The position numbers and the translations under genes were made by a program. The notes under the pieces were generated by a model, which worked only from the letters and a program-made list of their open reading frames with translations, had not been told where the DNA came from and did no database searches. A stretch of 64,000 nucleotides of DNA, from NCBI GenBank assembly GCA_947494715.1, contig CANLWG010000010.1:151175-215174 (forward strand), in the 5' to 3' direction. Within the stretch, counting starts at the first letter, position 1. Each line of letters begins with the position of its first letter. Origin of the DNA: an uncultured Flavobacteriaceae bacterium (GTDB taxonomy: Bacteria > Bacteroidota > Bacteroidia > Flavobacteriales > Flavobacteriaceae). Positions 1 to 64,000 of the stretch are shown piece after piece.

Positions 1-56
1 ATTTGGTGTTTTCGGAAGGAGAATTGAACGAAATTGAAAAAATAATAAGTTCCTGA
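1..56 (+). CDS. C-terminal tail of an upstream gene (partial)
   Basis: One reading frame is open from the left edge and ends at TGA 54-56, giving the tail LVFSEGELNEIEKIISS. The composition (acidic, amphipathic) is protein-like, and the next gene on the same strand starts 70 bases later. The fragment is too short to name. It could be a chance open frame. Confidence 0.4.
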   Translation, partial: LVFSEGELNEIEKIISS

Positions 57-126
57 TAGGCCATTCGTTTTAATCTTTATCAACAGGAATCGCAATCCGT
101 CTTCCAAAACCTAAGGAAAATAAAAC

Positions 127-1629
127 ATGAAAAACAACCCCTTTTTTTCCATACTCTTTTTTTGCGCTACCATCCTCCCAATGACCGCTCAAAATACAAA
201 AGGTATTTTTGAAAACACTACGGATGTTGGGGCAGTTAAACATAAGGGTAACACGGATTACGATATGAACACCCAGACGTATACGCTGTCCGGTTCGGGT
301 ACCAATATCTGGTTTGAAAAAGATGAATTTCATTTTGCCCACAAAAAGTTGAATGGAGATTTTATTTTACGGACCCGGGGCAAATTATTGGGAGAAGGAG
401 TTGACCCCCATCGTAAATTGGGATGGATGGTACGCACGGGATTGAAAACCGGCTCTGCCATGGTCTGTGGGACGGTTCATGGAGACGGTTTAACGGCCAT
501 TCAATATCGCAAAAAAGACGGGATGAATGTGGAAGAGGTGAAATCGCCCATTAAAATGCCGGATATTATTCAATTGGAACGACGTGGGCGAAGTTTTTTC
601 TTTAGTGTAGCCAAATACGGTGAACCATTTTGGACGGTAGAAGTTCCCGATTTTGATTTTCCCGAGGAAATGTTAGCAGGCTTGTTCATTTGCTCGCATA
701 ATACCGATGTTGTGGAGAAAGCCGAATTTGAAAATGTTCGCATCGTGCTTCCCGCCCCGGTGGATTTTGTTCCCTATACAGATTATATTGGCAGTCACTT
801 GGAGTTGATGGAAGTAGAGACGGGCAAAAGGGAAATACTATATTCTGTAAAAAACTCCATTCAGGCACCTAATTGGACCTCCGATAATAAGGCCTTGATC
901 TACAATAGTGAAGGTTTACTATATCGGTACGATTTGGCAACCGACAAACCTTCTGTACTCCCAACCGATTTTGTGGAGAAAAACAATAATGACCATGTTT
1001 TATCCTTTGACGGTAAAGTGCTAGGATTGAGCAGTTCCAGTGGCGAACCTGCGGATGGTTCGTTAATCTATACTGTTCCAGTTTCAGGCGGGGTTCCAAA
1101 AAGAATAACGGCCAAAGGTCCAAGTTATCTACATGGTTGGTCGCCGGATGGAAAATGGCTTACGTATACCGCAGGAAGGAACGACATCTACAATATTTAT
1201 AAAATTCCTTCTGACGGAAGCGGTCCAGAAATCAAATTGACGGACAAACCGACTCTGGATGATGGGTCCGAATATAGTCCGGATGGGAAATATATCTATT
1301 TTAATTCTGCTAGAACGGGTACCATGGAATTATGGCGCATGCATCCTGATGGGAGTCATCAAGAACAACTAACCAATGATGATCTTCAAAATTGGTTTCC
1401 CCATATTTCACCAGATAGCAAATGGATTGTTTTTTTGTCCTATCTGCCAGAAGTAGATGCCGCTGACCATCCCTTTTACAAACAGGTATATCTAAGAAAA
1501 ATCCCGGTTAATGGTGAAGAGGCCAAAGTAATAGCCTATCTCTATGGCGGACAGGGAACTATAAATGTCCCTAGTTGGTCTCCAGATGGGAAATACATAG
1601 CCTTTATCAGTAATTCTGTAGTTGAGTAA
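127..1629 (+). CDS. Secreted TolB-like beta-propeller protein
   Basis: A 500-residue protein with a cleavable Sec signal peptide (residues 1-21, ending MTAQ). Residues about 25-210 resemble a concanavalin-like beta-sandwich (DUF1349/LamG type). Residues about 220-500 carry repeated WSPDGKW / YSPDGKYIYF / ISPDSKWIVF motifs typical of PD40 (TolB-type) propeller blades. Such proteins bind ligands or partners in the periplasm, and no catalytic motif is visible. It is probably not the true Tol-Pal TolB, because it has an extra N-terminal domain and no tol or pal neighbours. The family assignment rests on repeat motifs; the function is unknown. Confidence 0.75.
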   Translation: MKNNPFFSILFFCATILPMTAQNTKGIFENTTDVGAVKHKGNTDYDMNTQTYTLSGSGTNIWFEKDEFHFAHKKLNGDFILRTRGKLLGEGVDPHRKLGWMVRTGLKTGSAMVCGTVHGDGLTAIQYRKKDGMNVEEVKSPIKMPDIIQLERRGRSFFFSVAKYGEPFWTVEVPDFDFPEEMLAGLFICSHNTDVVEKAEFENVRIVLPAPVDFVPYTDYIGSHLELMEVETGKREILYSVKNSIQAPNWTSDNKALIYNSEGLLYRYDLATDKPSVLPTDFVEKNNNDHVLSFDGKVLGLSSSSGEPADGSLIYTVPVSGGVPKRITAKGPSYLHGWSPDGKWLTYTAGRNDIYNIYKIPSDGSGPEIKLTDKPTLDDGSEYSPDGKYIYFNSARTGTMELWRMHPDGSHQEQLTNDDLQNWFPHISPDSKWIVFLSYLPEVDAADHPFYKQVYLRKIPVNGEEAKVIAYLYGGQGTINVPSWSPDGKYIAFISNSVVE

Positions 1630-1744
1630 GTAAAGGAAAAAACGTCCTATTACAACGTTGAAGCTGTGGAGGAGTTATATTCTATTGCTTTTAAGGTTTT
1701 ACTACAGCCTGCTACCTATACCACATATTCTCCCTTTTAAGAGT

Positions 1745-2374
1745 CTATCGTTCCAAATACGCCCAAGTGAAATTCGGATGATGCCCATTGGCCCGGACCA
1801 TCTTTACCCACAAAAGGGTCATATGTTCCAAATGCAAAGCTTGTGGCAAATCCCCAACATCCAGAGTTTCGAAGCCCATATCGGTATTTAGGAGCGAAAC
1901 CTCCTTTTTGGCCTCAACATCATCCCCTGCAATGAGCATTACAGGTTTTACATCGTATTTCGGGAAAGTAGTATTCATCAGGTTCTCGTAGCCGTATATG
2001 GTATAGGATTTTACAACTTTGGCATCCGGGGCCCATTCCTGTACTTTCTCGGCACCCGATATTTTACTTTCCAATCCATGGGAAATTCCTATTCCTACTG
2101 GATTGGTGCAGTCTATCAAAATTTTTCCATGAAACCGTAAAGGCTCCAAAATAGACCGGTTGATCCCAAAAGGTGTAGCTAAAAAAGCGATATCGGAGTC
2201 ATTAACCGCTTCCTGAACAGGTAAAGCCTTAAAATTCAGATTTTTATCTTTTGCTGCCTGTACACTTGAGCTTTTTACATCGTCGTGGGCAATGATAATT
2301 TCATGTCCCTTTTTTTGTAAGCTATCGGCCAATGCAAATCCTACATTACCGATTCCAATAAATGCCAACTTCAT
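1745..2374 (-). CDS. NAD(P)-binding oxidoreductase, F420-dependent NADP reductase-like
   Basis: 209 residues with an N-terminal Rossmann fold: MKLAFIGIGNVGFAL contains the GxGxxG-type dinucleotide loop. The body resembles the NADPH-dependent F420 reductase / NAD-binding dimerisation family (ILIDCTNPVG, VKSYTIYGYENL). In organisms without F420 these act as NADP-dependent reductases of unknown substrate. It is likely cytoplasmic, as there is no signal peptide. It is transcribed away from the propeller gene and lies 100 bases downstream of a DJ-1-like gene on the same strand, so the two may be co-transcribed as a small stress or redox unit (inference). Confidence 0.75.
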   Translation of the reverse strand: MKLAFIGIGNVGFALADSLQKKGHEIIIAHDDVKSSSVQAAKDKNLNFKALPVQEAVNDSDIAFLATPFGINRSILEPLRFHGKILIDCTNPVGIGISHGLESKISGAEKVQEWAPDAKVVKSYTIYGYENLMNTTFPKYDVKPVMLIAGDDVEAKKEVSLLNTDMGFETLDVGDLPQALHLEHMTLLWVKMVRANGHHPNFTWAYLER

Positions 2375-2476
2375 ATGTATTTGTTTTTATAGTGACTCGG
2401 GTAATACACAATATAAATGTATAAAATTGCTTCACTCGGATCAATGATTCAGCTATCCCCGAACCATGGACTAGCG

Positions 2477-3241
2477 TCAGTTCAATTGTTCTACAAGTAG
2501 TTTTGCCGCTGCTGCACCAGAGTTTTGCTGTTGCCCCGTTATTAAGTTCCCATCTGCTATAGCATAGGAAGAAAAGGGTGCCGCTACCTTAAAATGGGTA
2601 TTCGAATTTTTTCGGGCCTCCTCCTCAATCCTATAGGGTTGTATTTTTTGACCGACCGCCTCATCAGCATAGTCTTCCTCAGCATCAGAAAATCCGGTCC
2701 AGGTTTTATCATCTATGACAAGGTTTCCGGTACTGGTTTTGGCTTCCAACAATAAAGTGGTGGCATGACAAACTACCGCACTCGGCTTTCCAGTTTCATA
2801 AAATACGACAAAAAGGTTTTCCAATGCCTTGTTTCCTTTATAAGTATACATTGGTCCCTGGCCACCTACAAGGAAAATGGCCTTGTAATCGTCCTTGTTA
2901 ACTTCGGACAATTTTTTGGTATTACCCAGCATTTTGTTGAACCAATCCAATTGCATGTATCCTAATGAAATGATGTCGTGAGCGGAATAACCACTTGGAT
3001 CAGTGGGGTCCGAGTAAGCGTCCATTTCTATTTTTCCTCCTTCCGTGGAAGCTAACTCTACCTCATAACCGGCTTCCTGAAAAACATGAAATGGATGTGT
3101 CAACTCGGCCGCCCAAAAACCAATGGGCCACCCCGTCTGTTTTGAAATGGTAGGGCTACTGGCCACCATCAAAATTTTGCCTTTGGTCGGCATGCCATGT
3201 GAATGTACATAGGCTTGCGTCTCTTTGATTGAATTTACCAT
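2477..3241 (-). CDS. DJ-1/PfpI family protein (type 1 glutamine amidotransferase-like)
   Basis: 254 residues. The nucleophile elbow AVVCHATT places Cys158 followed by His159, and Glu46 (in WAAELTHP) fits the third member of the DJ-1/Hsp31-type triad. Family members are glyoxalase/deglycase-like enzymes or chaperones handling reactive carbonyls. The gene is divergent from an HxlR regulator whose start is about 110 bases away. That regulator type often senses electrophiles and controls the adjacent gene, so regulation of this gene by it is likely (inference). The exact activity is not established from sequence. Confidence 0.82.
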   Translation of the reverse strand: MVNSIKETQAYVHSHGMPTKGKILMVASSPTISKQTGWPIGFWAAELTHPFHVFQEAGYEVELASTEGGKIEMDAYSDPTDPSGYSAHDIISLGYMQLDWFNKMLGNTKKLSEVNKDDYKAIFLVGGQGPMYTYKGNKALENLFVVFYETGKPSAVVCHATTLLLEAKTSTGNLVIDDKTWTGFSDAEEDYADEAVGQKIQPYRIEEEARKNSNTHFKVAAPFSSYAIADGNLITGQQQNSGAAAAKLLVEQLN

Positions 3242-3280
3242 TTTTTTATTTTTTGATTAACCAAATTTAGAAGTTATACT

Positions 3281-3288
3281 TACCTTTG
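3281..3288 (+). promoter_or_regulatory. Predicted -7 promoter element for the HxlR gene
   Basis: TACCTTTG is a perfect match to the Bacteroidota -7 consensus TAnnTTTG. It lies 63 bases before the preferred ATG of the HxlR gene, inside the divergent region shared with the DJ-1 gene. A near repeat of ATACTTAC flanks it, which could be part of a regulator site. Confidence 0.5.
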
Positions 3289-3350
3289 GCAATATACTTA
3301 CTAAAGAGAGAGGTACTAACTTTTTGGAAAGTATTAATAAAACAAGGGCT

Positions 3351-3698
3351 ATGCCAGAATTTCTGTATAATAACAAACTGTATTACAACCCTGTGGAGTT
3401 TGCAATGGATAGAATTGGCGGTACATGGAAGATGCCAATTTTATGGCGGTTAAAGAATAGGATTATGCGATTTGGTGAATTGCGCAAGGATATTCCTCAT
3501 ATAACGGACAAAATGTTGACCTCCCAATTACGACAATTGGAGGCGGAGGGTTTTATACATCGAGAAGTTTATCCCGTAGTCCCTCCCAAGGTGGAGTACT
3601 CGATAACACCAAAGGGCAAGACGGCCATTCCCATTATAGAAACCATACGGAATTATGGGCTTGAACTCATGAAAAAAGAGGGGATACGGACGAAATAG
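3351..3698 (+). CDS. HxlR-family winged-helix transcriptional regulator
   Basis: 115 residues from ATG 3351. An in-frame TTG at 3324 would add nine residues but is less likely. The core IGGTWKMPILWRLKNRIMRFGELRKDI and the helix ITDKMLTSQLRQLEAEGFI followed by the wing VEYSITPKG are the standard HxlR/MarR-like DNA-binding fold. HxlR proteins act as dimers sensing formaldehyde, quinones, disulfide stress or similar signals. Here the gene is divergent from the DJ-1/PfpI gene, the probable target. The N-terminal region lacks the conserved Cys common in the thiol-sensing subgroup, so the signal is unknown. Confidence 0.85.
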   Translation: MPEFLYNNKLYYNPVEFAMDRIGGTWKMPILWRLKNRIMRFGELRKDIPHITDKMLTSQLRQLEAEGFIHREVYPVVPPKVEYSITPKGKTAIPIIETIRNYGLELMKKEGIRTK

Positions 3699-3718
3699 AA
3701 CAAAATACATAGTATGTC

Positions 3719-4549
3719 ATGAAAACTACCTTTGTGTATATCTTGGTTGGTATAGGTATACTTTTAAGCTGCAAGGATCAACCCCATCCTGAAAAAGTAC
3801 TTTCCGTTACGGATGACCAACAAGTTTCGTCTGATCAAATCGTAGATTTGACCCATGTCTTTTCTGAAGAGACCGTGTATTGGGTGACTGCCAAGGAATT
3901 TGAATTTGATATCGTAGCCCAGGGAGAAACGGATAAGGGATACTACTATTCCGCTAACAATTTTGCAACCGCAGAGCATGGCGGTACCCATATAGACGCC
4001 CCCATTCATTTTTCGGAAAAAGGACAGACTGTCGATGAGATTCCACTCCATAACTTAATAGGCGAAGCTATAAAAATTACGGTTTCCTCAAAGGCTATGG
4101 GGAATCCGGATTATCAAATACGTATTGAAGACTTTACGGATTGGGAGAAAGACAAAGGGAGCCAAATTCCGGATGGAAGCATCATATTGCTCGAAACGGG
4201 TTTCTCAAAATTTTATCCTGATAAAATGAAGTACCTTGGAACGGATCAGCGCGGTGAAAAGGCCGTTCAATTACTTCACTTCCCCGGGCTGTCTCCGGAA
4301 GCAGCACAGTGGTTGGTAGATAATCGCAAAATAAAATCGATTGGAATAGATACGCCGAGTATTGATTATGGTCAATCCCAATATTTCAAAAGCCACGTAA
4401 TCCTTCTTGGCCAAAACATTCCTGCTTTTGAAAACTTGACCAATTTGGATAAACTTCCTGAAACAGGATTTAAGGTAATTGCATTACCGATGAAAATAAA
4501 GCAAGGAAGTGGTGCCCCATTGCGAATTGTTGCTTTACTAGGCAATTGA
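3719..4549 (+). CDS. Cyclase-family lipoprotein (kynurenine formamidase-like fold)
   Basis: 276 residues. The N-terminus ends GILLSC, a lipobox with the modified Cys at residue 18. The metal-binding signature HGGTHIDAPIH occupies residues 87-97 (His87, His91, Asp93, His97) and defines the cyclase family that includes bacterial kynurenine formamidase and isatin hydrolase. These are Mn/Zn-dependent amidohydrolases. Lipidation implies a periplasmic or outer-membrane location, unusual for kynurenine formamidase, so a different substrate is likely. The gene starts 20 bases after the HxlR stop and may be co-transcribed with it. Confidence 0.8.
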   Translation: MKTTFVYILVGIGILLSCKDQPHPEKVLSVTDDQQVSSDQIVDLTHVFSEETVYWVTAKEFEFDIVAQGETDKGYYYSANNFATAEHGGTHIDAPIHFSEKGQTVDEIPLHNLIGEAIKITVSSKAMGNPDYQIRIEDFTDWEKDKGSQIPDGSIILLETGFSKFYPDKMKYLGTDQRGEKAVQLLHFPGLSPEAAQWLVDNRKIKSIGIDTPSIDYGQSQYFKSHVILLGQNIPAFENLTNLDKLPETGFKVIALPMKIKQGSGAPLRIVALLGN

Positions 4550-4675
4550 TCATAAAAAAAAGCACGGCTAAAAATGGTATCAAAAAATTCACATATTTTT
4601 ATCCAATCGTATTGCAAAATTTAATCTGAAGACGGTTTTCGATGGGCAACCGGATACCAACAATGCCAAACTGCA

Positions 4676-5179
4676 ATGAACCAAATTGAAGAAATCATCC
4701 AAAGCTTAGATTTGAAACCCCATCCAGAGGGCGGATATTTTAGGGAGACCTATAGAAGTGCGGGTACCATAGACCAAAAGAGCTTAGGTGATGCCTATTC
4801 TGGTTTACGTAATCAAGCTACTTGTATTTATTTTCTTCTCACTTCCAAGGCGTTTTCGGCCTTTCACAAAATACGGCAGGATGAAATTTGGCATTTTTAC
4901 AAAGGTTCCCCAATACAACTACACATGATTTCGCCAAAAGGTGATTACTCCAGCGTGCAAATTGGCAACAACTTTGATAAGGGAGAGCTACCACAGTTCG
5001 TAGTGCCCGGAGAATATTGGTTTGCGGCGGAGACTATGGGCAAAGAGGCATACTCCTTAGTGGGGTGTACCGTTTCCCCAGGATTCGATTTTAAGGATTT
5101 TATCCTTGGGAATCGACAAACGCTACTATCGCAATTTCCACAACACAGTGAAATCATATCCAGGTTTACCAGGGTATAG
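4676..5179 (+). CDS. Cupin-family protein, DUF985 type
   Basis: 167 residues. The sequence LKPHPEGGYFRETYRS near the N-terminus, the cupin core DEIWHFYKGSPIQLHMI, and VVPGEYWFAAE are characteristic of the DUF985 / YML079-like cupins. These are small cytoplasmic jelly-roll proteins, some reported to bind sugars or act as epimerase-like enzymes. There is no signal peptide. It sits between two predicted lipoproteins, 126 bases after the cyclase gene and 23 before the next cupin, so the three may form one transcription unit. Confidence 0.8.
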   Translation: MNQIEEIIQSLDLKPHPEGGYFRETYRSAGTIDQKSLGDAYSGLRNQATCIYFLLTSKAFSAFHKIRQDEIWHFYKGSPIQLHMISPKGDYSSVQIGNNFDKGELPQFVVPGEYWFAAETMGKEAYSLVGCTVSPGFDFKDFILGNRQTLLSQFPQHSEIISRFTRV

Positions 5180-5202
5180 TAATTCACAAATTTTGATATG
5201 AT

Positions 5203-5631
5203 ATGGCAAAAGCTTTGACCTTTTTACTTTGTATAGGTGTCGTAATGACTTCCTGTCGTGAAAAAAACCCAGGGAAAATTGAAGTGCTTACTTTGGTGGA
5301 CACAAATATGAGTTGGGACGGAAATGTACTTCCCAAATATCCAGAAGGTAATCCCAACATAAAAATCCTAAAATTCACTATTCCTCCTAAAACCAAACTA
5401 CCACCCCACGAACATCTTGTTATTAATGCGGGTGTATTACTAAGCGGGGAACTAACGGTGGTAGATGAAAATAACAACACCCTGTATCTAAAAGCTGGTG
5501 ACCCTATTGTGGAATTGGTAAATACCATTCACTATGGGGAAAACGAAGGCGCGGAACCTGCCGAGATTATAGTCTTTTACGCCGGAACAAAGGACATCCC
5601 CATTACAGTAAAAAAAGAAATGAAAAACTGA
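5203..5631 (+). CDS. Cupin-domain lipoprotein
   Basis: 142 residues with a lipoprotein signal ending VMTSC (Cys18). The cupin barrel follows: PPKTKLPPHEHLVINAGVLLSGEL matches cupin motif 1 (H-x-H...E-type) and DPIVELVNTIHYGENEG matches motif 2. It is a single-domain exported cupin. The substrate cannot be deduced. It lies 23 bases downstream of the DUF985 cupin on the same strand. Confidence 0.75.
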   Translation: MAKALTFLLCIGVVMTSCREKNPGKIEVLTLVDTNMSWDGNVLPKYPEGNPNIKILKFTIPPKTKLPPHEHLVINAGVLLSGELTVVDENNNTLYLKAGDPIVELVNTIHYGENEGAEPAEIIVFYAGTKDIPITVKKEMKN

Positions 5632-5786
5632 CGCAATGAAAGCGTCGACTTCATAAATTGTTGCATGAAATGCCGGTACAAAATTACATTCTGAAAATTC
5701 ATAGAATGTAATCGGCGTAAGAATTTAGTTCCACCAAGGATATCATATCAACGCTTTGTTTTCTCCAAAAATTGAGGAACGATCGC

Positions 5787-6227
5787 CTAAAATTGCTCAA
5801 GCAAATAATTAATCAAATCGGTAGTTGTAACTATTCCCACCAATTTTCCATCATCCACTACCGGAATTGCATGAAATTCCCTATCGGACAGAATTTCCGC
5901 AACCTCCTTCACAGTGGCCGTGGAGGAAACACTGATTAAGGTTTTGGCCATAACCTGTCCAATCGTAAACATATTGTAGATCATTGTTTCCACAGACTCG
6001 TCGTCATCATCTACGGCATCGGCGAAGCTAATCCGCAAAAGGTCGGTATAGCTTAACATTCCTATAATCTTTTCTCCAGAAACTACTGGGATATGCCGAA
6101 TACGGTGCTTTTTGAAAAGACGCTCCGCAGTTTCCAAATTATCTGCATTGTTCAGGGTAATAACGTTCTTGGTCATTATTACCGATACGGGTGTTTGCTT
6201 TTTCATCTCTTCGGGTTTAAAAATCAT
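5787..6227 (-). CDS. CBS-pair domain protein
   Basis: 146 residues from ATG 6227 (an upstream in-frame TTG at 6245 is possible). Two tandem CBS motifs: MTKNVITLNNADNLETAERLFKKHRIRHIPVV at the start and VKEVAEILSDREFHAIPVVDDGKLVGIVTTTDLINYLL at the end. A Bateman module of this kind binds adenosyl nucleotides and regulates a partner. There is no fused catalytic domain, so it is a stand-alone regulatory module. Its neighbours do not indicate a partner. Confidence 0.85.
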   Translation of the reverse strand: MIFKPEEMKKQTPVSVIMTKNVITLNNADNLETAERLFKKHRIRHIPVVSGEKIIGMLSYTDLLRISFADAVDDDDESVETMIYNMFTIGQVMAKTLISVSSTATVKEVAEILSDREFHAIPVVDDGKLVGIVTTTDLINYLLEQF

Positions 6228-6617
6228 TTTAAAGATAGAATTCAAAACCCCTAAAAAGTATGATAAAAGTCATTAACCATTAAGGTGTGAAACAATATTT
6301 TTGCACAGCTTGAAAAGTATCCCGACATCATTAAAAAGGAGCAATCTGTTTCATATACATTCCAAAAAAAATTAATCTCGATAATTCCCCCGATGGCTCT
6401 ACCTCTTTTAGAATAGTCGGTTTAAAAAAAATTATTGGATGGAGACATGTCAGGCAGGGTTTCAGAAAAAAGGAAATGAAAAGTAATATGCCCTTGGAAA
6501 AGTTACAAAAAGTCTCTGTTGGCAGATCCAACCAGTACTTACTTTTTTGAATTAGCGTCCGGTAAGGAAAGAAAAGACACTTTTCCAGGGGCTTTCCTTA
6601 CTTATAAGCTGTAAACC
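6228..6617. other. Intergenic stretch downstream of rny
   Basis: No credible gene is seen. A 66-codon open frame on the minus strand (6331-6531) has no recognisable domain or promoter. The only structured feature is the inverted repeat at 6563-6600 next to the rny stop. Confidence 0.5.
6563..6600 (-). terminator. Possible terminator hairpin after rny
   Basis: The nine-base arms TAAGGAAAG (6563-6571) and CTTTCCTTA (6592-6600) are exact inverted complements, with a second nested stem AAAAG/CTTTT inside. The hairpin begins 17 bases beyond the rny stop codon. No long T-run follows on the minus strand, so it may be an RNA-stabilising hairpin rather than a full intrinsic terminator. Confidence 0.4.
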
Positions 6618-8186
6618 TTATTTGGCAACGTTCACGGATCGGGTTTCCCGAATTACGGTTATCTTCACTTGTCCTGGATAGGTCATGTCTGTCTGAATTT
6701 TTTGGGAAATCTCAAACGACAGTTGCGCTGCCTTGTCATCACTTACCTTTTCGCTCTCCACTATTACACGAAGCTCCCTACCTGCTTGTATGGCATATGC
6801 CTTTTGAACACCTCCAAAACCGAAGGCAATGTCCTCCAAATCCTTAAGCCGTTGTATATAAGAATCCAGTACCTGTCTGCGTGCCCCGGGCCTTGCCCCA
6901 CTAATGGCATCGCATACCTGAACTATGGGAGAAACAAGGGTTTTCATTTCAACCTCGTCATGGTGAGCTCCTATAGCATTGCAGACATCTGACTTTTCGC
7001 CAAATTTCTCGGCCCACTGCATTCCTAAAATGGCGTGTGGCGTCTCCACTTCCGCTTCGGTATTGGGTACTTTACCAATATCATGCAATAATCCAGCTCG
7101 CTTGGCCAATTTTGGATTGAGGCCCAATTCAGCGGCCATTACGCCGCAAAGCTTGGCCACCTCCCTGGAATGTTGCAATAAATTCTGACCATAGGAAGAT
7201 CTGTATTTCATTCTTCCCACTGCCTTGATCAATTCAGGGTGCAACCCATGGATTCCCAAATCTATAACTGTACGTTTACCTACTTCTACAATTTCCTGTT
7301 CTATTTGTTTTTCCGTCTTCTTTACAATCTCCTCAATACGGGCCGGATGTATACGGCCATCTGTTACCAGTTTATGAAGGGATAACCTTGCCACCTCACG
7401 CCGCACAGAGTCAAAACAGGAAAGTATGATCGCTTCTGGCGTGTCGTCCACAATAATTTCCACACCCGTTGCCGATTCCAAAGCCCTGATGTTCCTACCT
7501 TCCCTACCGATAATCCGACCTTTTACATCATCGGATTCCAAGTTGAATACGGAAACACAATTCTCAACTGCTTCTTCTGTACCTATGCGTTGGATTGTAT
7601 TTATAACAATTTTCTTTGCTTCCTGTTGTGCCGTTAACTTTGCCTCTTCCAAAGTGGTTTGCATATAGGCCATGGCATCGGTCTTCGCCGTCTCCTTTAG
7701 GGATTCCAATAATTGGCTCTTTGCTTCTTCAGCGGAGAGACCGGAAATTACCTCTAATTGCTGTACTTGGTTTTTGTGCAATTTTTCAAGTTCGGACTGT
7801 TTTTTTTCATAGAACTCGGTCTTATGATCAACATCCTTTATTTTCCTTTCCAGTTGCTCGTTCAGCTTTTTGCCCCTTGCCAGTTCATTGCTTATCTGGG
7901 ACTCTTTGTCACGGGTCCGCTTTTCTGCCTCGGCAATTTTTTTGTCCTTGTTGATGATGACTTTTTCATGTTCCGCCTTGAGCTCTAAGAACCTTTCCTT
8001 GGCCTGGAAAATCTTATCCTTTTTAGTATTTTCCCCTTCCAATTTGGCACCCTTAATGATTGATGCCGCCTCTCTTTTGGCATTGGCAATGGTCTTGGAA
8101 GCCTTGCCTTTCTCCATAAACTTGGCAATTACAAAGCCCACAATAAGTCCAATGATTCCTGTTATTATTGCTATAGTGCTATCCAT
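6618..8186 (-). CDS. rny: Ribonuclease Y
   Basis: 522 residues from ATG 8186; the upstream extension of the open frame lacks a good start. Domain order: N-terminal transmembrane helix (residues about 5-25), a long charged coiled coil to about residue 190, a KH domain with [15 protein letters not shown], then an HD phosphodiesterase domain with LLHDIGKV and the metal ligands in IGAHHDEVE. RNase Y is a membrane-tethered endoribonuclease that initiates mRNA decay. The length and order match the family. It is encoded downstream of zapA and the 6S-like RNA on the same strand. Confidence 0.97.
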
Positions 8187-8306
8187 GTTATCGAAAATTA
8201 AAATTGTTATCCGCCTGTACAAAACAGACTCCGCCCTGTAACGAAGTTAGTGCAACCTACAATTTTGATGGTTACAAACGCTATCATCGAAATAGGGGGT
8301 TCTCAA

Positions 8307-8477
8307 TAAAAAAAGCCCACATCGGAGAAGTTTTGTACAAACTCCTATAAACAAGTTTAGGGCTAACAGACTGCTCAAGGATCCTTATACTAGTAAGGCC
8401 TGCTTTTACAACCTAAACTCACCCTTTTCAAACAAATTAGTGTTGAGTTCGTCAAAAGATAATACCAATGTGGGCAG
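8307..8477 (-). ncRNA. 6S-like structured RNA (6S-Flavo type)
   Basis: Read on the minus strand, the gene opens with GCCCACATTGG (8465-8475) and closes with CCGATGTGGGC (8315-8325). These pair over 11 bases (one G-U) and are followed directly by a T-run (8308-8314), a terminator-like end. Inside, GAACTC pairs with GAGTTT near the ends, GAGTTTAGG pairs with CCTAAACTT, and CCTTA/TAAGG forms a central hairpin, giving a long rod with internal loops. It begins about 28 bases after zapA, and linkage of 6S RNA to zapA is known from other bacteria. 6S RNA binds the housekeeping RNA polymerase. Identification rests on structure and position only. Confidence 0.65.
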
Positions 8478-8504
8478 TAACTATATATTTAAAAGAACGT
8501 ATTT

Positions 8505-8801
8505 CTATTTTAAGCTTAGCTTCGAATTTACAAGATCATCCAACGCCCTTAGGCGTTCTTTGGCCTTCTTGGCCCCCTCGGATTGATCAATGCCACTTTG
8601 CTCTATCTTTGAGGCAAATTGTAGGGCGCACATGGCGAGCACGTCTTGTTTATCCCTTACGGCATAGTTTTGCTCAAACTTTTTGGCCAATTGTTCAATG
8701 TTTTTGGCCGCTTTCCGAAGTCCTTCTTCTTGGGAAGGATCTATCGTTAAGGGGTATACCCTATCTGCAATTGAAAGTTTAATCTTTAGCCTTTCTTGCA
8801 T
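8505..8801 (-). CDS. zapA: Cell division protein ZapA
   Basis: 98 residues with the compact ZapA fold: an N-terminal beta-hairpin region (KLSIADRVYPLTID) followed by two long helices (QEEGLRKAAKNIEQLAKKFEQNYAVRDKQDVLAMCALQFA) rich in heptad-type residues. ZapA tetramerises and bundles FtsZ filaments at the division ring. The length is typical. It lies 15 bases after a coiled-coil gene and just before the 6S-like RNA and rny, a conserved-looking flavobacterial arrangement (inference). Confidence 0.88.
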   Translation of the reverse strand: MQERLKIKLSIADRVYPLTIDPSQEEGLRKAAKNIEQLAKKFEQNYAVRDKQDVLAMCALQFASKIEQSGIDQSEGAKKAKERLRALDDLVNSKLSLK

Positions 8802-8816
8802 TTTAATTTTTGAGCA

Positions 8817-9107
8817 TTATTCCGCGAGTTGGGCTATGCAATGATCCAACTCCCTGATCAATGTGTTTATCTTAAGCTTAGCTTCTGTTTTATTTGTATT
8901 ACCGCCCAGCATCGAATTAGCAAGTTTTAGCGAATTGTATTTCTCCTGCCATTCCGCGACGGAATCCAAAACACCATCCCTATCGTTTCTTACGGCCATC
9001 AATTCATTTTCAAGCTTTGAATTGGCTTGCTGGAGTAATTCCATTTTGTGCAACAACTTGCTAATTTTGTTCTCCAAGGAATCAACAATTTGTACCAATT
9101 CGCTCAT
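8817..9107 (-). CDS. Small coiled-coil protein upstream of zapA
   Basis: 96 residues from ATG 9107 (a TTG at 9119 is an alternative). Residues about 3-60 are an almost continuous coiled coil (LVQIVDSLENKISKLLHKMELLQQ and LENELMAVRNDRDGVL), followed by a short helical tail ending in an ELDHCIAQLAE segment. There is no signal peptide. The position directly before zapA suggests a division-associated partner analogous to ZapB, but no homology to ZapB can be shown from sequence alone. Confidence 0.75.
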   Translation of the reverse strand: MSELVQIVDSLENKISKLLHKMELLQQANSKLENELMAVRNDRDGVLDSVAEWQEKYNSLKLANSMLGGNTNKTEAKLKINTLIRELDHCIAQLAE

Positions 9108-9272
9108 GTAGCTATTCAATGCATGTTACACAAAGTTAACATACATCTAACGACTTAGCAATACTTTTTTTAATTATTCTTGAAGCAATACTTTAATTGG
9201 TCATAAATCGTTGGGTACTATGGTAGGTCCATATTTGAATCAATGTACTTTTAGAGATTCAAAGCGATTAAT

Positions 9273-9280
9273 TACTTTCG
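9273..9280 (+). promoter_or_regulatory. Predicted -7 element for the M23 peptidase gene
   Basis: TACTTTCG differs from the Bacteroidota TAnnTTTG box at one base. It lies 19 bases before ATG 9299. The rest of the 190-base divergent region shows nothing else recognisable. Confidence 0.35.
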
Positions 9281-9298
9281 TACCCACATATTCAAATT

Positions 9299-10990
9299 AT
9301 GCGAAAAGTTTTTTTAGGAGTGCTCTTGCTAAATTATATTACCACATGGGGACAGGAAAATTATCCTAAAGATACTTTTAGATCTCCTTTGGACATTCCC
9401 CTTATCTTGGCAGGAACTTTTGGGGAATTGCGTTCAAATCATTTTCATGCGGGTATTGATATAAAAACCCAGCAACGACAGGGACTACCCATTTATGCCA
9501 TTGGGGATGGAAGCGTTACACGTATTAAAGTATCACATTGGGGGTATGGTAAGGTAATTTATGTGGCACATCCTAACGGATATACTTCAGTTTATGGGCA
9601 TCTCCGAAAATTTTCTCCCAGTTTGGAGGAATACATCAAAAAAATACAATACCAAAAAAGATCCTACGAAGTGGAAGTGTTCCCGGATTATGGAGAATTA
9701 AAGGTAGAGAAAGGGGAAGTAATCGCCTATAGCGGTAATACCGGAGGGTCTTCCGGGCCCCACTTACATTTCGAGATACGGAGCAGCATCTCGGAAAAAC
9801 CCACTAATCCCTTATTATATGGTTACGAGGTAAGGGATGCTACCAACCCTACATTGTTAAAACTTTATGGGTATCCACTCTCTAAAGATGCAATAGTCAA
9901 CCAAAGCAAAAACAAAGTACAAATCAATTTTTCAAAGCAAAAGGACGGTACTTTTCTTGCGGATAAGGTTCTGGCGGCCGGTACTATTGGTTTTGGTTTT
10001 ATTGGATATGACAGGCAAGATATGGCCGCCAATAAAAATGGGGTGTACTCTGTTCAACAATTGGTAAATGGAAAGATTTATTCAGACTATAATTTTGAGA
10101 AATTCTCATTTTCCGAAACGCGATACATAAATACATTGATCGACTACGACCATTTCGGAAAATACAAACAACGTATTCAAAAATGTTTTAGGTCCCCAGG
10201 TAATAGACTTAGCATATATAATACAATATATAACGATGGAAAGATTGTAGTTAGGGAAGGCCTAAGTTATAAAATTGAGTTGCTAATCAAGGATTTAGAA
10301 GGTAACCTAGCTAAATTACTAATTCCGGTAGAAGGCAAAAGGGAAACGGTCAAAAAGGAAAAGGAGGTAAAAAAGACCGATTATTATGTCATCGCCAAAA
10401 AACCTAATAATTATGATTTGGGAGCGGCAAAGGTTTATTTTCCGTCGAACACCTTTTATGAAGATTTTTATTTGGACTTGGAAAAAGGTGAGGATACAGT
10501 TAAAATTCACAGCAATGCCGTCCCTGCCCACCGTAATTTTACAATAACCTTTGATACTTCAAAATATTCCGAAGATGAACGCAAAAAACTGTTTATAGCA
10601 CGTCTGGATAAGAAACTTAGGCCCAATTACACCTCTACCTACAAAAGAGGGAACGTATTTACTGCCAGAACACGAAATTTGGGTACCTACGTCCTGGCCA
10701 AGGACACCTTGGCCCCAGTAATCCGCACTAAAAATTTTAAAGAGAAGCAGTGGCTCAACAACTACCGTTATCTAAGTCTGTACATTGCTGACGACCTCAG
10801 TGGTGTCGATTCATATTCGGCCACCTTGAACGGTGAATGGATCTTAATGGAATATGAGCCCAAAACCAAAACCCTTACTTATAACTTTGATGATGTTATT
10901 TTGGACAAAAAGCAATGTGAGCTAAAGGTTGTGGTTACCGATAATGTCGGAAATAGCAATACCCTATCCACAATTTTTTATAGAAAATAA
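9299..10990 (+). CDS. M23-family zinc metallopeptidase (LytM-type)
   Basis: 563 residues with a signal peptide (residues 1-19, ending TTWGQ). The LytM domain spans residues about 30-180: HFHAGID gives zinc ligands His50 and Asp54, and GPHLHFEIR gives the active-site HxH. The remaining 380 residues form beta-rich repeats with a C-terminal Ig-like segment (VDSYSATLNGEW). It probably cleaves peptidoglycan cross-links or acts as an envelope hydrolase in the periplasm. It is followed after 5 bases by a TonB-dependent receptor, so the two form an operon. Confidence 0.9.
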   Translation: MRKVFLGVLLLNYITTWGQENYPKDTFRSPLDIPLILAGTFGELRSNHFHAGIDIKTQQRQGLPIYAIGDGSVTRIKVSHWGYGKVIYVAHPNGYTSVYGHLRKFSPSLEEYIKKIQYQKRSYEVEVFPDYGELKVEKGEVIAYSGNTGGSSGPHLHFEIRSSISEKPTNPLLYGYEVRDATNPTLLKLYGYPLSKDAIVNQSKNKVQINFSKQKDGTFLADKVLAAGTIGFGFIGYDRQDMAANKNGVYSVQQLVNGKIYSDYNFEKFSFSETRYINTLIDYDHFGKYKQRIQKCFRSPGNRLSIYNTIYNDGKIVVREGLSYKIELLIKDLEGNLAKLLIPVEGKRETVKKEKEVKKTDYYVIAKKPNNYDLGAAKVYFPSNTFYEDFYLDLEKGEDTVKIHSNAVPAHRNFTITFDTSKYSEDERKKLFIARLDKKLRPNYTSTYKRGNVFTARTRNLGTYVLAKDTLAPVIRTKNFKEKQWLNNYRYLSLYIADDLSGVDSYSATLNGEWILMEYEPKTKTLTYNFDDVILDKKQCELKVVVTDNVGNSNTLSTIFYRK

Positions 10991-10995
10991 GGGAT

Positions 10996-13464
10996 TTGAA
11001 GTGCCTACAGTACATTTTTACCTTGTTGATACTCTGTCTGGCTATTTTTGCAAATGCGCAAACCGCCACCATTACAGGTGTAATTTTGGACGAAAAGAAT
11101 GTACCGTTATCCAATGTAAATATTTCTTCTGGAAGAACCGGTGCATTTTCCGATGCAAACGGGTTTTACTTGCTACAAATCGTTGCGGATGAAAAAACCA
11201 CGATTACCTTTTCGCATTTAGGACATAAAAATGTCATTCTCAAAGATTTGATACTCATCACAAACGAGACATATGAGTTTAATCCTATTATGAAGATGGA
11301 CGCCATCCAAATAGATGGGATTACCGTTACCCCTTCCGGTAGGAAAAGTGTGGAAGGCATTGCCATTATATCTCCCCAGGAATTACGAAAAATACCAGGA
11401 GCCAATGCCGGAGTAGAAAATATCTTAAAGCTACTTCCTGGAGTTTCCTCCAATAACGAATTGAGTACGCAATATTCTGTTCGTGGTGGAAATTATGATG
11501 AAAATCTGGTCTACATCAATGAGATAGAAGTATACCGCCCTTTCCTTATTCGATCGGCGCAACAAGAAGGGTTAAGTTTCGTAAATAGTGATATGACAAA
11601 GGACGTTAGGTTTTCGCCGGGTGGATTTCAAGCAAAATACGGGGACAAATTATCCTCTGTATTGGACATAACCTATAAAAATCCGGTTGCTTTCGGCGCA
11701 CAATTGGATCTAAGCTTCCTGGGAGCAAGCGCCGTTGTAGAAACCGTTTCCAAAAACAAAAACTTTACGAGTATCTCCGGTGTTCGTTATCGCAACAATG
11801 GCCTTCTCGTAAATAGCCAACAGACCAATGCCAACTTCAATCCAGTCTTTGCCGATGTGCAGAGCTACATGACCTATAGGTTTTCGAAAAAATTCCAGTT
11901 AGGTTTCCTAGGGAACATTTCCCTAAACGATTATCAAAATGAACCTTTGAACAGACAGACCAATTTCGGGACCTTGAACGAACCTAGGGCATTGGTAGTC
12001 TTCTATCAAGGTAGGGAAAACAATACCTATAATACGCAATTGGCCGCCTTAAAAGGTGATTATTTTTTGAATGATAAGGTTAGCCTAAAACTTATTTCAT
12101 CCATTTATCACACTACCGAAGAAGAATACTCCGATGTGGTCGCCCAATATGAACTGGGCGAAGTGGACACTAACCTTGGTAGCGAGACCTTGGGAGAAGT
12201 AACCTCATCTAGAGGTTTGGGCTCACAAATCAACAGGGCCAGAAATGATTTGGACGCCCTTATTCTAAATATTTCGCATAAGGGTAAATATGCGCATAAT
12301 GAAAAAGCATTGGAATGGGGCGTTAAATACACGCATGAAGATATTAGAGATCAATTGAGGGAATCCGAATTTATAGATTCAGCTGGGTTTTCTATCCGCC
12401 CTCCTTTTCCAGAATTCAGCAATAATGAGCCCCAGGAACCCTTTACAGCTCCCTTGGTACCCTTTCAGGGTATTAATGCCCGGAACTTCGTAAAGACCAA
12501 TCGCTTTTCCGGTTTCGTTCAATTTAGCGACCGGAAAGCATGGAAAGGCAATGACATTTACTATAGTATCGGAATACGCTCGCAGCATTGGACGGTTAGT
12601 GGAACCAATGTAGCCAAGGTATCGCATACCATTTTTAGCCCAAGGGCGCAATTGGCGATAAAACCCAATTGGGAAAAGGATATGCTTTTTAGACTATCCG
12701 GTGGAATATATCAACAACCTCCTTTTTATAGGGAATTAAGGGATAGTTCGGGTATTGTACGCCCAGAAGTAAAAGCCCAGAAATCGCTACATCTTGTTTT
12801 GGGCAACGAATATAGTTTTACCCTTTGGAACCGACCTTTTACCCTTGTCGGGGAGGCTTACTATAAAAAACTGAACAACGTAAATCCATATACCCTAGAG
12901 GATGTTCGTATCCGGTATAGGGCAAACAACAGTGCAAAGGCGTACGTCTATGGTGGAGAACTAAGAATGAGTGGCGCTTTTGTGCCAGGAACGGAATCTT
13001 GGGTAAGTATAGGCTATCTTAAAACGGAGGAGAACATAAATGATAGAGGCTATATTTCCAGACCAACGGACCAACGGCTAAAATTGGGGGTTTTGTTCCA
13101 AGATTACATCCCTGACATGCCTAACTTAAGAATGTATTTGAACTTGGTGTACAACACTGGGGTCCCAGGAGGTTCTCCGAGTTACGCCGATCCCTATATT
13201 TTTCAGAATAGATTAAGAGATTATAGAAGGGCGGATCTGGGAATTTCCCATATTTTTGTAAACAGGGATAAAAGATACCCAAAAGACCATTGGTTACATA
13301 GTTTTAAGGAGTTAAGTGTAGGGTTTGAAGTATTTAACCTTTTTAACAACCAAAATTCAATTACCAATACCTGGGTCAGGGATGTGGACAGTAAACAGCA
13401 GTTTGCCGTGCCAAATTTTATGACCGCACGGGTTTTGAACCTGCGTCTTAGTATGGGCTTTTAA
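10996..13464 (+). CDS. TonB-dependent outer-membrane receptor with carboxypeptidase-like N-domain
   Basis: 822 residues from TTG 10996, five bases after the peptidase stop. No ATG fits, and the signal peptide (ending IFANAQ) begins right at this TTG. After it come a CarbopepD_reg-like beta-sandwich (ATITGVILDEKNVPLSNVNISS), a plug domain (PGANAGVENILKLLPGVSSNNELSTQYSVRGGNYDENLVYI in outline) and a 22-strand barrel region ending in an aromatic residue (SMGF). It is not a SusC: there is no SusD neighbour and it is shorter. The ligand is unknown; the coupling to an M23 peptidase suggests an envelope-related role (inference). Confidence 0.9.
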   Translation: MKCLQYIFTLLILCLAIFANAQTATITGVILDEKNVPLSNVNISSGRTGAFSDANGFYLLQIVADEKTTITFSHLGHKNVILKDLILITNETYEFNPIMKMDAIQIDGITVTPSGRKSVEGIAIISPQELRKIPGANAGVENILKLLPGVSSNNELSTQYSVRGGNYDENLVYINEIEVYRPFLIRSAQQEGLSFVNSDMTKDVRFSPGGFQAKYGDKLSSVLDITYKNPVAFGAQLDLSFLGASAVVETVSKNKNFTSISGVRYRNNGLLVNSQQTNANFNPVFADVQSYMTYRFSKKFQLGFLGNISLNDYQNEPLNRQTNFGTLNEPRALVVFYQGRENNTYNTQLAALKGDYFLNDKVSLKLISSIYHTTEEEYSDVVAQYELGEVDTNLGSETLGEVTSSRGLGSQINRARNDLDALILNISHKGKYAHNEKALEWGVKYTHEDIRDQLRESEFIDSAGFSIRPPFPEFSNNEPQEPFTAPLVPFQGINARNFVKTNRFSGFVQFSDRKAWKGNDIYYSIGIRSQHWTVSGTNVAKVSHTIFSPRAQLAIKPNWEKDMLFRLSGGIYQQPPFYRELRDSSGIVRPEVKAQKSLHLVLGNEYSFTLWNRPFTLVGEAYYKKLNNVNPYTLEDVRIRYRANNSAKAYVYGGELRMSGAFVPGTESWVSIGYLKTEENINDRGYISRPTDQRLKLGVLFQDYIPDMPNLRMYLNLVYNTGVPGGSPSYADPYIFQNRLRDYRRADLGISHIFVNRDKRYPKDHWLHSFKELSVGFEVFNLFNNQNSITNTWVRDVDSKQQFAVPNFMTARVLNLRLSMGF

Positions 13465-13510
13465 CCACTGTTGCAGATTGCCGAATGATTGTGAAACATA
13501 TTTCTGATTT

Positions 13511-14170
13511 ATGAGGAACGTCCTTTTTTCTATACTATTTCTGGCTTCCACCTTTTTATGTGCTCAAAAAAACATTTATGAGAGCGATAAGTTCGATGCT
13601 TTAAGCGATGGGCATCAAGTTCTTGCCATTGTGCCTTTTCTTACCAAATTGGACTTGAAAGAGGAAATCTCCAGAGACGAGTTGAAGAAACTGGAAGAAA
13701 AAGAGGGCTACGCCGTGCAAAATGCCCTGGAAACCTATTTTTCTCAAAGAAAGAAAAAGAAAAAGTTTTCCGTAGAGTTTCAAAACATAAAAAATACCAA
13801 TGCCCTATTGGCCCAAAACAGCATTTCCTATAATAATATAGACGTATATACCACTAAACAATTAAGCGAATTACTTGGCGTGGATGGTATTATTAGCGGG
13901 AGTCTGGATCTGAATATATTGCTTTCCAAGGGCATACCCGAAGAATTCAGCTTGATAGATTACTTTTTAGGCGATGCCAATTATGGAAGGATAGGTGTAA
14001 AGATAAGCGATGGCGGAACGGGTAAGTTGTTGTGGAAATATGAAAAAAAGATCAATAAAAAATCAGGGAAAAATACCAATGACCTTATTGACAGGATGAT
14101 GAAGTTGGCAGCTCGAAAGTTCCCATATGATCGTGAAAAAAGAAGGGATAGAAAAAAGGACAAAAACTAA
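13511..14170 (+). CDS. Secreted protein of unknown function
   Basis: 219 residues with a Sec signal peptide (residues 1-18, ending FLCAQ). A charged, probably helical region (residues 60-85, many Lys and Glu) is followed by a mixed alpha/beta region with DGIISGSLDL and a basic Lys/Arg tail. The segments QLSELLGVDGIISGS and GGTGKLLWKYEKKI loosely resemble the CsgG/TolB-N type fold seen in lipoprotein assembly factors, but no family is claimed. Its stop codon overlaps the stop of the convergent cysteine desulfurase gene. Confidence 0.7.
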   Translation: MRNVLFSILFLASTFLCAQKNIYESDKFDALSDGHQVLAIVPFLTKLDLKEEISRDELKKLEEKEGYAVQNALETYFSQRKKKKKFSVEFQNIKNTNALLAQNSISYNNIDVYTTKQLSELLGVDGIISGSLDLNILLSKGIPEEFSLIDYFLGDANYGRIGVKISDGGTGKLLWKYEKKINKKSGKNTNDLIDRMMKLAARKFPYDREKRRDRKKDKN

Positions 14171-15315
14171 CTCGCAATAAAGTCCTTCAAAACTTGAATC
14201 GCATAATCCAACTCTTCCCTGGTATTGTATTTTGAAAACGAAAAGCGAAGCGAAGGCTTCTTCAACTCCTCTTCTGGCAATATTTCCGAAAGCACATGGG
14301 ATCCCATATCGCTACCGGATTGGCACGCACTACCTTTGGAACAGGCGATACCTTTAATATCCAGATGAAACAGCAACAGCATGGCTTTCTGGGAATCAAT
14401 AGGTAAACGCACACTGACCAATGTATAGGTACTTTTTTCCAAATCCCCGGAATGACCATTGAACTGAATCCCTGGGATTTCCCGTTTTATGTTTTCCAGG
14501 AAGTATTTTTTTAATCCGGTTACATAAGCTTGTTCCTTTTCCAAATTATCGTAGGCAGAAACAAATGATTCCTCCAGTCCAACGATATTATGAAAAGATT
14601 CCGTCCCGGCCCTAAAGCCCCGTTCTTGGGAACCACCTGAAATCAGAGGCTTTAAACCGGAGTTTTTACGTATAAATGCAAAGCCGGTACCCTTTGGACC
14701 ATGAAACTTATGTGCTGCAGCGGTAAGGAAATCAACTTGGATTTCCTGAACGTCCCAAGGATAGTGACCAATGGATTGCACCGTATCCGAATGAAAAAAG
14801 GCATTGTGATCCTTGCATAGACTACAAATCTCCGCAATGGCTATCTTATTGCCAATTTCATTGTTTACATGCATAAGGCTTACCAATTTTTTAGCATCGT
14901 CCTCCTTCAAAAGTTCCTTCAAATGCAAAAGCTTAGGATTGCCCTTTTCATCCAAATCAACAAATCGAAGTTTTATTCCCTCCTGACTCTCCAAATCCTG
15001 GGCAGTATGGAGTACCGCGTGGTGCTCTATCTTGGAGGTAATAATGGTGGTAACCCCCAAATCGCGAACTGCACTGCGCAAGATCATATTGTCCGCCTCA
15101 GTTCCCCCAGATGTAAAAATGATTTCCGATGGATGCGCGTTCATGTATTTGGCAATGGTTTTTCGGGCACTTTCCACTACCGTTTTGGCAGACCTTCCAA
15201 AGCTATGTGTAGAAGATGGGTTTCCATAAAATTGGGTCAACGCCTCTTGCATTTTATGAATTACATTGCTTCTTACCTGGGTAGTGGCCGCATTGTCCAG
15301 ATACACTTTTTCCAT
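14167..15315 (-). CDS. Cysteine desulfurase (NifS/IscS-like)
   Basis: 382 residues, a class V PLP enzyme. HKFHGPKGTGFAFI holds the PLP lysine in the usual HK context, ETESFHN-type substrate residues follow, and the mobile loop ACSKGSACQSG carries the persulfide-forming Cys. It converts cysteine to alanine and delivers sulfur for Fe-S clusters or tRNA thiolation. No isc or suf genes are adjacent, so it may serve a specific thiolation pathway. It converges on the preceding gene with overlapping stop codons. Confidence 0.92.
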   Translation of the reverse strand: MEKVYLDNAATTQVRSNVIHKMQEALTQFYGNPSSTHSFGRSAKTVVESARKTIAKYMNAHPSEIIFTSGGTEADNMILRSAVRDLGVTTIITSKIEHHAVLHTAQDLESQEGIKLRFVDLDEKGNPKLLHLKELLKEDDAKKLVSLMHVNNEIGNKIAIAEICSLCKDHNAFFHSDTVQSIGHYPWDVQEIQVDFLTAAAHKFHGPKGTGFAFIRKNSGLKPLISGGSQERGFRAGTESFHNIVGLEESFVSAYDNLEKEQAYVTGLKKYFLENIKREIPGIQFNGHSGDLEKSTYTLVSVRLPIDSQKAMLLLFHLDIKGIACSKGSACQSGSDMGSHVLSEILPEEELKKPSLRFSFSKYNTREELDYAIQVLKDFIAS

Positions 15316-15405
15316 TAAAAATCTATTTGGATTAAACTTGCCAAAATTAACCGATTTAAAGTTAATTTCTAGTCAAAGTGGAACAAACTTATGACATATT
15401 TCATT

Positions 15406-15413
15406 TACATTTG
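15406..15413 (+). promoter_or_regulatory. Predicted -7 element immediately before a small lipoprotein gene
   Basis: TACATTTG is a perfect TAnnTTTG box. Only four bases separate it from ATG 15418, so the transcript should start at or near the start codon (leaderless). Confidence 0.55.
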
Positions 15414-15417
15414 AACC

Positions 15418-15915
15418 ATGAAACAAGTATTATACCTTGGCTTTCTTGCCTTGTTGGTATCCTGTAATGATGGTGATCTTTCAATTGAGACCATAGATTT
15501 TGATAGTGTGGACCTAGAGACATGTGAAAGCACAGTGACCACGGGAAGTACAATTTTTTTTAAGATAAATGATGACGAGGCCTTAATACTTACTCTACAA
15601 AGCGGAGTTCTAAAGAATGAGGTTTCGGAGGGCGAAATCGAGAGCACCGTACCTGGACAATCACAATTGGTATACCGCATTTTTTCCGATCAGGTCCCCA
15701 AGAATTATTTTTGCGATGCAATACCTCCCATAGAACCTATGGTAACCGAAGAAATCGAAGCAGAGAGCGGAAGTGTTTTTATTTCAACTGTAGCTTTAGA
15801 TACTGAAACTTTTGAACATACCATACGCTTGGACAATGTATCTTTTATAACCGGCACCGATGAGAGAATTACGGATCTAAGGGTCAACGAATTTGGTACG
15901 GTCACCACAAAATAG
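15418..15915 (+). CDS. Small lipoprotein, unknown function
   Basis: 165 residues with a clean lipobox LLVSC (Cys16) followed by an acidic linker NDGDLSIE. The mature part is acidic and beta-rich, with two further Cys (in LETCEST and YFCDAI) that could form a disulfide. Family unknown. It is convergent with the Smr gene and divergent from the cysteine desulfurase gene. Confidence 0.7.
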   Translation: MKQVLYLGFLALLVSCNDGDLSIETIDFDSVDLETCESTVTTGSTIFFKINDDEALILTLQSGVLKNEVSEGEIESTVPGQSQLVYRIFSDQVPKNYFCDAIPPIEPMVTEEIEAESGSVFISTVALDTETFEHTIRLDNVSFITGTDERITDLRVNEFGTVTTK

Positions 15916-15927
15916 TGAGTAGTTTCA

Positions 15928-16473
15928 TTACTGGGGATTTTGTAAAATGTAAACCTCTGTTGCACCCAAACCGTATTTCTGATAGTCCGCATCGTAATAC
16001 TTTACGTTTTCATAGCGCCCAAATAGATAATTAAGCTCTTCCCGTAATACCCCCTCTCCTACCCCATGAATAAAGACTACCTTTTGGATTCGGTTGCGTA
16101 TCGCGAATTCCAGTTGACGTTTGGCGGCATCCATTTGTAGATTCAATATTTCATGATTGGTCATGCCCTTGAATGATCTAACCAACTGATTTATATGCAG
16201 ATCCACTTCCATTTTTGGCGCATTCCGTTCTTTGGGCTTTGAGGTTTTTCGCGCCGGTTTTTTAGGAAGCTCTTTTTCTGCCTTCACTCGGGTCACCTCA
16301 TCATTGGATACTGTAATTCTACCTGAAACCTTTACCAGTTCTTTGGGGGTAAAACGAAAGGAAAAACCATCCTTGTCCTCAATAGTAATTTCATTGGTAG
16401 CCATACTTACAATGACTCCGCGGATAGTATCATCAAGAGCTTCTACAACATCGCCAACAGCAAAATCCTCCAT
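15928..16473 (-). CDS. Smr/MutS2-like domain protein (DUF2027 type)
   Basis: 181 residues. The N-terminal 60 residues form a small beta domain (FAVGDVVEALDDTIRGVIVSM). A Lys/Pro linker follows, then a C-terminal Smr domain with VDLHINQL and the nuclease-associated motif VFIHGVGEGVLREEL. Smr domains nick or cleave branched DNA or RNA, including ribosome-collision mRNA cleavage in some bacteria. The mismatch-repair ATPase parts are absent. A TATTTTTG -7 box lies about 20 bases upstream on the minus strand. Confidence 0.85.
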   Translation of the reverse strand: MEDFAVGDVVEALDDTIRGVIVSMATNEITIEDKDGFSFRFTPKELVKVSGRITVSNDEVTRVKAEKELPKKPARKTSKPKERNAPKMEVDLHINQLVRSFKGMTNHEILNLQMDAAKRQLEFAIRNRIQKVVFIHGVGEGVLREELNYLFGRYENVKYYDADYQKYGLGATEVYILQNPQ

Positions 16474-16535
16474 GTTTTTATTTTATTATACCCAAAAATA
16501 ATGGTATTTTTCAAGTGAAAAATCAATTTTAAGAG

Positions 16536-16841
16536 ATGAATCTTTTTTTAGCCATGTTACCCTTAGGTATCAAGGATTATATGCTCCCCTGTTTTAGCAA
16601 GCAGATTCTGGGCGTAGATTGTCCGGGTTGTGGATTGCAACGTTCAGTAGTTTTTTTGTTTCAAGGCGATTTTATCGCTGCGTTCCATATGTATCCTGCC
16701 ATTTATACGATTGTTCCCTTACTGGGCTTTTTATTGGCCGATGTCTTTTTTAAAATCCGCTATGTCAATAAGATTGTCATTGTACTTATGATGTTAAGCG
16801 TGGGTCTTATCCTTGGCAATTATATCCTAAAATTTATCTAA
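16536..16841 (+). CDS. DUF2752 membrane protein
   Basis: 101 residues. The hallmark motif CPGCGLQRSVVFLFQGDF (residues about 29-46) defines DUF2752, preceded by DYMLPCF and followed by two transmembrane helices. The Cys-Pro-Gly-Cys-Gly motif lies next to the membrane. Its function is not known. It is immediately upstream (16 bases) of two CCC-motif membrane proteins, with which it probably forms an operon. Confidence 0.85.
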   Translation: MNLFLAMLPLGIKDYMLPCFSKQILGVDCPGCGLQRSVVFLFQGDFIAAFHMYPAIYTIVPLLGFLLADVFFKIRYVNKIVIVLMMLSVGLILGNYILKFI

Positions 16842-16857
16842 CTAAACCTTTATTATT

Positions 16858-17193
16858 ATGGAACAACAAAAATTACCTAATGTAACCATAGCTTTGGTAT
16901 TGGGCATCATATCCTTTCTCTGTTGCTTTTGCAGCTCCGGTATCGGTGGACTCATTATGTCCGGAATCGCATTTTTCCTTACTAAAAAGGATGAGGGCAT
17001 TTATAAGGAAAATCCCGAGAACTATTCTAATTTTAGTCAACTCAAAACGGCCAAGACCGTTGCCATTATTGGTTTGGTGTTAGGTGCCGTTACTTTGATA
17101 TATACTATTTATTCCATTTCGCAAATGGGTGGCATAGAGGGCTATATGGAGAAGGTAAGGGAAATGATGGAACAATACGGAATAGAGGAATAG
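16858..17193 (+). CDS. CCC-motif membrane protein, copy 1
   Basis: 111 residues. Residues about 8-35 form a transmembrane helix containing FLCCFCSSGIGG, the Cys cluster that names this flavobacterial family. A cytoplasmic or periplasmic loop with KKDEGIYKENPENYSNF follows, then a second helix VAIIGLVLGAVTLIY and a charged tail. Related to the next gene by layout and by the loop sequence (YxxNPxxYS). No function is established. Confidence 0.8.
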   Translation: MEQQKLPNVTIALVLGIISFLCCFCSSGIGGLIMSGIAFFLTKKDEGIYKENPENYSNFSQLKTAKTVAIIGLVLGAVTLIYTIYSISQMGGIEGYMEKVREMMEQYGIEE

Positions 17194-17206
17194 CAAAAAG
17201 TATATT

Positions 17207-17518
17207 ATGAGTCAAAATCCATTACCTGGGGCAAGTAATGCCCTTACCATGGGTATCATATCCCTGGTAGGAGCATTCATTTGCTGTGGTCCCTTTGCCA
17301 TCATTTTCAGTATCATCGGTCTTAGCAGTGCCAAAAAAGCGGAAAAGTTGTATATGGCCAATCCGGATATGTATTCCGGTTATGAGAATGTAAAGACCGG
17401 TAGAATTCTATCATACATCGGGATGGCCGTTGCGCTAATCTATCTAATTTTTATCATCCTTTATTTTGGGGCGATAATTGCCTTTATAGGAACGGACGGA
17501 TTTGGCTCCGGACTTTAG
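17207..17518 (+). CDS. CCC-motif membrane protein, copy 2
   Basis: 103 residues, a divergent tandem paralogue of the preceding protein: helix 1 GAFICCGPFAIIFSIIGL, the loop KKAEKLYMANPDMYSGY, helix 2 ILSYIGMAVALIYLIFIIL. The Cys pair replaces the fuller cluster of copy 1. The start lies 13 bases after copy 1. Probably a tandem duplication with a shared function at the inner membrane. Confidence 0.8.
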   Translation: MSQNPLPGASNALTMGIISLVGAFICCGPFAIIFSIIGLSSAKKAEKLYMANPDMYSGYENVKTGRILSYIGMAVALIYLIFIILYFGAIIAFIGTDGFGSGL

Positions 17519-17539
17519 GGTAAGAAAATACTAAAAAAC

Positions 17540-17705
17540 GTGTTTAAAAAGTGGCCAGACATGTCATCCTGAGCGCAGCCTGAATGACTTGGCCGGGGTC
17601 AAAGGATTTCGATTTAGATGTTCCTAAGATTTTCGACTGCGCCTGTCAGCCGACAAAGGCAGGCTCAATGTGACAAATAGCTTAAGCTTTTCACTTTTTA
17701 GACAC
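17540..17705. repeat. Composite palindromic intergenic element
   Basis: The outer arms GTGTTTAAAAAGTG (17540-17553) and CACTTTTTAGACAC (17692-17705) are inverted repeats with one mismatch. Inside lies the GTCATCCTGAGCGCAG element (from 17562), whose other arm CTGCGC...CTCAATGTGACA ends at 17675. Within that arm, a third palindrome-like unit CCTGTCAGC...AAAGGCAGG (17642-17663) appears to be inserted. It fills the gap between two convergent genes and may also act as a two-way terminator. No transposase is present, so it would be non-autonomous (MITE or REP-like). Confidence 0.6.
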
Positions 17706-17709
17706 ATTT

Positions 17710-18987
17710 TTATTTTTCAAACTCTAATATGGTCTTGGTAATGATGGCTATGCACTCCAATAATTGTTCTTCGGTCATAACCAATGGAGGTGCAAATCTA
17801 ATGATGTTCCCATGAGTAGGTTTGGCCAAAAGTCCATTCTCTTTTAAGGCCAGGCAAATATTCCACGCCGTGGAACTATCTTCAGTGTCATTTATAACTA
17901 TAGCATTCAGAAGTCCCTTTCCCCGAACCAACCTTACAAGATCGGTCCGCTGTATCAGTTTTTCCATCTCCTTTCTAAAAATAGTGCCCAAATAATGGGC
18001 ATTTTCTGCCAAGCCTTCTTCTTTTACCACCTCCAAAGCGGCAATCGCTACAGCACAGGCCAATGGATTGCCTCCAAATGTGGAACCGTGGTTACCTGGA
18101 CGTATCACGTCCATAATCTCGGTATTGGCCAAAACAGCGGAAACAGGAAATACCCCCCCAGAAAGTGCTTTACCTAAAATCAAAATGTCCGGTTTTACAT
18201 CAGGAGTGCCGCTACATAATTTATCCGGGCAGGAGCAATTACCACAAGTGGCAAGTAACCTTCCCGTACGTGCGATGCCCGTTTGGACCTCATCGGCTAT
18301 AAAAAGTACATTATTTTCCTTGCAAAGGGCATAGGCCTCTTTAATGTAAGCTTCGTCCGGCACATAGACACCTGCTTCTCCTTGTATGGGTTCTACCAAA
18401 AATCCGGCTACATTCCCGTCCTTCAAAACTTCTTGTAACGCATTCAGGTCATTGTAACGTATAGAGATGATTCCCGGGGTATACGGTCCAAAATTTTCCG
18501 TGGCCATCGGGTCATTGGAAGCGGATATAATGGTTATGGTCCTTCCATGAAAATTATTTTGGCAAACTATGATTTTCGCCTTATTTGCATGAATTCCTTT
18601 CTTCTCATAACCCCATTTACGGGCCAATTTAATGGCCGTTTCAACAGCTTCGGCCCCTGTATTCATAGGAAGCACCTTATCAAACCCAAAATACCCTGTA
18701 ACATACTTCTCATACCTGCCGAGCATATCATTGTAGAATGCGCGAGAGGTAAGTGTTAAATTTTCTGCCTGCTCCTTTAGAGCGGATATGATTTTGGGAT
18801 GACAATGCCCTTGGTTTACCGCAGAATAGGCGGAAAGGAAATCAAAATATTTGCGTCCTTCAACGTCCCAAACATATACACCTTCTCCCCTACTTAGAAC
18901 TACGGGCAAGGGATGATAATTCTGCGCTCCATATTTTTGCTCCAATGCAATAGCATCCTTGGAAGTAATACTGCTTATAACCGACAT
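17710..18987 (-). CDS. rocD: Ornithine aminotransferase
   Basis: 425 residues, class III PLP aminotransferase. It shows [34 protein letters not shown], the active-site region [14 protein letters not shown], and the PLP lysine in [20 protein letters not shown]. It converts ornithine and 2-oxoglutarate to glutamate semialdehyde and glutamate, linking arginine breakdown to proline and glutamate. Between GRLLA and DVKPD it has an insertion with four Cys ([11 protein letters not shown]) absent from the textbook enzymes and responsible for part of the extra length. It is cytoplasmic and appears to stand alone. Confidence 0.93.
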
Positions 18988-19091
18988 GATGATAAATACC
19001 TTTAAATGAGACTATAGCAATTCCTTCTTTGGGAGAGAAATCATCCTTTGTAGAAGTGTAAAATTAATAAATATTGCGGACTATTTTCCAA

Positions 19092-19478
19092 TTATTTGTC
19101 CAGCTTATGCGATAATGCCGCTATCTGGAGCTCCAACCGCTTTAATTCCCGTAGCATATCGTTCTTATTCATTTGCATCCAAACAAAAAGTTTCAACATG
19201 CCCATAACGATCATACAAAGGAATCCCGCAGAAGACCATTTGATAAGCGAGTTGGTATCCGTTGTATTGAAAAATTGGACAATACAGTATACGAACAAAG
19301 CAAAAACAATAAGGTGTATAATGTTCATGATGATGGCCAACCATCCTAGTTTACTCTTATAGACCCCGCCCATTTTTCCAAAAAGATCTTGTTCTTCCAA
19401 TTGGTCATAAAATTTGGCTTCTTCCCTATCCAAAGTTTCCTTGATCAGCTCATCGATTTTTTCCTTTTCTGTTTTCAT
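19092..19478 (-). CDS. Membrane protein partner of the ECF sigma factor (DUF6768-like)
   Basis: 128 residues: a charged N-terminal helix (EKIDELIKETLDREEAKFYDQLEEQDLFGKM), two transmembrane helices (IIMNIIHLIVFALFVYCIVQFF and FLCMIVMGMLKLFVWMQM) and a C-terminal coiled coil. The layout resembles DUF6768 proteins that sit beside ECF sigma genes. A regulatory role, perhaps anti-sigma or an effector, is inferred from position only. It is 183 bases downstream of the sigma gene, with two perfect palindromes in the gap. Confidence 0.7.
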   Translation of the reverse strand: MKTEKEKIDELIKETLDREEAKFYDQLEEQDLFGKMGGVYKSKLGWLAIIMNIIHLIVFALFVYCIVQFFNTTDTNSLIKWSSAGFLCMIVMGMLKLFVWMQMNKNDMLRELKRLELQIAALSHKLDK

Positions 19479-19540
19479 ACATTTAAATTTTTGTAATTAA
19501 TTGAAAATAAACTAATTAAAAAATTGAGAACGTATGTAAC

Positions 19541-19599
19541 CCTGCCTGCGGCAGGCAGGCACTACGCTCTCGCATTAAACCTGCCTGCCGGCAGGCAGG
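19541..19599. repeat. Twin palindromes between sigma factor and membrane partner
   Basis: CCTGCCTGCGGCAGGCAGG (19541-19559) and CCTGCCTGCCGGCAGGCAGG (19580-19599) are near-identical perfect palindromes 20 bases apart. In RNA each would fold to a 9-10 bp hairpin. They resemble the inserted unit at 17642-17663, so they belong to a dispersed palindromic repeat family. They lie between two genes of the same strand, so they could affect read-through. Confidence 0.75.
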
Positions 19600-19661
19600 A
19601 ATTCTAAACATTGCCTTTTGTGAAGTAATCATTAAAATTTCTTAATGCTCGTTTCATCTAT

Positions 19662-20195
19662 TTATTTTTTAAGAATCGTTTTTAATTTCTCCCGTGCATG
19701 GAACAACCGCGATTTCACGGTTCCTGTGGAAATTTCGAGAATGGTGCTTATTTCCTTCAGGGAATAATCCTCCGTATAAAATAATCGAAGTACCACCTGT
19801 TGGCCATTTGGCAATAGTTTTATGGCTTTTTCAAGCTGTATCAAATCTGATTCCCTATCCTCTTCTACGTCCAAATTATACTGTGTGTCACGGTAGCCCA
19901 TTAACTTTTCCCTGTCATTTTTGTTACGGCTAAGAAAATCCAATGATTTTCTGGTGACTATTCGCATGGCCCAACTTCCAAAAGCATTGGGGTCTCTAAT
20001 ACTCGTTAACTTTGTAATGATAATGCTCCAGCTATCCTGTACAATGTCCTTGGATGCATCCAGATCATGGGTATACCAATATGAATGTCTACATAATTTG
20101 CTATGGTGCCGCTTTACCAATAATCCAAGGGCCCTTTTATTGCCGGATTGGTATTGCAGTACCAGCAGCGCATCGAATATTTTGTTCGGGTTCAT
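19662..20195 (-). CDS. RNA polymerase sigma factor, ECF subfamily
   Basis: 177 residues with region 2 (LVKRHHSKLCRHSYWYTHDLDASKDIVQDSWSIIITKL) and region 4 HTH (LPNGQQVVLRLFYTEDYSLKEISTILEISTGTVKSRLFHAREKL). It lacks region 1 and has a short linker, as ECF factors do. It would direct RNA polymerase to a dedicated promoter set. The partner gene downstream is a two-helix membrane protein rather than a FecR-like anti-sigma. Confidence 0.92.
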   Translation of the reverse strand: MNPNKIFDALLVLQYQSGNKRALGLLVKRHHSKLCRHSYWYTHDLDASKDIVQDSWSIIITKLTSIRDPNAFGSWAMRIVTRKSLDFLSRNKNDREKLMGYRDTQYNLDVEEDRESDLIQLEKAIKLLPNGQQVVLRLFYTEDYSLKEISTILEISTGTVKSRLFHAREKLKTILKK

Positions 20196-20308
20196 AGTAT
20201 CCCCTTCTATCCCTAAGACACAAAAAAGTCAAAAAGGTTCATTACTTTTTTAACTTTTTTTAATAGTATTCCTTTTAAAGATACCCCTTATAAATACAAT
20301 CCTATTAG

Positions 20309-20316
20309 TACTTTTG
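20309..20316 (+). promoter_or_regulatory. Predicted -7 element immediately before rlmD
   Basis: TACTTTTG matches TAnnTTTG perfectly, and four bases separate it from ATG 20321. The same spacing is seen before the genes at 15418 and 58482. Confidence 0.55.
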
Positions 20317-20320
20317 TCCA

Positions 20321-21736
20321 ATGCGCAAAAAAACTGGTCGTCCCTTTTTTGAGAACGTAGAAGTAATCGATGCCGGTGCCAAAGGCAAAACCATAGGCAA
20401 GGCACCCGATGGAAGGGTCATTTTTTTGACCAATGCCGTTCCCGGGGATATCGTGGACGTACAGACCCTAAAAAAGCGAAAATCCTACTTTGAGGGAGTA
20501 GCGACTAATTTCCATTCCCGTTCAGATAAACGAACGGAACCGGTTTGCCAGCATTTTGGGGTATGTGGGGGCTGTAAATGGCAGCATATGGACTATGTGC
20601 ATCAATTGTATTATAAGCAACGGGAAGTAGAGAATAATTTAAAACGTATAGGACATCTTGAACTTCCCAAAACACAACCAATTCTAGGCTCAAAGAAGTC
20701 ATATTTCTATCGTAATAAAATGGAATTTTCCTTTTCCGATAGCCGTTGGTTGACTTTGGACGAAATTCAATCCAACGCTACAATTTCTGATAAGAATGCA
20801 CTTGGATTTCATATCCCAGGTATGTGGGACAAAATTTTGGACATTAAAAAGTGTCACTTGCAACCCGATCCCTCCAATGCCATTCGCTTGGCGACCAAGG
20901 AATTTGCCGTTAAAAACCAGCTCTCTTTCTTCAATCCCAGAAAACAACATGGGTTATTGCGTACTTTAATGATCCGGACATCCTCAACAGGCGAGGTTAT
21001 GGTGCTCGTCCAGTTTTTTGAAGACGATACGGCAAGGAGAAATCTACTTTTGGATCATTTGAGCACGAGCTTTCCGGAAATCACATCGCTCCTTTATGTT
21101 CTCAACCAAAAGCAAAATGATACTATTTACGATCAGGAAGTGATATGCCATACGGGCCAAGATCATATTGTGGAGGAGATGGAAGGCCTCAGTTTTAAAA
21201 TCGATGCAAAATCATTTTATCAGACGAATTCTGAACAAGCATACGAACTATATAAGGTGGTCAGGGAGTTTGCGGCACTCAAAGGGACGGAATTGGTATA
21301 CGACCTCTATACCGGTACAGGAACCATTGCCCAGTTTGTTGCGAAAAAAGCCAAAAAGGTAATTGGTATTGAAGCAGTTCCTGAAGCTATTGCCAATGCC
21401 AAGGAAAATGCAAAACGCAATGGAATAGGAAATGTTGATTTTTTTGTGGGCGATATGAAAGCAATATTTGATGAAAAATTCATTATCGAAAATGGAAATC
21501 CGGATGTACTCATAACAGATCCCCCACGTGATGGAATGCACAAGGATGTGGTACGACAAATTATGAATATCGCTCCAAAGAAAGTGGTGTATGTAAGTTG
21601 CAACAGTGCTACCCAAGCAAGGGATTTGGAGCTAATGAAAGAAAAATATACGATAACCCGAGTACAACCTGTGGACATGTTCCCCCAGACCCATCATGTG
21701 GAAAATGTTGTACTTTTGGAGAAGCTTGGCCTATGA
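20321..21736 (+). CDS. rlmD: 23S rRNA (uracil-C5)-methyltransferase RlmD-like
   Basis: 471 residues. Domain order: TRAM domain (residues about 10-70, KGKTIGKAPDGRVIFLTNAVPGD), Fe-S cluster Cys in CQHFGVCGGCKWQHM, with a further Cys in IKKCHLQP, then the SAM-dependent methyltransferase fold (YDLYTGTGTIAQFVAKKAKKVIGIE), DPPRDGM, and the catalytic Cys in VYVSCNSAT. It methylates a conserved uridine in 23S rRNA. RlmD, RlmC and TrmA are hard to separate without alignment; the Cys pattern fits RlmD best. Its TGA overlaps the ATG of the next gene (ATGA). Confidence 0.9.
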   Translation: MRKKTGRPFFENVEVIDAGAKGKTIGKAPDGRVIFLTNAVPGDIVDVQTLKKRKSYFEGVATNFHSRSDKRTEPVCQHFGVCGGCKWQHMDYVHQLYYKQREVENNLKRIGHLELPKTQPILGSKKSYFYRNKMEFSFSDSRWLTLDEIQSNATISDKNALGFHIPGMWDKILDIKKCHLQPDPSNAIRLATKEFAVKNQLSFFNPRKQHGLLRTLMIRTSSTGEVMVLVQFFEDDTARRNLLLDHLSTSFPEITSLLYVLNQKQNDTIYDQEVICHTGQDHIVEEMEGLSFKIDAKSFYQTNSEQAYELYKVVREFAALKGTELVYDLYTGTGTIAQFVAKKAKKVIGIEAVPEAIANAKENAKRNGIGNVDFFVGDMKAIFDEKFIIENGNPDVLITDPPRDGMHKDVVRQIMNIAPKKVVYVSCNSATQARDLELMKEKYTITRVQPVDMFPQTHHVENVVLLEKLGL

Positions 21737-22230
21737 AGAAAACCACGGTAGTTTTAATTTTCCTTTTGGGGATTGTCTCCTTTTCTTCCTGTGAAAAGGA
21801 CGATATCTGCGTTGATGGTGATACCCCATTATTAATTGTTCGCTTCTATGACTCCCAGGATATAACGCAAACCAAGGAAGTACCGGGTCTACAGGTAAAC
21901 GGCTTGATCATTGGAACGGATACCTTGGAAATCTTGCCCAACGCCTCCTTGGATTCAATTGTCTTACCGTTACGACCTACCGAAACCAACACATCATTTT
22001 TGATTTCTCAAAAATTGGGTGAAGACGATCCTACCAATTTCGATGTACTTACTTTTTCGTATGAGGTAAAGGAAGAATTTGTTTCCAGAGCATGTGGATT
22101 TGTGGCAAATTATGATGCACTGGAAGGCTCCGCAACCTCAGAAGGAGATGCCTCTTGGATAAATGAAATACAAATAATCACCCCTTTGGTGGAAAATTCA
22201 ACCGCAGCACATGTCAAGATATTTCATTAG
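21733..22230 (+). CDS. Lipoprotein of DUF6452-like type
   Basis: 165 residues from ATG 21733, which overlaps the rlmD stop as ATGA. The signal peptide ends SFSSC (Cys18). The mature part starts EKDDICVDGDTPLLIVRFYD, with a second Cys, and contains a later Cys in VSRACGF; it appears beta-rich. The resemblance to DUF6452 is tentative. It overlaps the next gene by 20 bases, so the pair is translationally coupled. The two proteins probably work together in the envelope. Confidence 0.78.
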   Translation: MKKTTVVLIFLLGIVSFSSCEKDDICVDGDTPLLIVRFYDSQDITQTKEVPGLQVNGLIIGTDTLEILPNASLDSIVLPLRPTETNTSFLISQKLGEDDPTNFDVLTFSYEVKEEFVSRACGFVANYDALEGSATSEGDASWINEIQIITPLVENSTAAHVKIFH

Positions 22231-22999
22231 CCTGTTTCTTTTCCTTGGCTTTGTGACAATGCAGGCGCAAGAGGAACCGATCGATCTTCAACCCAAGGAT
22301 ACCACCGTCTACGAACAGCCTTATGGTATAAGGGTAGGTATAGACCTTAGCCGTCCCATAGTGTCCTCCTTTCAGGATAATTATACCGGTTTTGAGATTG
22401 TCGGAGATTATCGGTTGACCCAAAAATTGTATTTGGCAGCGGAATTGGGCAATGAAAAGAAAACCAGAATAGAAGAATTGGGCGGTATAGATGTACCGAA
22501 CAATGCGGAACTCTATGATTTCACCACCTCGGGAAGCTACTTAAAACTGGGAGTGGATTACAATACCTATGAAAACTGGTATGGCATGAATAATACCATA
22601 TTTGTGGGCGGACGTTATGCAATCAGTAGTTTTAGCCAAACTGTGAACAGCTTTCGTTTCTATGAAAGCAACCGCTATTGGAGTAGAGATCAATTTGCAT
22701 TAGGTTCTACTGAAGCACAAGAATTCAGTGGCCGTACACAGTCCTGGATCGAATTTGTTTTTGGCACCAAAGTAGAGCTCTTTGCCAATATCTATCTAGG
22801 TGGTAGTATTCGCTTGGGCTTTTTGTTTAGTGACCCGAATGTTGAGCCTTTTCCCAATTTATTTATCCCCGGATTTAACAAGGTTACGGAAGGGAGTAAG
22901 TTTGGTGTAGGTTATAACTATTCCATTTCCTATTTGATACCATTGTACAAGAAAGCCAAAAAACCGGAGGAAACGGAAGAACCGGAAACCGAGGAATAA
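22211..22999 (+). CDS. Outer-membrane beta-barrel protein, DUF6048-like
   Basis: 262 residues with a signal peptide (ending VTMQAQ, residue 19). The mature region shows alternating aromatic strands (YGIRVGIDLSRPIV, YLAAELGNEKK, YLKLGVDYNTY, SWIEFVFGTKVEL) typical of an 8- to 10-strand barrel, and ends in a Pro/Glu-rich tail EETEEPETEE. It has no N-terminal TonB plug. It overlaps the DUF6452-like lipoprotein gene by 20 bases, so the two are likely made and used together. Confidence 0.8.
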   Translation: MSRYFISLFLFLGFVTMQAQEEPIDLQPKDTTVYEQPYGIRVGIDLSRPIVSSFQDNYTGFEIVGDYRLTQKLYLAAELGNEKKTRIEELGGIDVPNNAELYDFTTSGSYLKLGVDYNTYENWYGMNNTIFVGGRYAISSFSQTVNSFRFYESNRYWSRDQFALGSTEAQEFSGRTQSWIEFVFGTKVELFANIYLGGSIRLGFLFSDPNVEPFPNLFIPGFNKVTEGSKFGVGYNYSISYLIPLYKKAKKPEETEEPETEE

Positions 23000-23000
23000 T

Positions 23001-23231
23001 TCATAACTCACGCATTCCTTTTATAAAAATCCACTTCATTAATACCTTTTCCCCTTCATCGGTCTGGATGGCCCCAAATTTAGGTGCCAGCACATTGGCA
23101 ATAATCGCAGAGGTTACCGCCAAAAAAATTCGATTGATCGGTAAAAAATACCCCAGAATCAATCGGGCAATAAGGAACAACATTACAAAGGCAATGAAAT
23201 TGAATAGAAGGGCCTTATACTTGGGTCGCAT
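23001..23231 (-). CDS. Small two-helix membrane protein
   Basis: 76 residues with two hydrophobic helices (ALLFNFIAFVMLFLIARLIL and FLAVTSAIIANVLAPKF) and a charged C-terminus. Unknown family. It is convergent with the barrel gene (one base between stops) and 22 bases downstream of the THUMP methyltransferase on the same strand, probably its operon partner. Confidence 0.7.
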   Translation of the reverse strand: MRPKYKALLFNFIAFVMLFLIARLILGYFLPINRIFLAVTSAIIANVLAPKFGAIQTDEGEKVLMKWIFIKGMREL

Positions 23232-23253
23232 GGTTTAGCTAAATTTCAATAAA

Positions 23254-24414
23254 TTATGGGGATTGGTATTTTGCCTTCTTGCTCCCTTCATACATTACAT
23301 ATTTGACCAAACGTGATTCTAAATGACTATTGAATACCTTTATCTTTCGTGAGGGCCGAAGCCCCACATGCTTTAAGGCCTCCAAATTGGAAGTGATGAA
23401 CCAGGCATCCGTACCGGGATACCTTTGCTTTAAGGTGTCCCCAATAGAAGCATAGAATTTTTCCATATCCAAATTCAAACGTTCTCCGTAGGGCGGGTTG
23501 AATACCATATGTAACTTCCCGTCGGTTAACTTTTCCGTATCAAAAAAATTCTTTTGCTCCACAGTTATATATTCGGAAAGATTTGCATTTTCTACATTAT
23601 CATGGGCCTTTCGGACCGCCGAGGGCGCTTTATCATACCCTACGATCTTATGATGAAACTCCCTGGCTTTGTCGAGGCTGGCATCTACAATTTTTTCAAA
23701 AAGAACTTCATCAAAATCGTACCATTTTTCAAAGGCAAAACCCTTACGGTTGATGTTTGCCGGAATGTTACAGGCAATCATTGCCGCTTCGGTTAAAAAA
23801 GTGCCGCTACCACACATGGGGTCCAGGAAATCCGATCGACCATCCCATCCACTTAATAAAAGTAGACCGGCTGCAAGTACTTCATTTATAGGAGCGATAT
23901 TGGTAGCGGTTCTGTAGCCCCTATGGTGAAGGGAATTCCCGGAACTATCCAGGGAAACATTGCAATGGTCATTTTGTATGTGGATGTTTATCCGTATATC
24001 CGGATTCTTAATATCCACATTGGGCCGCTTCCCGTCCAAGGCCCGAAACTTATCCGCAATGGCGTCCTTTACCTTTTGGGAAACGTAGAGGGAATGTGTG
24101 AACGTATCGGAGTGTAAGGTAGTGTCTATGGCGAACGTTGCATCTACGGAAAGATAATCCGACCAGTCCATGGCATAAATCTTTCGATAAAGATCATGGG
24201 CATTGCGAATGGAAAAGGAATATATGGGCTTAACAATTTTTATGGCCGTACGTAGACATAGATTGGCCTTGTACATAAACCCGGTATCCCCTTCAAAGGA
24301 TACGTTCCGTGTACCAATTTTTACATTCCCGGCACCAAGATTCCTCAATTCCTTGGCCAATATCTCCTCAAAACCGAACAAGGTCTTGGCCACCATGGTG
24401 AAGTTGTTGTTCAT
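23254..24414 (-). CDS. THUMP-domain SAM-dependent RNA methyltransferase (RlmL N-half-like)
   Basis: 386 residues. The N-terminal THUMP region (residues about 50-160) is followed by the UPF0020-type methyltransferase fold with DPMCGSGTFLTEAAMIA (SAM loop) and the catalytic NPPYGERL motif for exocyclic amino N-methylation. This is the arrangement of the N-terminal half of E. coli RlmL, which makes m2G2445 in 23S rRNA. The RlmK half is missing, as is common in Bacteroidota and Firmicutes. A TATTTTTG box lies about 23 bases before the start. Confidence 0.9.
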   Translation of the reverse strand: MNNNFTMVAKTLFGFEEILAKELRNLGAGNVKIGTRNVSFEGDTGFMYKANLCLRTAIKIVKPIYSFSIRNAHDLYRKIYAMDWSDYLSVDATFAIDTTLHSDTFTHSLYVSQKVKDAIADKFRALDGKRPNVDIKNPDIRINIHIQNDHCNVSLDSSGNSLHHRGYRTATNIAPINEVLAAGLLLLSGWDGRSDFLDPMCGSGTFLTEAAMIACNIPANINRKGFAFEKWYDFDEVLFEKIVDASLDKAREFHHKIVGYDKAPSAVRKAHDNVENANLSEYITVEQKNFFDTEKLTDGKLHMVFNPPYGERLNLDMEKFYASIGDTLKQRYPGTDAWFITSNLEALKHVGLRPSRKIKVFNSHLESRLVKYVMYEGSKKAKYQSP

Positions 24415-24509
24415 CCCTTATCATCAAATTGTAGCAAAAATACAGTATTTTTGAGCCTTACGGATTTGTGACATCATAAATCCCAAAAACAACCTAACCT
24501 GATCATCCA

Positions 24510-25181
24510 TTGAAATATCTTTTGCTTGTTCTTGCCGTATTGTTAAGTTTTGGTTTTGTAGTTCTTTTTAAACCAAAAAACAAAGCAAATTTTAAGCTAC
24601 TCCTGGCCTTCAGTGGAGCATTTTTATTGGCCTTGACCCTTTTTGAGCTTTTCCCGAAGGCCTATATAAATTCCAATGCAAAAGTCGTTGGGGTTTTCAT
24701 TATGCTGGGCATTCTTTTTCAAATATTTTTGGAGTTTTTTTCCAAGGGCGCAGAGCACGGTCACATCCACATGAATGGGGAAAAGACATATTTTCCTTGG
24801 CTTTTATTCGTTAGCCTCTCCATCCATGCATTTTTGGAAGGTTTCCCGGTCCAGGAAAATGGCACTATTATCTATGGCATATTGGTGCATAAAGTTCCCA
24901 TAGCCATTATTCTTAGCATCTTTCTTTTAGGCTCCAAATTAAAAATGACCTATGCCCTATTGTTTATAAACCTTTTTGCTTTAATGACCCCTTTGGGCAG
25001 CTATTTTGCCACCAACGTTGATCTTATCTCACCCTATTTAAGTTATATTAATGCGGTGGTAATCGGGGTATTTTTGCATATCTCCACGGTAATTCTTTTT
25101 GAGAGTTCGGAGGGACATACCTTTAATATCCGAAAATTGGTAGCCATTGTTTTTGGTATCGTCATAGCGTATATACTATAA
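24510..25181 (+). CDS. ZIP-family metal transporter
   Basis: 223 residues from TTG 24510; no ATG gives the N-terminal helix. Seven or so transmembrane helices. The metal-binding TM4/TM5 motifs are visible as SIHAFLEGFPV (H-x3-E) and HKVPIAIIL. The His-containing loop GAEHGHIHMNGEK is typical of ZIP proteins. It probably imports zinc or iron into the cytoplasm. It is slightly shorter than usual for ZIP proteins. Confidence 0.85.
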   Translation: MKYLLLVLAVLLSFGFVVLFKPKNKANFKLLLAFSGAFLLALTLFELFPKAYINSNAKVVGVFIMLGILFQIFLEFFSKGAEHGHIHMNGEKTYFPWLLFVSLSIHAFLEGFPVQENGTIIYGILVHKVPIAIILSIFLLGSKLKMTYALLFINLFALMTPLGSYFATNVDLISPYLSYINAVVIGVFLHISTVILFESSEGHTFNIRKLVAIVFGIVIAYIL

Positions 25182-25349
25182 ACGATGACTTATTACCTTA
25201 TTGTTTCACAATAACTTCTGCATTTTCCAATATCCAATATATTGAGTACCGTAAAACGTATATTGATTGGGCAACTAAAAGAGAAAGGAATAGGCTTATA
25301 TTCGGCTAAATTCCATGCCCTTAACTTTGAACAGAATCTTATCCAATTA

Positions 25350-26729
25350 TCAATTTTCAGACTGGTTCTCCGAGGCCTTGGAATTCGTATTATGTTGAAG
25401 GTATTTGAACGCAAAAAAAATAGGGATGCCAGCCAGCATTGAAATCAGGGCTATGGATGACTCCTTTGGCCTTTCAAAAAAAGCCAAAATCAAAATCGAA
25501 AGACTTATTACAATATAAAAAACTTGTACCCATGGGTATCCGGGCAGTTTTAGTACCGAATGACCCGATTTCCTCAATTTGAATAGTCCAATTACCGCCA
25601 GGATCGGGAAAATTCCCAAGGCGAAGCCCATATAGGTCAATATTTGATCAAAGGTCCCTGAAAGTACCAGTATTATTGATACCAATGCCTGAGTAAGAAT
25701 CGCCTTGGAAGGGACTTTAAAAACAGGATGTACCCGAGCCAGGAATTTAAAAAAATAGCCATCCTTTGCCATGGCATAATACACCCGTGGTCCTATGATT
25801 ATAAAAGCACTTAAAGAGGAAAAAAGCGCAAAGGAAATCAACAATGAAATTACGGTATCGGTAGAACTGCCGAATAAGTTATTAACGGCCAGCCCACCAA
25901 TAGCGATGACCCCTTTCATATCTACCGGTGAAATGGCGTAGATGAACAATATATTTAACAGCACGTACAATAGCGTAACGATCAAGGTGCCGAAAATCAG
26001 GGATTTGGCCAGATTTTTCCTTGGATTCTTAATCTCCGAACCAACGTATACCGATGCATTCCATCCGCTATAGGCAAACATTATCCACATTAATGATAGA
26101 CCGGCCGTTTTCCAACTTCCAAAATCCGATGTTATCTTTATTTGATCCGTGAAATGGGATAGGTCACCTTTGCCCCATAAAAAGCCAACGATCAGTAAAC
26201 CGACTACCAATGCCACCTTGAATATCGTAAGATAGTTCTGGACTTTGGCTCCAAACTTAATTCCCCTAAGGTGTACGGCTGAGAATAAGAGAATCACAAA
26301 AATGGAAACTAATTTCTTATTGGTATCCATGGAAAGATCCATGGTGGAACCGAGTTGTGGAAATGCCCGAAAAAAATACTCGCTAAAACCGATGGCAGAA
26401 GCGGCAATGGGTGCCGAAAACCCCGCAATGAAAGATGCCCATCCGCTTAAAAAGCCATATAAGGGATGGAACAGCTTGGACAAAAAATTGTATTCTCCTC
26501 CTGCTTGGGGCATGGCCGCCCCCAGTTCCCCATAACTCAGGGCACCACATAGGGCCAAAACGCCGCCGACCACCCAAAGGAGAAGTAGTAGCCGCGGATT
26601 ACCGATATCCCCCATCAACAGGCCTGAGGTCGTAAATATACCGGCCCCGATCATGTTGGCGATTACGATGTTCGTCAATGAAAAAAAACCCAGACTTCGG
26701 TCGAGCTTATCTTTTTCCCTGCTAGCCAA
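25350..26729 (-). CDS. APC-superfamily amino acid permease
   Basis: 459 residues with twelve predicted helices. It starts at TTG 26729, with the N-terminal cytoplasmic tail MASREKDKLDRSLGFF. TM1 contains IVIANMIGAGIFTTSGLL, the G-x-G-I-F motif of the APC unwound helix. It also shows GELGAAMPQAGGEYNFL in the helix 2 region. It resembles the LAT/APA subfamily. Substrate unknown. The start lies 6 bases after the stop of the O-methyltransferase gene on the same strand. Confidence 0.9.
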   Translation of the reverse strand: MASREKDKLDRSLGFFSLTNIVIANMIGAGIFTTSGLLMGDIGNPRLLLLLWVVGGVLALCGALSYGELGAAMPQAGGEYNFLSKLFHPLYGFLSGWASFIAGFSAPIAASAIGFSEYFFRAFPQLGSTMDLSMDTNKKLVSIFVILLFSAVHLRGIKFGAKVQNYLTIFKVALVVGLLIVGFLWGKGDLSHFTDQIKITSDFGSWKTAGLSLMWIMFAYSGWNASVYVGSEIKNPRKNLAKSLIFGTLIVTLLYVLLNILFIYAISPVDMKGVIAIGGLAVNNLFGSSTDTVISLLISFALFSSLSAFIIIGPRVYYAMAKDGYFFKFLARVHPVFKVPSKAILTQALVSIILVLSGTFDQILTYMGFALGIFPILAVIGLFKLRKSGHSVLKLPGYPWVQVFYIVISLSILILAFFERPKESSIALISMLAGIPIFFAFKYLQHNTNSKASENQSEN

Positions 26730-26735
26730 GCGAAT

Positions 26736-27407
26736 CTAATTTTTGTAACTGATGGCCAAACCTCCGCCAGAGTTATCTACAGTGGTGGTGAAAGTATCCA
26801 GGCCCAAAACATACTCCAGGTACTCCCTAGTTCCGCGCATTCCCCTTTGTCCCGTACCTTTTGGTCTTACGTTGTGGACGGTAAAGCAACCCCCACTTTC
26901 TAGTTTTGGTGCAACATCCTTAAAATAATTGATGTACCAACCCTTATCGGCATCGCTGAATACAAAATCGAAGGTAACGTTCAATTCCTTGACCAACTCA
27001 TGAGCATCGGCAAGGCGAGCATCAACATAGTCCAACAATCCTGCTTCCTTAAGATTGGCAAGAGCTTGCTTGTGCCGAGTCTCATCGATGTCGATAGTGA
27101 TCAGTTTTCCACCGGTCTTACTAAACGCCCAGGCAATCCATATGGCGGAATGCCCGGTAGAAGTGCCTATTTCAAGGCCTTTGGTATAGCCATTTTTCAG
27201 GATAATATCATAAAGTAACTTTCCATCGGAAGCAGGTACATTCATGTCGCGCCATTTCCCCTCGTAATCCTCTAAGAAAGCCTCTACTTTTTTATCGAGC
27301 TCGGTTTTGGGGGCCGTTTTCTGGGACTGTAAGTCTAATACCTGTATAAACAGTATAAAAAACATTGAACATGTCACTGCTCCCATAGAAACTATATTTC
27401 CTTTCAT
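26736..27407 (-). CDS. O-methyltransferase family protein with an N-terminal hydrophobic segment
   Basis: 223 residues. The class I methyltransferase fold has motif I GLEIGTSTGHSAIWIA, the acidic ribose-binding residue in LITIDID, and FVFSDADKGWYINYF, matching the caffeoyl-CoA/catechol O-methyltransferase family. Residues 1-29 carry a hydrophobic stretch (GAVTCSMFFILFIQVL) ending LQSQ that looks like a signal peptide or anchor, unusual for a SAM-dependent enzyme. It is the first gene of a pair with the APC permease. Confidence 0.82.
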   Translation of the reverse strand: MKGNIVSMGAVTCSMFFILFIQVLDLQSQKTAPKTELDKKVEAFLEDYEGKWRDMNVPASDGKLLYDIILKNGYTKGLEIGTSTGHSAIWIAWAFSKTGGKLITIDIDETRHKQALANLKEAGLLDYVDARLADAHELVKELNVTFDFVFSDADKGWYINYFKDVAPKLESGGCFTVHNVRPKGTGQRGMRGTREYLEYVLGLDTFTTTVDNSGGGLAISYKN

Positions 27408-27892
27408 TTTACCAATTTTAAAAGTAATCCATCTAGAAGTCGATCTTAAATATATTCATTTTTCTCCTTCATTAATCTTTAAATCTGTCATCGTCAGATT
27501 CGTAACCCTGACCAACAGTAATTTGGGCAAAAAAAGAACTTATTGCCAAAACTGAATTTCTTCAGCCCCACATGTCTATCTTCAAAACATCCAACGGTCT
27601 TCGGTCATCATAGTTCGTCTTTTGTCCTATAAGATACTATTTCCATCCCGAGTTTTATAAAATCGCTTTTAAGATTCGGGTTCGTATTGCTTTCTTGTGA
27701 TGGATTATCGCTATGAGTTTAAGGAAATGAGGGTTTCAATTCAAATCCTTTGTCTATTGGCAAAGTGAGGTTCATTTTTAAGAAAAACCTAAATGACCTT
27801 CATGTTCATGTTGTTATTCACATTTTCTCTTTTCACACAAAATACAAAGCCAATAGTTTTCCTAAATTTGATCTTGCTTAAACCGGATACTT
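27408..27892. other. Intergenic stretch upstream of the TetR gene
   Basis: 485 bases with no credible gene on either strand. Only the tetR promoter box at its right end is recognisable. The stretch is AT-rich and could hold the O-methyltransferase promoter on the minus strand. Confidence 0.5.
27863..27870 (+). promoter_or_regulatory. Predicted -7 element for the TetR gene
   Basis: TAAATTTG is a perfect TAnnTTTG box, 22 bases before ATG 27893. No copy of the efflux-operon palindrome lies near it, so self-repression at this promoter is not suggested. Confidence 0.5.
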
Positions 27893-28498
27893 ATGCAAAA
27901 CGAGACGGAACAAAAAATTCTTGAGGCGGCCAAGGCCATCTTTATCCAAAAAGGGTTCGCCGGGGCGCGCATGCAGGAAATTGCGGACAAGGCGGAAATC
28001 AATAAGGCCATGCTGCACTATTATTTTAAGAGCAAACGTAGACTATTCGAGGGAATTGTCGCTGCCAATGTTCAAGTGATGGGCCCAAAACTTTCTGCGG
28101 TGCTTACTACAAAGGGCAGCGTTTACGACAAGCTCTGCCTGTTGGTAGATACGTATATCGATACTATTGTCCAAAATCCGGATATGCCCATGTTCCTGCT
28201 ACATGAAATGGCCCAGGGCAACAAAGACTCCATTGAGAAAATGAAGCAGATTATTGACGATGACCAATCTTTATTAAAGTTTATGGATCAAATGCAAGAG
28301 GAACAGGAACAAGGAATTCTAAAGCCTGTACCACCACCACATATTATGCTTACTACCATGTCTTTGATCGTATTTCCTTTTATTGCGCGTCCCATATTTG
28401 AAAGAATGTTGGAAATTCCTTCACATTTCTACGTTAAAATGATGAGTGAACGAAAGCAAATTGTCAAAGAAATCATAAAGTCCAGTTTCGTTAACTAA
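27893..28498 (+). CDS. TetR/AcrR-family repressor
   Basis: 201 residues. The N-terminal HTH (ILEAAKAIFIQKGFAGARMQEIADKAEINKAMLHYYFKSKRRLFEGIV) is a clear TetR domain. The C-terminal half is a helical ligand pocket with several Met residues, typical of drug-sensing members. It is directly upstream of an efflux operon whose promoter carries two matching palindromes, so it is the probable local repressor. In E. coli the related YbhG-YbhFSR pump is controlled by the TetR protein CecR, an analogous layout. Confidence 0.9.
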   Translation: MQNETEQKILEAAKAIFIQKGFAGARMQEIADKAEINKAMLHYYFKSKRRLFEGIVAANVQVMGPKLSAVLTTKGSVYDKLCLLVDTYIDTIVQNPDMPMFLLHEMAQGNKDSIEKMKQIIDDDQSLLKFMDQMQEEQEQGILKPVPPPHIMLTTMSLIVFPFIARPIFERMLEIPSHFYVKMMSERKQIVKEIIKSSFVN

Positions 28499-28504
28499 AT
28501 TTTT

Positions 28505-28512
28505 TATATTTG
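28505..28512 (+). promoter_or_regulatory. Predicted -7 element of the efflux operon
   Basis: TATATTTG is a perfect TAnnTTTG box. The expected start of transcription falls about 4-5 bases downstream, inside the first palindrome (28515-28530), so repressor bound there would block initiation. Confidence 0.6.
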
Positions 28513-28514
28513 CA

Positions 28515-28530
28515 TTAACCAAATGGTTAA
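28515..28530. promoter_or_regulatory. Operator palindrome 1 of the efflux operon
   Basis: TTAACCAAATGGTTAA is a 16-base palindrome with one central imperfection, just downstream of the -7 box. It has the size of a TetR-family operator. Confidence 0.7.
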
Positions 28531-28563
28531 CATGTTGCGCGGCATATATTTTTTGAACTTATA

Positions 28564-28579
28564 TTAACCATTTGGTTAA
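28564..28579. promoter_or_regulatory. Operator palindrome 2 of the efflux operon
   Basis: TTAACCATTTGGTTAA has the same half-sites as palindrome 1. The centres are 49 bases apart, roughly five helical turns, which would place two repressor dimers on the same face of the DNA. It lies 16 bases before the TolC-family gene start. Confidence 0.7.
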
Positions 28580-28595
28580 CAATAATTGTCTAAAA

Positions 28596-29870
28596 ATGAA
28601 TCAGTTAAAATTATCTTATACTTTACTTCTATGCTTTTTCGGTATTTCTGTTTTTGGACAAACCCCATCTAACTCCGTCCAACTTATGGAAGCTTACCAA
28701 TGGGCGGAACAACATTATCCCCTTATAAAAGACAACAATCTTATCGACAAAATAGAAGCCATTAATTTAAAAAACATAAGTAAGACCGGACTACCCAAAA
28801 TTAGTCTTAACGGGCAAGGACAATTACAGTCCGAAAACATCAACATTCCCTTGGGCGACAACGCTATTAATGCACCTCTGGAAACCTTCTCAACCTATAT
28901 AGGCATCGATTATGACCTGTATGGTGGGGGCATCAAAAAAGCACAAAAGGCCTCCGAAATCGCATCGGCCAATGTGGAGCGCAAATCCCTTGAAGTGCAA
29001 TTGCGCTCCCTAAGGGATAGGGTAAATACCATTGTTTTTGTAATTGCCCTTTCGAGAAAGCAAAAGCAGATCCTACAGATTTCCAAAGAGGATTTGGTGG
29101 TAAATATTCAAAGCCTTCAAGCGGGTTTTGAAAATGGGACTACTTTGGAAAGTGAAGTCTCAAAGTTAAGGGTCCGGCAATTGGAACTTACCTCCGAAAT
29201 CATAAAAACAGAAGGGGATATTAGAACCTATATTTCCCTTTTGGAGCAATTAACTGGCAAGGCGTTTCCTGAGGATGTGCTTTTTGAACTGCCTTATGGC
29301 ATACCCGATTTTCAATCCAAGGTTATCAATAGGCCCGAAGAGGTACTTTTTGATAATCAAAAATCCCTATTTGCCGCCCAGGAAGCGTCCATTGCCGCCA
29401 GTACCCGCCCTAAAATATCGCTCTTTGCACAGGGAGGGATAGGCTATCCAAATCCATTGAACTTTTCGGACATCAATACGGCCACTTACGCACTGGGGGG
29501 TGTTAAACTGAAATGGGATTTTTTGGATTGGGGTAAAGGCAAAAAAGAACGGGAACGCATCAAATTGCAGCAGGAACAGATAGAGGTTGACCGTGAACTC
29601 TTTCTTTTTGATATTGATTCCAATCGCTTGGAATATCAGGAAAACATAAGGGCTTTGCAGGCTCAAATCGAGAACGACGAAGCAATTGTAGCTATTCAAA
29701 AAGACATTCTGGCACAATCAAAAGTCCAATTGGACAATGGGGTAATCAATTCCAATGATTACGTTACCCAGGTAAATGCTACGCTTAATGCCGAACAGCA
29801 ATTCGAATTCAATAAAATTCAATTACAACAAACCATAATAAATTATTTAACCTTAACCGGTCAACTATAA
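28596..29870 (+). CDS. TolC-family outer-membrane efflux protein
   Basis: 424 residues from ATG 28596 (an upstream TTG lies inside the operator and is unlikely). Signal peptide ending SVFGQ. Two outer-membrane efflux repeats with long helices and short beta segments. The acidic loop LFELPYGIPDF separates them, and the second half ends in LQQTIINYLTLTGQL. It forms the trimeric outer-membrane channel of the pump encoded downstream. First gene of the operon. Confidence 0.9.
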   Translation: MNQLKLSYTLLLCFFGISVFGQTPSNSVQLMEAYQWAEQHYPLIKDNNLIDKIEAINLKNISKTGLPKISLNGQGQLQSENINIPLGDNAINAPLETFSTYIGIDYDLYGGGIKKAQKASEIASANVERKSLEVQLRSLRDRVNTIVFVIALSRKQKQILQISKEDLVVNIQSLQAGFENGTTLESEVSKLRVRQLELTSEIIKTEGDIRTYISLLEQLTGKAFPEDVLFELPYGIPDFQSKVINRPEEVLFDNQKSLFAAQEASIAASTRPKISLFAQGGIGYPNPLNFSDINTATYALGGVKLKWDFLDWGKGKKERERIKLQQEQIEVDRELFLFDIDSNRLEYQENIRALQAQIENDEAIVAIQKDILAQSKVQLDNGVINSNDYVTQVNATLNAEQQFEFNKIQLQQTIINYLTLTGQL

Positions 29871-29880
29871 ACTCAGAAGA

Positions 29881-30792
29881 ATGCGCATTATATTTCTACA
29901 GGGCCTCTTACTTTTTTGTCTGTTATTCTCGGCTTCCTGTGGTAACGGAAAAATAGCCGATGCCTATGGAAACTTCGAAGCGACAAGTGTAACCATTAGT
30001 GCCATGGGCAATGGAGAGCTTGTTTTCCTCAATATCGAGGACGGCCAAAAGCTAGATGCCGAACAAGAGGTAGGTCTCATAGATACCATCCAAATACATC
30101 TGGAAAAAGTACGGTTGGAAGCACAGCTCCAGGCATTGGACTTGAAATTACAGGAGGCTGCTCCGGAGGTGGCCATATTGGTTCGTGACAAAAGCAACTT
30201 GATTCGGGAACGGGACAGAACCCAACGCCTATTGGAACAGAAAGCGGCCACTCAACAACAATTGGACGACTATAACGGTAAAATTGATCTGATCGAACAA
30301 CGTATTAACTCCACAAGACGTAACATTAATATCGCCAATAGGGGCATCCTAGCGGAACGCAAACCCCTGGAAGCCCAAATTGCATTGGTCAAAAAACAAA
30401 TAGAGGACCATAAAGTGAAAAATCCCATTTCCGGTACTGTACTCACCAAATTTGCCGAACCCAAGGAATTGGTGAATACGGGCACACCGCTGTACAAAGT
30501 GGCCAATTTGGATGAAATAAAGTTGCGCGCGTATACCAGTGCTACACTTCTGCAGGATGTGCAATTAAATGACGTCGTAACCATACGTGTTGATAAAGGC
30601 GAGGATGATTTCAGGGAACTGGATGGAACTATTACATGGATTGCTAGCGAGGCCGAATTCACACCAAAAACAATACAGACCAAAGAAGAACGTGTAAATC
30701 TGGTCTATGCCTTGGAGGTGAAGGTCAAAAATAATGGAACCTTAAAAATTGGTATGCCGGGCGAAGTCATTTTTAAAAAGGAAAACGAATAA
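29881..30792 (+). CDS. Membrane fusion protein of the ABC efflux pump (YbhG/HlyD-like)
   Basis: 303 residues with a lipoprotein signal ending FSASC. The split biotinyl-lipoyl domain flanks a long coiled-coil hairpin (residues about 75-170, LEKVRLEAQLQALDLKLQEA and LIREDRDRT-like heptads), then KNPISGTVLTKFAEPKELVNTGTPLYKV and a beta-barrel part. It links the inner-membrane ABC permeases to the TolC-like channel. Its stop overlaps the ATG of the first ATPase gene (TAATG), so translation is coupled. Confidence 0.9.
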   Translation: MRIIFLQGLLLFCLLFSASCGNGKIADAYGNFEATSVTISAMGNGELVFLNIEDGQKLDAEQEVGLIDTIQIHLEKVRLEAQLQALDLKLQEAAPEVAILVRDKSNLIRERDRTQRLLEQKAATQQQLDDYNGKIDLIEQRINSTRRNINIANRGILAERKPLEAQIALVKKQIEDHKVKNPISGTVLTKFAEPKELVNTGTPLYKVANLDEIKLRAYTSATLLQDVQLNDVVTIRVDKGEDDFRELDGTITWIASEAEFTPKTIQTKEERVNLVYALEVKVKNNGTLKIGMPGEVIFKKENE

Positions 30793-31715
30793 TGGCAGCG
30801 GTCGTCCTAGAAAATATCAGTAAAAAATATGGCAATGTCACGGCCTTGAAATCCATCAGCTTTCAGATGGACGACGGTGAAATATTCGGACTTATAGGTC
30901 CCGACGGGGCCGGTAAATCTACCCTGTTCCGAATCTTGGCCACTTTACTACAGGCCGATGAGGGCCGTGCCTCTGTAGCTGGTCACGATGTCGTAAAGGA
31001 ATACAAACAAATTCGGAAAAAAGTGGGGTATATGCCCGGGCGTTTTTCCTTATATCAAGACTTGAGCGTCGAGGAGAATCTGTCTTTTTTTGCCACAATT
31101 TTTGGGACCACCATCCAAGAAAACTATGATTTGGTCAAGGACATCTATGTTCAGATAGAGCCCTTTAAAAGAAGGTTGGCAGGGCAACTTTCTGGGGGAA
31201 TGAAACAAAAACTGGCGCTTTGTTGTGCATTGATCCACAAACCTGAGGTTCTTTTCTTGGATGAACCGACCACCGGAGTGGATGCTGTGAGCCGAAAGGA
31301 ATTCTGGGAAATGCTGCAAAGTCTAAAGGAAAAAAATATTGCCATTCTGGTAAGCACTCCCTATATGGACGAGGCCGGTCTGTGCGATCGTATTGCCCTG
31401 ATCCAAAATGGGGAAATACTTAAAATCGATAGTCCCAGGCAAATGATTAGGGATTTCAAAAAGCCCTTGTATGCCATTAAAACGGAACATACCTATTCCG
31501 CTTTGAACTATTTACGGAGTGCTTCGTATACCAGAAGTGCCTTGCCATTTGGAGAATTCATTCACCTAACGACTGCCAAGTCCTATACCCCATTTCAGAT
31601 AAAGGACGATTTGGAACGGGTAGGCATTCCGATTCAAGAGGTGAAAACCGCCGCCCCCAGTATTGAGGATATCTTTCTGGATCTCTCAGAAACCAACGAA
31701 TTGATAGATGGATAA
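30792..31715 (+). CDS. ABC transporter ATPase 1 (YbhF N-half-like)
   Basis: 307 residues. Walker A GPDGAGKST, Q-loop GYMPGRFSLYQDLSVEEN, canonical signature LSGGMKQKL, Walker B VLFLDEPTTGVD. The H-loop position reads STPYMDEA, so the switch histidine is replaced by Pro. A C-terminal extension of about 85 residues follows. In E. coli YbhF the two ATPase domains are fused; here they are two genes overlapping by 8 bases. Together with ATPase 2 it probably forms a heterodimer. Confidence 0.9.
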   Translation: MAAVVLENISKKYGNVTALKSISFQMDDGEIFGLIGPDGAGKSTLFRILATLLQADEGRASVAGHDVVKEYKQIRKKVGYMPGRFSLYQDLSVEENLSFFATIFGTTIQENYDLVKDIYVQIEPFKRRLAGQLSGGMKQKLALCCALIHKPEVLFLDEPTTGVDAVSRKEFWEMLQSLKEKNIAILVSTPYMDEAGLCDRIALIQNGEILKIDSPRQMIRDFKKPLYAIKTEHTYSALNYLRSASYTRSALPFGEFIHLTTAKSYTPFQIKDDLERVGIPIQEVKTAAPSIEDIFLDLSETNELIDG

Positions 31716-32436
31716 GCAAAATGTTATAGAGGTTGAGGGTTTGACCAAAAAATTTGGTGATTTTACCGCAGTGGACGCCATTTCATTTCAAGTGGCGAGA
31801 GGTGAAATTTTTGGATTTCTTGGGGCCAATGGCGCTGGGAAGACCACTGCAATGAAAATGTTGATCGGTTTAAGTAGACCCTCCGAAGGAAAGGGGAAAG
31901 TAGCAGGATTTGACATTGACAAAGAAGCTGAAGAAGTAAAGCGAAATATTGGTTATATGTCACAAAAATTCAGTCTCTATGACGATTTGACCTCAAAGGA
32001 AAACATACGGTTTTACGGTGGGGTGTACGGGCTTTCCAAAAATCGCATTAAGGAGAAGACCCAAGAGATCTTAAAAGAGCTACATCTGGAAGAAGTTGCC
32101 AATAGGCCCGTAACGGCTCTTCCCCTGGGATGGAAACAGCGTTTGGCCTTTGCCATCTCCATGGTACATGACCCGGATATCGTCTTTTTGGATGAACCCA
32201 CAGGGGGTGTGGACCCACATGTACGGCGGCAGTTTTGGGAGACTATTTATCAAGTAGCCGGACAAGGAAGAACCATTTTTGTTACCACCCACTACATGGA
32301 CGAGGCCGAATATTGTGACCGGGTGTCAATCATGGTGACCGGTAAGATAGAAGCCTTGGATACCCCTGAAAAATTAAAGGAAGAATATAATGCAAACACC
32401 ATGGACGAAGTCTTTTTAAAGCTCGTCCGCTATTAA
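31708..32436 (+). CDS. ABC transporter ATPase 2 (YbhF C-half-like)
   Basis: 242 residues. Walker A GANGAGKTT, Q-loop GYMSQKFSLYDDLTSKEN, Walker B VFLDEPTGGVD, and a canonical H-loop TTHYMDEA. The signature is degenerate: ALPLGWKQRL instead of LSGGQ. Its defects are complementary to those of ATPase 1, so only one of the two composite sites (this Walker A with the ATPase 1 signature) should be fully competent. Confidence 0.9.
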   Translation: MDKQNVIEVEGLTKKFGDFTAVDAISFQVARGEIFGFLGANGAGKTTAMKMLIGLSRPSEGKGKVAGFDIDKEAEEVKRNIGYMSQKFSLYDDLTSKENIRFYGGVYGLSKNRIKEKTQEILKELHLEEVANRPVTALPLGWKQRLAFAISMVHDPDIVFLDEPTGGVDPHVRRQFWETIYQVAGQGRTIFVTTHYMDEAEYCDRVSIMVTGKIEALDTPEKLKEEYNANTMDEVFLKLVRY

Positions 32437-32447
32437 AAAAGTAAGCT

Positions 32448-32876
32448 ATGAAGAAAAGACACCTTATTGCAGTAATCGCCGTTGTGCTGATGGGATTCAC
32501 AAAACCCGATTCTGGCAACATAACTATTAACCTAAGGGATATTGAAAGTAAAGAGGGGGAAATTGTTTTTATGCTTTTCGCCAAAGAGGACGGCTTTCCC
32601 CGAGAACCTTCCAAGGCCTTTAAAAGAGGTGTGGTCACCGACTTCTCCGCCTCGGCCAGCTATACGTTCAAGAATGTTCCCTATGGCGTCTATGCCGTTT
32701 CCGTATTCCAGGATAGGGATAAGGATGGCGAAATTAAATCGAACTTTATCGGCATGCCCAAAGAACCGGTCGGAGCCAGCAATATGACCAAAATGGGCAA
32801 GCCATCCTTTAAAAAGTGTTCGTTTCAGCTGAATAGCCAGAACAAGGAACTAAGTATGAAGTTCATCTTGAAATGA
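32448..32876 (+). CDS. DUF2141-family secreted protein
   Basis: 142 residues. Signal peptide (residues 1-20). The small beta-sandwich contains GEIVFMLFAKEDGFPREPSKAF, then FKNVPYGVYAVSVFQDRDKDGEIKSNFIGMPKEPVGAS, which is the DUF2141 signature. Its presence between the ATPases and the permeases of an efflux operon is unusual; it may be a periplasmic accessory, or an insertion into the operon. Function unknown. Confidence 0.85.
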   Translation: MKKRHLIAVIAVVLMGFTKPDSGNITINLRDIESKEGEIVFMLFAKEDGFPREPSKAFKRGVVTDFSASASYTFKNVPYGVYAVSVFQDRDKDGEIKSNFIGMPKEPVGASNMTKMGKPSFKKCSFQLNSQNKELSMKFILK

Positions 32877-32913
32877 ACTACAGCAAAGCTCGTCGGAACG
32901 GCGGACAAATCAG

Positions 32914-33001
32914 ACCAAGACCATAACTATGGGACTGCATGAGTCAAGAAACAAGACGTTTCTGTCTTGCCCTCTTGATTCTATAAGCGAAGCGGTCTTG
33001 G
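32914..33001. repeat. Nested inverted repeats inside the efflux operon
   Basis: Three nested stems share the core CAAGA: ACCAAGACC (32914-32922) with GGTCTTGG (32994-33001), TCAAGA (32944-32949) with TCTTGA (32973-32978), and CAAGAC (32952-32957) with GTCTTG (32964-32969). They fill most of the 152-base gap between the DUF2141 gene and the first permease. No T-run follows, so it is more likely an RNA-processing or stability element, or a repeat-family insertion, than a terminator. Confidence 0.6.
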
Positions 33002-33028
33002 CTCATTTAAAGAAAATGGATTAAGAAT

Positions 33029-34138
33029 ATGATCAAAGTCTTCCAGGCATTTGTAAAAAAGGAGTTTTATCACATTTTGCGTGATAAACGCACCTTACTC
33101 ATCCTTTTTGGAATGCCATTGGCACAGATACTTATTTTCGGTTATGCCGTGACAAACGAATTCAACGATGCGCAAATAGATGTACTGGACTATGCAAAAG
33201 ATGAGACCAGTATGCAGTTTATAGACCATTTGCAAAGTTCAGGGAATTTTCAGTTGAACAAGATCCTGTACACTGAAACCCAAATGGAAGCCGGAATGAA
33301 AGCTGGGGATTCCAAGTTGGTCATTGCCATACCAGAAAATTTCTCAGCGGATTTTTATAGCGGACAACCTGTTAAAATTCAGGTTGTAGCCGATGGTTCT
33401 GATCCCAACAATGCCAATACCTTGGTACAATATGTTACCCAAATGGTCAACAGTTTTCAAATGGAGCGTCGTAAGGTATTGCCCAATCCATATCGTATAA
33501 ATGTGGAATCCAGGATGATGTACAACCCCCAACTGGTAAGTGCCTACAATTTTGTACCAGGAACCATTGCATTGATTTTGCTCATTATCTGTGCAATGTT
33601 AACTTCCCTGACCATCGCCCGGGAAAAGGAATCAGGAACTATGGAAATACTTTTGGTCTCCCCTCTACCTCCACTTCTTATAATCCTGGGAAAAGTTACT
33701 CCCTACGCCATCTTATCCTTTACCAATGCGATTTTGGTGCTTTTATTGGGTCACTTTGTTTTCGATGTGCCTATTGTAGGGAGCATAGGACTCTTATTGC
33801 TGATGTGCTTTTTGTATGTGGTTACGGCCTTGGCCTTGGGTACTCTGATCTCAACCGTTTCAAAGACGCAACAGGACGCGATGATGCGATCTTTAATGGG
33901 TTTAATGATGCCATCCATGATTTTATCCGGCTTTATTTTTCCATTGACAAGCATGCCGATACTATTGCAATATATTGGTCAAATTGTACCTGCAACTTAC
34001 TTTATTGAAATACTCAAGGCAGTTATGCTGCGGGGTGTGGGCCTCAATTTTATTTTATACGAAGTGGCTATTCTAGTAGCAATGACCACAGTGTTCTTGT
34101 TTTTTGCCTGGCGAAAATTCAAAATTCGACTTGAGTAG
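33029..34138 (+). CDS. ABC-2 type permease 1 (YbhS/YbhR-like)
   Basis: 369 residues. N-terminal helix near FGMPLAQILIFGYAV, a periplasmic domain to about residue 175, then five more helices with the conserved EKESGTMEILLVSPLPPLLIILGKVTPY amphipathic loop and IGQIVPATYFIEILKAVMLRG near the C-terminus. It is one half of the membrane pore and is paired with the next gene. The operon carries two permease genes and two ATPase genes, as in ybhFSR systems. Confidence 0.9.
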   Translation: MIKVFQAFVKKEFYHILRDKRTLLILFGMPLAQILIFGYAVTNEFNDAQIDVLDYAKDETSMQFIDHLQSSGNFQLNKILYTETQMEAGMKAGDSKLVIAIPENFSADFYSGQPVKIQVVADGSDPNNANTLVQYVTQMVNSFQMERRKVLPNPYRINVESRMMYNPQLVSAYNFVPGTIALILLIICAMLTSLTIAREKESGTMEILLVSPLPPLLIILGKVTPYAILSFTNAILVLLLGHFVFDVPIVGSIGLLLLMCFLYVVTALALGTLISTVSKTQQDAMMRSLMGLMMPSMILSGFIFPLTSMPILLQYIGQIVPATYFIEILKAVMLRGVGLNFILYEVAILVAMTTVFLFFAWRKFKIRLE

Positions 34139-34173
34139 AAGAATACCTTAAGGGGTTAACTAAAAATAGCTTA

Positions 34174-35301
34174 ATGCAAACGTTGCGATACCTTATTCAA
34201 AAAGAGTTCATCCAAATATTTAGGAACAGGGCTTTATTGCCTATGATGACCTTGTTGCCTATCATTCAATTGATCGTACTCTCCAATGCAGCTTCCAATG
34301 ATGTAAAGGAGGTTCGTTTGGTCATGGTGGATAATGACCAATCAGAAATTTCTCGTTCGTTGACCCGAAAAATTTCTGCGAACGATCGTTTTACGTTGGT
34401 GGAAGTCTCCTTTAGCCGTGATGCCGCCTTTGAACTGATGCAACGCAATAAGGTGGATATCATTTTGGAAGTGCCCTCCAATTTTGAAAGAGAATACTAT
34501 AGGGGAGAGACCCCGAAAGTGCAAATGTTGGTAAATGCCATTAACGGGCAACAGGCCACGGTAGGGAGCGGATACCTCAACAATATCATTGCTTCCCTAA
34601 GTGCTGAAATTCAAAGAGATGAACCACTTATGATAGGTGCTTACACTAGCCCGGCAAAGGCTTTGGTAGAGGCATCTTCCAATAACTGGTATAATCCTGA
34701 ATTAAAGTATCCACACTTTATGGCCCCAGGAATTTTGGCAGAATTGGCCGCCTTGTTGACCATAGTACTAAGTGCCATGAACGTGGTACGCGAAAGGGAG
34801 ATAGGTACTATAGAACAAATCAACGTAACCCCTATAAAAAAATGGGAATTCATTTTAGGAAAGCTGGTACCTTTTCTGTGCATAGGACTGGTTTTGGTCA
34901 CGGTAGGCTTACTGGCCAGTAAACTGATTTTTGATATTCCAATTCGAGGCAACCTTTTGCTCGTTTTTGGCTATGCCGTCATCAATTTGGTGTGCGTCCT
35001 AGGTCTGGGATTGCTCATTTCAAACTTTGCCGATACACAACAACAGGCTATTTTTGTCGCCTTTTTTTTCGTACTTATCTTTATTCTAATGTGCGGCCTC
35101 TTTACACCCATTGAGAGTATGCCCAAATGGGCACAATACGCCACGATCCCAAATCCGTTGGCCCATTTCATTTCTGTAACGCGGAAGGTACTCTTAAAAG
35201 GAAGCGGGTTTTGGGATATCCGCTGGGAGTTCATATATACCATCATCTTGGCAGTCCTATTCAACGTGGCTGCGGTATGGAGTTACAAAAAACAACAATG
35301 A
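34174..35301 (+). CDS. ABC-2 type permease 2 (YbhR/YbhS-like)
   Basis: 375 residues with the same architecture as permease 1: N-terminal helix, periplasmic domain (residues about 50-180), then five helices with EREIGTIEQINVTPIKKWEFILGKLVPF and a late ITRK-type motif VTRKVLLKGSGFWDI. It forms the other half of the heterodimeric pore. It starts 35 bases after permease 1 and is followed after 15 bases by the disrupted cyclase gene. Confidence 0.9.
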   Translation: MQTLRYLIQKEFIQIFRNRALLPMMTLLPIIQLIVLSNAASNDVKEVRLVMVDNDQSEISRSLTRKISANDRFTLVEVSFSRDAAFELMQRNKVDIILEVPSNFEREYYRGETPKVQMLVNAINGQQATVGSGYLNNIIASLSAEIQRDEPLMIGAYTSPAKALVEASSNNWYNPELKYPHFMAPGILAELAALLTIVLSAMNVVREREIGTIEQINVTPIKKWEFILGKLVPFLCIGLVLVTVGLLASKLIFDIPIRGNLLLVFGYAVINLVCVLGLGLLISNFADTQQQAIFVAFFFVLIFILMCGLFTPIESMPKWAQYATIPNPLAHFISVTRKVLLKGSGFWDIRWEFIYTIILAVLFNVAAVWSYKKQQ

Positions 35302-35316
35302 TTAGCTATTGACCCT

Positions 35317-36397
35317 ATGTCCAAACGGAACGAACATCAAACGCTAATAGAAAATATCATCTTGATATTGCTTTTTGTTGCCGGAGCCAATTTTTTCATT
35401 TTCTTGAAAATGACAGGTATTGAAAACCCAGCCATAGTAATTAATTCAAGGATAAGCGAGCCTTCTTCGATATTGCATTTACGGATAAGTATCGGAGGCG
35501 CTGTAATAGGGATGCTTATTCTATGGTATGAGTCCTACATACACCCCAAAGTGACCAAACGTTTTTCATCATTGCTTTTTAGAAGATTGGTCTGGCAAGT
35601 GGGTGTGGCCTTCATTATTCTGATTCCCATATTTGTGCTGAATATTTTTTTTGGAATCGTCGAAAACGACTATTCCTTGGAAATGGCCATCAAGGAATCC
35701 ATAGGATTTATAGCTACTGGACTCTTTTTGTCCTTTTTTGTTTATTACTATTTTTTAAGTATCCTGGTGAGTTTTTTGCGCCGTTTGCACAAGAGTTTTG
35801 GGCAGCATGTTTTTTACAATTATCTTATAGGAAGGTATACGGAGCCTCTGGAAGAAAATCGAACTTTCTTTTTTTTAGATTTAAATGATTCAACCCGCAT
35901 CGCCGAGGAACCGGGACATGTAAAATATAGCCGGTTCCTGAATCGCTGTTTTGATGACATTATCAATGCGGTAAAGGAATACGAGTATGATATTTATCAA
36001 TTCGTTGGCGATGAAGTAGTGCTTACCTGGCCTGCTTCACAGAACGACAAGGGGCAGGCTGTGCACATGTATTTGGCTATAAAAAATCAGTTCCGACTTT
36101 TTGATAGTCTATATCGAACAAAGTTGGCGTCCGACCCTTTTTTAAGGCAGCCATTAGTACGGGCAAGGTTACGGCAACCCTGGTTGGAGGCAAGACAAAA
36201 AACATAGCCTATCACGGGGATGTACTTAATACGACCGCCAGACTTTTAGGCCTTTGTAAAAATATAGAAGAGATATTCTTTTTACCCAATTTTATTTAAA
36301 ATCCTTAGCACACCCTTTTTTTGAACATAAGCTTATCGCTACCTTAAAATTAAGGGGCAAGTCCAATGAAAGTAAGGTATATGCTATAAAGAACTAA
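35317..36397 (+). pseudogene. Membrane class III adenylate/guanylate cyclase-like gene, two frameshifts
   Basis: Frame 1 runs from ATG 35317 to TGA/TAG-type stop at 36207: four or five N-terminal helices (to residue about 165), then the cyclase domain (FFFLDLNDSTRIAEE, FVGDEVVLTWP). From about 36121 the cyclase sequence continues in another frame (GKVTATLVGGKT, AYHGDVLNTTARL) and from about 36296 in a third frame (SLAHPFFEHKLIATLKLRG) to TAA 36395-36397. Restoring one base at each point (AAGTTGGC to AAGTTTGGC; ATTTAAAA to ATTTTAAAA) gives 1083 bases, exactly 360 codons plus stop. Either a recent pseudogene or sequencing errors in T-runs. Confidence 0.85.
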
Positions 36398-36459
36398 AAC
36401 AAAACTGAAATCCGGATGGATAAAAGAAATCATATCAAAACGAAACCTAAAGGATTCCT

Positions 36460-37770
36460 TTAATCTATCAAACCAAAAAAACGCGGTAACCAAAGGGAGA
36501 TTTCACCAAAATAAGTGATGACCAATAAAATCAAGACCATAGCGCCCAATAAAGGTAACAAGGGGCGTATAACCTTGGTAACCGGAACTTTGGCCACACC
36601 ACTTCCCACAAAAAGTAAGGTTCCCACAGGTGGGGTACATACCCCGATACAAAGGTTAAGCACAATGACCATTCCAAATTGTACGGGATGCATCCCCAAG
36701 GCCATCGCCACGGGCAGAAAAATTGGTGTAAAAATAAGAACGGCAGGAGTCATGTCCATAAAAGTACCCACGATCAGCAAAGTAATATTGATCAATAAAA
36801 GAACCAAAAAGGGGTTGTTTACGGATTCTACCAAAAGTGATGTCAACATTTGGGGTATACCCTCAAAAGAAAAAAGCCATGACATGGCCATTGAAGTGGC
36901 AATCAAGAACATGACTATGGCGGTGGTTTTAGCACTTTGCAACAAAGTGGGCCTAAAATCCGTAAATTTCAATTCGCGGTTCAAAAACCCCAACAGGACT
37001 GCGTAAACCACGGCAATGGCGGCGGCCTCGGTAGCCGTAAATATTCCGGCAACGATTCCGCCCACGACAATAACCAAAAGGGTAAGGCTTAAAAATGCAT
37101 TCTTGAAATCAATAAAAAGTTGTTTAAAACCAACGCGTGGGGCTCTAGGCAAATTCTTTCTTTTGGCATAAAGGAACACCATAAACATAAGTGCCAGTCC
37201 TACCAAGATACCTGGAGCATAACCGGCAATGAACAAGGCTGCAACGGAGGCGGTACCCCCACTTGCCAGAGCATAGACGATAAGTACGTTACTCGGGGGA
37301 ATCAATAGACCTGTGGTCGAAGAGCTAATATTTACCGAAGCGCTAAATTCCCTTGGGTAGCCTTCCTTTTCCATCTTATCGGTCAACGTACTACCTATAG
37401 CAGATGCCGCCGCTATGGCCGATCCCGAAATTGCACCGAACAGCATGGCCGCTATGATATTTACATAAGCCAAACCTCCTGGGAGACTTCCAATAAGCGA
37501 TTTGGCAAAATCTATCAATCGTTTTGCAATCCCACCACGGTTCATAAGCTCCCCCGCCAAAATAAAAAACGGAATGGCCAATAGTGCAAAATTATCTATT
37601 CCCGTAGTCATTCGTTGAGCGGCGGTGGTAGTTGCAGGCATAAAAACAATGTTCAAAAGCAAAGTAAGCGTAGTAGAAATGCCAATGGAATAGGCAACGG
37701 GAACCCCATAGGCCAATAGGCCGATAAAACTTACGAACAAGACTAGGATGCTTATGGTTTCAATGCTCAT
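36460..37770 (-). CDS. TRAP transporter large permease (DctM/SiaM-type)
   Basis: 436 residues with about twelve helices: ILVLFVSFIGLLAYGVPVAYSIG at the N-terminus, IPFFILAGELMNRGGIAKRLIDFAKSLIG, GAISGSAIAAASAIGSTL, and PPVGTLLFVGSGVAKVP. It is the sodium-driven transport subunit of a tripartite periplasmic transporter that carries carboxylate substrates. It overlaps the small permease gene by 11 bases and is the last gene of the catabolic operon. Confidence 0.95.
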   Translation of the reverse strand: MSIETISILVLFVSFIGLLAYGVPVAYSIGISTTLTLLLNIVFMPATTTAAQRMTTGIDNFALLAIPFFILAGELMNRGGIAKRLIDFAKSLIGSLPGGLAYVNIIAAMLFGAISGSAIAAASAIGSTLTDKMEKEGYPREFSASVNISSSTTGLLIPPSNVLIVYALASGGTASVAALFIAGYAPGILVGLALMFMVFLYAKRKNLPRAPRVGFKQLFIDFKNAFLSLTLLVIVVGGIVAGIFTATEAAAIAVVYAVLLGFLNRELKFTDFRPTLLQSAKTTAIVMFLIATSMAMSWLFSFEGIPQMLTSLLVESVNNPFLVLLLINITLLIVGTFMDMTPAVLIFTPIFLPVAMALGMHPVQFGMVIVLNLCIGVCTPPVGTLLFVGSGVAKVPVTKVIRPLLPLLGAMVLILLVITYFGEISLWLPRFFGLID

Positions 37771-38251
37771 GGGCTTTTGGACTAAAGGTTATGGTTATAT
37801 GATACACGCAAAAGAAAATTATGATAAGTCCACTTACGGGTACAATGGTATATACAAATCCAAGCGGGACGTTCAAGGCGGGCGAGATCTGGCCTAATTT
37901 CAGGGTAGTATACACCAAATTTCCACCTCCAATGACCATGACCACCAAAGCAAAAAGGGCCATAAACCATTGTATCTTCTTTTGTCGCTTCCTTCTTTTT
38001 TCAGGAGAAAGTTTGGAAACCAGAAAATCCATGGAAAGATGTCCTTCCTTCATCCCATTAATGTAAGTAGCTCCCAAAAGAGTGAGCCAAATAAGTGCAA
38101 AACGTGCAAATTCCTCTGTGAACGAGCTGGATTGTCCTATTATATATCTGGACACCACCTGCCATACCACATCAATAACTAGAAGACCGAAAATGAGTAC
38201 CAAAAAGGCTTCGATAATCTTATTTAAAGTCCGGTACAAACGCTTTATCAT
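37760..38251 (-). CDS. TRAP transporter small permease (DctQ-type)
   Basis: 163 residues with four helices: FLVLIFGLLVIDVVWQVVSRYI, the conserved SSFTEEFARFALIWLTLLGATY (acidic pair in the second helix), IQWFMALFALVVMVIGGGNLVY and IVPVSGLIIIFFCVYHI. It scaffolds the large permease. Its ATG overlaps the stop of the binding-protein gene by four bases (ATGA), so the P-Q-M set is translationally coupled. Confidence 0.93.
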   Translation of the reverse strand: MIKRLYRTLNKIIEAFLVLIFGLLVIDVVWQVVSRYIIGQSSSFTEEFARFALIWLTLLGATYINGMKEGHLSMDFLVSKLSPEKRRKRQKKIQWFMALFALVVMVIGGGNLVYTTLKLGQISPALNVPLGFVYTIVPVSGLIIIFFCVYHITITFSPKAHEH

Positions 38252-39240
38252 TGCGATTTAATTTTCTCGATATACTCCTTCATTTTTGGATCTTCCATTA
38301 ATCGCTCCATAACGGGGCTTGACTTTGAGGCAAAAGATTCCTTTTCCGGATAGTTGAACTCCACTTTGGCTTTTTTGAGCACTTCCATATTTTCCTTTAC
38401 TGTTTCCCGCCAATACTGTTTCTGTTTTTCAACACTTTCCGAAGCCGCCGAATGCAACCATTCCTTTTCTTGATCGGACAAGGTATCCCAGAACTTGGTC
38501 CCTATCACCACTACATCGGGGACCATACTATGCTGGTCAAAGGAATAATATTTACACACCTCATAATGATTGGAGGTTACGAAGGAGGGAATATTGTTCT
38601 CCGCCCCATCCACAACATTCTGTTGCAAAGCAGTATATAGTTCTCCATAAGCCATAGGCGTTGCAGAAGCGCCCAAGGTATTGACCATATCAACGGACAT
38701 CTGATCGTTCATGACCCTTATTTTTAAGCCTTTCAAATCATCCGGGGTCTGAATTGGTTTTCCCTTGGTATAAAAACTTCGACTGCCCGCATCGTAAAAG
38801 CAAAGACCTCGTAAAAGATATTCCGTTCCACCCGCCAATAACTTCTGTCCTACCTCTCCCTCCAGAACACTAAAGAGATGTTCACTGTCCCTAAAAAGAT
38901 AAGGCACTCCCATTACTTTGTATTCAGGAGCAAAATTGGACATCGATGCGGCACTTACCTTGGTCATGGCAATACTGCCTATCTGCAACAGTTCCAATAC
39001 TTCGCGTTCCGTTCCCAGTTGACCGTCGGGAAAAATCTTTATTTGAAGCTTGCCATCGGATTTCTCGTTAACGAACTTCTGCATATCCAAAATACCTTTA
39101 TGTACGGGATGCGTAATGGGCAACGAATGGGCAAAATAGAGCACTTTTTGGTCTCTAATCTCTGAGCAGGAAACCTGAAAAAGGGCGAATACGGCAATGG
39201 ATGGGAGGGTCAAAAAAATGAAACGGTATCTATTGCGCAT
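38248..39240 (-). CDS. TRAP transporter substrate-binding protein (DctP-type)
   Basis: 330 residues. The N-terminus ends FQVSCSE, a probable lipidation Cys, so the receptor may be membrane-tethered rather than freely soluble as in most TRAP systems. The DctP fold shows FAHSLPITHPVHKGI, the conserved ligand-carboxylate-binding Arg in LKIRVMNDQMSVDMVNTLGASATPMAYGELYTALQQNVVDGAENNI. That Arg usually pairs with a carboxylate, so an acidic substrate such as a uronate, aldonate or keto-acid is likely. Confidence 0.92.
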   Translation of the reverse strand: MRNRYRFIFLTLPSIAVFALFQVSCSEIRDQKVLYFAHSLPITHPVHKGILDMQKFVNEKSDGKLQIKIFPDGQLGTEREVLELLQIGSIAMTKVSAASMSNFAPEYKVMGVPYLFRDSEHLFSVLEGEVGQKLLAGGTEYLLRGLCFYDAGSRSFYTKGKPIQTPDDLKGLKIRVMNDQMSVDMVNTLGASATPMAYGELYTALQQNVVDGAENNIPSFVTSNHYEVCKYYSFDQHSMVPDVVVIGTKFWDTLSDQEKEWLHSAASESVEKQKQYWRETVKENMEVLKKAKVEFNYPEKESFASKSSPVMERLMEDPKMKEYIEKIKSQ

Positions 39241-39320
39241 ATTTTAAGTAATGAAGTCCAATGGTACGGGGGATCCACTTTACCGCTTATAAATATAGGA
39301 AAGAAAGTGGTTCTTGCAAT

Positions 39321-40712
39321 TTATTTTTGCTGTGCCATTTTTAAAGCCTCAATTGTTGTATGATATTTTGAAATCATATTGGGAACTTCCCATTCCGGAA
39401 GTTTTCCAGCTTCTAAATACTTTAAATAGTTTTGGGTTACCTGACCAAAATGGGCTTCATGGCCAATTTTGAATTCATCGGGAATGGTAATACGATATGT
39501 ATCATCTGAAAGCTTTTCCATAGCTGTACCTGGAAACTCGGTGTTTATTTTGGTATCGACCGCATCCGTTAGGTTAGCTTCAAAACCCTCTTCTTGCTTT
39601 GGCCGAATGTACAGTATAGGTTTATAATTCTCCTCAGGGCCTTGTTTAATGATCAAATCACTTTTGGTACCTCTCATGATGCTATAATGGGTATCGCCAG
39701 TTCCCTCAGGAGCCTGATAATTCCAAATAACGGAAACCTTGGCAAGCTTTCCTTTTATTCTGTAGCGCATTTCCCCATTGCAATATACATGTAGCTTTTC
39801 GCCCTTAATATCCTTTTGTAAATAATCCGGATAGGTATCCAGACCTGTAACTTTCTGAAATTCATCTTTTGTTAAAATAGTGGGCCAACGTTTGGCGCTA
39901 AGCATCTCGACATCAGTTGAATCGATAATTTGTCCGGGAAAGGCTTCCCATTGCACCAAATCCACCAAATGCGTGGTAACGTCTACTATGCCCTCGCCCT
40001 CTTCATTTACATCAAAAAACCATGGGGGACGTACCAAAGGTTGTCCTGAAACATATTTAAAAAAATGATGGACGCTTTCCTTGCTAATGGCCGGTTCCTT
40101 CAGGGAACCATCTACCAATTCACCAAATACGGAAGGCATTGTGGAAAAAAGTTTCTGCATGACCGTTGTTGATTCAAAACGCTCGGTCATGATATCATAG
40201 ATAAGCACATTCTTTTCCTTGGCGATTTGAAAAGCCTCTTTCAATTTTTTAAATCCCTCGGAATCAATTACCAGGGGCTTATCCGCATACACGTTGAGAC
40301 CCGCCTTGACCGCATCTAGTATGTAATCGATTTTTTTTGAATTTTTTCCGGCAACGATCATCACATTTCCCGGTTTTTCGGTAAGCATCTTTTCCAAATA
40401 ATCAGAGCCGAGGTAATTCTTAGTACTCCAATCCGTTGGTGATTCGTCCCTGCTATTATATGCCTCGATTTTGGCTAAAAAGTCCTGTGCCTCTGGCCCT
40501 TGAGGAGCAAAAAGATAAATAGTGGAATCAACCTGGGGATACATGGTCTTATGTACCAAGGCCGCATGAAAATGGCCCGGATCCAAAGTCATCAATTTCA
40601 CTTTTTCCACTGATTCTTCCCCATCCATTTTTTCATTAGTTTTTTTTTCTGCACAGGCAAGGCAGAGTATCAATAAAAACAAGGCATTAAGTTTCATTCT
40701 TTTTGGTTTCAT
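39321..40712 (-). CDS. Putative oxidoreductase, Gfo/Idh/MocA-related lipoprotein
   Basis: 463 residues (start 40712; ATG 40697 is an alternative). The signal peptide ends LCLACAEKK with a lipobox Cys. The N-terminal region has LDPGHFHAALVHK, then a Rossmann-type alpha/beta domain with VMIVAGKNSKKIDYILDAVKAGLNVYADKPLVID, where ADKP matches the EKP motif of Gfo/Idh/MocA enzymes. The C-terminal part is beta-sheet rich. Lipid-anchored, hence periplasmic. Sugar-type substrates and tightly bound NAD(P) are known for exported members of this superfamily. Confidence 0.82.
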   Translation of the reverse strand: MKPKRMKLNALFLLILCLACAEKKTNEKMDGEESVEKVKLMTLDPGHFHAALVHKTMYPQVDSTIYLFAPQGPEAQDFLAKIEAYNSRDESPTDWSTKNYLGSDYLEKMLTEKPGNVMIVAGKNSKKIDYILDAVKAGLNVYADKPLVIDSEGFKKLKEAFQIAKEKNVLIYDIMTERFESTTVMQKLFSTMPSVFGELVDGSLKEPAISKESVHHFFKYVSGQPLVRPPWFFDVNEEGEGIVDVTTHLVDLVQWEAFPGQIIDSTDVEMLSAKRWPTILTKDEFQKVTGLDTYPDYLQKDIKGEKLHVYCNGEMRYRIKGKLAKVSVIWNYQAPEGTGDTHYSIMRGTKSDLIIKQGPEENYKPILYIRPKQEEGFEANLTDAVDTKINTEFPGTAMEKLSDDTYRITIPDEFKIGHEAHFGQVTQNYLKYLEAGKLPEWEVPNMISKYHTTIEALKMAQQK

Positions 40713-40818
40713 TGCTTGTGAAGGGGAAGATATGATTTTTAGATTAAAAATATCTTACCGAAACTAGTCATTTCTGCTTTAAATCTTTGAAGGAATATGA
40801 ATTGGGATACTTACGGTT

Positions 40819-42195
40819 TTAAACCTTTACGTAGTCCGTTCCATAAGGCTTGCGTTGTTCGCGTGCTAACATGGCATTGGCCTCGTCATCATTAACGAAA
40901 GTTTCCGTTTCATTGTCCCATTCCAATTTTCTATCGAATTGCATGGCGATGTCGCTAATCAAACAAATAGCACAGGCCTTATGCCCTTTTTCAATAGGTG
41001 AAATGGGTTGCTTTCGTGTTTTGATACACTCTAGCCAGTTGCCGTGCTGATCTTCGATTTTTTCAAGATGTATTTCGTTCTCGCCTATAACGGATTCCAA
41101 TATTTTGGGATCGGAGGCATTCAGGGCCTTTGCGCTTTTTTCCTTATCCACGGGATCGGATGCAGACGCTTGATAGGCTCCCCGGGAGACGAAAATCCAT
41201 CCATCTGTACCTTCATATCGAATTCCGTTGGTATAACCTCCACTCGTATAGACCGTCATGCCATTATCATATTCATGTTTCACAAAGAAATCGCCATGTA
41301 CGTTCCATAGGCCCGACTTTGGAAATTCCGCCAAAGCCTCTACTGAAATGGGGCCTGTTAACTCTGTATTCATTCCCCAAGCCGCTGAATCATAATGGTG
41401 TTGGCCCCATCCGGTTATCATACCAGCTCCATAACTTCGTAACCTTAACCAACCCGGTCTACTGTACCCTTCCGGTGGATGGACCCCGATTTCGGTATAA
41501 GGTACTTTAGGTGTAGAACCTAACCACATGTCAAAGTCCAAATTAGAAGGTACAGGCATCTCCGGGGCTTCTGGACCTGAAGGGTCTCCGGGAAGTCCAA
41601 TTTTTACGGTATGTATCTTTCCTATTCTTCCGTTTCTGACCAGTTCCGCTGCAACCCTAAACTGGGGCATAGCCCGTTGTTGTGTACCTACCTGAAGAAT
41701 TACACCTGTTTTCTTAATAACATCCCGCAACTGTTGGCCCTCCTTTAGGGTCAAGGATGTTGGTTTTTGCAAATAGATATCTTTTCCGGCCAAAGCTGCT
41801 TCCATGGCGGGCTGCGAATGCCAATGGTCCGGAGTACTTATTACCACGGCATCAATATCCTTGTTCATTAGCATTTCCCGATAGTCGCCATAAGTCTTGG
41901 TATCCATGTACTTATCCTTACCTGTCTTTTCCTTATAAAAGCCATCGACCAAAACTTTGGCATCGGCGGTCCTTTTTGAATCCACGTCACAAACGGCAAC
42001 AAACCGTGCCTCATCAAAACGTATGGTATCATGAATATCATGAGAGCGAGCGATGCGCCCACAACCGATTTGACCAATATTGATTTTATTGCTTGGGGCC
42101 TCCTTGCCTAAAACGTGTGCGGGTACTATACTGGGGAAACCTACCATCGCAGCCGTTCCCATTGCTGTTTTTTCCATAAAATTTCTTCGCTTCAC
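40819..42195 (-). CDS. Gfo/Idh/MocA-family oxidoreductase with Tat signal
   Basis: 458 residues from GTG 42195, supported by the N-terminal KRRNFMEKTAMGTAAMVGF, a Tat-type twin-arginine signal. Rossmann domain: INIGQIGCGRIARSHD, then VVISTPDHWHSQPAMEAALAGKDIYLQKP, where the catalytic Lys is kept. The C-terminal half has the sheet domain typical of glucose-fructose oxidoreductases. Tat export implies folding with cofactor in the cytoplasm, as in glucose-fructose oxidoreductase. It probably oxidises a sugar or sugar alcohol in the periplasm. It starts 18 bases after the DUF6807 gene. Confidence 0.9.
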   Translation of the reverse strand: MKRRNFMEKTAMGTAAMVGFPSIVPAHVLGKEAPSNKINIGQIGCGRIARSHDIHDTIRFDEARFVAVCDVDSKRTADAKVLVDGFYKEKTGKDKYMDTKTYGDYREMLMNKDIDAVVISTPDHWHSQPAMEAALAGKDIYLQKPTSLTLKEGQQLRDVIKKTGVILQVGTQQRAMPQFRVAAELVRNGRIGKIHTVKIGLPGDPSGPEAPEMPVPSNLDFDMWLGSTPKVPYTEIGVHPPEGYSRPGWLRLRSYGAGMITGWGQHHYDSAAWGMNTELTGPISVEALAEFPKSGLWNVHGDFFVKHEYDNGMTVYTSGGYTNGIRYEGTDGWIFVSRGAYQASASDPVDKEKSAKALNASDPKILESVIGENEIHLEKIEDQHGNWLECIKTRKQPISPIEKGHKACAICLISDIAMQFDRKLEWDNETETFVNDDEANAMLAREQRKPYGTDYVKV

Positions 42196-42213
42196 AATGC
42201 TCTAGTTTTATTT

Positions 42214-43437
42214 TTAACTTTTATTCATTTGTACTTGTGGTGGATTTGCAAATGCCTGCCAATAGGCTTCTGCTTCTTTAGCTTTAAGCTCACCGTCAAA
42301 TATCACCATTCTATAATTTAACTCATATTTTTTATCGGGTTCAATTTTCCATTCTTCATGCCGAATAGGGCAAAATTCGAAGAACATATCGCCCCTACCG
42401 CCATTGGCATCAATAGGCCATATACGCATAGGTTCCGGATGCATTCGGTTTTTAGGATGACTCATGAACAGGATACCATTGGTTTCCTGTCCGTCCGAAG
42501 ATTCACCGCTAACAATGCACCAACGGGCATTGCTGCCATCGGCGGTCAACCGATCCTTACCCTCGGAGGTGAGTACGGAACAGTTATCCTTGTTCCATCT
42601 TTCATTAAACCGCAGACCAATACCGCCGCCATAACGATAGGCTTCAAAAAGTATTCCCGATTCCAAAGGCGATGTAAAGGTGGTCGTATAATCCAACATA
42701 TACCGATCAGGTCGATCTAAATTCCAAAGTTGCACTTTCAAATCCTCGTTTAGCGCAACCTGAGGTGCATCGGCCGTTTTTAAGTCAATGTGTTCTTGAG
42801 CTGCTGTAAAGGATGTATGGACGTTGCCAGAACGAGTTTCCTTAAACTCCTTGAAAAGTACGGTTCCCATACCCTCGCCGAGATTCCAAAAATCTACCCG
42901 TTCCCCATTAACCTGTGTATGGGTCCAAGGTCCCCATAGTCCATAATGATGATAATGGTCCGGAGGCTGAATACGCGTAAGTGTATCTCCTTTTGGAGTT
43001 CGTATTGGGTGTATGTAACCGGATTTTCTATAAAGGGAGTCAGTACCTTCAGGAGGATACATCATTTCATACCTGTATTGTACCAATGGATTATTTTCAA
43101 TGGACAACTGAAGGTTTCCATTATCCTTAGAGGTCGATAAATTTGGACCGCTAATGAATTTCTTTTCAACTTTTTCCAAGCTATAGGAAGCTTTGTTATC
43201 CGGATGATGAAGAAACCAGAGTTTTTGCCCTTCTTTATCCGATTGGTAAGAAACCGGTTCTCCATGATTGAAAATCATGTAGTTATCGTCATCTATACCT
43301 TTGAGATCGTCAAGTTCCAGAACTACTGGAATGGTATTCAAAATACCGTCGCCTTCCTTTACCTCAAATCGATAAATCTCTTTTTCCTGGCATGACCCTA
43401 AAGTGATGACTAGGCAAAAAAGAAAAATCTGTTTCAT
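42214..43437 (-). CDS. DUF6807 (PmoA-type) lipoprotein
   Basis: 407 residues from ATG 43437. The signal peptide ends TLGSC, a lipobox. The mature part contains YIHPIRTPKGDTLTRIQPPDHYHHYGLWGPWTHTQVNG, a His-rich signature of DUF6807 proteins often labelled PmoA despite no link to methane oxidation, and FEAYRYGGGIGLRFNERWN. These beta-sandwich proteins recur in sugar-oxidation clusters beside Gfo/Idh genes and ThuA. An activity on oxidised sugars is plausible but not proven. Confidence 0.85.
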   Translation of the reverse strand: MKQIFLFCLVITLGSCQEKEIYRFEVKEGDGILNTIPVVLELDDLKGIDDDNYMIFNHGEPVSYQSDKEGQKLWFLHHPDNKASYSLEKVEKKFISGPNLSTSKDNGNLQLSIENNPLVQYRYEMMYPPEGTDSLYRKSGYIHPIRTPKGDTLTRIQPPDHYHHYGLWGPWTHTQVNGERVDFWNLGEGMGTVLFKEFKETRSGNVHTSFTAAQEHIDLKTADAPQVALNEDLKVQLWNLDRPDRYMLDYTTTFTSPLESGILFEAYRYGGGIGLRFNERWNKDNCSVLTSEGKDRLTADGSNARWCIVSGESSDGQETNGILFMSHPKNRMHPEPMRIWPIDANGGRGDMFFEFCPIRHEEWKIEPDKKYELNYRMVIFDGELKAKEAEAYWQAFANPPQVQMNKS

Positions 43438-43501
43438 AGACAAAGGTTTAGGCGACGGAATTTAAGAAAAAACTAACAAACTCAAACTAACTCAACAAAT
43501 A

Positions 43502-45361
43502 TCATTCACCTGGTTCTGGTATGCTTGTAAGCGGCGGAATATTATTCTCGACCCCTGGATATCCCTCATTTTGATTTATCCTTCCCTGTGTATTTGCATT
43601 AATTGCTGCTGCAGGCACCGGCCATAAAACATGATAGGGACTCATCGTAAATTGAACACCAAAAATTGTCCTGAGGCCTGGAACGTTATAAAAATCCGTT
43701 ACATCCATAATACGATCAAACCAAAAATTGGATTGTGAAAAATTATCCAAGTTATAGGAAGTTCCCAAATATGAAGTTCTTCCAGTTCTTGCAAAAATAT
43801 AGGCAATACGGGTCAATTCCGTATTTCTGGGTTCTTCATAATAGAGTTCTCTTGCCCGTTCATCCAAAATCAAATCGATATTAACATCGCCCGCGTCTAT
43901 TTGGTCTGCCTCCGCCCTTTCACGAACTGTGTTGATATCCGCAGCCGCTAGGGCATTGTTGTTGTTCCAAAAATAGGCCTCCGCTCTTAAAAGGTAGGTT
44001 TCGGCCAAACGATAGATATACCAATCCCCGTGTCCTCCTGATGGTCTAGTGGCTGTAGGATCGTCCACAAACAATTTATATTGAGGAAAACCATACCAAT
44101 TACGTATGGTATCCGAACACAACGGCGTACCATCCGGTAGGTAAAGCTGTAGGTTTTGGCCATAAAATGAGTTGCCATCTTGCAACAATTGAGGTTCGTT
44201 ATAGACCAAATCCTCCATATCGATCCAATTCCCATTGTTCCGATTATGTCTCTGGTCATTGTTGGCATCCTCCCAAACATCTATGGTGCTATAACGCGTA
44301 CCGCGGTTTCTACCGATGCCCCGGCCCACTTCCAAAACCAATGGAATTTCCGCCAAGGGGTCGTCTGACATACCGTCCTGGCCATCCGGGGTATTGATAA
44401 ACCGCCACCATAGCGGAACGGCCTGCCGCATAATACTGGTACCGTTACCGAAAGCACCTCTGTCCCTAAACTCCAGTCGGTCTATGGCCACTAAAATCCC
44501 TTCTGTGTTTCCCGGTAGACTTTTGTTTTCAACTTGGTGTAAATCCCAGGTAACATCTTTGTCAGCATTGGATTCATCAACCCCAAACCTATTTCTCATT
44601 AAATCATAGTTGCCCCCATCGATGACTTGGGATGCCGATGCAATCGCCGCATCAAAATCACCTAATGCCAAGTTTACCTTGGTCAATAAATGCAAGACAG
44701 CCCCTCTAGAGACCTCCCCCCCTGCAGCGGTTTCGTTGACCATGGGCACCGCCATATTAAGATCTTCCTGAATTTTCCTTAGGACAACATCCCTTTCGGT
44801 GGATACAAAATCCAATCGAGGTCCCGATACCTCCTCCAAGACAAAGGGAATATCCCCAAATTGGTGGGTCAGGCGATAATAGCGATATGCCCTATGGAAC
44901 AAGGCCCTACCCAAGATATCGTTTCGCTGGGCTTCACTTTCGAATTCGGCATCGTCCAACCGGTTTATTACGGTATTGGCGAATTTAATGCCTTCATAAA
45001 ATTCCTCCCAAAACCATCCAATCTTGTTCGTGTTGGAATTGTTAAGGTCGGCATCCGGGAGAATCTGTGCATTCAAATCCTGTGCAGGACCTGCTTTATC
45101 CGTAGTACCTTCTATGGCCACCTCGGAAAAAATGTTTTCCGTAATCATTGGTGCCCCGTCTCCATAAAATTCCGCCCTGATACCCGTTAGAGCTTGGGAC
45201 AGCACGGTATTTAATCCTTCGGGAGTGTTCAAGGCATTCTCCGGCGTAAAGAATGATTTTGGTTCCTGTGTCAAGAATTCTTTGGTACAGGAAAGTGGGA
45301 TGCATGCCAAAACAAACAGTATCATTAGGCGGTATGCATACTTTTTACTTAAATATTTCAT
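43502..45361 (-). CDS. SusD/RagB-family outer-membrane nutrient-binding lipoprotein
   Basis: 619 residues with a lipoprotein signal (ending PLSCTKEFL). The SusD N-terminal tetratricopeptide-like helices follow (FFTPENALNTPEGLNTVLSQALTGI, ILGRALFHRAYRYYRLTHQFGDIPFV), then a long extended middle part, and RLAETYLLRAEAYFWNNNNALAAADINTVRERA near the C-terminus. It caps the SusC barrel and captures glycan at the surface. It starts 22 bases after the SusC stop. Confidence 0.95.
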   Translation of the reverse strand: MKYLSKKYAYRLMILFVLACIPLSCTKEFLTQEPKSFFTPENALNTPEGLNTVLSQALTGIRAEFYGDGAPMITENIFSEVAIEGTTDKAGPAQDLNAQILPDADLNNSNTNKIGWFWEEFYEGIKFANTVINRLDDAEFESEAQRNDILGRALFHRAYRYYRLTHQFGDIPFVLEEVSGPRLDFVSTERDVVLRKIQEDLNMAVPMVNETAAGGEVSRGAVLHLLTKVNLALGDFDAAIASASQVIDGGNYDLMRNRFGVDESNADKDVTWDLHQVENKSLPGNTEGILVAIDRLEFRDRGAFGNGTSIMRQAVPLWWRFINTPDGQDGMSDDPLAEIPLVLEVGRGIGRNRGTRYSTIDVWEDANNDQRHNRNNGNWIDMEDLVYNEPQLLQDGNSFYGQNLQLYLPDGTPLCSDTIRNWYGFPQYKLFVDDPTATRPSGGHGDWYIYRLAETYLLRAEAYFWNNNNALAAADINTVRERAEADQIDAGDVNIDLILDERARELYYEEPRNTELTRIAYIFARTGRTSYLGTSYNLDNFSQSNFWFDRIMDVTDFYNVPGLRTIFGVQFTMSPYHVLWPVPAAAINANTQGRINQNEGYPGVENNIPPLTSIPEPGE

Positions 45362-45383
45362 AGTTCTATCTATTTTCTTTTTA

Positions 45384-48300
45384 TTATAAACTTATATCAA
45401 GACCCAGTGTAAAAAATCTTGGTATGGGTTCACGATCATTACCCACCAATTCACCGTCATCATTCCTACTTGCCCCGTTAATATTGGTGCCTTGGGGATC
45501 ATAGAAATCCCAGTCAGGTGCCCAAACCGCCACATTGCGGATGTTACCATAAATACGGACACTGTTTATCCTAAGCCTTGACAATAAAGCTTTTGGGAGT
45601 CTGTATGCCAAGGTAATATTGCTCAATCGAATGAAAGAACTGTTCCGATAAACGTTGAAAGCGGCACTACCATCATTGGAAAACAGACGAGCATAGTCGT
45701 TTAAGGGGTTTTCCGGGGTCCAATAAGGGGTCACGGGAGAATTTACCCGATCCACAAAACCGTTCCTATTCTTGGCTTCGTTAAAGACCCGTTTCTGACC
45801 TAGATTAGAGTACACTTCAAAAGCAAAATCGATGTTCTTGAAAAAAGTAAACCTATTCGTCATACCCCAAATGTACTGGGGAGCACGGTTCCCGACGAAA
45901 ACCTTATCATCATCGTTCAAAATTCCGTTATTATCCACATCCCGGAGTTTAAAGTCGCCTGGCTCCACACCGTAACGGGCCGCTTCGTCAGCTTCGTCCA
46001 ATTGCCATACTCCTAGTTCCTCAAAATCCCAAATGATATCAACAGGCTGGCCAATAAATCTTCTATTTACAATATCATCCAATTCATTGCCATTCTCGTC
46101 CAAATCACCGTAAAGTTCATTAATCTTGTTTCTGTTCATGGAAAAGTTAAAATTAGTACTCCATGCAAAGTTCTCCCTGTTAAAATTTTGGGTGGATATT
46201 ACAAATTCCAACCCTTGGTTCTGTATTTCCCCTAAATTGGTAAACACATTCTCGAACCCGGTTACATTAGGTAATTCGCGTTCAACGATTAAATCCGTGG
46301 TGATATTTCTATAGGCATCGATAGATCCCTCTACGATACCCCCGGCGAAACTAAAATCCAGCCCTAAATTGACCGCCTTGGTCCTTTCCCAACGCAGATC
46401 AGGATTTTGAAGGGTAGTGTTATTAAGGGTAGCTACAGGTATTACCCCAGAATCGCCTACATTCAGATAATTACCTGCCGCCAATTGGGACAATTGGGCG
46501 TACGCGCCCAGTCCACGTTCAGGCTCAAAAGACCTAAAACCACCGGGATCAGGGTTAGTATCAATTCGTCTTCCACTACCAAAACCCCGGTTTCCATTTT
46601 CACCATAAGAGGCCCTAAATTTTAAAAAGGTGATAAGATCAGACTTGAAGAAATCTTCCTCAGAAATTGTCCATGCCCCGGCAACGGAGGGGAAAAAACC
46701 CCTTTGATTGGCAAGCCCAAAGGCCGAATAGCCATCCCTACGCATGGTCAAGCTCAGATTGTATCTGGAATCATAATTATAATTCAGACGTGTCATTATG
46801 GCATCGCCCGTGGTCTCCTCATCATCCGAGAATACGCCTTGGATGAGTCCTGCCTGCAAGGCACCAAAACCCAGGGTGTCATTGGGCTCAAAGGTATTGG
46901 AATTGGCGATGGTAGTAAAAGTTTGGTACTTTTCCGCATAGAATAGGGCAGTCAAACCAAAGGTGTGTTTTCCTAAGGTCTTGTCCCAACGGATGATATT
47001 ATCTAACTGATACTCCGTTTGTTTCCGATTCCAACGCTGTGAGCGTCCAACCTGATTGTTAGGATTCAACGATGAGGCATGTACAAAGTATTCCTCGATA
47101 TCCAAACGGTTGGTATAACCCAGTTCATAGGAAAAACCTAGTGGGAGTTTTACCTTGGCATATATCCGGGAATTGAAGGAGTGTTCCAAATCTACCCAAT
47201 CATCGTAAGTAGGTCTTAAAAAAGCACTTTGGGCACCCGCTCCCGGATCATCCTGTGGGCTGATTCTTAAGAATTCCCCGGAATCGTCAAACTCGGAGCC
47301 CCAGGGCGAGGATGAAAAAACCTGGTTTTGGTCGGCTGGCAAAAAACCTTCGTCTCTTTTGGCAAATTGGGTGTTCATCCCAACGGTCAACCAGTCGTTA
47401 ATCTTGGCATCTAGATTTAAGCGGGATCGCAAGGTCTCAAATTTATCACCGGCAATGATGCCCTCATTGGACATACGGCCTATGGACCAATAGTAGTTCA
47501 GCCCTCCATTGCTTCCAGAAATGCTAACGTTCTGCTCGTTTCTAAAACCGGTCTGCATAATCCTATCATACCAATTGATACTTTTACCTTCCAAGTAATT
47601 ATTGACTTCTACGTTTTGAAACCCTATTCGGGTCAACCAAACCGTTGTTGGGTCACCTTGCGCCCCGGTATAGCCCAGCCACTGGTCTAGGCCAACTCCG
47701 GCAGGCAAATTGTTGGGGTTATCAAAAATGCCCGGATTTTCAGAGGCTAATTGACCACGACTACTTTTAAAAACATCGACCCGCCAATTGGCATAACCTT
47801 CCGGACTATAGGGCCTAACAGGATTTGCTTCGCGGGTTATCCCCACACTGGTGTTGATATTGATTACGGGCTTATCACTAGTTCCCCTTTTTGTGGTTAC
47901 CAAGATAACACCACTCGCCCCACGAGCTCCATAAACGGCAGCGGAACTAGCATCCTTTAGTACGTCCAGTTTGTCAATATCGGCCGGGTTAATATCCGAA
48001 AGGTCGCCCGTATATAAAATACCATCGACGACGATCAAGGGACTACTCCCTGCAGCCAAGCTATTGTTCCCCCGTATTTGGATTTCACTATTTCCTTTTG
48101 GATCAGCTGTAAATCCAATGTTTAGGCCCGCAACATTACCTCGTAAAATATCAGTGACCGTATTAACGGATTGATTAGAAACTTCGGCAGCGTCCAACTG
48201 GGCGACCGCCCCTGTTAAATCCTTTTTCTTAACGGCACCATAGCCGACCACTACTACTTCATCTAAAGTTGAAGCGGTAGCTACCATGGTCACGTTAATT

Positions 48301-48599
48301 GTTGAGTTACCTCCTACCGGTATTTCCTGGGCTTCAAAACCAATGTAAGTAATTACCAGGGTGGCGTTGGCATTGGCAACCTCTATGGAATAATTTCCAT
48401 CAAAATCCGCGGACGCACCATTGGTAGTACCTTTTTCAACTACCGCTGCACCGGGCAAGGGTACCCCCGCATCGTCCACCACTGTTCCGGTTACCGTAAA
48501 TGAGTCCTGACTATATGAGGATATAGTGAACATCACGGCAAAAAGGCATAGAATCCATACGTTTTTTGGAACTTTTGCTTTTTCAAATAAGTGTTTCAT
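45384..48599 (-). CDS. SusC/RagA-family TonB-linked outer-membrane protein
   Basis: 1071 residues from ATG 48599 (the open frame extends four codons upstream). Signal peptide ending ISSYSQ, then a CarbopepD_reg_2 domain (FTVTGTVVDDAGVPLPGAAVVEKGTTNG), the VVVVGYGAVKKKDLTGAV plug entry typical of SusC, the plug (ILRGNVAGLNIG, IRGNNSLAAGSSPLIVVDGI) and the large barrel, ending FTLGLDISL. It imports an oligosaccharide or similar ligand with its SusD partner. It is the first gene of the probable eight-gene operon. Confidence 0.96.
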   Translation of the reverse strand: MKHLFEKAKVPKNVWILCLFAVMFTISSYSQDSFTVTGTVVDDAGVPLPGAAVVEKGTTNGASADFDGNYSIEVANANATLVITYIGFEAQEIPVGGNSTINVTMVATASTLDEVVVVGYGAVKKKDLTGAVAQLDAAEVSNQSVNTVTDILRGNVAGLNIGFTADPKGNSEIQIRGNNSLAAGSSPLIVVDGILYTGDLSDINPADIDKLDVLKDASSAAVYGARGASGVILVTTKRGTSDKPVININTSVGITREANPVRPYSPEGYANWRVDVFKSSRGQLASENPGIFDNPNNLPAGVGLDQWLGYTGAQGDPTTVWLTRIGFQNVEVNNYLEGKSINWYDRIMQTGFRNEQNVSISGSNGGLNYYWSIGRMSNEGIIAGDKFETLRSRLNLDAKINDWLTVGMNTQFAKRDEGFLPADQNQVFSSSPWGSEFDDSGEFLRISPQDDPGAGAQSAFLRPTYDDWVDLEHSFNSRIYAKVKLPLGFSYELGYTNRLDIEEYFVHASSLNPNNQVGRSQRWNRKQTEYQLDNIIRWDKTLGKHTFGLTALFYAEKYQTFTTIANSNTFEPNDTLGFGALQAGLIQGVFSDDEETTGDAIMTRLNYNYDSRYNLSLTMRRDGYSAFGLANQRGFFPSVAGAWTISEEDFFKSDLITFLKFRASYGENGNRGFGSGRRIDTNPDPGGFRSFEPERGLGAYAQLSQLAAGNYLNVGDSGVIPVATLNNTTLQNPDLRWERTKAVNLGLDFSFAGGIVEGSIDAYRNITTDLIVERELPNVTGFENVFTNLGEIQNQGLEFVISTQNFNRENFAWSTNFNFSMNRNKINELYGDLDENGNELDDIVNRRFIGQPVDIIWDFEELGVWQLDEADEAARYGVEPGDFKLRDVDNNGILNDDDKVFVGNRAPQYIWGMTNRFTFFKNIDFAFEVYSNLGQKRVFNEAKNRNGFVDRVNSPVTPYWTPENPLNDYARLFSNDGSAAFNVYRNSSFIRLSNITLAYRLPKALLSRLRINSVRIYGNIRNVAVWAPDWDFYDPQGTNINGASRNDDGELVGNDREPIPRFFTLGLDISL

Positions 48600-48638
48600 A
48601 AAATCGGTCATTTAAGTTTAGAATGTTGAATTGTTAAA

Positions 48639-48668
48639 CAAATCTAAACAAAAATCGCATTAATGCAA
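48639..48668 (-). promoter_or_regulatory. Predicted promoter of the susC operon
   Basis: On the minus strand a perfect -7 box TAGATTTG (48639-48646) is preceded, after 19 bases, by TTG (48666-48668), which serves as the -33 element. The start of transcription is expected near 48634, giving a leader of about 35 bases before ATG 48599. Confidence 0.6.
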
Positions 48669-48676
48669 TCGATTGC
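48657..48676. promoter_or_regulatory. Probable LacI-family operator
   Basis: GCAATCGATTGC (48665-48676) is a perfect 12-base palindrome, with a second palindrome GCATTAATGC at 48657-48666 sharing its end. The even-length GC...GC symmetry with a central CG step is typical of LacI/CcpA-family operators. It covers the -33 TTG of the susC promoter, so bound regulator would block RNA polymerase. It lies between the divergent susC and lacI genes. Confidence 0.65.
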
Positions 48677-48830
48677 GTAAAAATTTATGAAACAAATGAC
48701 TTTTTTAACGCAACAAATATCCAAAAGCTTTTCAAAACCCTGTCAAAACCGATTAAATAGAAGATTTTATCGGCTTTCTTTCTCGATTACATATTTGTTG
48801 CGTATTATTGTTGCAGAAAGTACTGCCATT

Positions 48831-49847
48831 ATGGGTAAAAAAATTACGATTTACGATTTGGCGAAAAAACTAAATGTATCCCCGGCCACGGTGAGTAGAA
48901 GTTTGAACGACCATCCATCCATAAGCAAAAAAACAAAGGACAAAATAATTGCCGCAGCCAAATCCTTGGGCTACCGCACCAACAAATTCGCCGCTAACCT
49001 AAGCCAGCAAAAATCCAATACCATTGGCGTAATCGTACCAAGATTGAATTCCAATTTCATGTCCACGGTACTGGCCGGCATAGAAAAAGTGGCAAACGAT
49101 GTAGGTTATAACCTTATTATTAGTCAATCCCTGGAATCTGCCGAAAAAGAAGTATTGAATGCCAAAACCTTATATGATAGTGGGGTAGATGCCCTAATGA
49201 TTTCTTTGGCCTATGGAACCGAGAACTTTGACCATCTTACAACATTTATAGATCGAAAGATACCTTTATTGTTTTTTGACAGGGTGTTTGACTTACCCAA
49301 TTGCCCGACCATTTTAATTGATAATGAAGCTGCGGGATATGAGGCCACGGAACATCTAATAGGTCAAGGTTGCACCAATATCCTGCATATTGCCGGAGGA
49401 TTAAAAAGAAATGTGTATTGCCAAAGATTCAAGGGCTATAAAAAGGCTTTGAACAAGCATGGCATCGCCTTTAAAGAAGATGATTTGGTTGAAGTGGACT
49501 TGGATTTGAGCAGGGTACCGGAAGTAATAGCCCATATTAAGGAATCCGTTCCAAAAATTGATGGATTGTTCGTGGCCAATGATACCTTTGCGGTTCATTG
49601 CATCAAAGAACTCAAAAGGGAAGGATATCGTATTCCCCAAGATATAAAAGTTATGGGTTTTAATAATGATCCCGTCTCCGAAGTCATTAGCCCCAATCTA
49701 AGTACAATAGATTATCCCGGCTATAAAATGGGTGTTTTGGCCGGGCAAAGCATTATTGGGCATTTGAGCGGCACTATAAATTTGCAATCCGCAAACCAAA
49801 TTACCCTTAGGCATACCTTAATAATTCGGGAATCTACCCAAAAATAA
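48831..49847 (+). CDS. LacI-family transcriptional regulator
   Basis: 338 residues from ATG 48831, where the family start MGKKITIYDLAKKLNVSPATVSRSL begins; the open frame extends 48 codons upstream without family sequence. The N-terminal HTH and hinge (NDHPSISKKTKDKIIAAAKSLGY) are followed by a periplasmic-binding-protein-like sensor domain (NTIGVIVPRLNSNFMSTVLAGIE, IDGLFVANDTFAVHCIKEL, VMGFNNDPVSEVISPNLSTID). It probably represses the divergent SusCD-TRAP operon until a sugar-like inducer binds. It is followed after 10 bases by ThuA. Confidence 0.93.
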   Translation: MGKKITIYDLAKKLNVSPATVSRSLNDHPSISKKTKDKIIAAAKSLGYRTNKFAANLSQQKSNTIGVIVPRLNSNFMSTVLAGIEKVANDVGYNLIISQSLESAEKEVLNAKTLYDSGVDALMISLAYGTENFDHLTTFIDRKIPLLFFDRVFDLPNCPTILIDNEAAGYEATEHLIGQGCTNILHIAGGLKRNVYCQRFKGYKKALNKHGIAFKEDDLVEVDLDLSRVPEVIAHIKESVPKIDGLFVANDTFAVHCIKELKREGYRIPQDIKVMGFNNDPVSEVISPNLSTIDYPGYKMGVLAGQSIIGHLSGTINLQSANQITLRHTLIIRESTQK

Positions 49848-49857
49848 TCGGCTTATT

Positions 49858-50775
49858 ATGAAAAAAGTGACATTAACCATTCTACTATCCATTTTTTGTT
49901 TGCTTGCCAAAGCACAGAACATTCAAGAGTTTGAGCCTAACGATGAATGGTTGGCCAAAATAGAAAACATTGCACCGACCCAACCAACGGTCAAAAATGT
50001 AGACAAGAAGAAAATCCTGGTCTTTTCCAAAGCCACAGGGTTCTATCATTGGACCATTCCGCATAATATTGAATTGCTAAAAATTCTCGCCAAAAAAACC
50101 AAAATCTTTGAGATTCACGTGGGCTACGACATCCAAAAATTTGAAAAGAAAAGTCTCAAAGAATATGATGCCGTTGTTTTTAACAATTGCAACCCCAGCG
50201 GTCCGGATAGAGATCTTTTTGCCGACTTGCTCCGTCAGAATACATCATTATCCGATGCTGAAATCAAGAACAAGGCCTCAGGATATGAAGCGAATATGAT
50301 GAACTATGTTAAAAAGGGCGGAGGACTAATGATATTGCACGGCGCCATTACCGTACAGAACAACTCAGCTACTTTTAGCAAAATGACCGGTGGCAGTTTT
50401 GACTACCATCCCAAACAACAGCAGATGCACGTTAAAGAAGTAGATACAAACCATCCTTTGGTAAGGGCATTCAAGGGCAAGGGGCTTATCCATATAGATG
50501 AACCTTATTTTTTTAAGAATGCTTATTTCGACTACAATTTTAGGCCGCTACTTTATATTGAAGTGGATCAATTGGAAGATGTAAGAAAAGCAGTAAGCAA
50601 TAATATTAATTATGTTTCCTGGATCAAAAGATATGGCAAAGGGCGAGTATTTTATAGCTCTCCCTCACACAATGCACAAAGTTTGGAAAATCCGGAATTA
50701 CTACAGTACTTTTTGGATGGTCTCCAATATGTTGTGGGAGATTTAGTGTGTGATGATAGCCCAATAAAAAAATAA
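49858..50775 (+). CDS. ThuA-domain secreted protein
   Basis: 305 residues with a signal peptide ending LLAKAQ. The ThuA-like glutamine-amidotransferase-type fold shows KKILVFSKATGFYHWTIPHNIELL, YDAVVFNNCNPSG, GGGLMILHGAI and the closing YGKGRVFYSSPSHNAQSLENPELLQYFLDGLQYVVGD. ThuA is linked to 3-keto-disaccharide metabolism in rhizobia (trehalose utilisation), though its catalytic role is not settled. It is co-transcribed with lacI and probably works with the Gfo/Idh enzymes of the divergent operon. Confidence 0.88.
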   Translation: MKKVTLTILLSIFCLLAKAQNIQEFEPNDEWLAKIENIAPTQPTVKNVDKKKILVFSKATGFYHWTIPHNIELLKILAKKTKIFEIHVGYDIQKFEKKSLKEYDAVVFNNCNPSGPDRDLFADLLRQNTSLSDAEIKNKASGYEANMMNYVKKGGGLMILHGAITVQNNSATFSKMTGGSFDYHPKQQQMHVKEVDTNHPLVRAFKGKGLIHIDEPYFFKNAYFDYNFRPLLYIEVDQLEDVRKAVSNNINYVSWIKRYGKGRVFYSSPSHNAQSLENPELLQYFLDGLQYVVGDLVCDDSPIKK

Positions 50776-50852
50776 CAATATCTTCTTTTTTTAGACGTTC
50801 AATACAGGTAATTTGCACCATTATCAATAATGAATGCATAAATTTTTCGGCT

Positions 50853-52499
50853 TTGAAAAAAACAATAGTTCCCCTGCTAAGTGCCCTACTCATTTTATTT
50901 CATGGATGTTCCAAAGATTCCGAACCAGCAGACAAGGTGGAACCGGACACTATAGCTCCTGAGGCAGGTTTTTCGATAACTGGTTTTGATACCAGTACCA
51001 CAGAACCCCTACTGTTGAAAGGGCAAATCGAAATAAACGTTAATGCCACGGATCAAGGAGGAATTGGGAAAGTGGAAGCTTTTATCGATGACACAAAGGT
51101 GGGTGAGGACGTTTCATCCCCATACAAAATCGTCGTTGACCTCAATTCATTTTTATCATCTACCGATAAAAGTTCTGATGATTTTAGCGGAGTGCTCAAA
51201 ATTGTGGTTTCCGATAAGGCAGGTAACCAAACAATTGTCTTAAAAAATATCGTTATCACAACTCCTACAGCTTTGATTAAGTTGACCATTCCCGAAGGGT
51301 ATCTCCGTCCTTTTTTCAAAACTGTTTATGTATTTGCATCGGATATGGATGGAAATCTCTTGGAGTCGACCACAACACCTATTTTACCAACCACTAGGAC
51401 ACTGACCTTATACGCTCCAGAGAATTTCGATTCAGAAAAGGAGTTTATGCTAACTTTCATGACTTTCAATCAAAGTTCGCTCACGAGTTCCTTTGCAACC
51501 ACCTATCAAAACTTAACCCTCGAAAACCCGAAAGAGATTGAGTTAAAAGTTCCTGAAAGGTTTACAACCGTTAATAACCAAATCTTTGAAACCACCGGTT
51601 TCCCCGAACATCTGCAATTCAATGGTGATGGCACGGATTACAGAACAAGTCTTTACTCGAGAACCCAAGAATGGCTCTTTTCTGAATTAAGACCGGACAC
51701 AAGTCCAGAAAGGACTTCAAACAAAATCCACCTTAGCTACCACTCCATTGGAGATTTTACGGACTATTACTATTTGTTTCTTGACCGACCTCTTCCAGAA
51801 GATTTTCAGTTGAACATAAATGATTTTGAGAACGTTAATTCAGTAACAAAATCTATTTTATTTACCAACTTTCAGCACCGACCAGAAATTCAAACTAGTG
51901 TTTCCATTTTTGGTTACGAAAATGAGGGCGATGTTCAAAACGATATTTACCATACTTTGTGGGCCTTGAGAACAGGAAATTTTGCATTCCCAATGCAGTA
52001 CAATTATAACAATTCCTTTTATCAATACAGACATCAGCTTAGGATGGAACACTTTTATTCAGAAGGTATCGGACTTCCTAAAGATGAATATACCATTCCA
52101 AGTTGGACCTTGGACCCCGTCATTCAAAACAACAGTGTCGTACTCAATAAAACTGGCCAAGGTCATACTGTTGGAAGGCTTAATTTCATGAAAGGTAATG
52201 AGAGCTTCATCTATGATTGGAGAATTTTATTCGATAGTGATAAGACCGACGAGATAGTCGTTCCTAAACTACCAGAACCATTTCAAAACTCTCCCTTAGC
52301 CAATGACATAAGTTCTGGGAATCTAAACATTCGACAGCTGGAAATAAGCAATTTCAGCAATATTACCACCTATGGGGACTACATAACAAAAACCGTAAAA
52401 GAACAGAAAGATATCTATGAAGTATCAGACGGAAGGGAGACCATTTTTATATCGAATCCATCGGTCTATATACAGTTTAAGGATTTGTTTTTTGATTAG
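50853..52499 (+). CDS. Large lipoprotein with an Ig-like domain, unknown function
   Basis: 548 residues from TTG 50853; the nearby ATG runs into a stop. The lipobox is LFHGC (Cys19), followed by an acidic linker with PADKVEPD. Residues about 35-130 resemble a bacterial Ig-like domain (ITGFDTSTTEPLLLKGQIEINVNATDQGGIGKVEAFIDDTKVGED). The remaining 400 residues are beta-rich and not assigned. It is on the same strand as lacI-thuA, 77 bases after ThuA, so membership of that unit is uncertain. Confidence 0.75.
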   Translation: MKKTIVPLLSALLILFHGCSKDSEPADKVEPDTIAPEAGFSITGFDTSTTEPLLLKGQIEINVNATDQGGIGKVEAFIDDTKVGEDVSSPYKIVVDLNSFLSSTDKSSDDFSGVLKIVVSDKAGNQTIVLKNIVITTPTALIKLTIPEGYLRPFFKTVYVFASDMDGNLLESTTTPILPTTRTLTLYAPENFDSEKEFMLTFMTFNQSSLTSSFATTYQNLTLENPKEIELKVPERFTTVNNQIFETTGFPEHLQFNGDGTDYRTSLYSRTQEWLFSELRPDTSPERTSNKIHLSYHSIGDFTDYYYLFLDRPLPEDFQLNINDFENVNSVTKSILFTNFQHRPEIQTSVSIFGYENEGDVQNDIYHTLWALRTGNFAFPMQYNYNNSFYQYRHQLRMEHFYSEGIGLPKDEYTIPSWTLDPVIQNNSVVLNKTGQGHTVGRLNFMKGNESFIYDWRILFDSDKTDEIVVPKLPEPFQNSPLANDISSGNLNIRQLEISNFSNITTYGDYITKTVKEQKDIYEVSDGRETIFISNPSVYIQFKDLFFD

Positions 52500-52562
52500 T
52501 TCCTAATCCAAACCATAATAAGTATTTAATACCTATTTGTACCTCAAATTTGTACTTTGTAC

Positions 52563-53627
52563 TTACACCCGATGCAATTTATACGGATACACCCCGCCTG
52601 CATTCCATTGGCACACATAGAGGTTTTTATCACGATCCACACAGACATCATGGCAGTGCTTAAAGATAGGTTGATCTTGGAGCATCAATTTTAATTTGCC
52701 ATTTTCACAGCTAGGCTCGGTACCCCCCGGGTTGGAGATTACCTTGTTATCCCTATCCAAAATAGTCACGAACCCTTTGTTCAGCTGCATATTGTAATTG
52801 CCTTCCTCCATCCCGAAACAGACTCCAGAATAAATATTCTCGCCATCCAAAACGGGACGACTTATGAATAGGCCCGGCATATAAAACGTCTCCAGATATT
52901 CTCCATCCAAGGAAAAACGTTTAAATGAATTCTTTATCCTTGCGGAACAAATCAAGGTAGGATTGCTTGGATCTCTAGTGTCCAATGCTACGCCATGGGC
53001 CTGCTTAAACTTGGACTCCTGTAAAAAACTATCGCCGCCGAATTTTCGGATGAATTTACCCTTTGCATCATATTGTAGGATAAACTGCGAACCATAGCCA
53101 TCGGCAACATAAATATCACCGTTAGGACCTATAGTTGTTTCCGTAGGCCTGAAAGCCGATTTTTCATCGTATGCACCAACCTTTGAAGGATGGTCCAATT
53201 CCATGGTGATTTTCCCATCTAAAGTGCTTTTAATGACCCTACCTAATCCAGGGTCCGTGATATACAGGAACTCATCTCCTCCTTCATCATGTATGGTAAG
53301 ACCATGTGCACCGGACAACTCTAAGGTCCAGTGATCCAAAAGCTTTCCAGAAGTATCATAAACCAAAATATTATTCCTCACATGGTCCGTCAGCAGAATA
53401 AGCCGTCCTTGACGATCCATTACCATCTCATGGCAATTATTTACAGGGTACTTCTCGGGATTTAAATCTCCCCATTCCCTTTCCAAGCGATATTGGAAAT
53501 CACCATGCCCAAGTATTACCTTCTCCAATCTTACCCTTGAGGGCATGATATAAAAGGGAACCGACGAAACAGCCAAAGTAGCACCACTGGCCCGTGCTGT
53601 TTTTCTTAAAAATTTTCTTCTGTCCAT
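52563..53627 (-). CDS. NHL-type six-bladed beta-propeller protein with Tat signal
   Basis: 354 residues. The N-terminus MDRRKFLRKTARASGATLAV is a Tat-type signal. Repeats such as HGLTIHDEGGDEFLYITDPGLGRVIKS, TIGPNGDIYVADGYGSQFILQYDAKGKFIRKFGG and VCVDRDKNLYVCQWNAGGVYPY match NHL/SGL-type propeller blades. It is exported to the periplasm. It is the last gene of the PSD1-DUF1501 operon, 11 bases after DUF1501. Peptidylglycine alpha-amidating-like or scaffold roles are possible, but the activity is unknown. Confidence 0.82.
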   Translation of the reverse strand: MDRRKFLRKTARASGATLAVSSVPFYIMPSRVRLEKVILGHGDFQYRLEREWGDLNPEKYPVNNCHEMVMDRQGRLILLTDHVRNNILVYDTSGKLLDHWTLELSGAHGLTIHDEGGDEFLYITDPGLGRVIKSTLDGKITMELDHPSKVGAYDEKSAFRPTETTIGPNGDIYVADGYGSQFILQYDAKGKFIRKFGGDSFLQESKFKQAHGVALDTRDPSNPTLICSARIKNSFKRFSLDGEYLETFYMPGLFISRPVLDGENIYSGVCFGMEEGNYNMQLNKGFVTILDRDNKVISNPGGTEPSCENGKLKLMLQDQPIFKHCHDVCVDRDKNLYVCQWNAGGVYPYKLHRV

Positions 53628-53638
53628 GAAGCGGTGTA

Positions 53639-55117
53639 TTACGCTAAAATATCCTTGACCACGTGCCCATGCACATCGGTCAAACGATATCTTCTGCCTT
53701 GATGCTTAAAGGTAAGCCTTTCATGGTCTATACCCAACAAGTGCATTAAGGTAGCCTGAAAGTCGTGTACATGTACCCCGTTCTGTATTACGTTGTAACT
53801 GAACTCATCCGTTTGGCCATAGACCATGCCTGGTTTAACCCCTGCACCGGCCATCCACATGGTGAAACAACCTGGGTGATGGTCCCGGCCATAATTGTCT
53901 GCTGTTAATCTGCCTTGTGAAAAACTGGTACGGCCAAATTCGCCGCCCCAAATCACCAAAGTGTCCTCCAAAAGTCCTCTTTGTTTCAAATCGGTAATGA
54001 GTCCCGCGGTTGCCTGATCCGTACTCAAAGCCTGTCGTTTGATTCCTCTAGGGAGCCCACCATGCTGATCCCAACCCATATGATACAATTGGATGAATTT
54101 AACATCCTTTTCGGCCAAGCGTCTCGCCTGAAGACAATTTGCCGCATAGGTACCGGGTATCTTTGCATCTTCACCATACAATTCATAAATATGGTCCGGT
54201 TCATTGGAAGTATCCACGGCGTCCGGTACCGAACTTTGCATGCGATATGCCATTTCGTATTGGTTGATTTTTGATTGAATTTCAGGGTCTTTCCAAATAT
54301 CGTACTGATGGTTGTTCAATTCCGAAATATAATCCAACGCCCTTCTACGATCATGGTCATGAACGCCGTGCGGGTTGTTCAAATATAGAACGGGATCCTT
54401 GCCTGATCGAAACTGCACCCCCTGGTGATGGGACGGAAGAAAACCATTACCCCAAGCGGCGGAACTCAAGGGTTGGGCACCCCCACCTTTTGAGAGCATC
54501 ACCACAAAATTGGGCAAGTCTTTATTATCACTTCCCAGTCCATAGCTTAACCAGGAACCGATAGAGGGTCTACCGCTCAACTGTGATCCTGTCTGTACGA
54601 ACATCACAGCAGGCTCATGGTTAATAGCCTCCGTATACATGGATTTAATAATACAAAGGTCATCGGTAACCTTTGCCGTATAGGGGAACAATTCACTGAC
54701 CCATGCACCTGATTGCCCATATTGCTTGAAACCATAAATTGATTGTACCAATGGAAATGTGGACTGGGACGTAACCATGCCGGAATTTCGTTGGGTACCG
54801 CGTACGGAATCTGGAATTTCTTGACCGTGCCATTTGGCCAATCCCGGTTTGTAGTCAAAAGTCTCGATTTGGGAAGGTCCACCACTCTGGAACAAATAAA
54901 TAATCCGCTTCGCCTTCGCCGGAAAATGGGTGCCATTTAATACTCCGCCATTACCATTTACCAAAGGAGCGTTTTTAGGAACCAACAAATCATTGGCAAA
55001 CGAATTAGTAGGCCCCAACAGGCTGGAGAGTGCTATGGAACCAAAACCCAAAGAGGCCTTTTTTAGGAAACCTCTTCGGGTATCCTCAAATTTTTGCTTT
55101 TCCTGAAACTCGTTCAT
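53639..55117 (-). CDS. DUF1501 protein (sulfatase-like fold) with Tat-like signal
   Basis: 492 residues from ATG 55117 (a TTG at 55126 is less likely). The N-terminus FEDTRRGFLKKASLGFGS is a Tat signal. DUF1501 signatures: AKRIIYLFQSGGPSQIETFDYKPGL, SWLSYGLGSDNKDLPNFVVM, YHMGWDQHGGLPRG, TLVIWGGEFGRTSFSQG and DHHPGCFTMWMAGAGVKPGMVYGQTD, related to alkaline phosphatase/sulfatase metal sites. In Planctomycetes this family is nearly always paired with PSD1 genes, as here. The reaction is unknown. Confidence 0.92.
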   Translation of the reverse strand: MNEFQEKQKFEDTRRGFLKKASLGFGSIALSSLLGPTNSFANDLLVPKNAPLVNGNGGVLNGTHFPAKAKRIIYLFQSGGPSQIETFDYKPGLAKWHGQEIPDSVRGTQRNSGMVTSQSTFPLVQSIYGFKQYGQSGAWVSELFPYTAKVTDDLCIIKSMYTEAINHEPAVMFVQTGSQLSGRPSIGSWLSYGLGSDNKDLPNFVVMLSKGGGAQPLSSAAWGNGFLPSHHQGVQFRSGKDPVLYLNNPHGVHDHDRRRALDYISELNNHQYDIWKDPEIQSKINQYEMAYRMQSSVPDAVDTSNEPDHIYELYGEDAKIPGTYAANCLQARRLAEKDVKFIQLYHMGWDQHGGLPRGIKRQALSTDQATAGLITDLKQRGLLEDTLVIWGGEFGRTSFSQGRLTADNYGRDHHPGCFTMWMAGAGVKPGMVYGQTDEFSYNVIQNGVHVHDFQATLMHLLGIDHERLTFKHQGRRYRLTDVHGHVVKDILA

Positions 55118-55127
55118 AACATACAAT

Positions 55128-58100
55128 TTATCTTAAGGTATACCCTTCCGAAGTATTCATAATTCCGTTAATGACCGTGGCCAAAGCCGCCACTTGGAAT
55201 GGATCGGAGGTACTTTTTATTTTTGCTTCGCCCATGCTCAAGTATGCAATGGCATCTTCTTTTTTTGCCAGAAAGCGCTCCAGTTCATCACCGTAGAACT
55301 TTTTCAACAGGTTCAATTCTACCAATTTGGGAGCCCGTCCCGTACTCAATTGAAATGCTCGCTCCAATTGCTCTTCGGTACTATTTCTTGTTTGCTCAAT
55401 GATGCTTTCGGCCAATACATAGGAAGCTTCAACAAACTGTGGGTCGTTCAACAATACCAATGCCTGCAAAGGAGTGCTTGTTTGTCTCCTGCTCACCGTA
55501 CATACACTTCGGTCTCCAACATCAAAAATTTGCATGGAAGGTGGGGCCGATGTGCGCTTCCAAATGGTATAGAGGCTTCTCCGGTAGAGACCTTCCCCAG
55601 GTTCTTGTTTATATCGATAACGCCAAGGCTTGTTACTGATTTCATCCCACAAGCCTTCAGGTTGATACGGATACACACTAGGGCCCCCGACTTTTGGGGA
55701 AAGTAATCCGCTTACAGCCAAGGCATTGTCCCTTACCATTTCTGCGGTCATACGCCTACTTGGGCCATGGGCCAATAATACATTTTCAGTATCAATTTCA
55801 AGTAGCTCCGGCTTCACTTCGGAGCTTTGTTGATAGGTAGCGGACATGACCATAAATTTGTGCATCTTTTTGATGTCCCAGCCAGATTCCATGAACTCCA
55901 CGGCCAGCCAATCCAACAACTCAGGATGCGATGGAAGGTTTCCTTGATTGCCAAAGTCATCGGATGTAGCCACCAGACCATGACCAAAATGCATCTGCCA
56001 TAATCGATTTACAAAAACTCTCGATGTCAAGGGATTATTCTCATCGAACAACCACTTAGTAAGCCCCAATCTATTTCTTGGTAGATCTTCTCCAAAAGGC
56101 ATAACAGCTTCCGGTACATCGGGAACCACTTCTTCCGTAGGCGCATCGTACATGCCACGATCAAGTATATAAGTAGATCGAGGTTCTGGGAGGTCTCCAA
56201 GGACCATAATCTCCTTGATAGGTTCCAACTCCTGTATTCTTTCTTTTCGTAATTTTTGCAACTTCTTTCGCTTCGCTTCGGTTTCTTGGTCTATACTGGT
56301 ATAATAGAAGTCGGATAGGAAATCTCTATTCTTCTCCTTATTAACTAATTTTAAAGCTTCCTCAGGGGCAATGTCATACAAGATCTCCAAGGCCGATAAT
56401 TCCCTATCATAAATTCTAAGGTTGTCAATTCCGCCGTCCTTAAAAGTTTTGAACTTATCGCGAACACCCATCGTAAAACCGTAAAATGGATAGTTATGGA
56501 CGTTTTTTCGAAACAATATGGATTTATATAGGTTATTGATTTCGATTTCAACGGGAGCTTCCTTTCCATTTATATAGATATGTACTCCCTCCGCTCTGGC
56601 CAGCCCGTTATAGGAAACTGTAATATTATTCCACTCTTTTTCGGAAATGGGATTTTTGGTCTTCACCTGCATGGCATTACTGGGCCATGAGCGCGCCATA
56701 ATGAACTTTAAATGATTATTCTCCAAATGCATGGAATATCCCTTTAAACCCAATCGGGTTTCTTCACAATGGGTAAAAAGGGAAGCCTCTTCATAAAGTG
56801 TATCTGGAAAAACGCTAATGGATACCGTAAAGGGATCGGATTGGTCAAACCAGCCTACTTTTTTGGGCAAAGTAATGGCAGTGTAATCATTAAAGAATAC
56901 TGCTTTTCCATTTGCCCCTTTTTTAAGCTCGGGTTCCTTAACAAGGGCCATATTCCCATTGCTGTCACCACTTTTGGTATAAAATGCTTTTTTATCCTTG
57001 GGAATCAAATTATCAAAATTCAGTTGGGCCACTAGACCTTTTTTAAGCCCCTTTTGCAAATAATCCTCAAGATTGTTCTTGAGATTCGTAGCCTGTATTT
57101 CCGTGGGCTTTTCGTTCCGTACGGAAACCAATTCCTTTTTGGCAGTATTGATATTGGTATCAATATATTCCAATACCCCCTCCTGCTCCTCATTGGTCAG
57201 TAAAAGTGATGGGCCCGGAACTTGGCCAGGGCCATAGACCGCGGTACCCAGTTCATTCGTACTATTGAAAAAGGCAAATAGCTCGTAATGGTCTTTTTGA
57301 CTGATCGGGTCATATTTATGATCATGGCATCGGGCACATTCCACACTCAGTCCCAAAAATGCCTTACCTACCGCCAAGGTCCGATCGGCGACATATTCAA
57401 CTCGATACTCTTCAAAGACAATACCGGCCTCCGAGTTTCTTTTATGTAATCTATTGAAGGCTGTGGCTAGTTTACTTTCTTGGGTAGGATTTTCAATGAG
57501 GTCTCCCGCCAATTGCCAGGTAGTAAACTGTTCATAGGACATATTTTCGTTGAAGGCCTTGATGACCCAATCGCGGTACGGGCTAAAATCCCGGTGTTTG
57601 TCGTCTAGATACCCATCGCTATCGGCATACCTGGCGACATCCATCCATTCCGAGGCCATACGTTCCCCATAGGCCGGAGATGCCAAAAGCCGATCTACCA
57701 CCTTCTCGTAAGCTTGATCGGTAGTATCGTTCACAAAGTCTTGTATCTGTTGTAAGGTTGGGGGCAGGCCGATCAGATCAAAGTTCAATCTCCGAATCAA
57801 GCTTTCCTTGGTCGCTCTTTCAGAAGGTTTTAGTTTTTCCTTGTCCAACCTGTTTCCAACAAAAAAATCAATTTGATTATTGGTCCAATCTTTGGTGGAA
57901 ACCTTTGGTAATTCCTCTTTTTTTGGTGCAATGAAAGACCAATGGGGTTTATACTCCGCACCTTGTTCTACCCACTTGACCAAGGTCGCGATTTCCCTTC
58001 CGCTCAACTCTACCTTAAACTCTGGGGGCGGCATCTTAACCTCCGGGTCATCGGAAAGTATGCGCCTTACAATTTCGCTTTTCCCCGGTCTGCCCTGTAC

Positions 58101-58364
58101 TATCGGATGTTTCCCGGACCCCTTTAACACTTTATAGGCGTTTTCAGCTATATCAAGGCGAAGCCCAGCTTTCTGATTTGCCATATCCGGACCATGACAA
58201 GCAAAGCATTTATCGGAAAGTATGGGTTTTACATGATAATTAAAATCGATTTGATCCGGGAGTTCCTCATAAGCCGTTTTAATTTGATCTGGAGGGTTCC
58301 AAGTACAATTTGAGAAGATTATTACCGATAAACATCCTATTATTAGTTTTTTGTATTCTATCAT
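55128..58364 (-). CDS. PSD1 / DUF1549-DUF1553 cytochrome-domain lipoprotein
   Basis: 1078 residues from ATG 58364; the earlier in-frame start at 58385 would overlap the predicted -7 box. Lipoprotein-like signal ending FSNC. An N-terminal planctomycete cytochrome C domain has CFACH (Cys53, Cys56, His57). Then DUF1549 (ERMASEWMDVARYADSDGY), a second CxxCH (CARCHDHKYDP), a LamG-like domain (residues about 480-650) and DUF1553 (VFVNRLWQMHFGHGLVATSDDFGNQG, RRQTSTPLQALVLLNDPQFVEA). Abundant in Planctomycetes and rarer in flavobacteria. It may act in periplasmic glycan or phenolic oxidation, but no substrate is known. Confidence 0.92.
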   Translation of the reverse strand: MIEYKKLIIGCLSVIIFSNCTWNPPDQIKTAYEELPDQIDFNYHVKPILSDKCFACHGPDMANQKAGLRLDIAENAYKVLKGSGKHPIVQGRPGKSEIVRRILSDDPEVKMPPPEFKVELSGREIATLVKWVEQGAEYKPHWSFIAPKKEELPKVSTKDWTNNQIDFFVGNRLDKEKLKPSERATKESLIRRLNFDLIGLPPTLQQIQDFVNDTTDQAYEKVVDRLLASPAYGERMASEWMDVARYADSDGYLDDKHRDFSPYRDWVIKAFNENMSYEQFTTWQLAGDLIENPTQESKLATAFNRLHKRNSEAGIVFEEYRVEYVADRTLAVGKAFLGLSVECARCHDHKYDPISQKDHYELFAFFNSTNELGTAVYGPGQVPGPSLLLTNEEQEGVLEYIDTNINTAKKELVSVRNEKPTEIQATNLKNNLEDYLQKGLKKGLVAQLNFDNLIPKDKKAFYTKSGDSNGNMALVKEPELKKGANGKAVFFNDYTAITLPKKVGWFDQSDPFTVSISVFPDTLYEEASLFTHCEETRLGLKGYSMHLENNHLKFIMARSWPSNAMQVKTKNPISEKEWNNITVSYNGLARAEGVHIYINGKEAPVEIEINNLYKSILFRKNVHNYPFYGFTMGVRDKFKTFKDGGIDNLRIYDRELSALEILYDIAPEEALKLVNKEKNRDFLSDFYYTSIDQETEAKRKKLQKLRKERIQELEPIKEIMVLGDLPEPRSTYILDRGMYDAPTEEVVPDVPEAVMPFGEDLPRNRLGLTKWLFDENNPLTSRVFVNRLWQMHFGHGLVATSDDFGNQGNLPSHPELLDWLAVEFMESGWDIKKMHKFMVMSATYQQSSEVKPELLEIDTENVLLAHGPSRRMTAEMVRDNALAVSGLLSPKVGGPSVYPYQPEGLWDEISNKPWRYRYKQEPGEGLYRRSLYTIWKRTSAPPSMQIFDVGDRSVCTVSRRQTSTPLQALVLLNDPQFVEASYVLAESIIEQTRNSTEEQLERAFQLSTGRAPKLVELNLLKKFYGDELERFLAKKEDAIAYLSMGEAKIKSTSDPFQVAALATVINGIMNTSEGYTLR

Positions 58365-58382
58365 AATTAATTGCCAATCAAT

Positions 58383-58390
58383 CAAATATA
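58383..58390 (-). promoter_or_regulatory. Predicted -7 element of the PSD1 operon
   Basis: TATATTTG on the minus strand matches TAnnTTTG perfectly and lies 18 bases before ATG 58364. It supports that start over the longer reading frame. Confidence 0.5.
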
Positions 58391-58421
58391 GCTATAATGC
58401 CATGCGAAGGTAAGGTGTAAA

Positions 58422-58440
58422 AACAGTTTTATTAACTGTT
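58422..58440. promoter_or_regulatory. Palindrome in the divergent PSD1/winged-helix promoter region
   Basis: AACAGTTTTATTAACTGTT is a 19-base interrupted palindrome (arms AACAGT and ACTGTT). It lies between the -7 boxes of two divergent genes and is a candidate binding site for the adjacent winged-helix regulator. Confidence 0.45.
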
Positions 58441-58469
58441 AATAATAAATTCATACCTTTAGTAAAACG

Positions 58470-58477
58470 TAGGTTTG
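58470..58477 (+). promoter_or_regulatory. Predicted -7 element of the winged-helix regulator gene
   Basis: TAGGTTTG matches TAnnTTTG perfectly, four bases before ATG 58482, predicting a leaderless transcript. Confidence 0.5.
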
Positions 58478-58481
58478 GAAC

Positions 58482-59690
58482 ATGTTGAAAGAGGATTTTC
58501 ACCTTATTGTCGAAAAAATTATAGCCAGTAAATCTTTTGGTAGATCGGATACCTATGCCAATCTTTTAAGGTACTTGGTAGCCTGTTCCCTAAATAAAAA
58601 TGTGCCCAAGGAAACTACAATTGCATCTGAAATTTTCGGAAAAACCGATTTCGATCCCTCACAAAGCACTTTAATTCGGGTATATGTTTATAATCTAAGG
58701 AAAAAGTTAAAGACCTACTATCAAAATGAAGGTGAAACCGATGAAAAAAGGTTAACCATACCCAAAGGAAGCTATGCAATTGAAGTTGTTGAGAGGAAAA
58801 ATGCTATTTCAAATCAGTCCATACCCCGTATTAAAAAATGGACAATTTCACTACTTGCTGTGTTGCTTGCATCACTATTATTGAATCTTTATATAGGTAC
58901 TTTGAACAACAAAAGGTCTATCGTAAACGAAGACGGACTTTGGGATGATTTAATGCATAGCAAGCTTCCGACCATGTTGGTACTGGGCGATCTTTTTGTT
59001 TATAACGAACGTGATACGGCAATACAATTGACACGCACTATACGGGATCCAAACATAAATTCCCTACAGGAGTTCGAAGCGTTCAAATCGATCAATACAA
59101 AGACCCATACGGAAATTGAGCCATTAACGTATACCCATCTCATATTGGGTAGCGCTCAATGGATAAAAAAACTCTCGGAGATTTTTTACTCGATCGATAA
59201 AAGTTATATCATCCGTACCATGTCCAGATTTAACCCAAAACAACTGCAGGACTATGATATTATAGTTGTTGGTATGCAAAAAACTTTGGGCGTCTTTAAG
59301 TCCTTTTATAAGAATTCGGCTTTTGATTATGATTCCAAAAACGATGCATTTCTATATAAAATCGATGGAAATGGGGAAACCCTCATTTATAAACCAAGAG
59401 GGAATGCGGATTCGTATCATACTGACTATAGCCTCTTGACTAAAGTTCCAGGACCAAACGGCAATACCATTTATCTTTTTTCAGGAATTTGGGATACTGG
59501 CGCCACACAAAGTCTTAAGAATTTTACCGAAGCAAAATTATTGCAAGGGTTGGAATCGGAACTGCAATCTAAATTTGGCCAATTGCCCAAATACTATGAA
59601 GTCTTTTTTGAGGTCAATGGAATTGACAGAATGGAGCTCAGCAGTAAAATACTATATATCCATGAGTTAAATTATGATTCCGAACCTTAG
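58482..59690 (+). CDS. Membrane-anchored winged-helix regulator
   Basis: 402 residues. Residues 1-105 form a DNA-binding winged-helix domain (TTIASEIFGKTDFDPSQSTLIRVYVYNLRKKL, then the wing RLTIPKGSYAIEV) of the kind found at the N-terminus of acidobacterial and proteobacterial TolB-like regulators. A single transmembrane helix follows at about 120-138 (WTISLLAVLLASLLLNLYI). Residues 140-402 face the periplasm and have no recognised domain (DIIVVGMQKTLGVFKSFY, LYLFSGIWDTGATQSL-like patches). The topology fits a one-component ToxR/CadC-like regulator that senses a periplasmic signal and probably controls the divergent PSD1 operon. Confidence 0.8.
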   Translation: MLKEDFHLIVEKIIASKSFGRSDTYANLLRYLVACSLNKNVPKETTIASEIFGKTDFDPSQSTLIRVYVYNLRKKLKTYYQNEGETDEKRLTIPKGSYAIEVVERKNAISNQSIPRIKKWTISLLAVLLASLLLNLYIGTLNNKRSIVNEDGLWDDLMHSKLPTMLVLGDLFVYNERDTAIQLTRTIRDPNINSLQEFEAFKSINTKTHTEIEPLTYTHLILGSAQWIKKLSEIFYSIDKSYIIRTMSRFNPKQLQDYDIIVVGMQKTLGVFKSFYKNSAFDYDSKNDAFLYKIDGNGETLIYKPRGNADSYHTDYSLLTKVPGPNGNTIYLFSGIWDTGATQSLKNFTEAKLLQGLESELQSKFGQLPKYYEVFFEVNGIDRMELSSKILYIHELNYDSEP

Positions 59691-59738
59691 CCATTTCAAG
59701 AATAAAGAGTAATATTAATCTTCAAAATCATTAATGCC

Positions 59739-60569
59739 TTGAAAGAAATAAAAACAGTGTTCGCATTTGTTGTGCTGGTGTTTGTGTTTGCCTGCAAAAC
59801 CGAAAAAAAAGTGGAAACCAGCATTTCCGAAGAGCCCTCAAAAAGTGAATCGATTGCTCTAAGTCCCGAAGAAAAACAGGGAATAGAACTTCTTGAGAAT
59901 TGCCTCAAAGCCCATGGAGGAATGGATATCTGGAAATCCTTTGTAGGACTGGAATACAACCTTAATGATAATGGAAAGCAAGTCTATCAGATTACTCATT
60001 TAAAGGATAGACGTGCTTACCTTAAATCAAAAAAGTATGAAGTTGGTTTTGATGGAAAAGTTGCTTGGGCCGTCCCCAATGCAAGCGAAGTATCTGGGAA
60101 ATCGGCAGCTTTTTATTATAATTTGGATTTTTATTTCATCGGTGTACCCTTTCTTTTAAAGGACCCTGGGGTAAACATAAGTTATGCGGGAAAAGCCAAA
60201 ATCAATGACAGGACACTAGAATCATTAAAAGTAACATTTGGCTCGGAAGTGGGCCTTACCCCGGAGGATGTATATTATTTATATATCAATCCAGAAACCA
60301 ACCTCTTGGAAATCCTTACTTATTCCGTTTCCTATTTTGACAAAGAAAATTCCGAAGTAAGCAGCGCAAAGGTCTATTCTAATTATCAAAAGGTGCAAGG
60401 ATTGATGATGCCGCATAAAATGGAGAATTTTGAATGGAAGGATGGTGCAATGGGCAAAAGTAAAAACCACTTGCGCATTTTTAGCGACATTCAATTTTTA
60501 AAAGAAATCTCAAATGAGGAAATTTTTGAAGTACCGCAAGATGCGGTTGTCGAAAAGTTGACGGATTGA
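59739..60569 (+). CDS. Lipoprotein, DUF6503-like
   Basis: 276 residues from TTG 59739; the nearby ATG is followed by a stop. Lipobox VFVFAC. After a Glu/Ser-rich linker comes the motif ENCLKAHGGMDIWKSFVGLEYNL seen in DUF6503-type proteins, and a beta-rich body of the LolA/LolB-like kind (YYLYINPETNLLEILTYSV, VQGLMMPHKMENFEWKDG). Such folds often carry lipids or hydrophobic ligands (inference). It is 48 bases after the winged-helix gene on the same strand. Confidence 0.72.
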   Translation: MKEIKTVFAFVVLVFVFACKTEKKVETSISEEPSKSESIALSPEEKQGIELLENCLKAHGGMDIWKSFVGLEYNLNDNGKQVYQITHLKDRRAYLKSKKYEVGFDGKVAWAVPNASEVSGKSAAFYYNLDFYFIGVPFLLKDPGVNISYAGKAKINDRTLESLKVTFGSEVGLTPEDVYYLYINPETNLLEILTYSVSYFDKENSEVSSAKVYSNYQKVQGLMMPHKMENFEWKDGAMGKSKNHLRIFSDIQFLKEISNEEIFEVPQDAVVEKLTD

Positions 60570-60598
60570 GGTTGTCCTGTAACGGAATTAGTAAGACC

Positions 60599-62857
60599 CT
60601 ATTTTCTCGAATACTCCAATAGCTCCTCCATGGTATATTCCGAACCGCTCCTTGATTTTGTGTTTCGAAGTTCCTCGACTTTTTCATCCGCGAGAGCTTT
60701 GGGGACGTCGGAAAAAGCATTGGTCACATAGGAGATGATATCGGCAATATCCTTATCCGTTATATTTTCGTTTCGGATAAGGCCGGGCATGGCCAAATTA
60801 AAATCATAACGCTCTCCATTCACTTCTATAGGGCCTTCCAGTCCATGAAGCACTATCAATCCCAGTCTTTCGGCGTCCGCAACATGTTCGGAATTCATAA
60901 GGGGCGGTGCCAGACCTTGTATGCCCTGCCCATTGATACCATGGCAAGAAGCGCAGATTTCAAAGAACATTTTGGCTCCGTGCGTTCTGTTGTCCTCGGC
61001 CAACGAAGCTCTTGAGAAAATAGGGTTTACGGTCCCTTTGGCCCGCTGTTCGATACTTTTTGTCAATAGGGACATAAATTGTCCATCATCAAAGTGGCCC
61101 AATGCAGCTAAAGATTCCTTTACTAACAGTTCATTCCCCTCCAATCCACTCAATATTGACTCATGAAAAATGGGTTTATTCGGATATCTACCAAGCAGCG
61201 TAACCATTTGTGGAAAGAATCGCTCCTTATCCACGGTCATCCACACTCCCAAGGAACTACCTATATAAAGGTCAACACCGCTATTCTCAAGTTCAATCAA
61301 GTCTTTAAAAAGCAACTCGGCATTTGTACTGTTTTCTTTGGATACATATGCTTCCAGCAAAACAACGGCGTGTATAACAACATCGGCAGAACTTTTCTTC
61401 GCCACGTCAACTAAAAAATCGAAGGAAAGGGCATCCAACCCCTCCAAAACATACAGCGCATGAATTTTGGCCAATGGATTTCCCTCTTGTAGCGTCAAAT
61501 TTTTCAAACTTTCTATTGCTTCCCTTTTTTCCTTGAAAATTAAATAGTGTTGGGCCCGACTACGTATCCATCCATTCTTGTGTTGTAACAGAATTACAAG
61601 CTGTTCCGCGCTTAAAGTGCCAAAATCTGGAAGGGGCTCGGCCACGTTCGTTCCACTTTGCACCTTTAGAATACGGCCAAAATTAATCAGGGTATCCAAT
61701 TGATTCCCTTTCACTTTCTGCTTCAAATAAGGGCTCAAATAAGCATGATGTCCAATCATACCTCGATGCATGTCCACTACATACATGCTTCCGTCCGGGC
61801 CATTGTTCAAATTTACGGGGCGAAAACCCTCATCCATGGAGGCTAAAAACTCCTTACCTTCCCAAGCCTGTTCCGCTATAGTAGAATCTCCGGTAAACCT
61901 CAAAATATTCCGTTTAATCAAATTTCCCTCGGGAATACAGACAAATACATTCTGTTGATATTCCTTGGGGAATGTTCCTCCCTTATACACCAAAGGTCCA
62001 CAAGCAGCAGTGGCATTGACCAGAATACTGTCCTTGTTCAAAACACCTGGGGCATACCCTCTATTTACGGTAGTTGCGTGTAGCGGATATACACGCTGAT
62101 CTTTGGTAAGCATTTGATCCACAGCTACTTTGGGCGTAAAATATTGATTGCGTACCATACGATTTGGTAGGACATGATCTCCTAATAATTGTCTTGAATT
62201 ATCATTGTAATACAATCTTCCGAAATTGTCATGACTTATTCCCCACTGCCCCCGGAAGGTAGTTGGTTCTTTTTCCCAAATCCCATCTTTTCTGCGGTAT
62301 CGAAAATTTGATTTGGCATTGTAAATCCAATTATCGATGTTCAAAAGCAGTCCGTTAGGTTGGTGTTCAGGGTTTCCCTCCGCGGCATAAATCGAATCGA
62401 CAAGCACATTATGTACTGGTTTATCATCTTCAATCTCAACGAACCATAGTTTAGGAGGCTCTGCATACAACAATCCATCATAAACATGGGCCAAGGCTCG
62501 GGGCATAACAAGACTATCAAGAAATATTTTGGAATGGTCAACCACACCATCCCCATCCAAGTCCTCCAAAATCTTGATATTTCCTACGGGCTTGGTCTCG
62601 TCACTGCCTTGCATATCATTCATATAACCTGGCATTTGGGCGACCCATATCCTGCCTTTGGTATCAAAATCAATGGCGACCGGAGCTTTTAAGTGTGGTT
62701 CCGAGGCGACCACTTGTAGTGTAAAACCATCCTCCAGTTGGTATTCGTCCAAAGGAATTTTAGGCTCCTCATAAGAAGTTCGGCAACCGAATACTAAAAG
62801 TGCCAACAAAAAACAGCCTTTGATTTTCAATTCCTTTATTTTATCAAATGTCATCAT
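60599..62857 (-). CDS. PVC-type heme-binding dehydrogenase-like lipoprotein
   Basis: 752 residues with a lipobox LLVFGC. N-terminal beta-propeller like soluble PQQ sugar dehydrogenases (residues about 35-430: VAIDFDTKGRIWVAQMPGYM, LEDLDGDGVVDHSKIFLDSL, GPDGSMYVVDMHRGMIGHH). Then a HEAT-like helical repeat region (residues about 430-620), and a C-terminal cytochrome c domain with CASCH (residues 635-639) and the axial Met in NLAMPGL. This domain set is typical of PVC-group bacteria. A role as a periplasmic sugar or alcohol oxidase passing electrons to the heme is plausible. Confidence 0.9.
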   Translation of the reverse strand: MMTFDKIKELKIKGCFLLALLVFGCRTSYEEPKIPLDEYQLEDGFTLQVVASEPHLKAPVAIDFDTKGRIWVAQMPGYMNDMQGSDETKPVGNIKILEDLDGDGVVDHSKIFLDSLVMPRALAHVYDGLLYAEPPKLWFVEIEDDKPVHNVLVDSIYAAEGNPEHQPNGLLLNIDNWIYNAKSNFRYRRKDGIWEKEPTTFRGQWGISHDNFGRLYYNDNSRQLLGDHVLPNRMVRNQYFTPKVAVDQMLTKDQRVYPLHATTVNRGYAPGVLNKDSILVNATAACGPLVYKGGTFPKEYQQNVFVCIPEGNLIKRNILRFTGDSTIAEQAWEGKEFLASMDEGFRPVNLNNGPDGSMYVVDMHRGMIGHHAYLSPYLKQKVKGNQLDTLINFGRILKVQSGTNVAEPLPDFGTLSAEQLVILLQHKNGWIRSRAQHYLIFKEKREAIESLKNLTLQEGNPLAKIHALYVLEGLDALSFDFLVDVAKKSSADVVIHAVVLLEAYVSKENSTNAELLFKDLIELENSGVDLYIGSSLGVWMTVDKERFFPQMVTLLGRYPNKPIFHESILSGLEGNELLVKESLAALGHFDDGQFMSLLTKSIEQRAKGTVNPIFSRASLAEDNRTHGAKMFFEICASCHGINGQGIQGLAPPLMNSEHVADAERLGLIVLHGLEGPIEVNGERYDFNLAMPGLIRNENITDKDIADIISYVTNAFSDVPKALADEKVEELRNTKSRSGSEYTMEELLEYSRK

Positions 62858-62887
62858 ATCACAAATTGTTCCCTTTTTTAACTTCGG

Positions 62888-63520
62888 TCATATAACGTCC
62901 TTATATATAAAAAACCAATGGCTAATTGCTCCACCCAAAACGAACAGATGCCAAATGAAATGGTTATATGGTATTCCTTCCCAAGCATAGAATAGAATTC
63001 CTAATGTATAAAAGGCACCCCCAGTGAATAAAAGCCAAATTCCCAGTGTTGTTGTTCTTTCCAAAAGATTTTCAAAATCTATTACGATAAGCCAACCCAT
63101 TGTCAAATAAAGAAGTAGCGAAAACAATTCATACTTCCCAGTGTAAAATAATTTAAGGACCGTTCCCAAGGCGGCAATACTCCAAACCGTATAAAAAATA
63201 TACCACCCATTGCCACTTTCCAAAGTGATAATGGTCAATGGCGTGTAAGTACCCGCGATCAGAAAATAAATAGTGATATGATCCAGAATCCGTAATCGGT
63301 GTTTAAGTATGGAACTTTGTACTGCATGATACAGTGCGGACACTACGAACATGGAAATTAGGGTAAGGCTATAGAGTACTATTCCAAAAGTTGCGTAAAT
63401 TGTTTTGTTTGTATTAGCCTTGAGAAGAAGAAAAAGTCCAAAAAGGGCCAGAATTGTGCCAAAACCATGGGAAATGGCATTACCCTTTTCTTCCCATTTG
63501 TAAAATTGTTCTTTTGGCAT
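62888..63520 (-). CDS. Hemolysin III / PAQR family membrane protein
   Basis: 210 residues from ATG 63520. Seven helices. PAQR metal-site motifs are present: AISHGFGTILALFG at the first helix (Ser/His), SALYHAVQSS, LRILDHITIYFLIAGTYTPLTI, and the C-terminal HFIWHLFVLGGAISHWFFIY. The family is named hemolysin III, but its members are probably metal-dependent membrane hydrolases or receptors rather than toxins. It is adjacent to no obvious partner. Confidence 0.92.
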   Translation of the reverse strand: MPKEQFYKWEEKGNAISHGFGTILALFGLFLLLKANTNKTIYATFGIVLYSLTLISMFVVSALYHAVQSSILKHRLRILDHITIYFLIAGTYTPLTIITLESGNGWYIFYTVWSIAALGTVLKLFYTGKYELFSLLLYLTMGWLIVIDFENLLERTTTLGIWLLFTGGAFYTLGILFYAWEGIPYNHFIWHLFVLGGAISHWFFIYKDVI

Positions 63521-63916
63521 TCTAAAAATCAAAATTTGTCCATGAAGACCATTAGGGTTAATTGCCTAATCGTATCACGTAATTGGCCGATACCGGTATA
63601 CCTTGGAAAATCCAGTTTGTCACAAATAGTTATGGAATTGCGGACTATATGGGAATTCCAGTACATAGTTAAAGCATTGCGAAGCCACATAATTCCTAAA
63701 GAATACACCGTATTTCAAATAGCTGCAAGTATACAAAAAAGTATTCTTTGTTAGCCAGATTTATTTTTCCATAAAAATATTAAAGGAAAGACGTAAGGCT
63801 CGCACTTTATCCTATAAAAGTTAGTATATGGATCATACGGAAACTCATGGATGAAATTCTACGCTTTTCACCTTCGTTATTCTCTGAAAATTCCATCTTC
63901 GGAAAGAATTAGGCAT
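63521..63916. other. Intergenic stretch between hemolysin III gene and rRNA terminator
   Basis: About 395 bases without a supported gene. A 70-codon frame from ATG 63542 to 63754 on the plus strand has no domain and no clear promoter. It is AT-rich and unstructured until the 5S terminator. Confidence 0.5.
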
Positions 63917-63953
63917 AAAAAAGGGCCCCCTCCACTTGTGTTGGAGGGGGCCC
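63917..63953 (-). terminator. Intrinsic terminator of the rRNA operon
   Basis: A perfect 12-base-pair stem, GGGCCCCCTCCA (63923-63934) and TGGAGGGGGCCC (63942-63953), with a seven-base loop. On the minus strand it is followed by six Ts (63917-63922). It lies directly behind the 5S rRNA end. Confidence 0.93.
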
Positions 63954-63956
63954 TCG

Positions 63957-64000
63957 AGGAAGGCGGCTCCCTACTCTCCCGCCCTTTGGGGCAGTACCAT
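63957..64000 (-). rRNA. rrf: 5S ribosomal RNA, 3' part (cut by window edge)
   Basis: On the minus strand the sequence ATGGTACTGCC...GGGAGAGTAGGGAGCCGCC is the conserved 3' arm of 5S rRNA (the GATGGTACTG and GGGAGAGTAGG boxes). The gene continues beyond the right edge. Together with the terminator it marks the end of an rRNA operon lying outside the window. Confidence 0.88.

What the first reader, a model, noticed from the sequence alone, without database searches (positions are those of the whole stretch)
36460..50775. SusCD locus without glycoside hydrolases, wired to periplasmic oxidoreductases and a TRAP importer
Seen: SusC, SusD, DUF6807, Tat Gfo/Idh, lipoprotein Gfo/Idh-like, DctP, DctQ, DctM on one strand with mostly short or overlapping gaps; LacI and ThuA divergent. 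Known: PULs normally carry hydrolases and MFS or ABC importers, and TRAP systems carry carboxylates. Inference: a sugar or glycoside crosses the outer membrane, is oxidised by exported Gfo/Idh enzymes (perhaps a 3-keto or acid product, as in ThuA-linked trehalose metabolism), and the product enters by TRAP. This would be an oxidative, hydrolase-free uptake route.
Basis: partly seen in the sequence, partly recalled or inferred. Interest (0 to 1): 0.72.

Follow-up and report, generated by a model that had tools for sequence, protein, structure and literature searches.

The report
Hydrolase-free hexuronide uptake operon
A bacterium of the Ulvibacterium group carries a SusCD nutrient-uptake operon in which no sugar-cutting hydrolase was recognised but which encodes redox enzymes with export signals beside an importer of the sugar-acid type; the enzymes are predicted to release a sugar acid, likely glucuronate, that the importer would take up, which would be an overlooked way of using algal sugar acids.

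Summary
In detail: SusC, SusD, DUF6807, a Tat-type Gfo/Idh (GfoTat), a PF16490 oxidoreductase lipoprotein (Oxred_C) and DctPQM on one strand, LacI and ThuA divergent, no glycoside hydrolase or polysaccharide lyase among 40 window proteins scanned. In the 80 best named loci with a GfoTat relative, Oxred_C is present in 74, ThuA in 71, DUF6807 in 66 and TRAP in 27. Where TRAP is present, mannonate oxidoreductase and/or mannonate dehydratase lie nearby in 23 of 27 (16 of 53 without TRAP) and uronate isomerase in 16 of 27 (0 of 53). DctP is closest to hexuronate-binding proteins and keeps their Arg/Arg/Asn residues. The TRAP cargo is therefore most likely a hexuronate of the glucuronate branch, not a 3-keto sugar or aldonate. 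The exported enzymes are predicted to release it from a hexuronide by redox-assisted cleavage. A LacI-operator-like core lies between susC and lacI in 7 of 7 genomes examined; in this genome the exact site occurs once, so no distant co-regulated hydrolase was seen. TRAP in PULs and oxidise-then-cleave glycoside pathways are both known; I saw no description of the combination. No activity was tested.

The parts
45384..48611 (-). SusC-type TonB-dependent outer-membrane transporter
   Evidence: TIGR04056 710 bits, above cut-off
43502..45361 (-). SusD-type outer-membrane binding lipoprotein
   Evidence: PF07980 178 bits
42214..43443 (-). DUF6807 lipoprotein; super-sandwich fold predicted
40819..42195 (-). 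GfoTat: Tat-type Gfo/Idh/MocA oxidoreductase
   Evidence: PF01408 and PF19051; best NCBIfam model BT_2158 glycoside 3-dehydrogenase, 134 bits, below its cut-off 750
39321..40712 (-). Oxred_C: Gfo/Idh-like lipoprotein with PF16490 C-terminal domain
   Evidence: PF16490 444 bits; match to 4oo3 over residues 37-463, E 1.8e-169
38248..39240 (-). DctP TRAP solute-binding lipoprotein, hexuronate type
   Evidence: PF03480 282 bits; best PDB matches 4n8y, 4x8r, 4ovr, 4n91, 4mhf; R154, R175, N215, D235 invariant in 62 of 62 DctP
37760..38251 (-). DctQ small TRAP membrane subunit
   Evidence: PF04290 91 bits
36460..37770 (-). DctM large TRAP membrane subunit
   Evidence: TIGR00786 458 bits, above cut-off
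48831..49847 (+). LacI-family regulator (ORF opens at 48687; start at 48831 preferred)
   Evidence: PF00356 and PF13377; start inferred from length of relatives
48664..48677 (.). Predicted LacI operator TGCAATCGATTGCG, 52 bp upstream of the susC start
   Evidence: Core GCAAYCGATTGC in 7 of 7 susC-lacI intergenic regions, the 14-mer TGCAAYCGATTGCR in 6 of 7; only exact 14-mer copy in the genome
49858..50775 (+). ThuA-family exported protein
   Evidence: PF06283 116 bits; found in 71 of 80 GfoTat loci
60599..62857 (-). DUF7133 beta-propeller plus cytochrome c protein, possible periplasmic electron sink (associated, not core)
   Evidence: PF23500, PF00034, TIGR02604 192 bits, above cut-off; in 21 of 80 loci within about 10 kb
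53639..58385 (-). DUF1501 (53639-55126) and PSCyt1/PSD1 (55128-58385) pair, associated in some relatives only
   Evidence: PF07394, PF07587, PF07583, PF07635; DUF1501 in 7 and PSD1 in 4 of 80 loci within about 10 kb; block beside the locus in G001, G002, G020 and, without DUF6503, G052

Best explanation
The window carries a SusCD operon in which a conserved module of export-signal-bearing proteins (DUF6807, a Gfo/Idh oxidoreductase, a PF16490 oxidoreductase and ThuA) is joined to a TRAP transporter whose binding protein is closest to hexuronate-binding proteins; the module is predicted to cleave a hexuronide by redox chemistry in the periplasm, and the freed hexuronate, likely D-glucuronate, would then enter by the TRAP system. 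Shown: gene content, order, family membership, conservation, the conserved palindrome, and the genetic link of this TRAP clade to the glucuronate branch of uronate catabolism. Inferred: SusCD brings a small hexuronide-bearing glycoside or oligosaccharide, sulfated in some relatives, across the outer membrane; GfoTat oxidises C3 of the uronosyl residue with tightly bound NAD(P); DUF6807 and ThuA carry out the cleavage (elimination and hydration or hydrolysis); Oxred_C reduces the 3-keto product back to the hexuronate. Imported glucuronate would then go through UxaC, an SDR D-mannonate oxidoreductase, UxuA, KDG kinase and KDPG aldolase, for all of which this genome has candidate genes on another contig. 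LacI likely represses both divergent units through one operator.
For: DctP: the 11 PDB sequences at E<=1e-55 include 4n91 (glucuronate), 4mhf (glucuronate/galacturonate) and 4n15, the template used to model the hexuronate-binding STM3169 (PMC7660916, passages); the aligned Arg, Arg, Asn and Asp are invariant in 62 of 62 flavobacterial homologues. The 30 DctP at >=70% identity to the window's form one clade (100/99); 29 of the 30 lie beside GfoTat and none of the other 32 does; their sister group of 7 sits with UxaC and UxuA in 7 of 7. In TRAP-bearing GfoTat loci, SDR or UxuA is present in 23 of 27 and UxaC in 16 of 27, against 16 of 53 and 0 of 53 in loci without TRAP; altronate dehydratase was found in none of the 80. 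The SDR scores above cut-off for D-mannonate oxidoreductase. Across 198 genomes, 14 of 15 with GfoTat also hold a hexuronate-type DctP, against 26 of 183 without (Fisher p 3e-10; relatedness not corrected). Own genome: UxaC, UxuA, SDR, PfkB kinase and KDPG aldolase in one cluster, and this is its only hexuronate-like TRAP (2 DctP in all; the other is 29% identical). Core conservation: Oxred_C 74, ThuA 71, DUF6807 66 of 80. GfoTat's nearest NCBIfam model is glycoside 3-dehydrogenase. The DUF6807 model resembles a uronide lyase and mutarotases. Precedent for an oxidation, elimination, hydration, reduction route: PMC7676230 (abstract), PMC10628242 (passages).
Against: GfoTat is far below the cut-off of the glycoside 3-dehydrogenase model (134 against 750 bits). 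No DUF1080 3-keto-glycoside hydrolase or TIM-barrel eliminase, the known cleavers, was seen in the window; a DUF1080 protein is encoded elsewhere in the genome and could act in trans. TRAP is missing from 53 of 80 loci, SusCD from 12 of 27 TRAP loci, DUF6807 from 7 of 27. This window's locus itself lacks UxaC, SDR and UxuA, and in the first set of seven TRAP-linked genomes SDR lies in the locus in 3, UxuA in 2 and UxaC in 1. Of seven glucuronate-contact positions read from the 4n91 alignment, three differ here (S39, L40, G73 in place of Asn, Gln, Glu; the mapping is mine, as STM3169 was not fetched). A beta-propeller plus cytochrome c protein sits near many loci (DUF7133-cytC 21, GSDH with cytochrome c 9 of 80), which hints at net oxidation and not a redox-neutral cycle. 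Hydrolases do occur in the wider flanks of at least three loci (GH2 in L209 and L120, an arabinofuranosidase in L080). 11 of the 27 TRAP loci are Arenibacter, so counts are not independent. No activity, ligand or expression datum exists.
Confidence: 0.5

Rival explanations
1. One reading: the exported oxidoreductases, with a cytochrome c dehydrogenase as electron sink, make an oxidised sugar acid (aldonate, or a keto-sugar acid) from a neutral sugar or glycoside, and TRAP imports that oxidised product, for instance mannonate that feeds UxuA directly.
For: UxuA sits in many loci (35 of 80). DUF7133-cytochrome c (21 of 80) and GSDH with cytochrome c (9 of 80) are neighbours. Three of seven glucuronate-contact positions of DctP differ.
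Against: UxaC, an isomerase of hexuronates (function recalled), sits in 16 of 27 TRAP loci and in 0 of 53 others, and the SDR accompanies UxuA; neither is needed for mannonate. The sister TRAP clade sits with UxaC in 7 of 7. Gfo/Idh enzymes are not known to me to oxidise C6 (recalled).
Confidence: 0.2
2. Two independent functions side by side: the ThuA-DUF6807-GfoTat-Oxred_C core processes one glycoside whose products enter another way, and TRAP merely scavenges free hexuronate set loose by other PULs, under a shared regulator.
For: TRAP is absent from 53 of 80 core loci, and hexuronate-type DctP occurs in 26 of 183 genomes without the core. Seven of the 15 core-bearing genomes have their TRAP elsewhere and one has none.
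Against: 14 of 15 core genomes have a hexuronate-type DctP. SDR or UxuA lies by the core in 16 of 53 loci that lack TRAP. The module's DctP form one clade.
Confidence: 0.2
3. One of the exported Gfo/Idh proteins is itself an NAD-dependent glycosidase (GH109 or GH4-like), so the locus holds a hydrolase in disguise and no separate cleaving enzyme is needed.
For: Weak N-terminal match of GfoTat to 2ixa, named alpha-N-acetylgalactosaminidase (E 4e-9, residues 36-194; that it is GH109 is recalled). Both proteins keep Lys-Pro and His/Asp motifs of the superfamily (motif meaning recalled).
Against: The match covers only the NAD-binding part and is weaker than matches to 8tdf and others. DUF6807 and ThuA would then have no role, yet are conserved.
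Confidence: 0.1

Closest known systems
Flavobacterial PULs with TRAP: NS5_D uronate PUL (PMC9122927) and the RhiABC-bearing pectin PUL of Gramella flava (PMC5306329)
   Same: PULs with a TRAP importer and uronate isomerase, plus mannonate dehydratase in NS5_D (passages seen).
   Different: GH95 accompanies many of the NS5_D loci and pectate lyases the G. flava one; here none was found, and there is an exported redox module instead.
Bacteroides thetaiotaomicron BT2157/BT2158 3-keto-glycoside pathway
   Same: Periplasmic glycoside 3-dehydrogenase BT2158 (PMC11300592, passages); the BT_2158 family is GfoTat's nearest NCBIfam model.
   Different: No DUF1080 hydrolase found in this locus; GfoTat below cut-off; here with SusCD, DUF6807, ThuA and TRAP.
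Oxidation-elimination-hydration-reduction pathways (levoglucosan lgdA/B1/B2/C, PMC7676230, abstract; A. tumefaciens OGE operon, PMC10628242, passages)
   Same: A C3 oxidation, a cleavage by elimination, a hydration and a reduction acting in series on one glycoside.
   Different: AtOGE is a TIM barrel, unlike the DUF6807 model; no SusCD or hexuronate importer in what I saw of these papers.
Hexuronate TRAP transporters (STM3169; Apre_1383 4n91; Bpro_3107 4mhf)
   Same: DctP sequence, Arg/Arg/Asn site, uronate-catabolism neighbours in relatives.
   Different: Here coupled to SusCD and exported oxidoreductases; three contact positions differ.
PL26 exo-rhamnogalacturonan lyase (5xqg) and galactose mutarotases
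   Different: 10% identity; the match covers only part (residues 27-507) of a chain of about 890 residues.

Membership tests
Polysaccharide utilization locus (PUL) | Adjacent SusC and SusD | tested here: met
Polysaccharide utilization locus (PUL) | Carbohydrate-cleaving enzyme (GH or PL) in the locus | tested here: not met
   0 of 40 window ORFs scanned. Of 128 unlabelled ORFs in or next to 80 related loci, no GH or PL among the 25 commonest of 91 Pfam families; 66 families are not printed. GH genes do lie further out in L209, L120 and L080
TRAP transporter (DctP type) | DctP, DctQ and DctM present, DctP with conserved ligand Arg | tested here: met
   R175 invariant in 62 of 62
Hexuronate TRAP subtype | Nearest characterised binding proteins bind hexuronates; Arg/Arg/Asn site | tested here: met
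   with PMC7660916; ligands of the three top matches 4n8y, 4x8r, 4ovr are recalled only
Hexuronate TRAP subtype | Asn, Gln, Glu contacts of the glucuronate-specific Apre_1383 and STM3169 | tested here: not met
   S39, L40, G73 here by my reading of the alignment; Bpro_3107 is said to use other residues too
Hexuronate TRAP subtype | Measured hexuronate binding | not testable with these tools
   Needs purified protein
BT2158-type glycoside 3-dehydrogenase | NCBIfam NF058561 score above 750 bits | tested here: not met
   134 bits
3-keto-glycoside pathway | DUF1080 or TIM-barrel eliminase encoded in the locus | tested here: not met
   None among the 40 window ORFs scanned; a DUF1080 protein is encoded on contig C8
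3-keto-glycoside pathway | C3 oxidation of a glycoside | not testable with these tools
   Needs enzyme assay
GH109 / NAD-dependent glycosidase | Full-length homology to a GH109 member | tested here: inconclusive
   2ixa matched at E 4e-9 over residues 36-194 only
PL26 lyase | PL26 fold and catalytic residues | tested here: inconclusive

The most novel reading that the evidence does not exclude
A self-contained, hydrolase-free PUL class: four exported enzymes (GfoTat, DUF6807, ThuA, Oxred_C) carry out oxidation, elimination, hydration and reduction on a hexuronide, with DUF6807 as a new eliminase built on the PL26/mutarotase super-sandwich and ThuA as the hydrating partner, and the product enters through a hexuronate TRAP recruited once by the module.
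Probability: 0.28. Interest if true: 0.8.

Novelty: new variant of a known kind. Interest (0 to 1): 0.58.

Why it matters
The core module occurs in many Flavobacteriaceae, several of them genera known from algae (Zobellia, Arenibacter, Maribacter, Pricia, Kriegella and others; lifestyle recalled), yet PUL surveys that look for SusCD plus CAZymes would be expected to skip it. If the mechanism holds, it assigns a pathway to DUF6807, PF16490 and exported ThuA proteins, explains why a carboxylate importer sits in a PUL, and adds hexuronides to the substrates opened by redox-assisted cleavage instead of hydrolysis.

Tried and rejected
GfoTat structure: the AF2 model was unusable (mean pLDDT 44; alignment of 25 rows, 82-89% identical to the first), so no fold search was made. 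PDB sequence searches found nothing for DUF6807 and ThuA. Distant regulon: TGCAAYCGATTGCR with up to one mismatch gave 4 forward and 5 reverse hits against 1 and 1 for the reversed control: the exact site and five other distinct sites. Four of the five lie inside predicted ORFs, one between ORFs; one of those inside an ORF (L214) is about 0.5 kb before an alpha-amylase gene, which I judged not to be an operator because of its place. So I saw no convincing distant hydrolase under this operator, but the two-mismatch search gave 37 hits against 8 for its control, so weaker LacI sites may exist. Extra genes inside distant loci were checked for AP_endonuc-type eliminases: those scanned singly were GSDH, cytochrome c, URO-D, short DUF6807, DUF2264 and sulfatase; in the bulk scan 3 of 128 ORFs matched AP_endonuc_2, which I did not place. 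That bulk scan used 128 of 136 unlabelled ORFs (8 of 9 alike 373-aa GSDH genes left out; flanking ORFs only if at least 200 aa), and only the 25 commonest of 91 families are printed. Large flanking ORFs scanned afterwards showed GH2 in L209 and L120 and an arabinofuranosidase in L080. The Big_7 protein beside ThuA (50853-52499) was checked as a hidden enzyme and gave only an Ig-like domain. Counts on 80 loci include 17 under 15 kb (shortest 3.7 kb), so absences are upper bounds; GfoTat is present in all 80 by construction; the tblastn thresholds were mine. The column called cytC133 was a wrong pick (a neighbouring 102-aa gene) and is not used. The 41 TRAP neighbourhoods (window plus L034-L073) leave out 3 of the 44 DctP matches (G120, G105, G135). 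The first tally of operator copies was mended: one of seven (G020) differs at the first base of the 14-mer. Literature: the listings of searches showed no paper that joins SusCD, exported Gfo/Idh, ThuA or DUF6807 with TRAP; I opened eight papers, seven for passages and one for its abstract. Two wanted papers are not held, so the 2024 paper on the 3-keto-glycoside pathway is recalled, and Vetting 2015 is known here only through PMC7660916.

Full report
What is there. Searches confirm every gene in the finding at its stated place and strand. The eight genes from SusC (start 48611) to DctM (end 36460) are closely spaced, with DctM/DctQ and DctQ/DctP overlapping. LacI and ThuA are divergent. Read by eye, DUF6807, Oxred_C and DctP begin with lipoprotein signals, GfoTat with a twin-arginine motif and ThuA with a Sec signal; no signal predictor was run. 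Pfam scans of 40 of the 54 window ORFs of at least 130 aa found no glycoside hydrolase or polysaccharide lyase.

The organism. The best relative of GfoTat is from an Ulvibacterium (97%). Two held genomes of the same genus have contigs whose lengths equal those of Ulvibacterium marinum and an Ulvibacterium MAG (401476 and 75636 bases). The genome has 5.97 Mb in 72 contigs.

The module is wider than the TRAP link. I fetched the 80 best of 257 loci that encode a GfoTat relative and scored their neighbours by tblastn. Oxred_C is present in 74, ThuA in 71, DUF6807 in 66, LacI in 42, SusC in 27, SusD in 26 and TRAP in 27 of 80; 17 loci are under 15 kb, so absences are upper bounds. The 15 core-bearing genomes among 198 relatives, which overlap this set, show the same picture: 7 have TRAP in the locus and 8 do not. 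In Zobellia, Pricia and others the core lies next to genes whose relatives stand at 20-25 kb in this window (w24510 relative in 22 of 80), so its chromosomal position is conserved in part, and in G020 (L038/L138) TRAP stands between Oxred_C and that flank.

What TRAP carries. DctP's best PDB relatives are hexuronate-binding proteins (ligands of 4n91 and 4mhf through PMC7660916; those of 4n8y, 4x8r and 4ovr recalled). The two arginines, the asparagine and the aspartate at the site are invariant in 62 of 62 homologues, while three further glucuronate contacts are not kept; the position mapping is mine. In the 27 TRAP-bearing loci, SDR or UxuA is present in 23 and UxaC in 16; in the 53 without TRAP the numbers are 16 and 0. 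The SDR of L037 passes the D-mannonate oxidoreductase cut-off (303 against 281 bits). Altronate dehydratase was found in none of the 80 loci, though it stands beside 13 of 34 hexuronate-type TRAPs that are not next to GfoTat. UxaC, mannonate oxidoreductase and UxuA are the D-glucuronate branch (established pathway knowledge; also in PMC7660916). A tree of 62 DctP puts the 30 with at least 70% identity to the window's in one clade (100/99), sister to 7 that sit with UxaC and UxuA in 7 of 7. Of the 30, 29 lie beside GfoTat and none of the other 32 does; the exception, G013 (L039), has its core elsewhere in the genome, and its TRAP stands beside UxaC. Genome-wide, 14 of 15 core-bearing genomes hold a hexuronate-type DctP against 26 of 183 others (p 3e-10 without correction for relatedness). 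The window's own locus has no uronate enzymes, but the genome encodes UxaC, UxuA, an SDR passing the same cut-off (362 bits), a PfkB kinase and KDPG aldolase in one cluster on contig C4, and the window TRAP is its only one of this type.

Regulation. The core GCAAYCGATTGC stands between susC and lacI in 7 of 7 TRAP-linked genomes examined, and the 14-mer TGCAAYCGATTGCR in 6 of 7. In this genome the 14-mer occurs exactly once, 52 bp before susC. Of five one-mismatch sites, four fall inside ORFs, one of them about 0.5 kb before an alpha-amylase gene. In related loci, hydrolase genes were met only outside the module (GH2 in L209 and L120, arabinofuranosidase in L080), but not every flanking gene was scanned.

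Known or new. TRAP in PULs of marine Flavobacteriia is known (PMC9122927, PMC5306329; passages), as are hexuronate TRAPs (PMC7660916; passages), periplasmic glycoside 3-dehydrogenation in Bacteroides (PMC11300592; passages) and DUF1080 hydrolysis (PMC9007349; passages). In the listings of nine searches I saw no paper that joins SusCD, exported Gfo/Idh, ThuA or DUF6807 and TRAP (listed in Tried and rejected). I file it as a new variant of a known kind.

Noticed in passing
window 52563-62857: NHL, DUF1501, PSCyt1/PSD1, w58.4, DUF6503 and DUF7133-cytochrome c genes recur beside the locus in G001, G002 and G020 and, without DUF6503, on the DctM side in G052.
   Followed up: partly
G000:C8:170-173 kb (L033): A second, different TRAP system (DctP 29% identical) beside an AP_endonuc_2 protein and, by eye, an amidohydrolase-like and an SMP-30-like gene; two Gfo/Idh genes and a DUF1080 gene lie about 15-27 kb further on (L081).
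   Followed up: partly
L116:8526-17771 (G000:C4): Hexuronate catabolism cluster of the same genome with a GH2 gene close by and no TRAP.
   Followed up: partly
L190, L193, L194, L198-L201, L203, L204: In nine MAG loci a glucose/sorbosone dehydrogenase gene follows Oxred_C, and a cytochrome c gene follows it (Pfam for L190 only).
   Followed up: partly
L202, L209, L213: Distant Bacteroidetes loci add a second, short DUF6807 protein, a URO-D-like protein and, in L213, a DUF2264 protein.
   Followed up: partly
L037:16929-18437, L190:7199-8713, L202:11424-12914: A sulfatase of one kind sits in 5 of 80 loci, a hint that the substrate can be sulfated (Pfam for L037 and L202).
   Followed up: partly
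window 28572-36207: An ABC-2 exporter operon (OEP, HlyD, two ATPases, two ABC-2 permeases) stands between the locus and the flank that adjoins the module in other genera, so it was likely inserted in this lineage.
   Followed up: no
window 50853-52499: Big_7-domain lipoprotein of unknown role between ThuA and NHL; absent at this place in G001 and G002, weakly similar proteins near the locus in G034 (26%) and a Cellulophaga (30%).
   Followed up: partly
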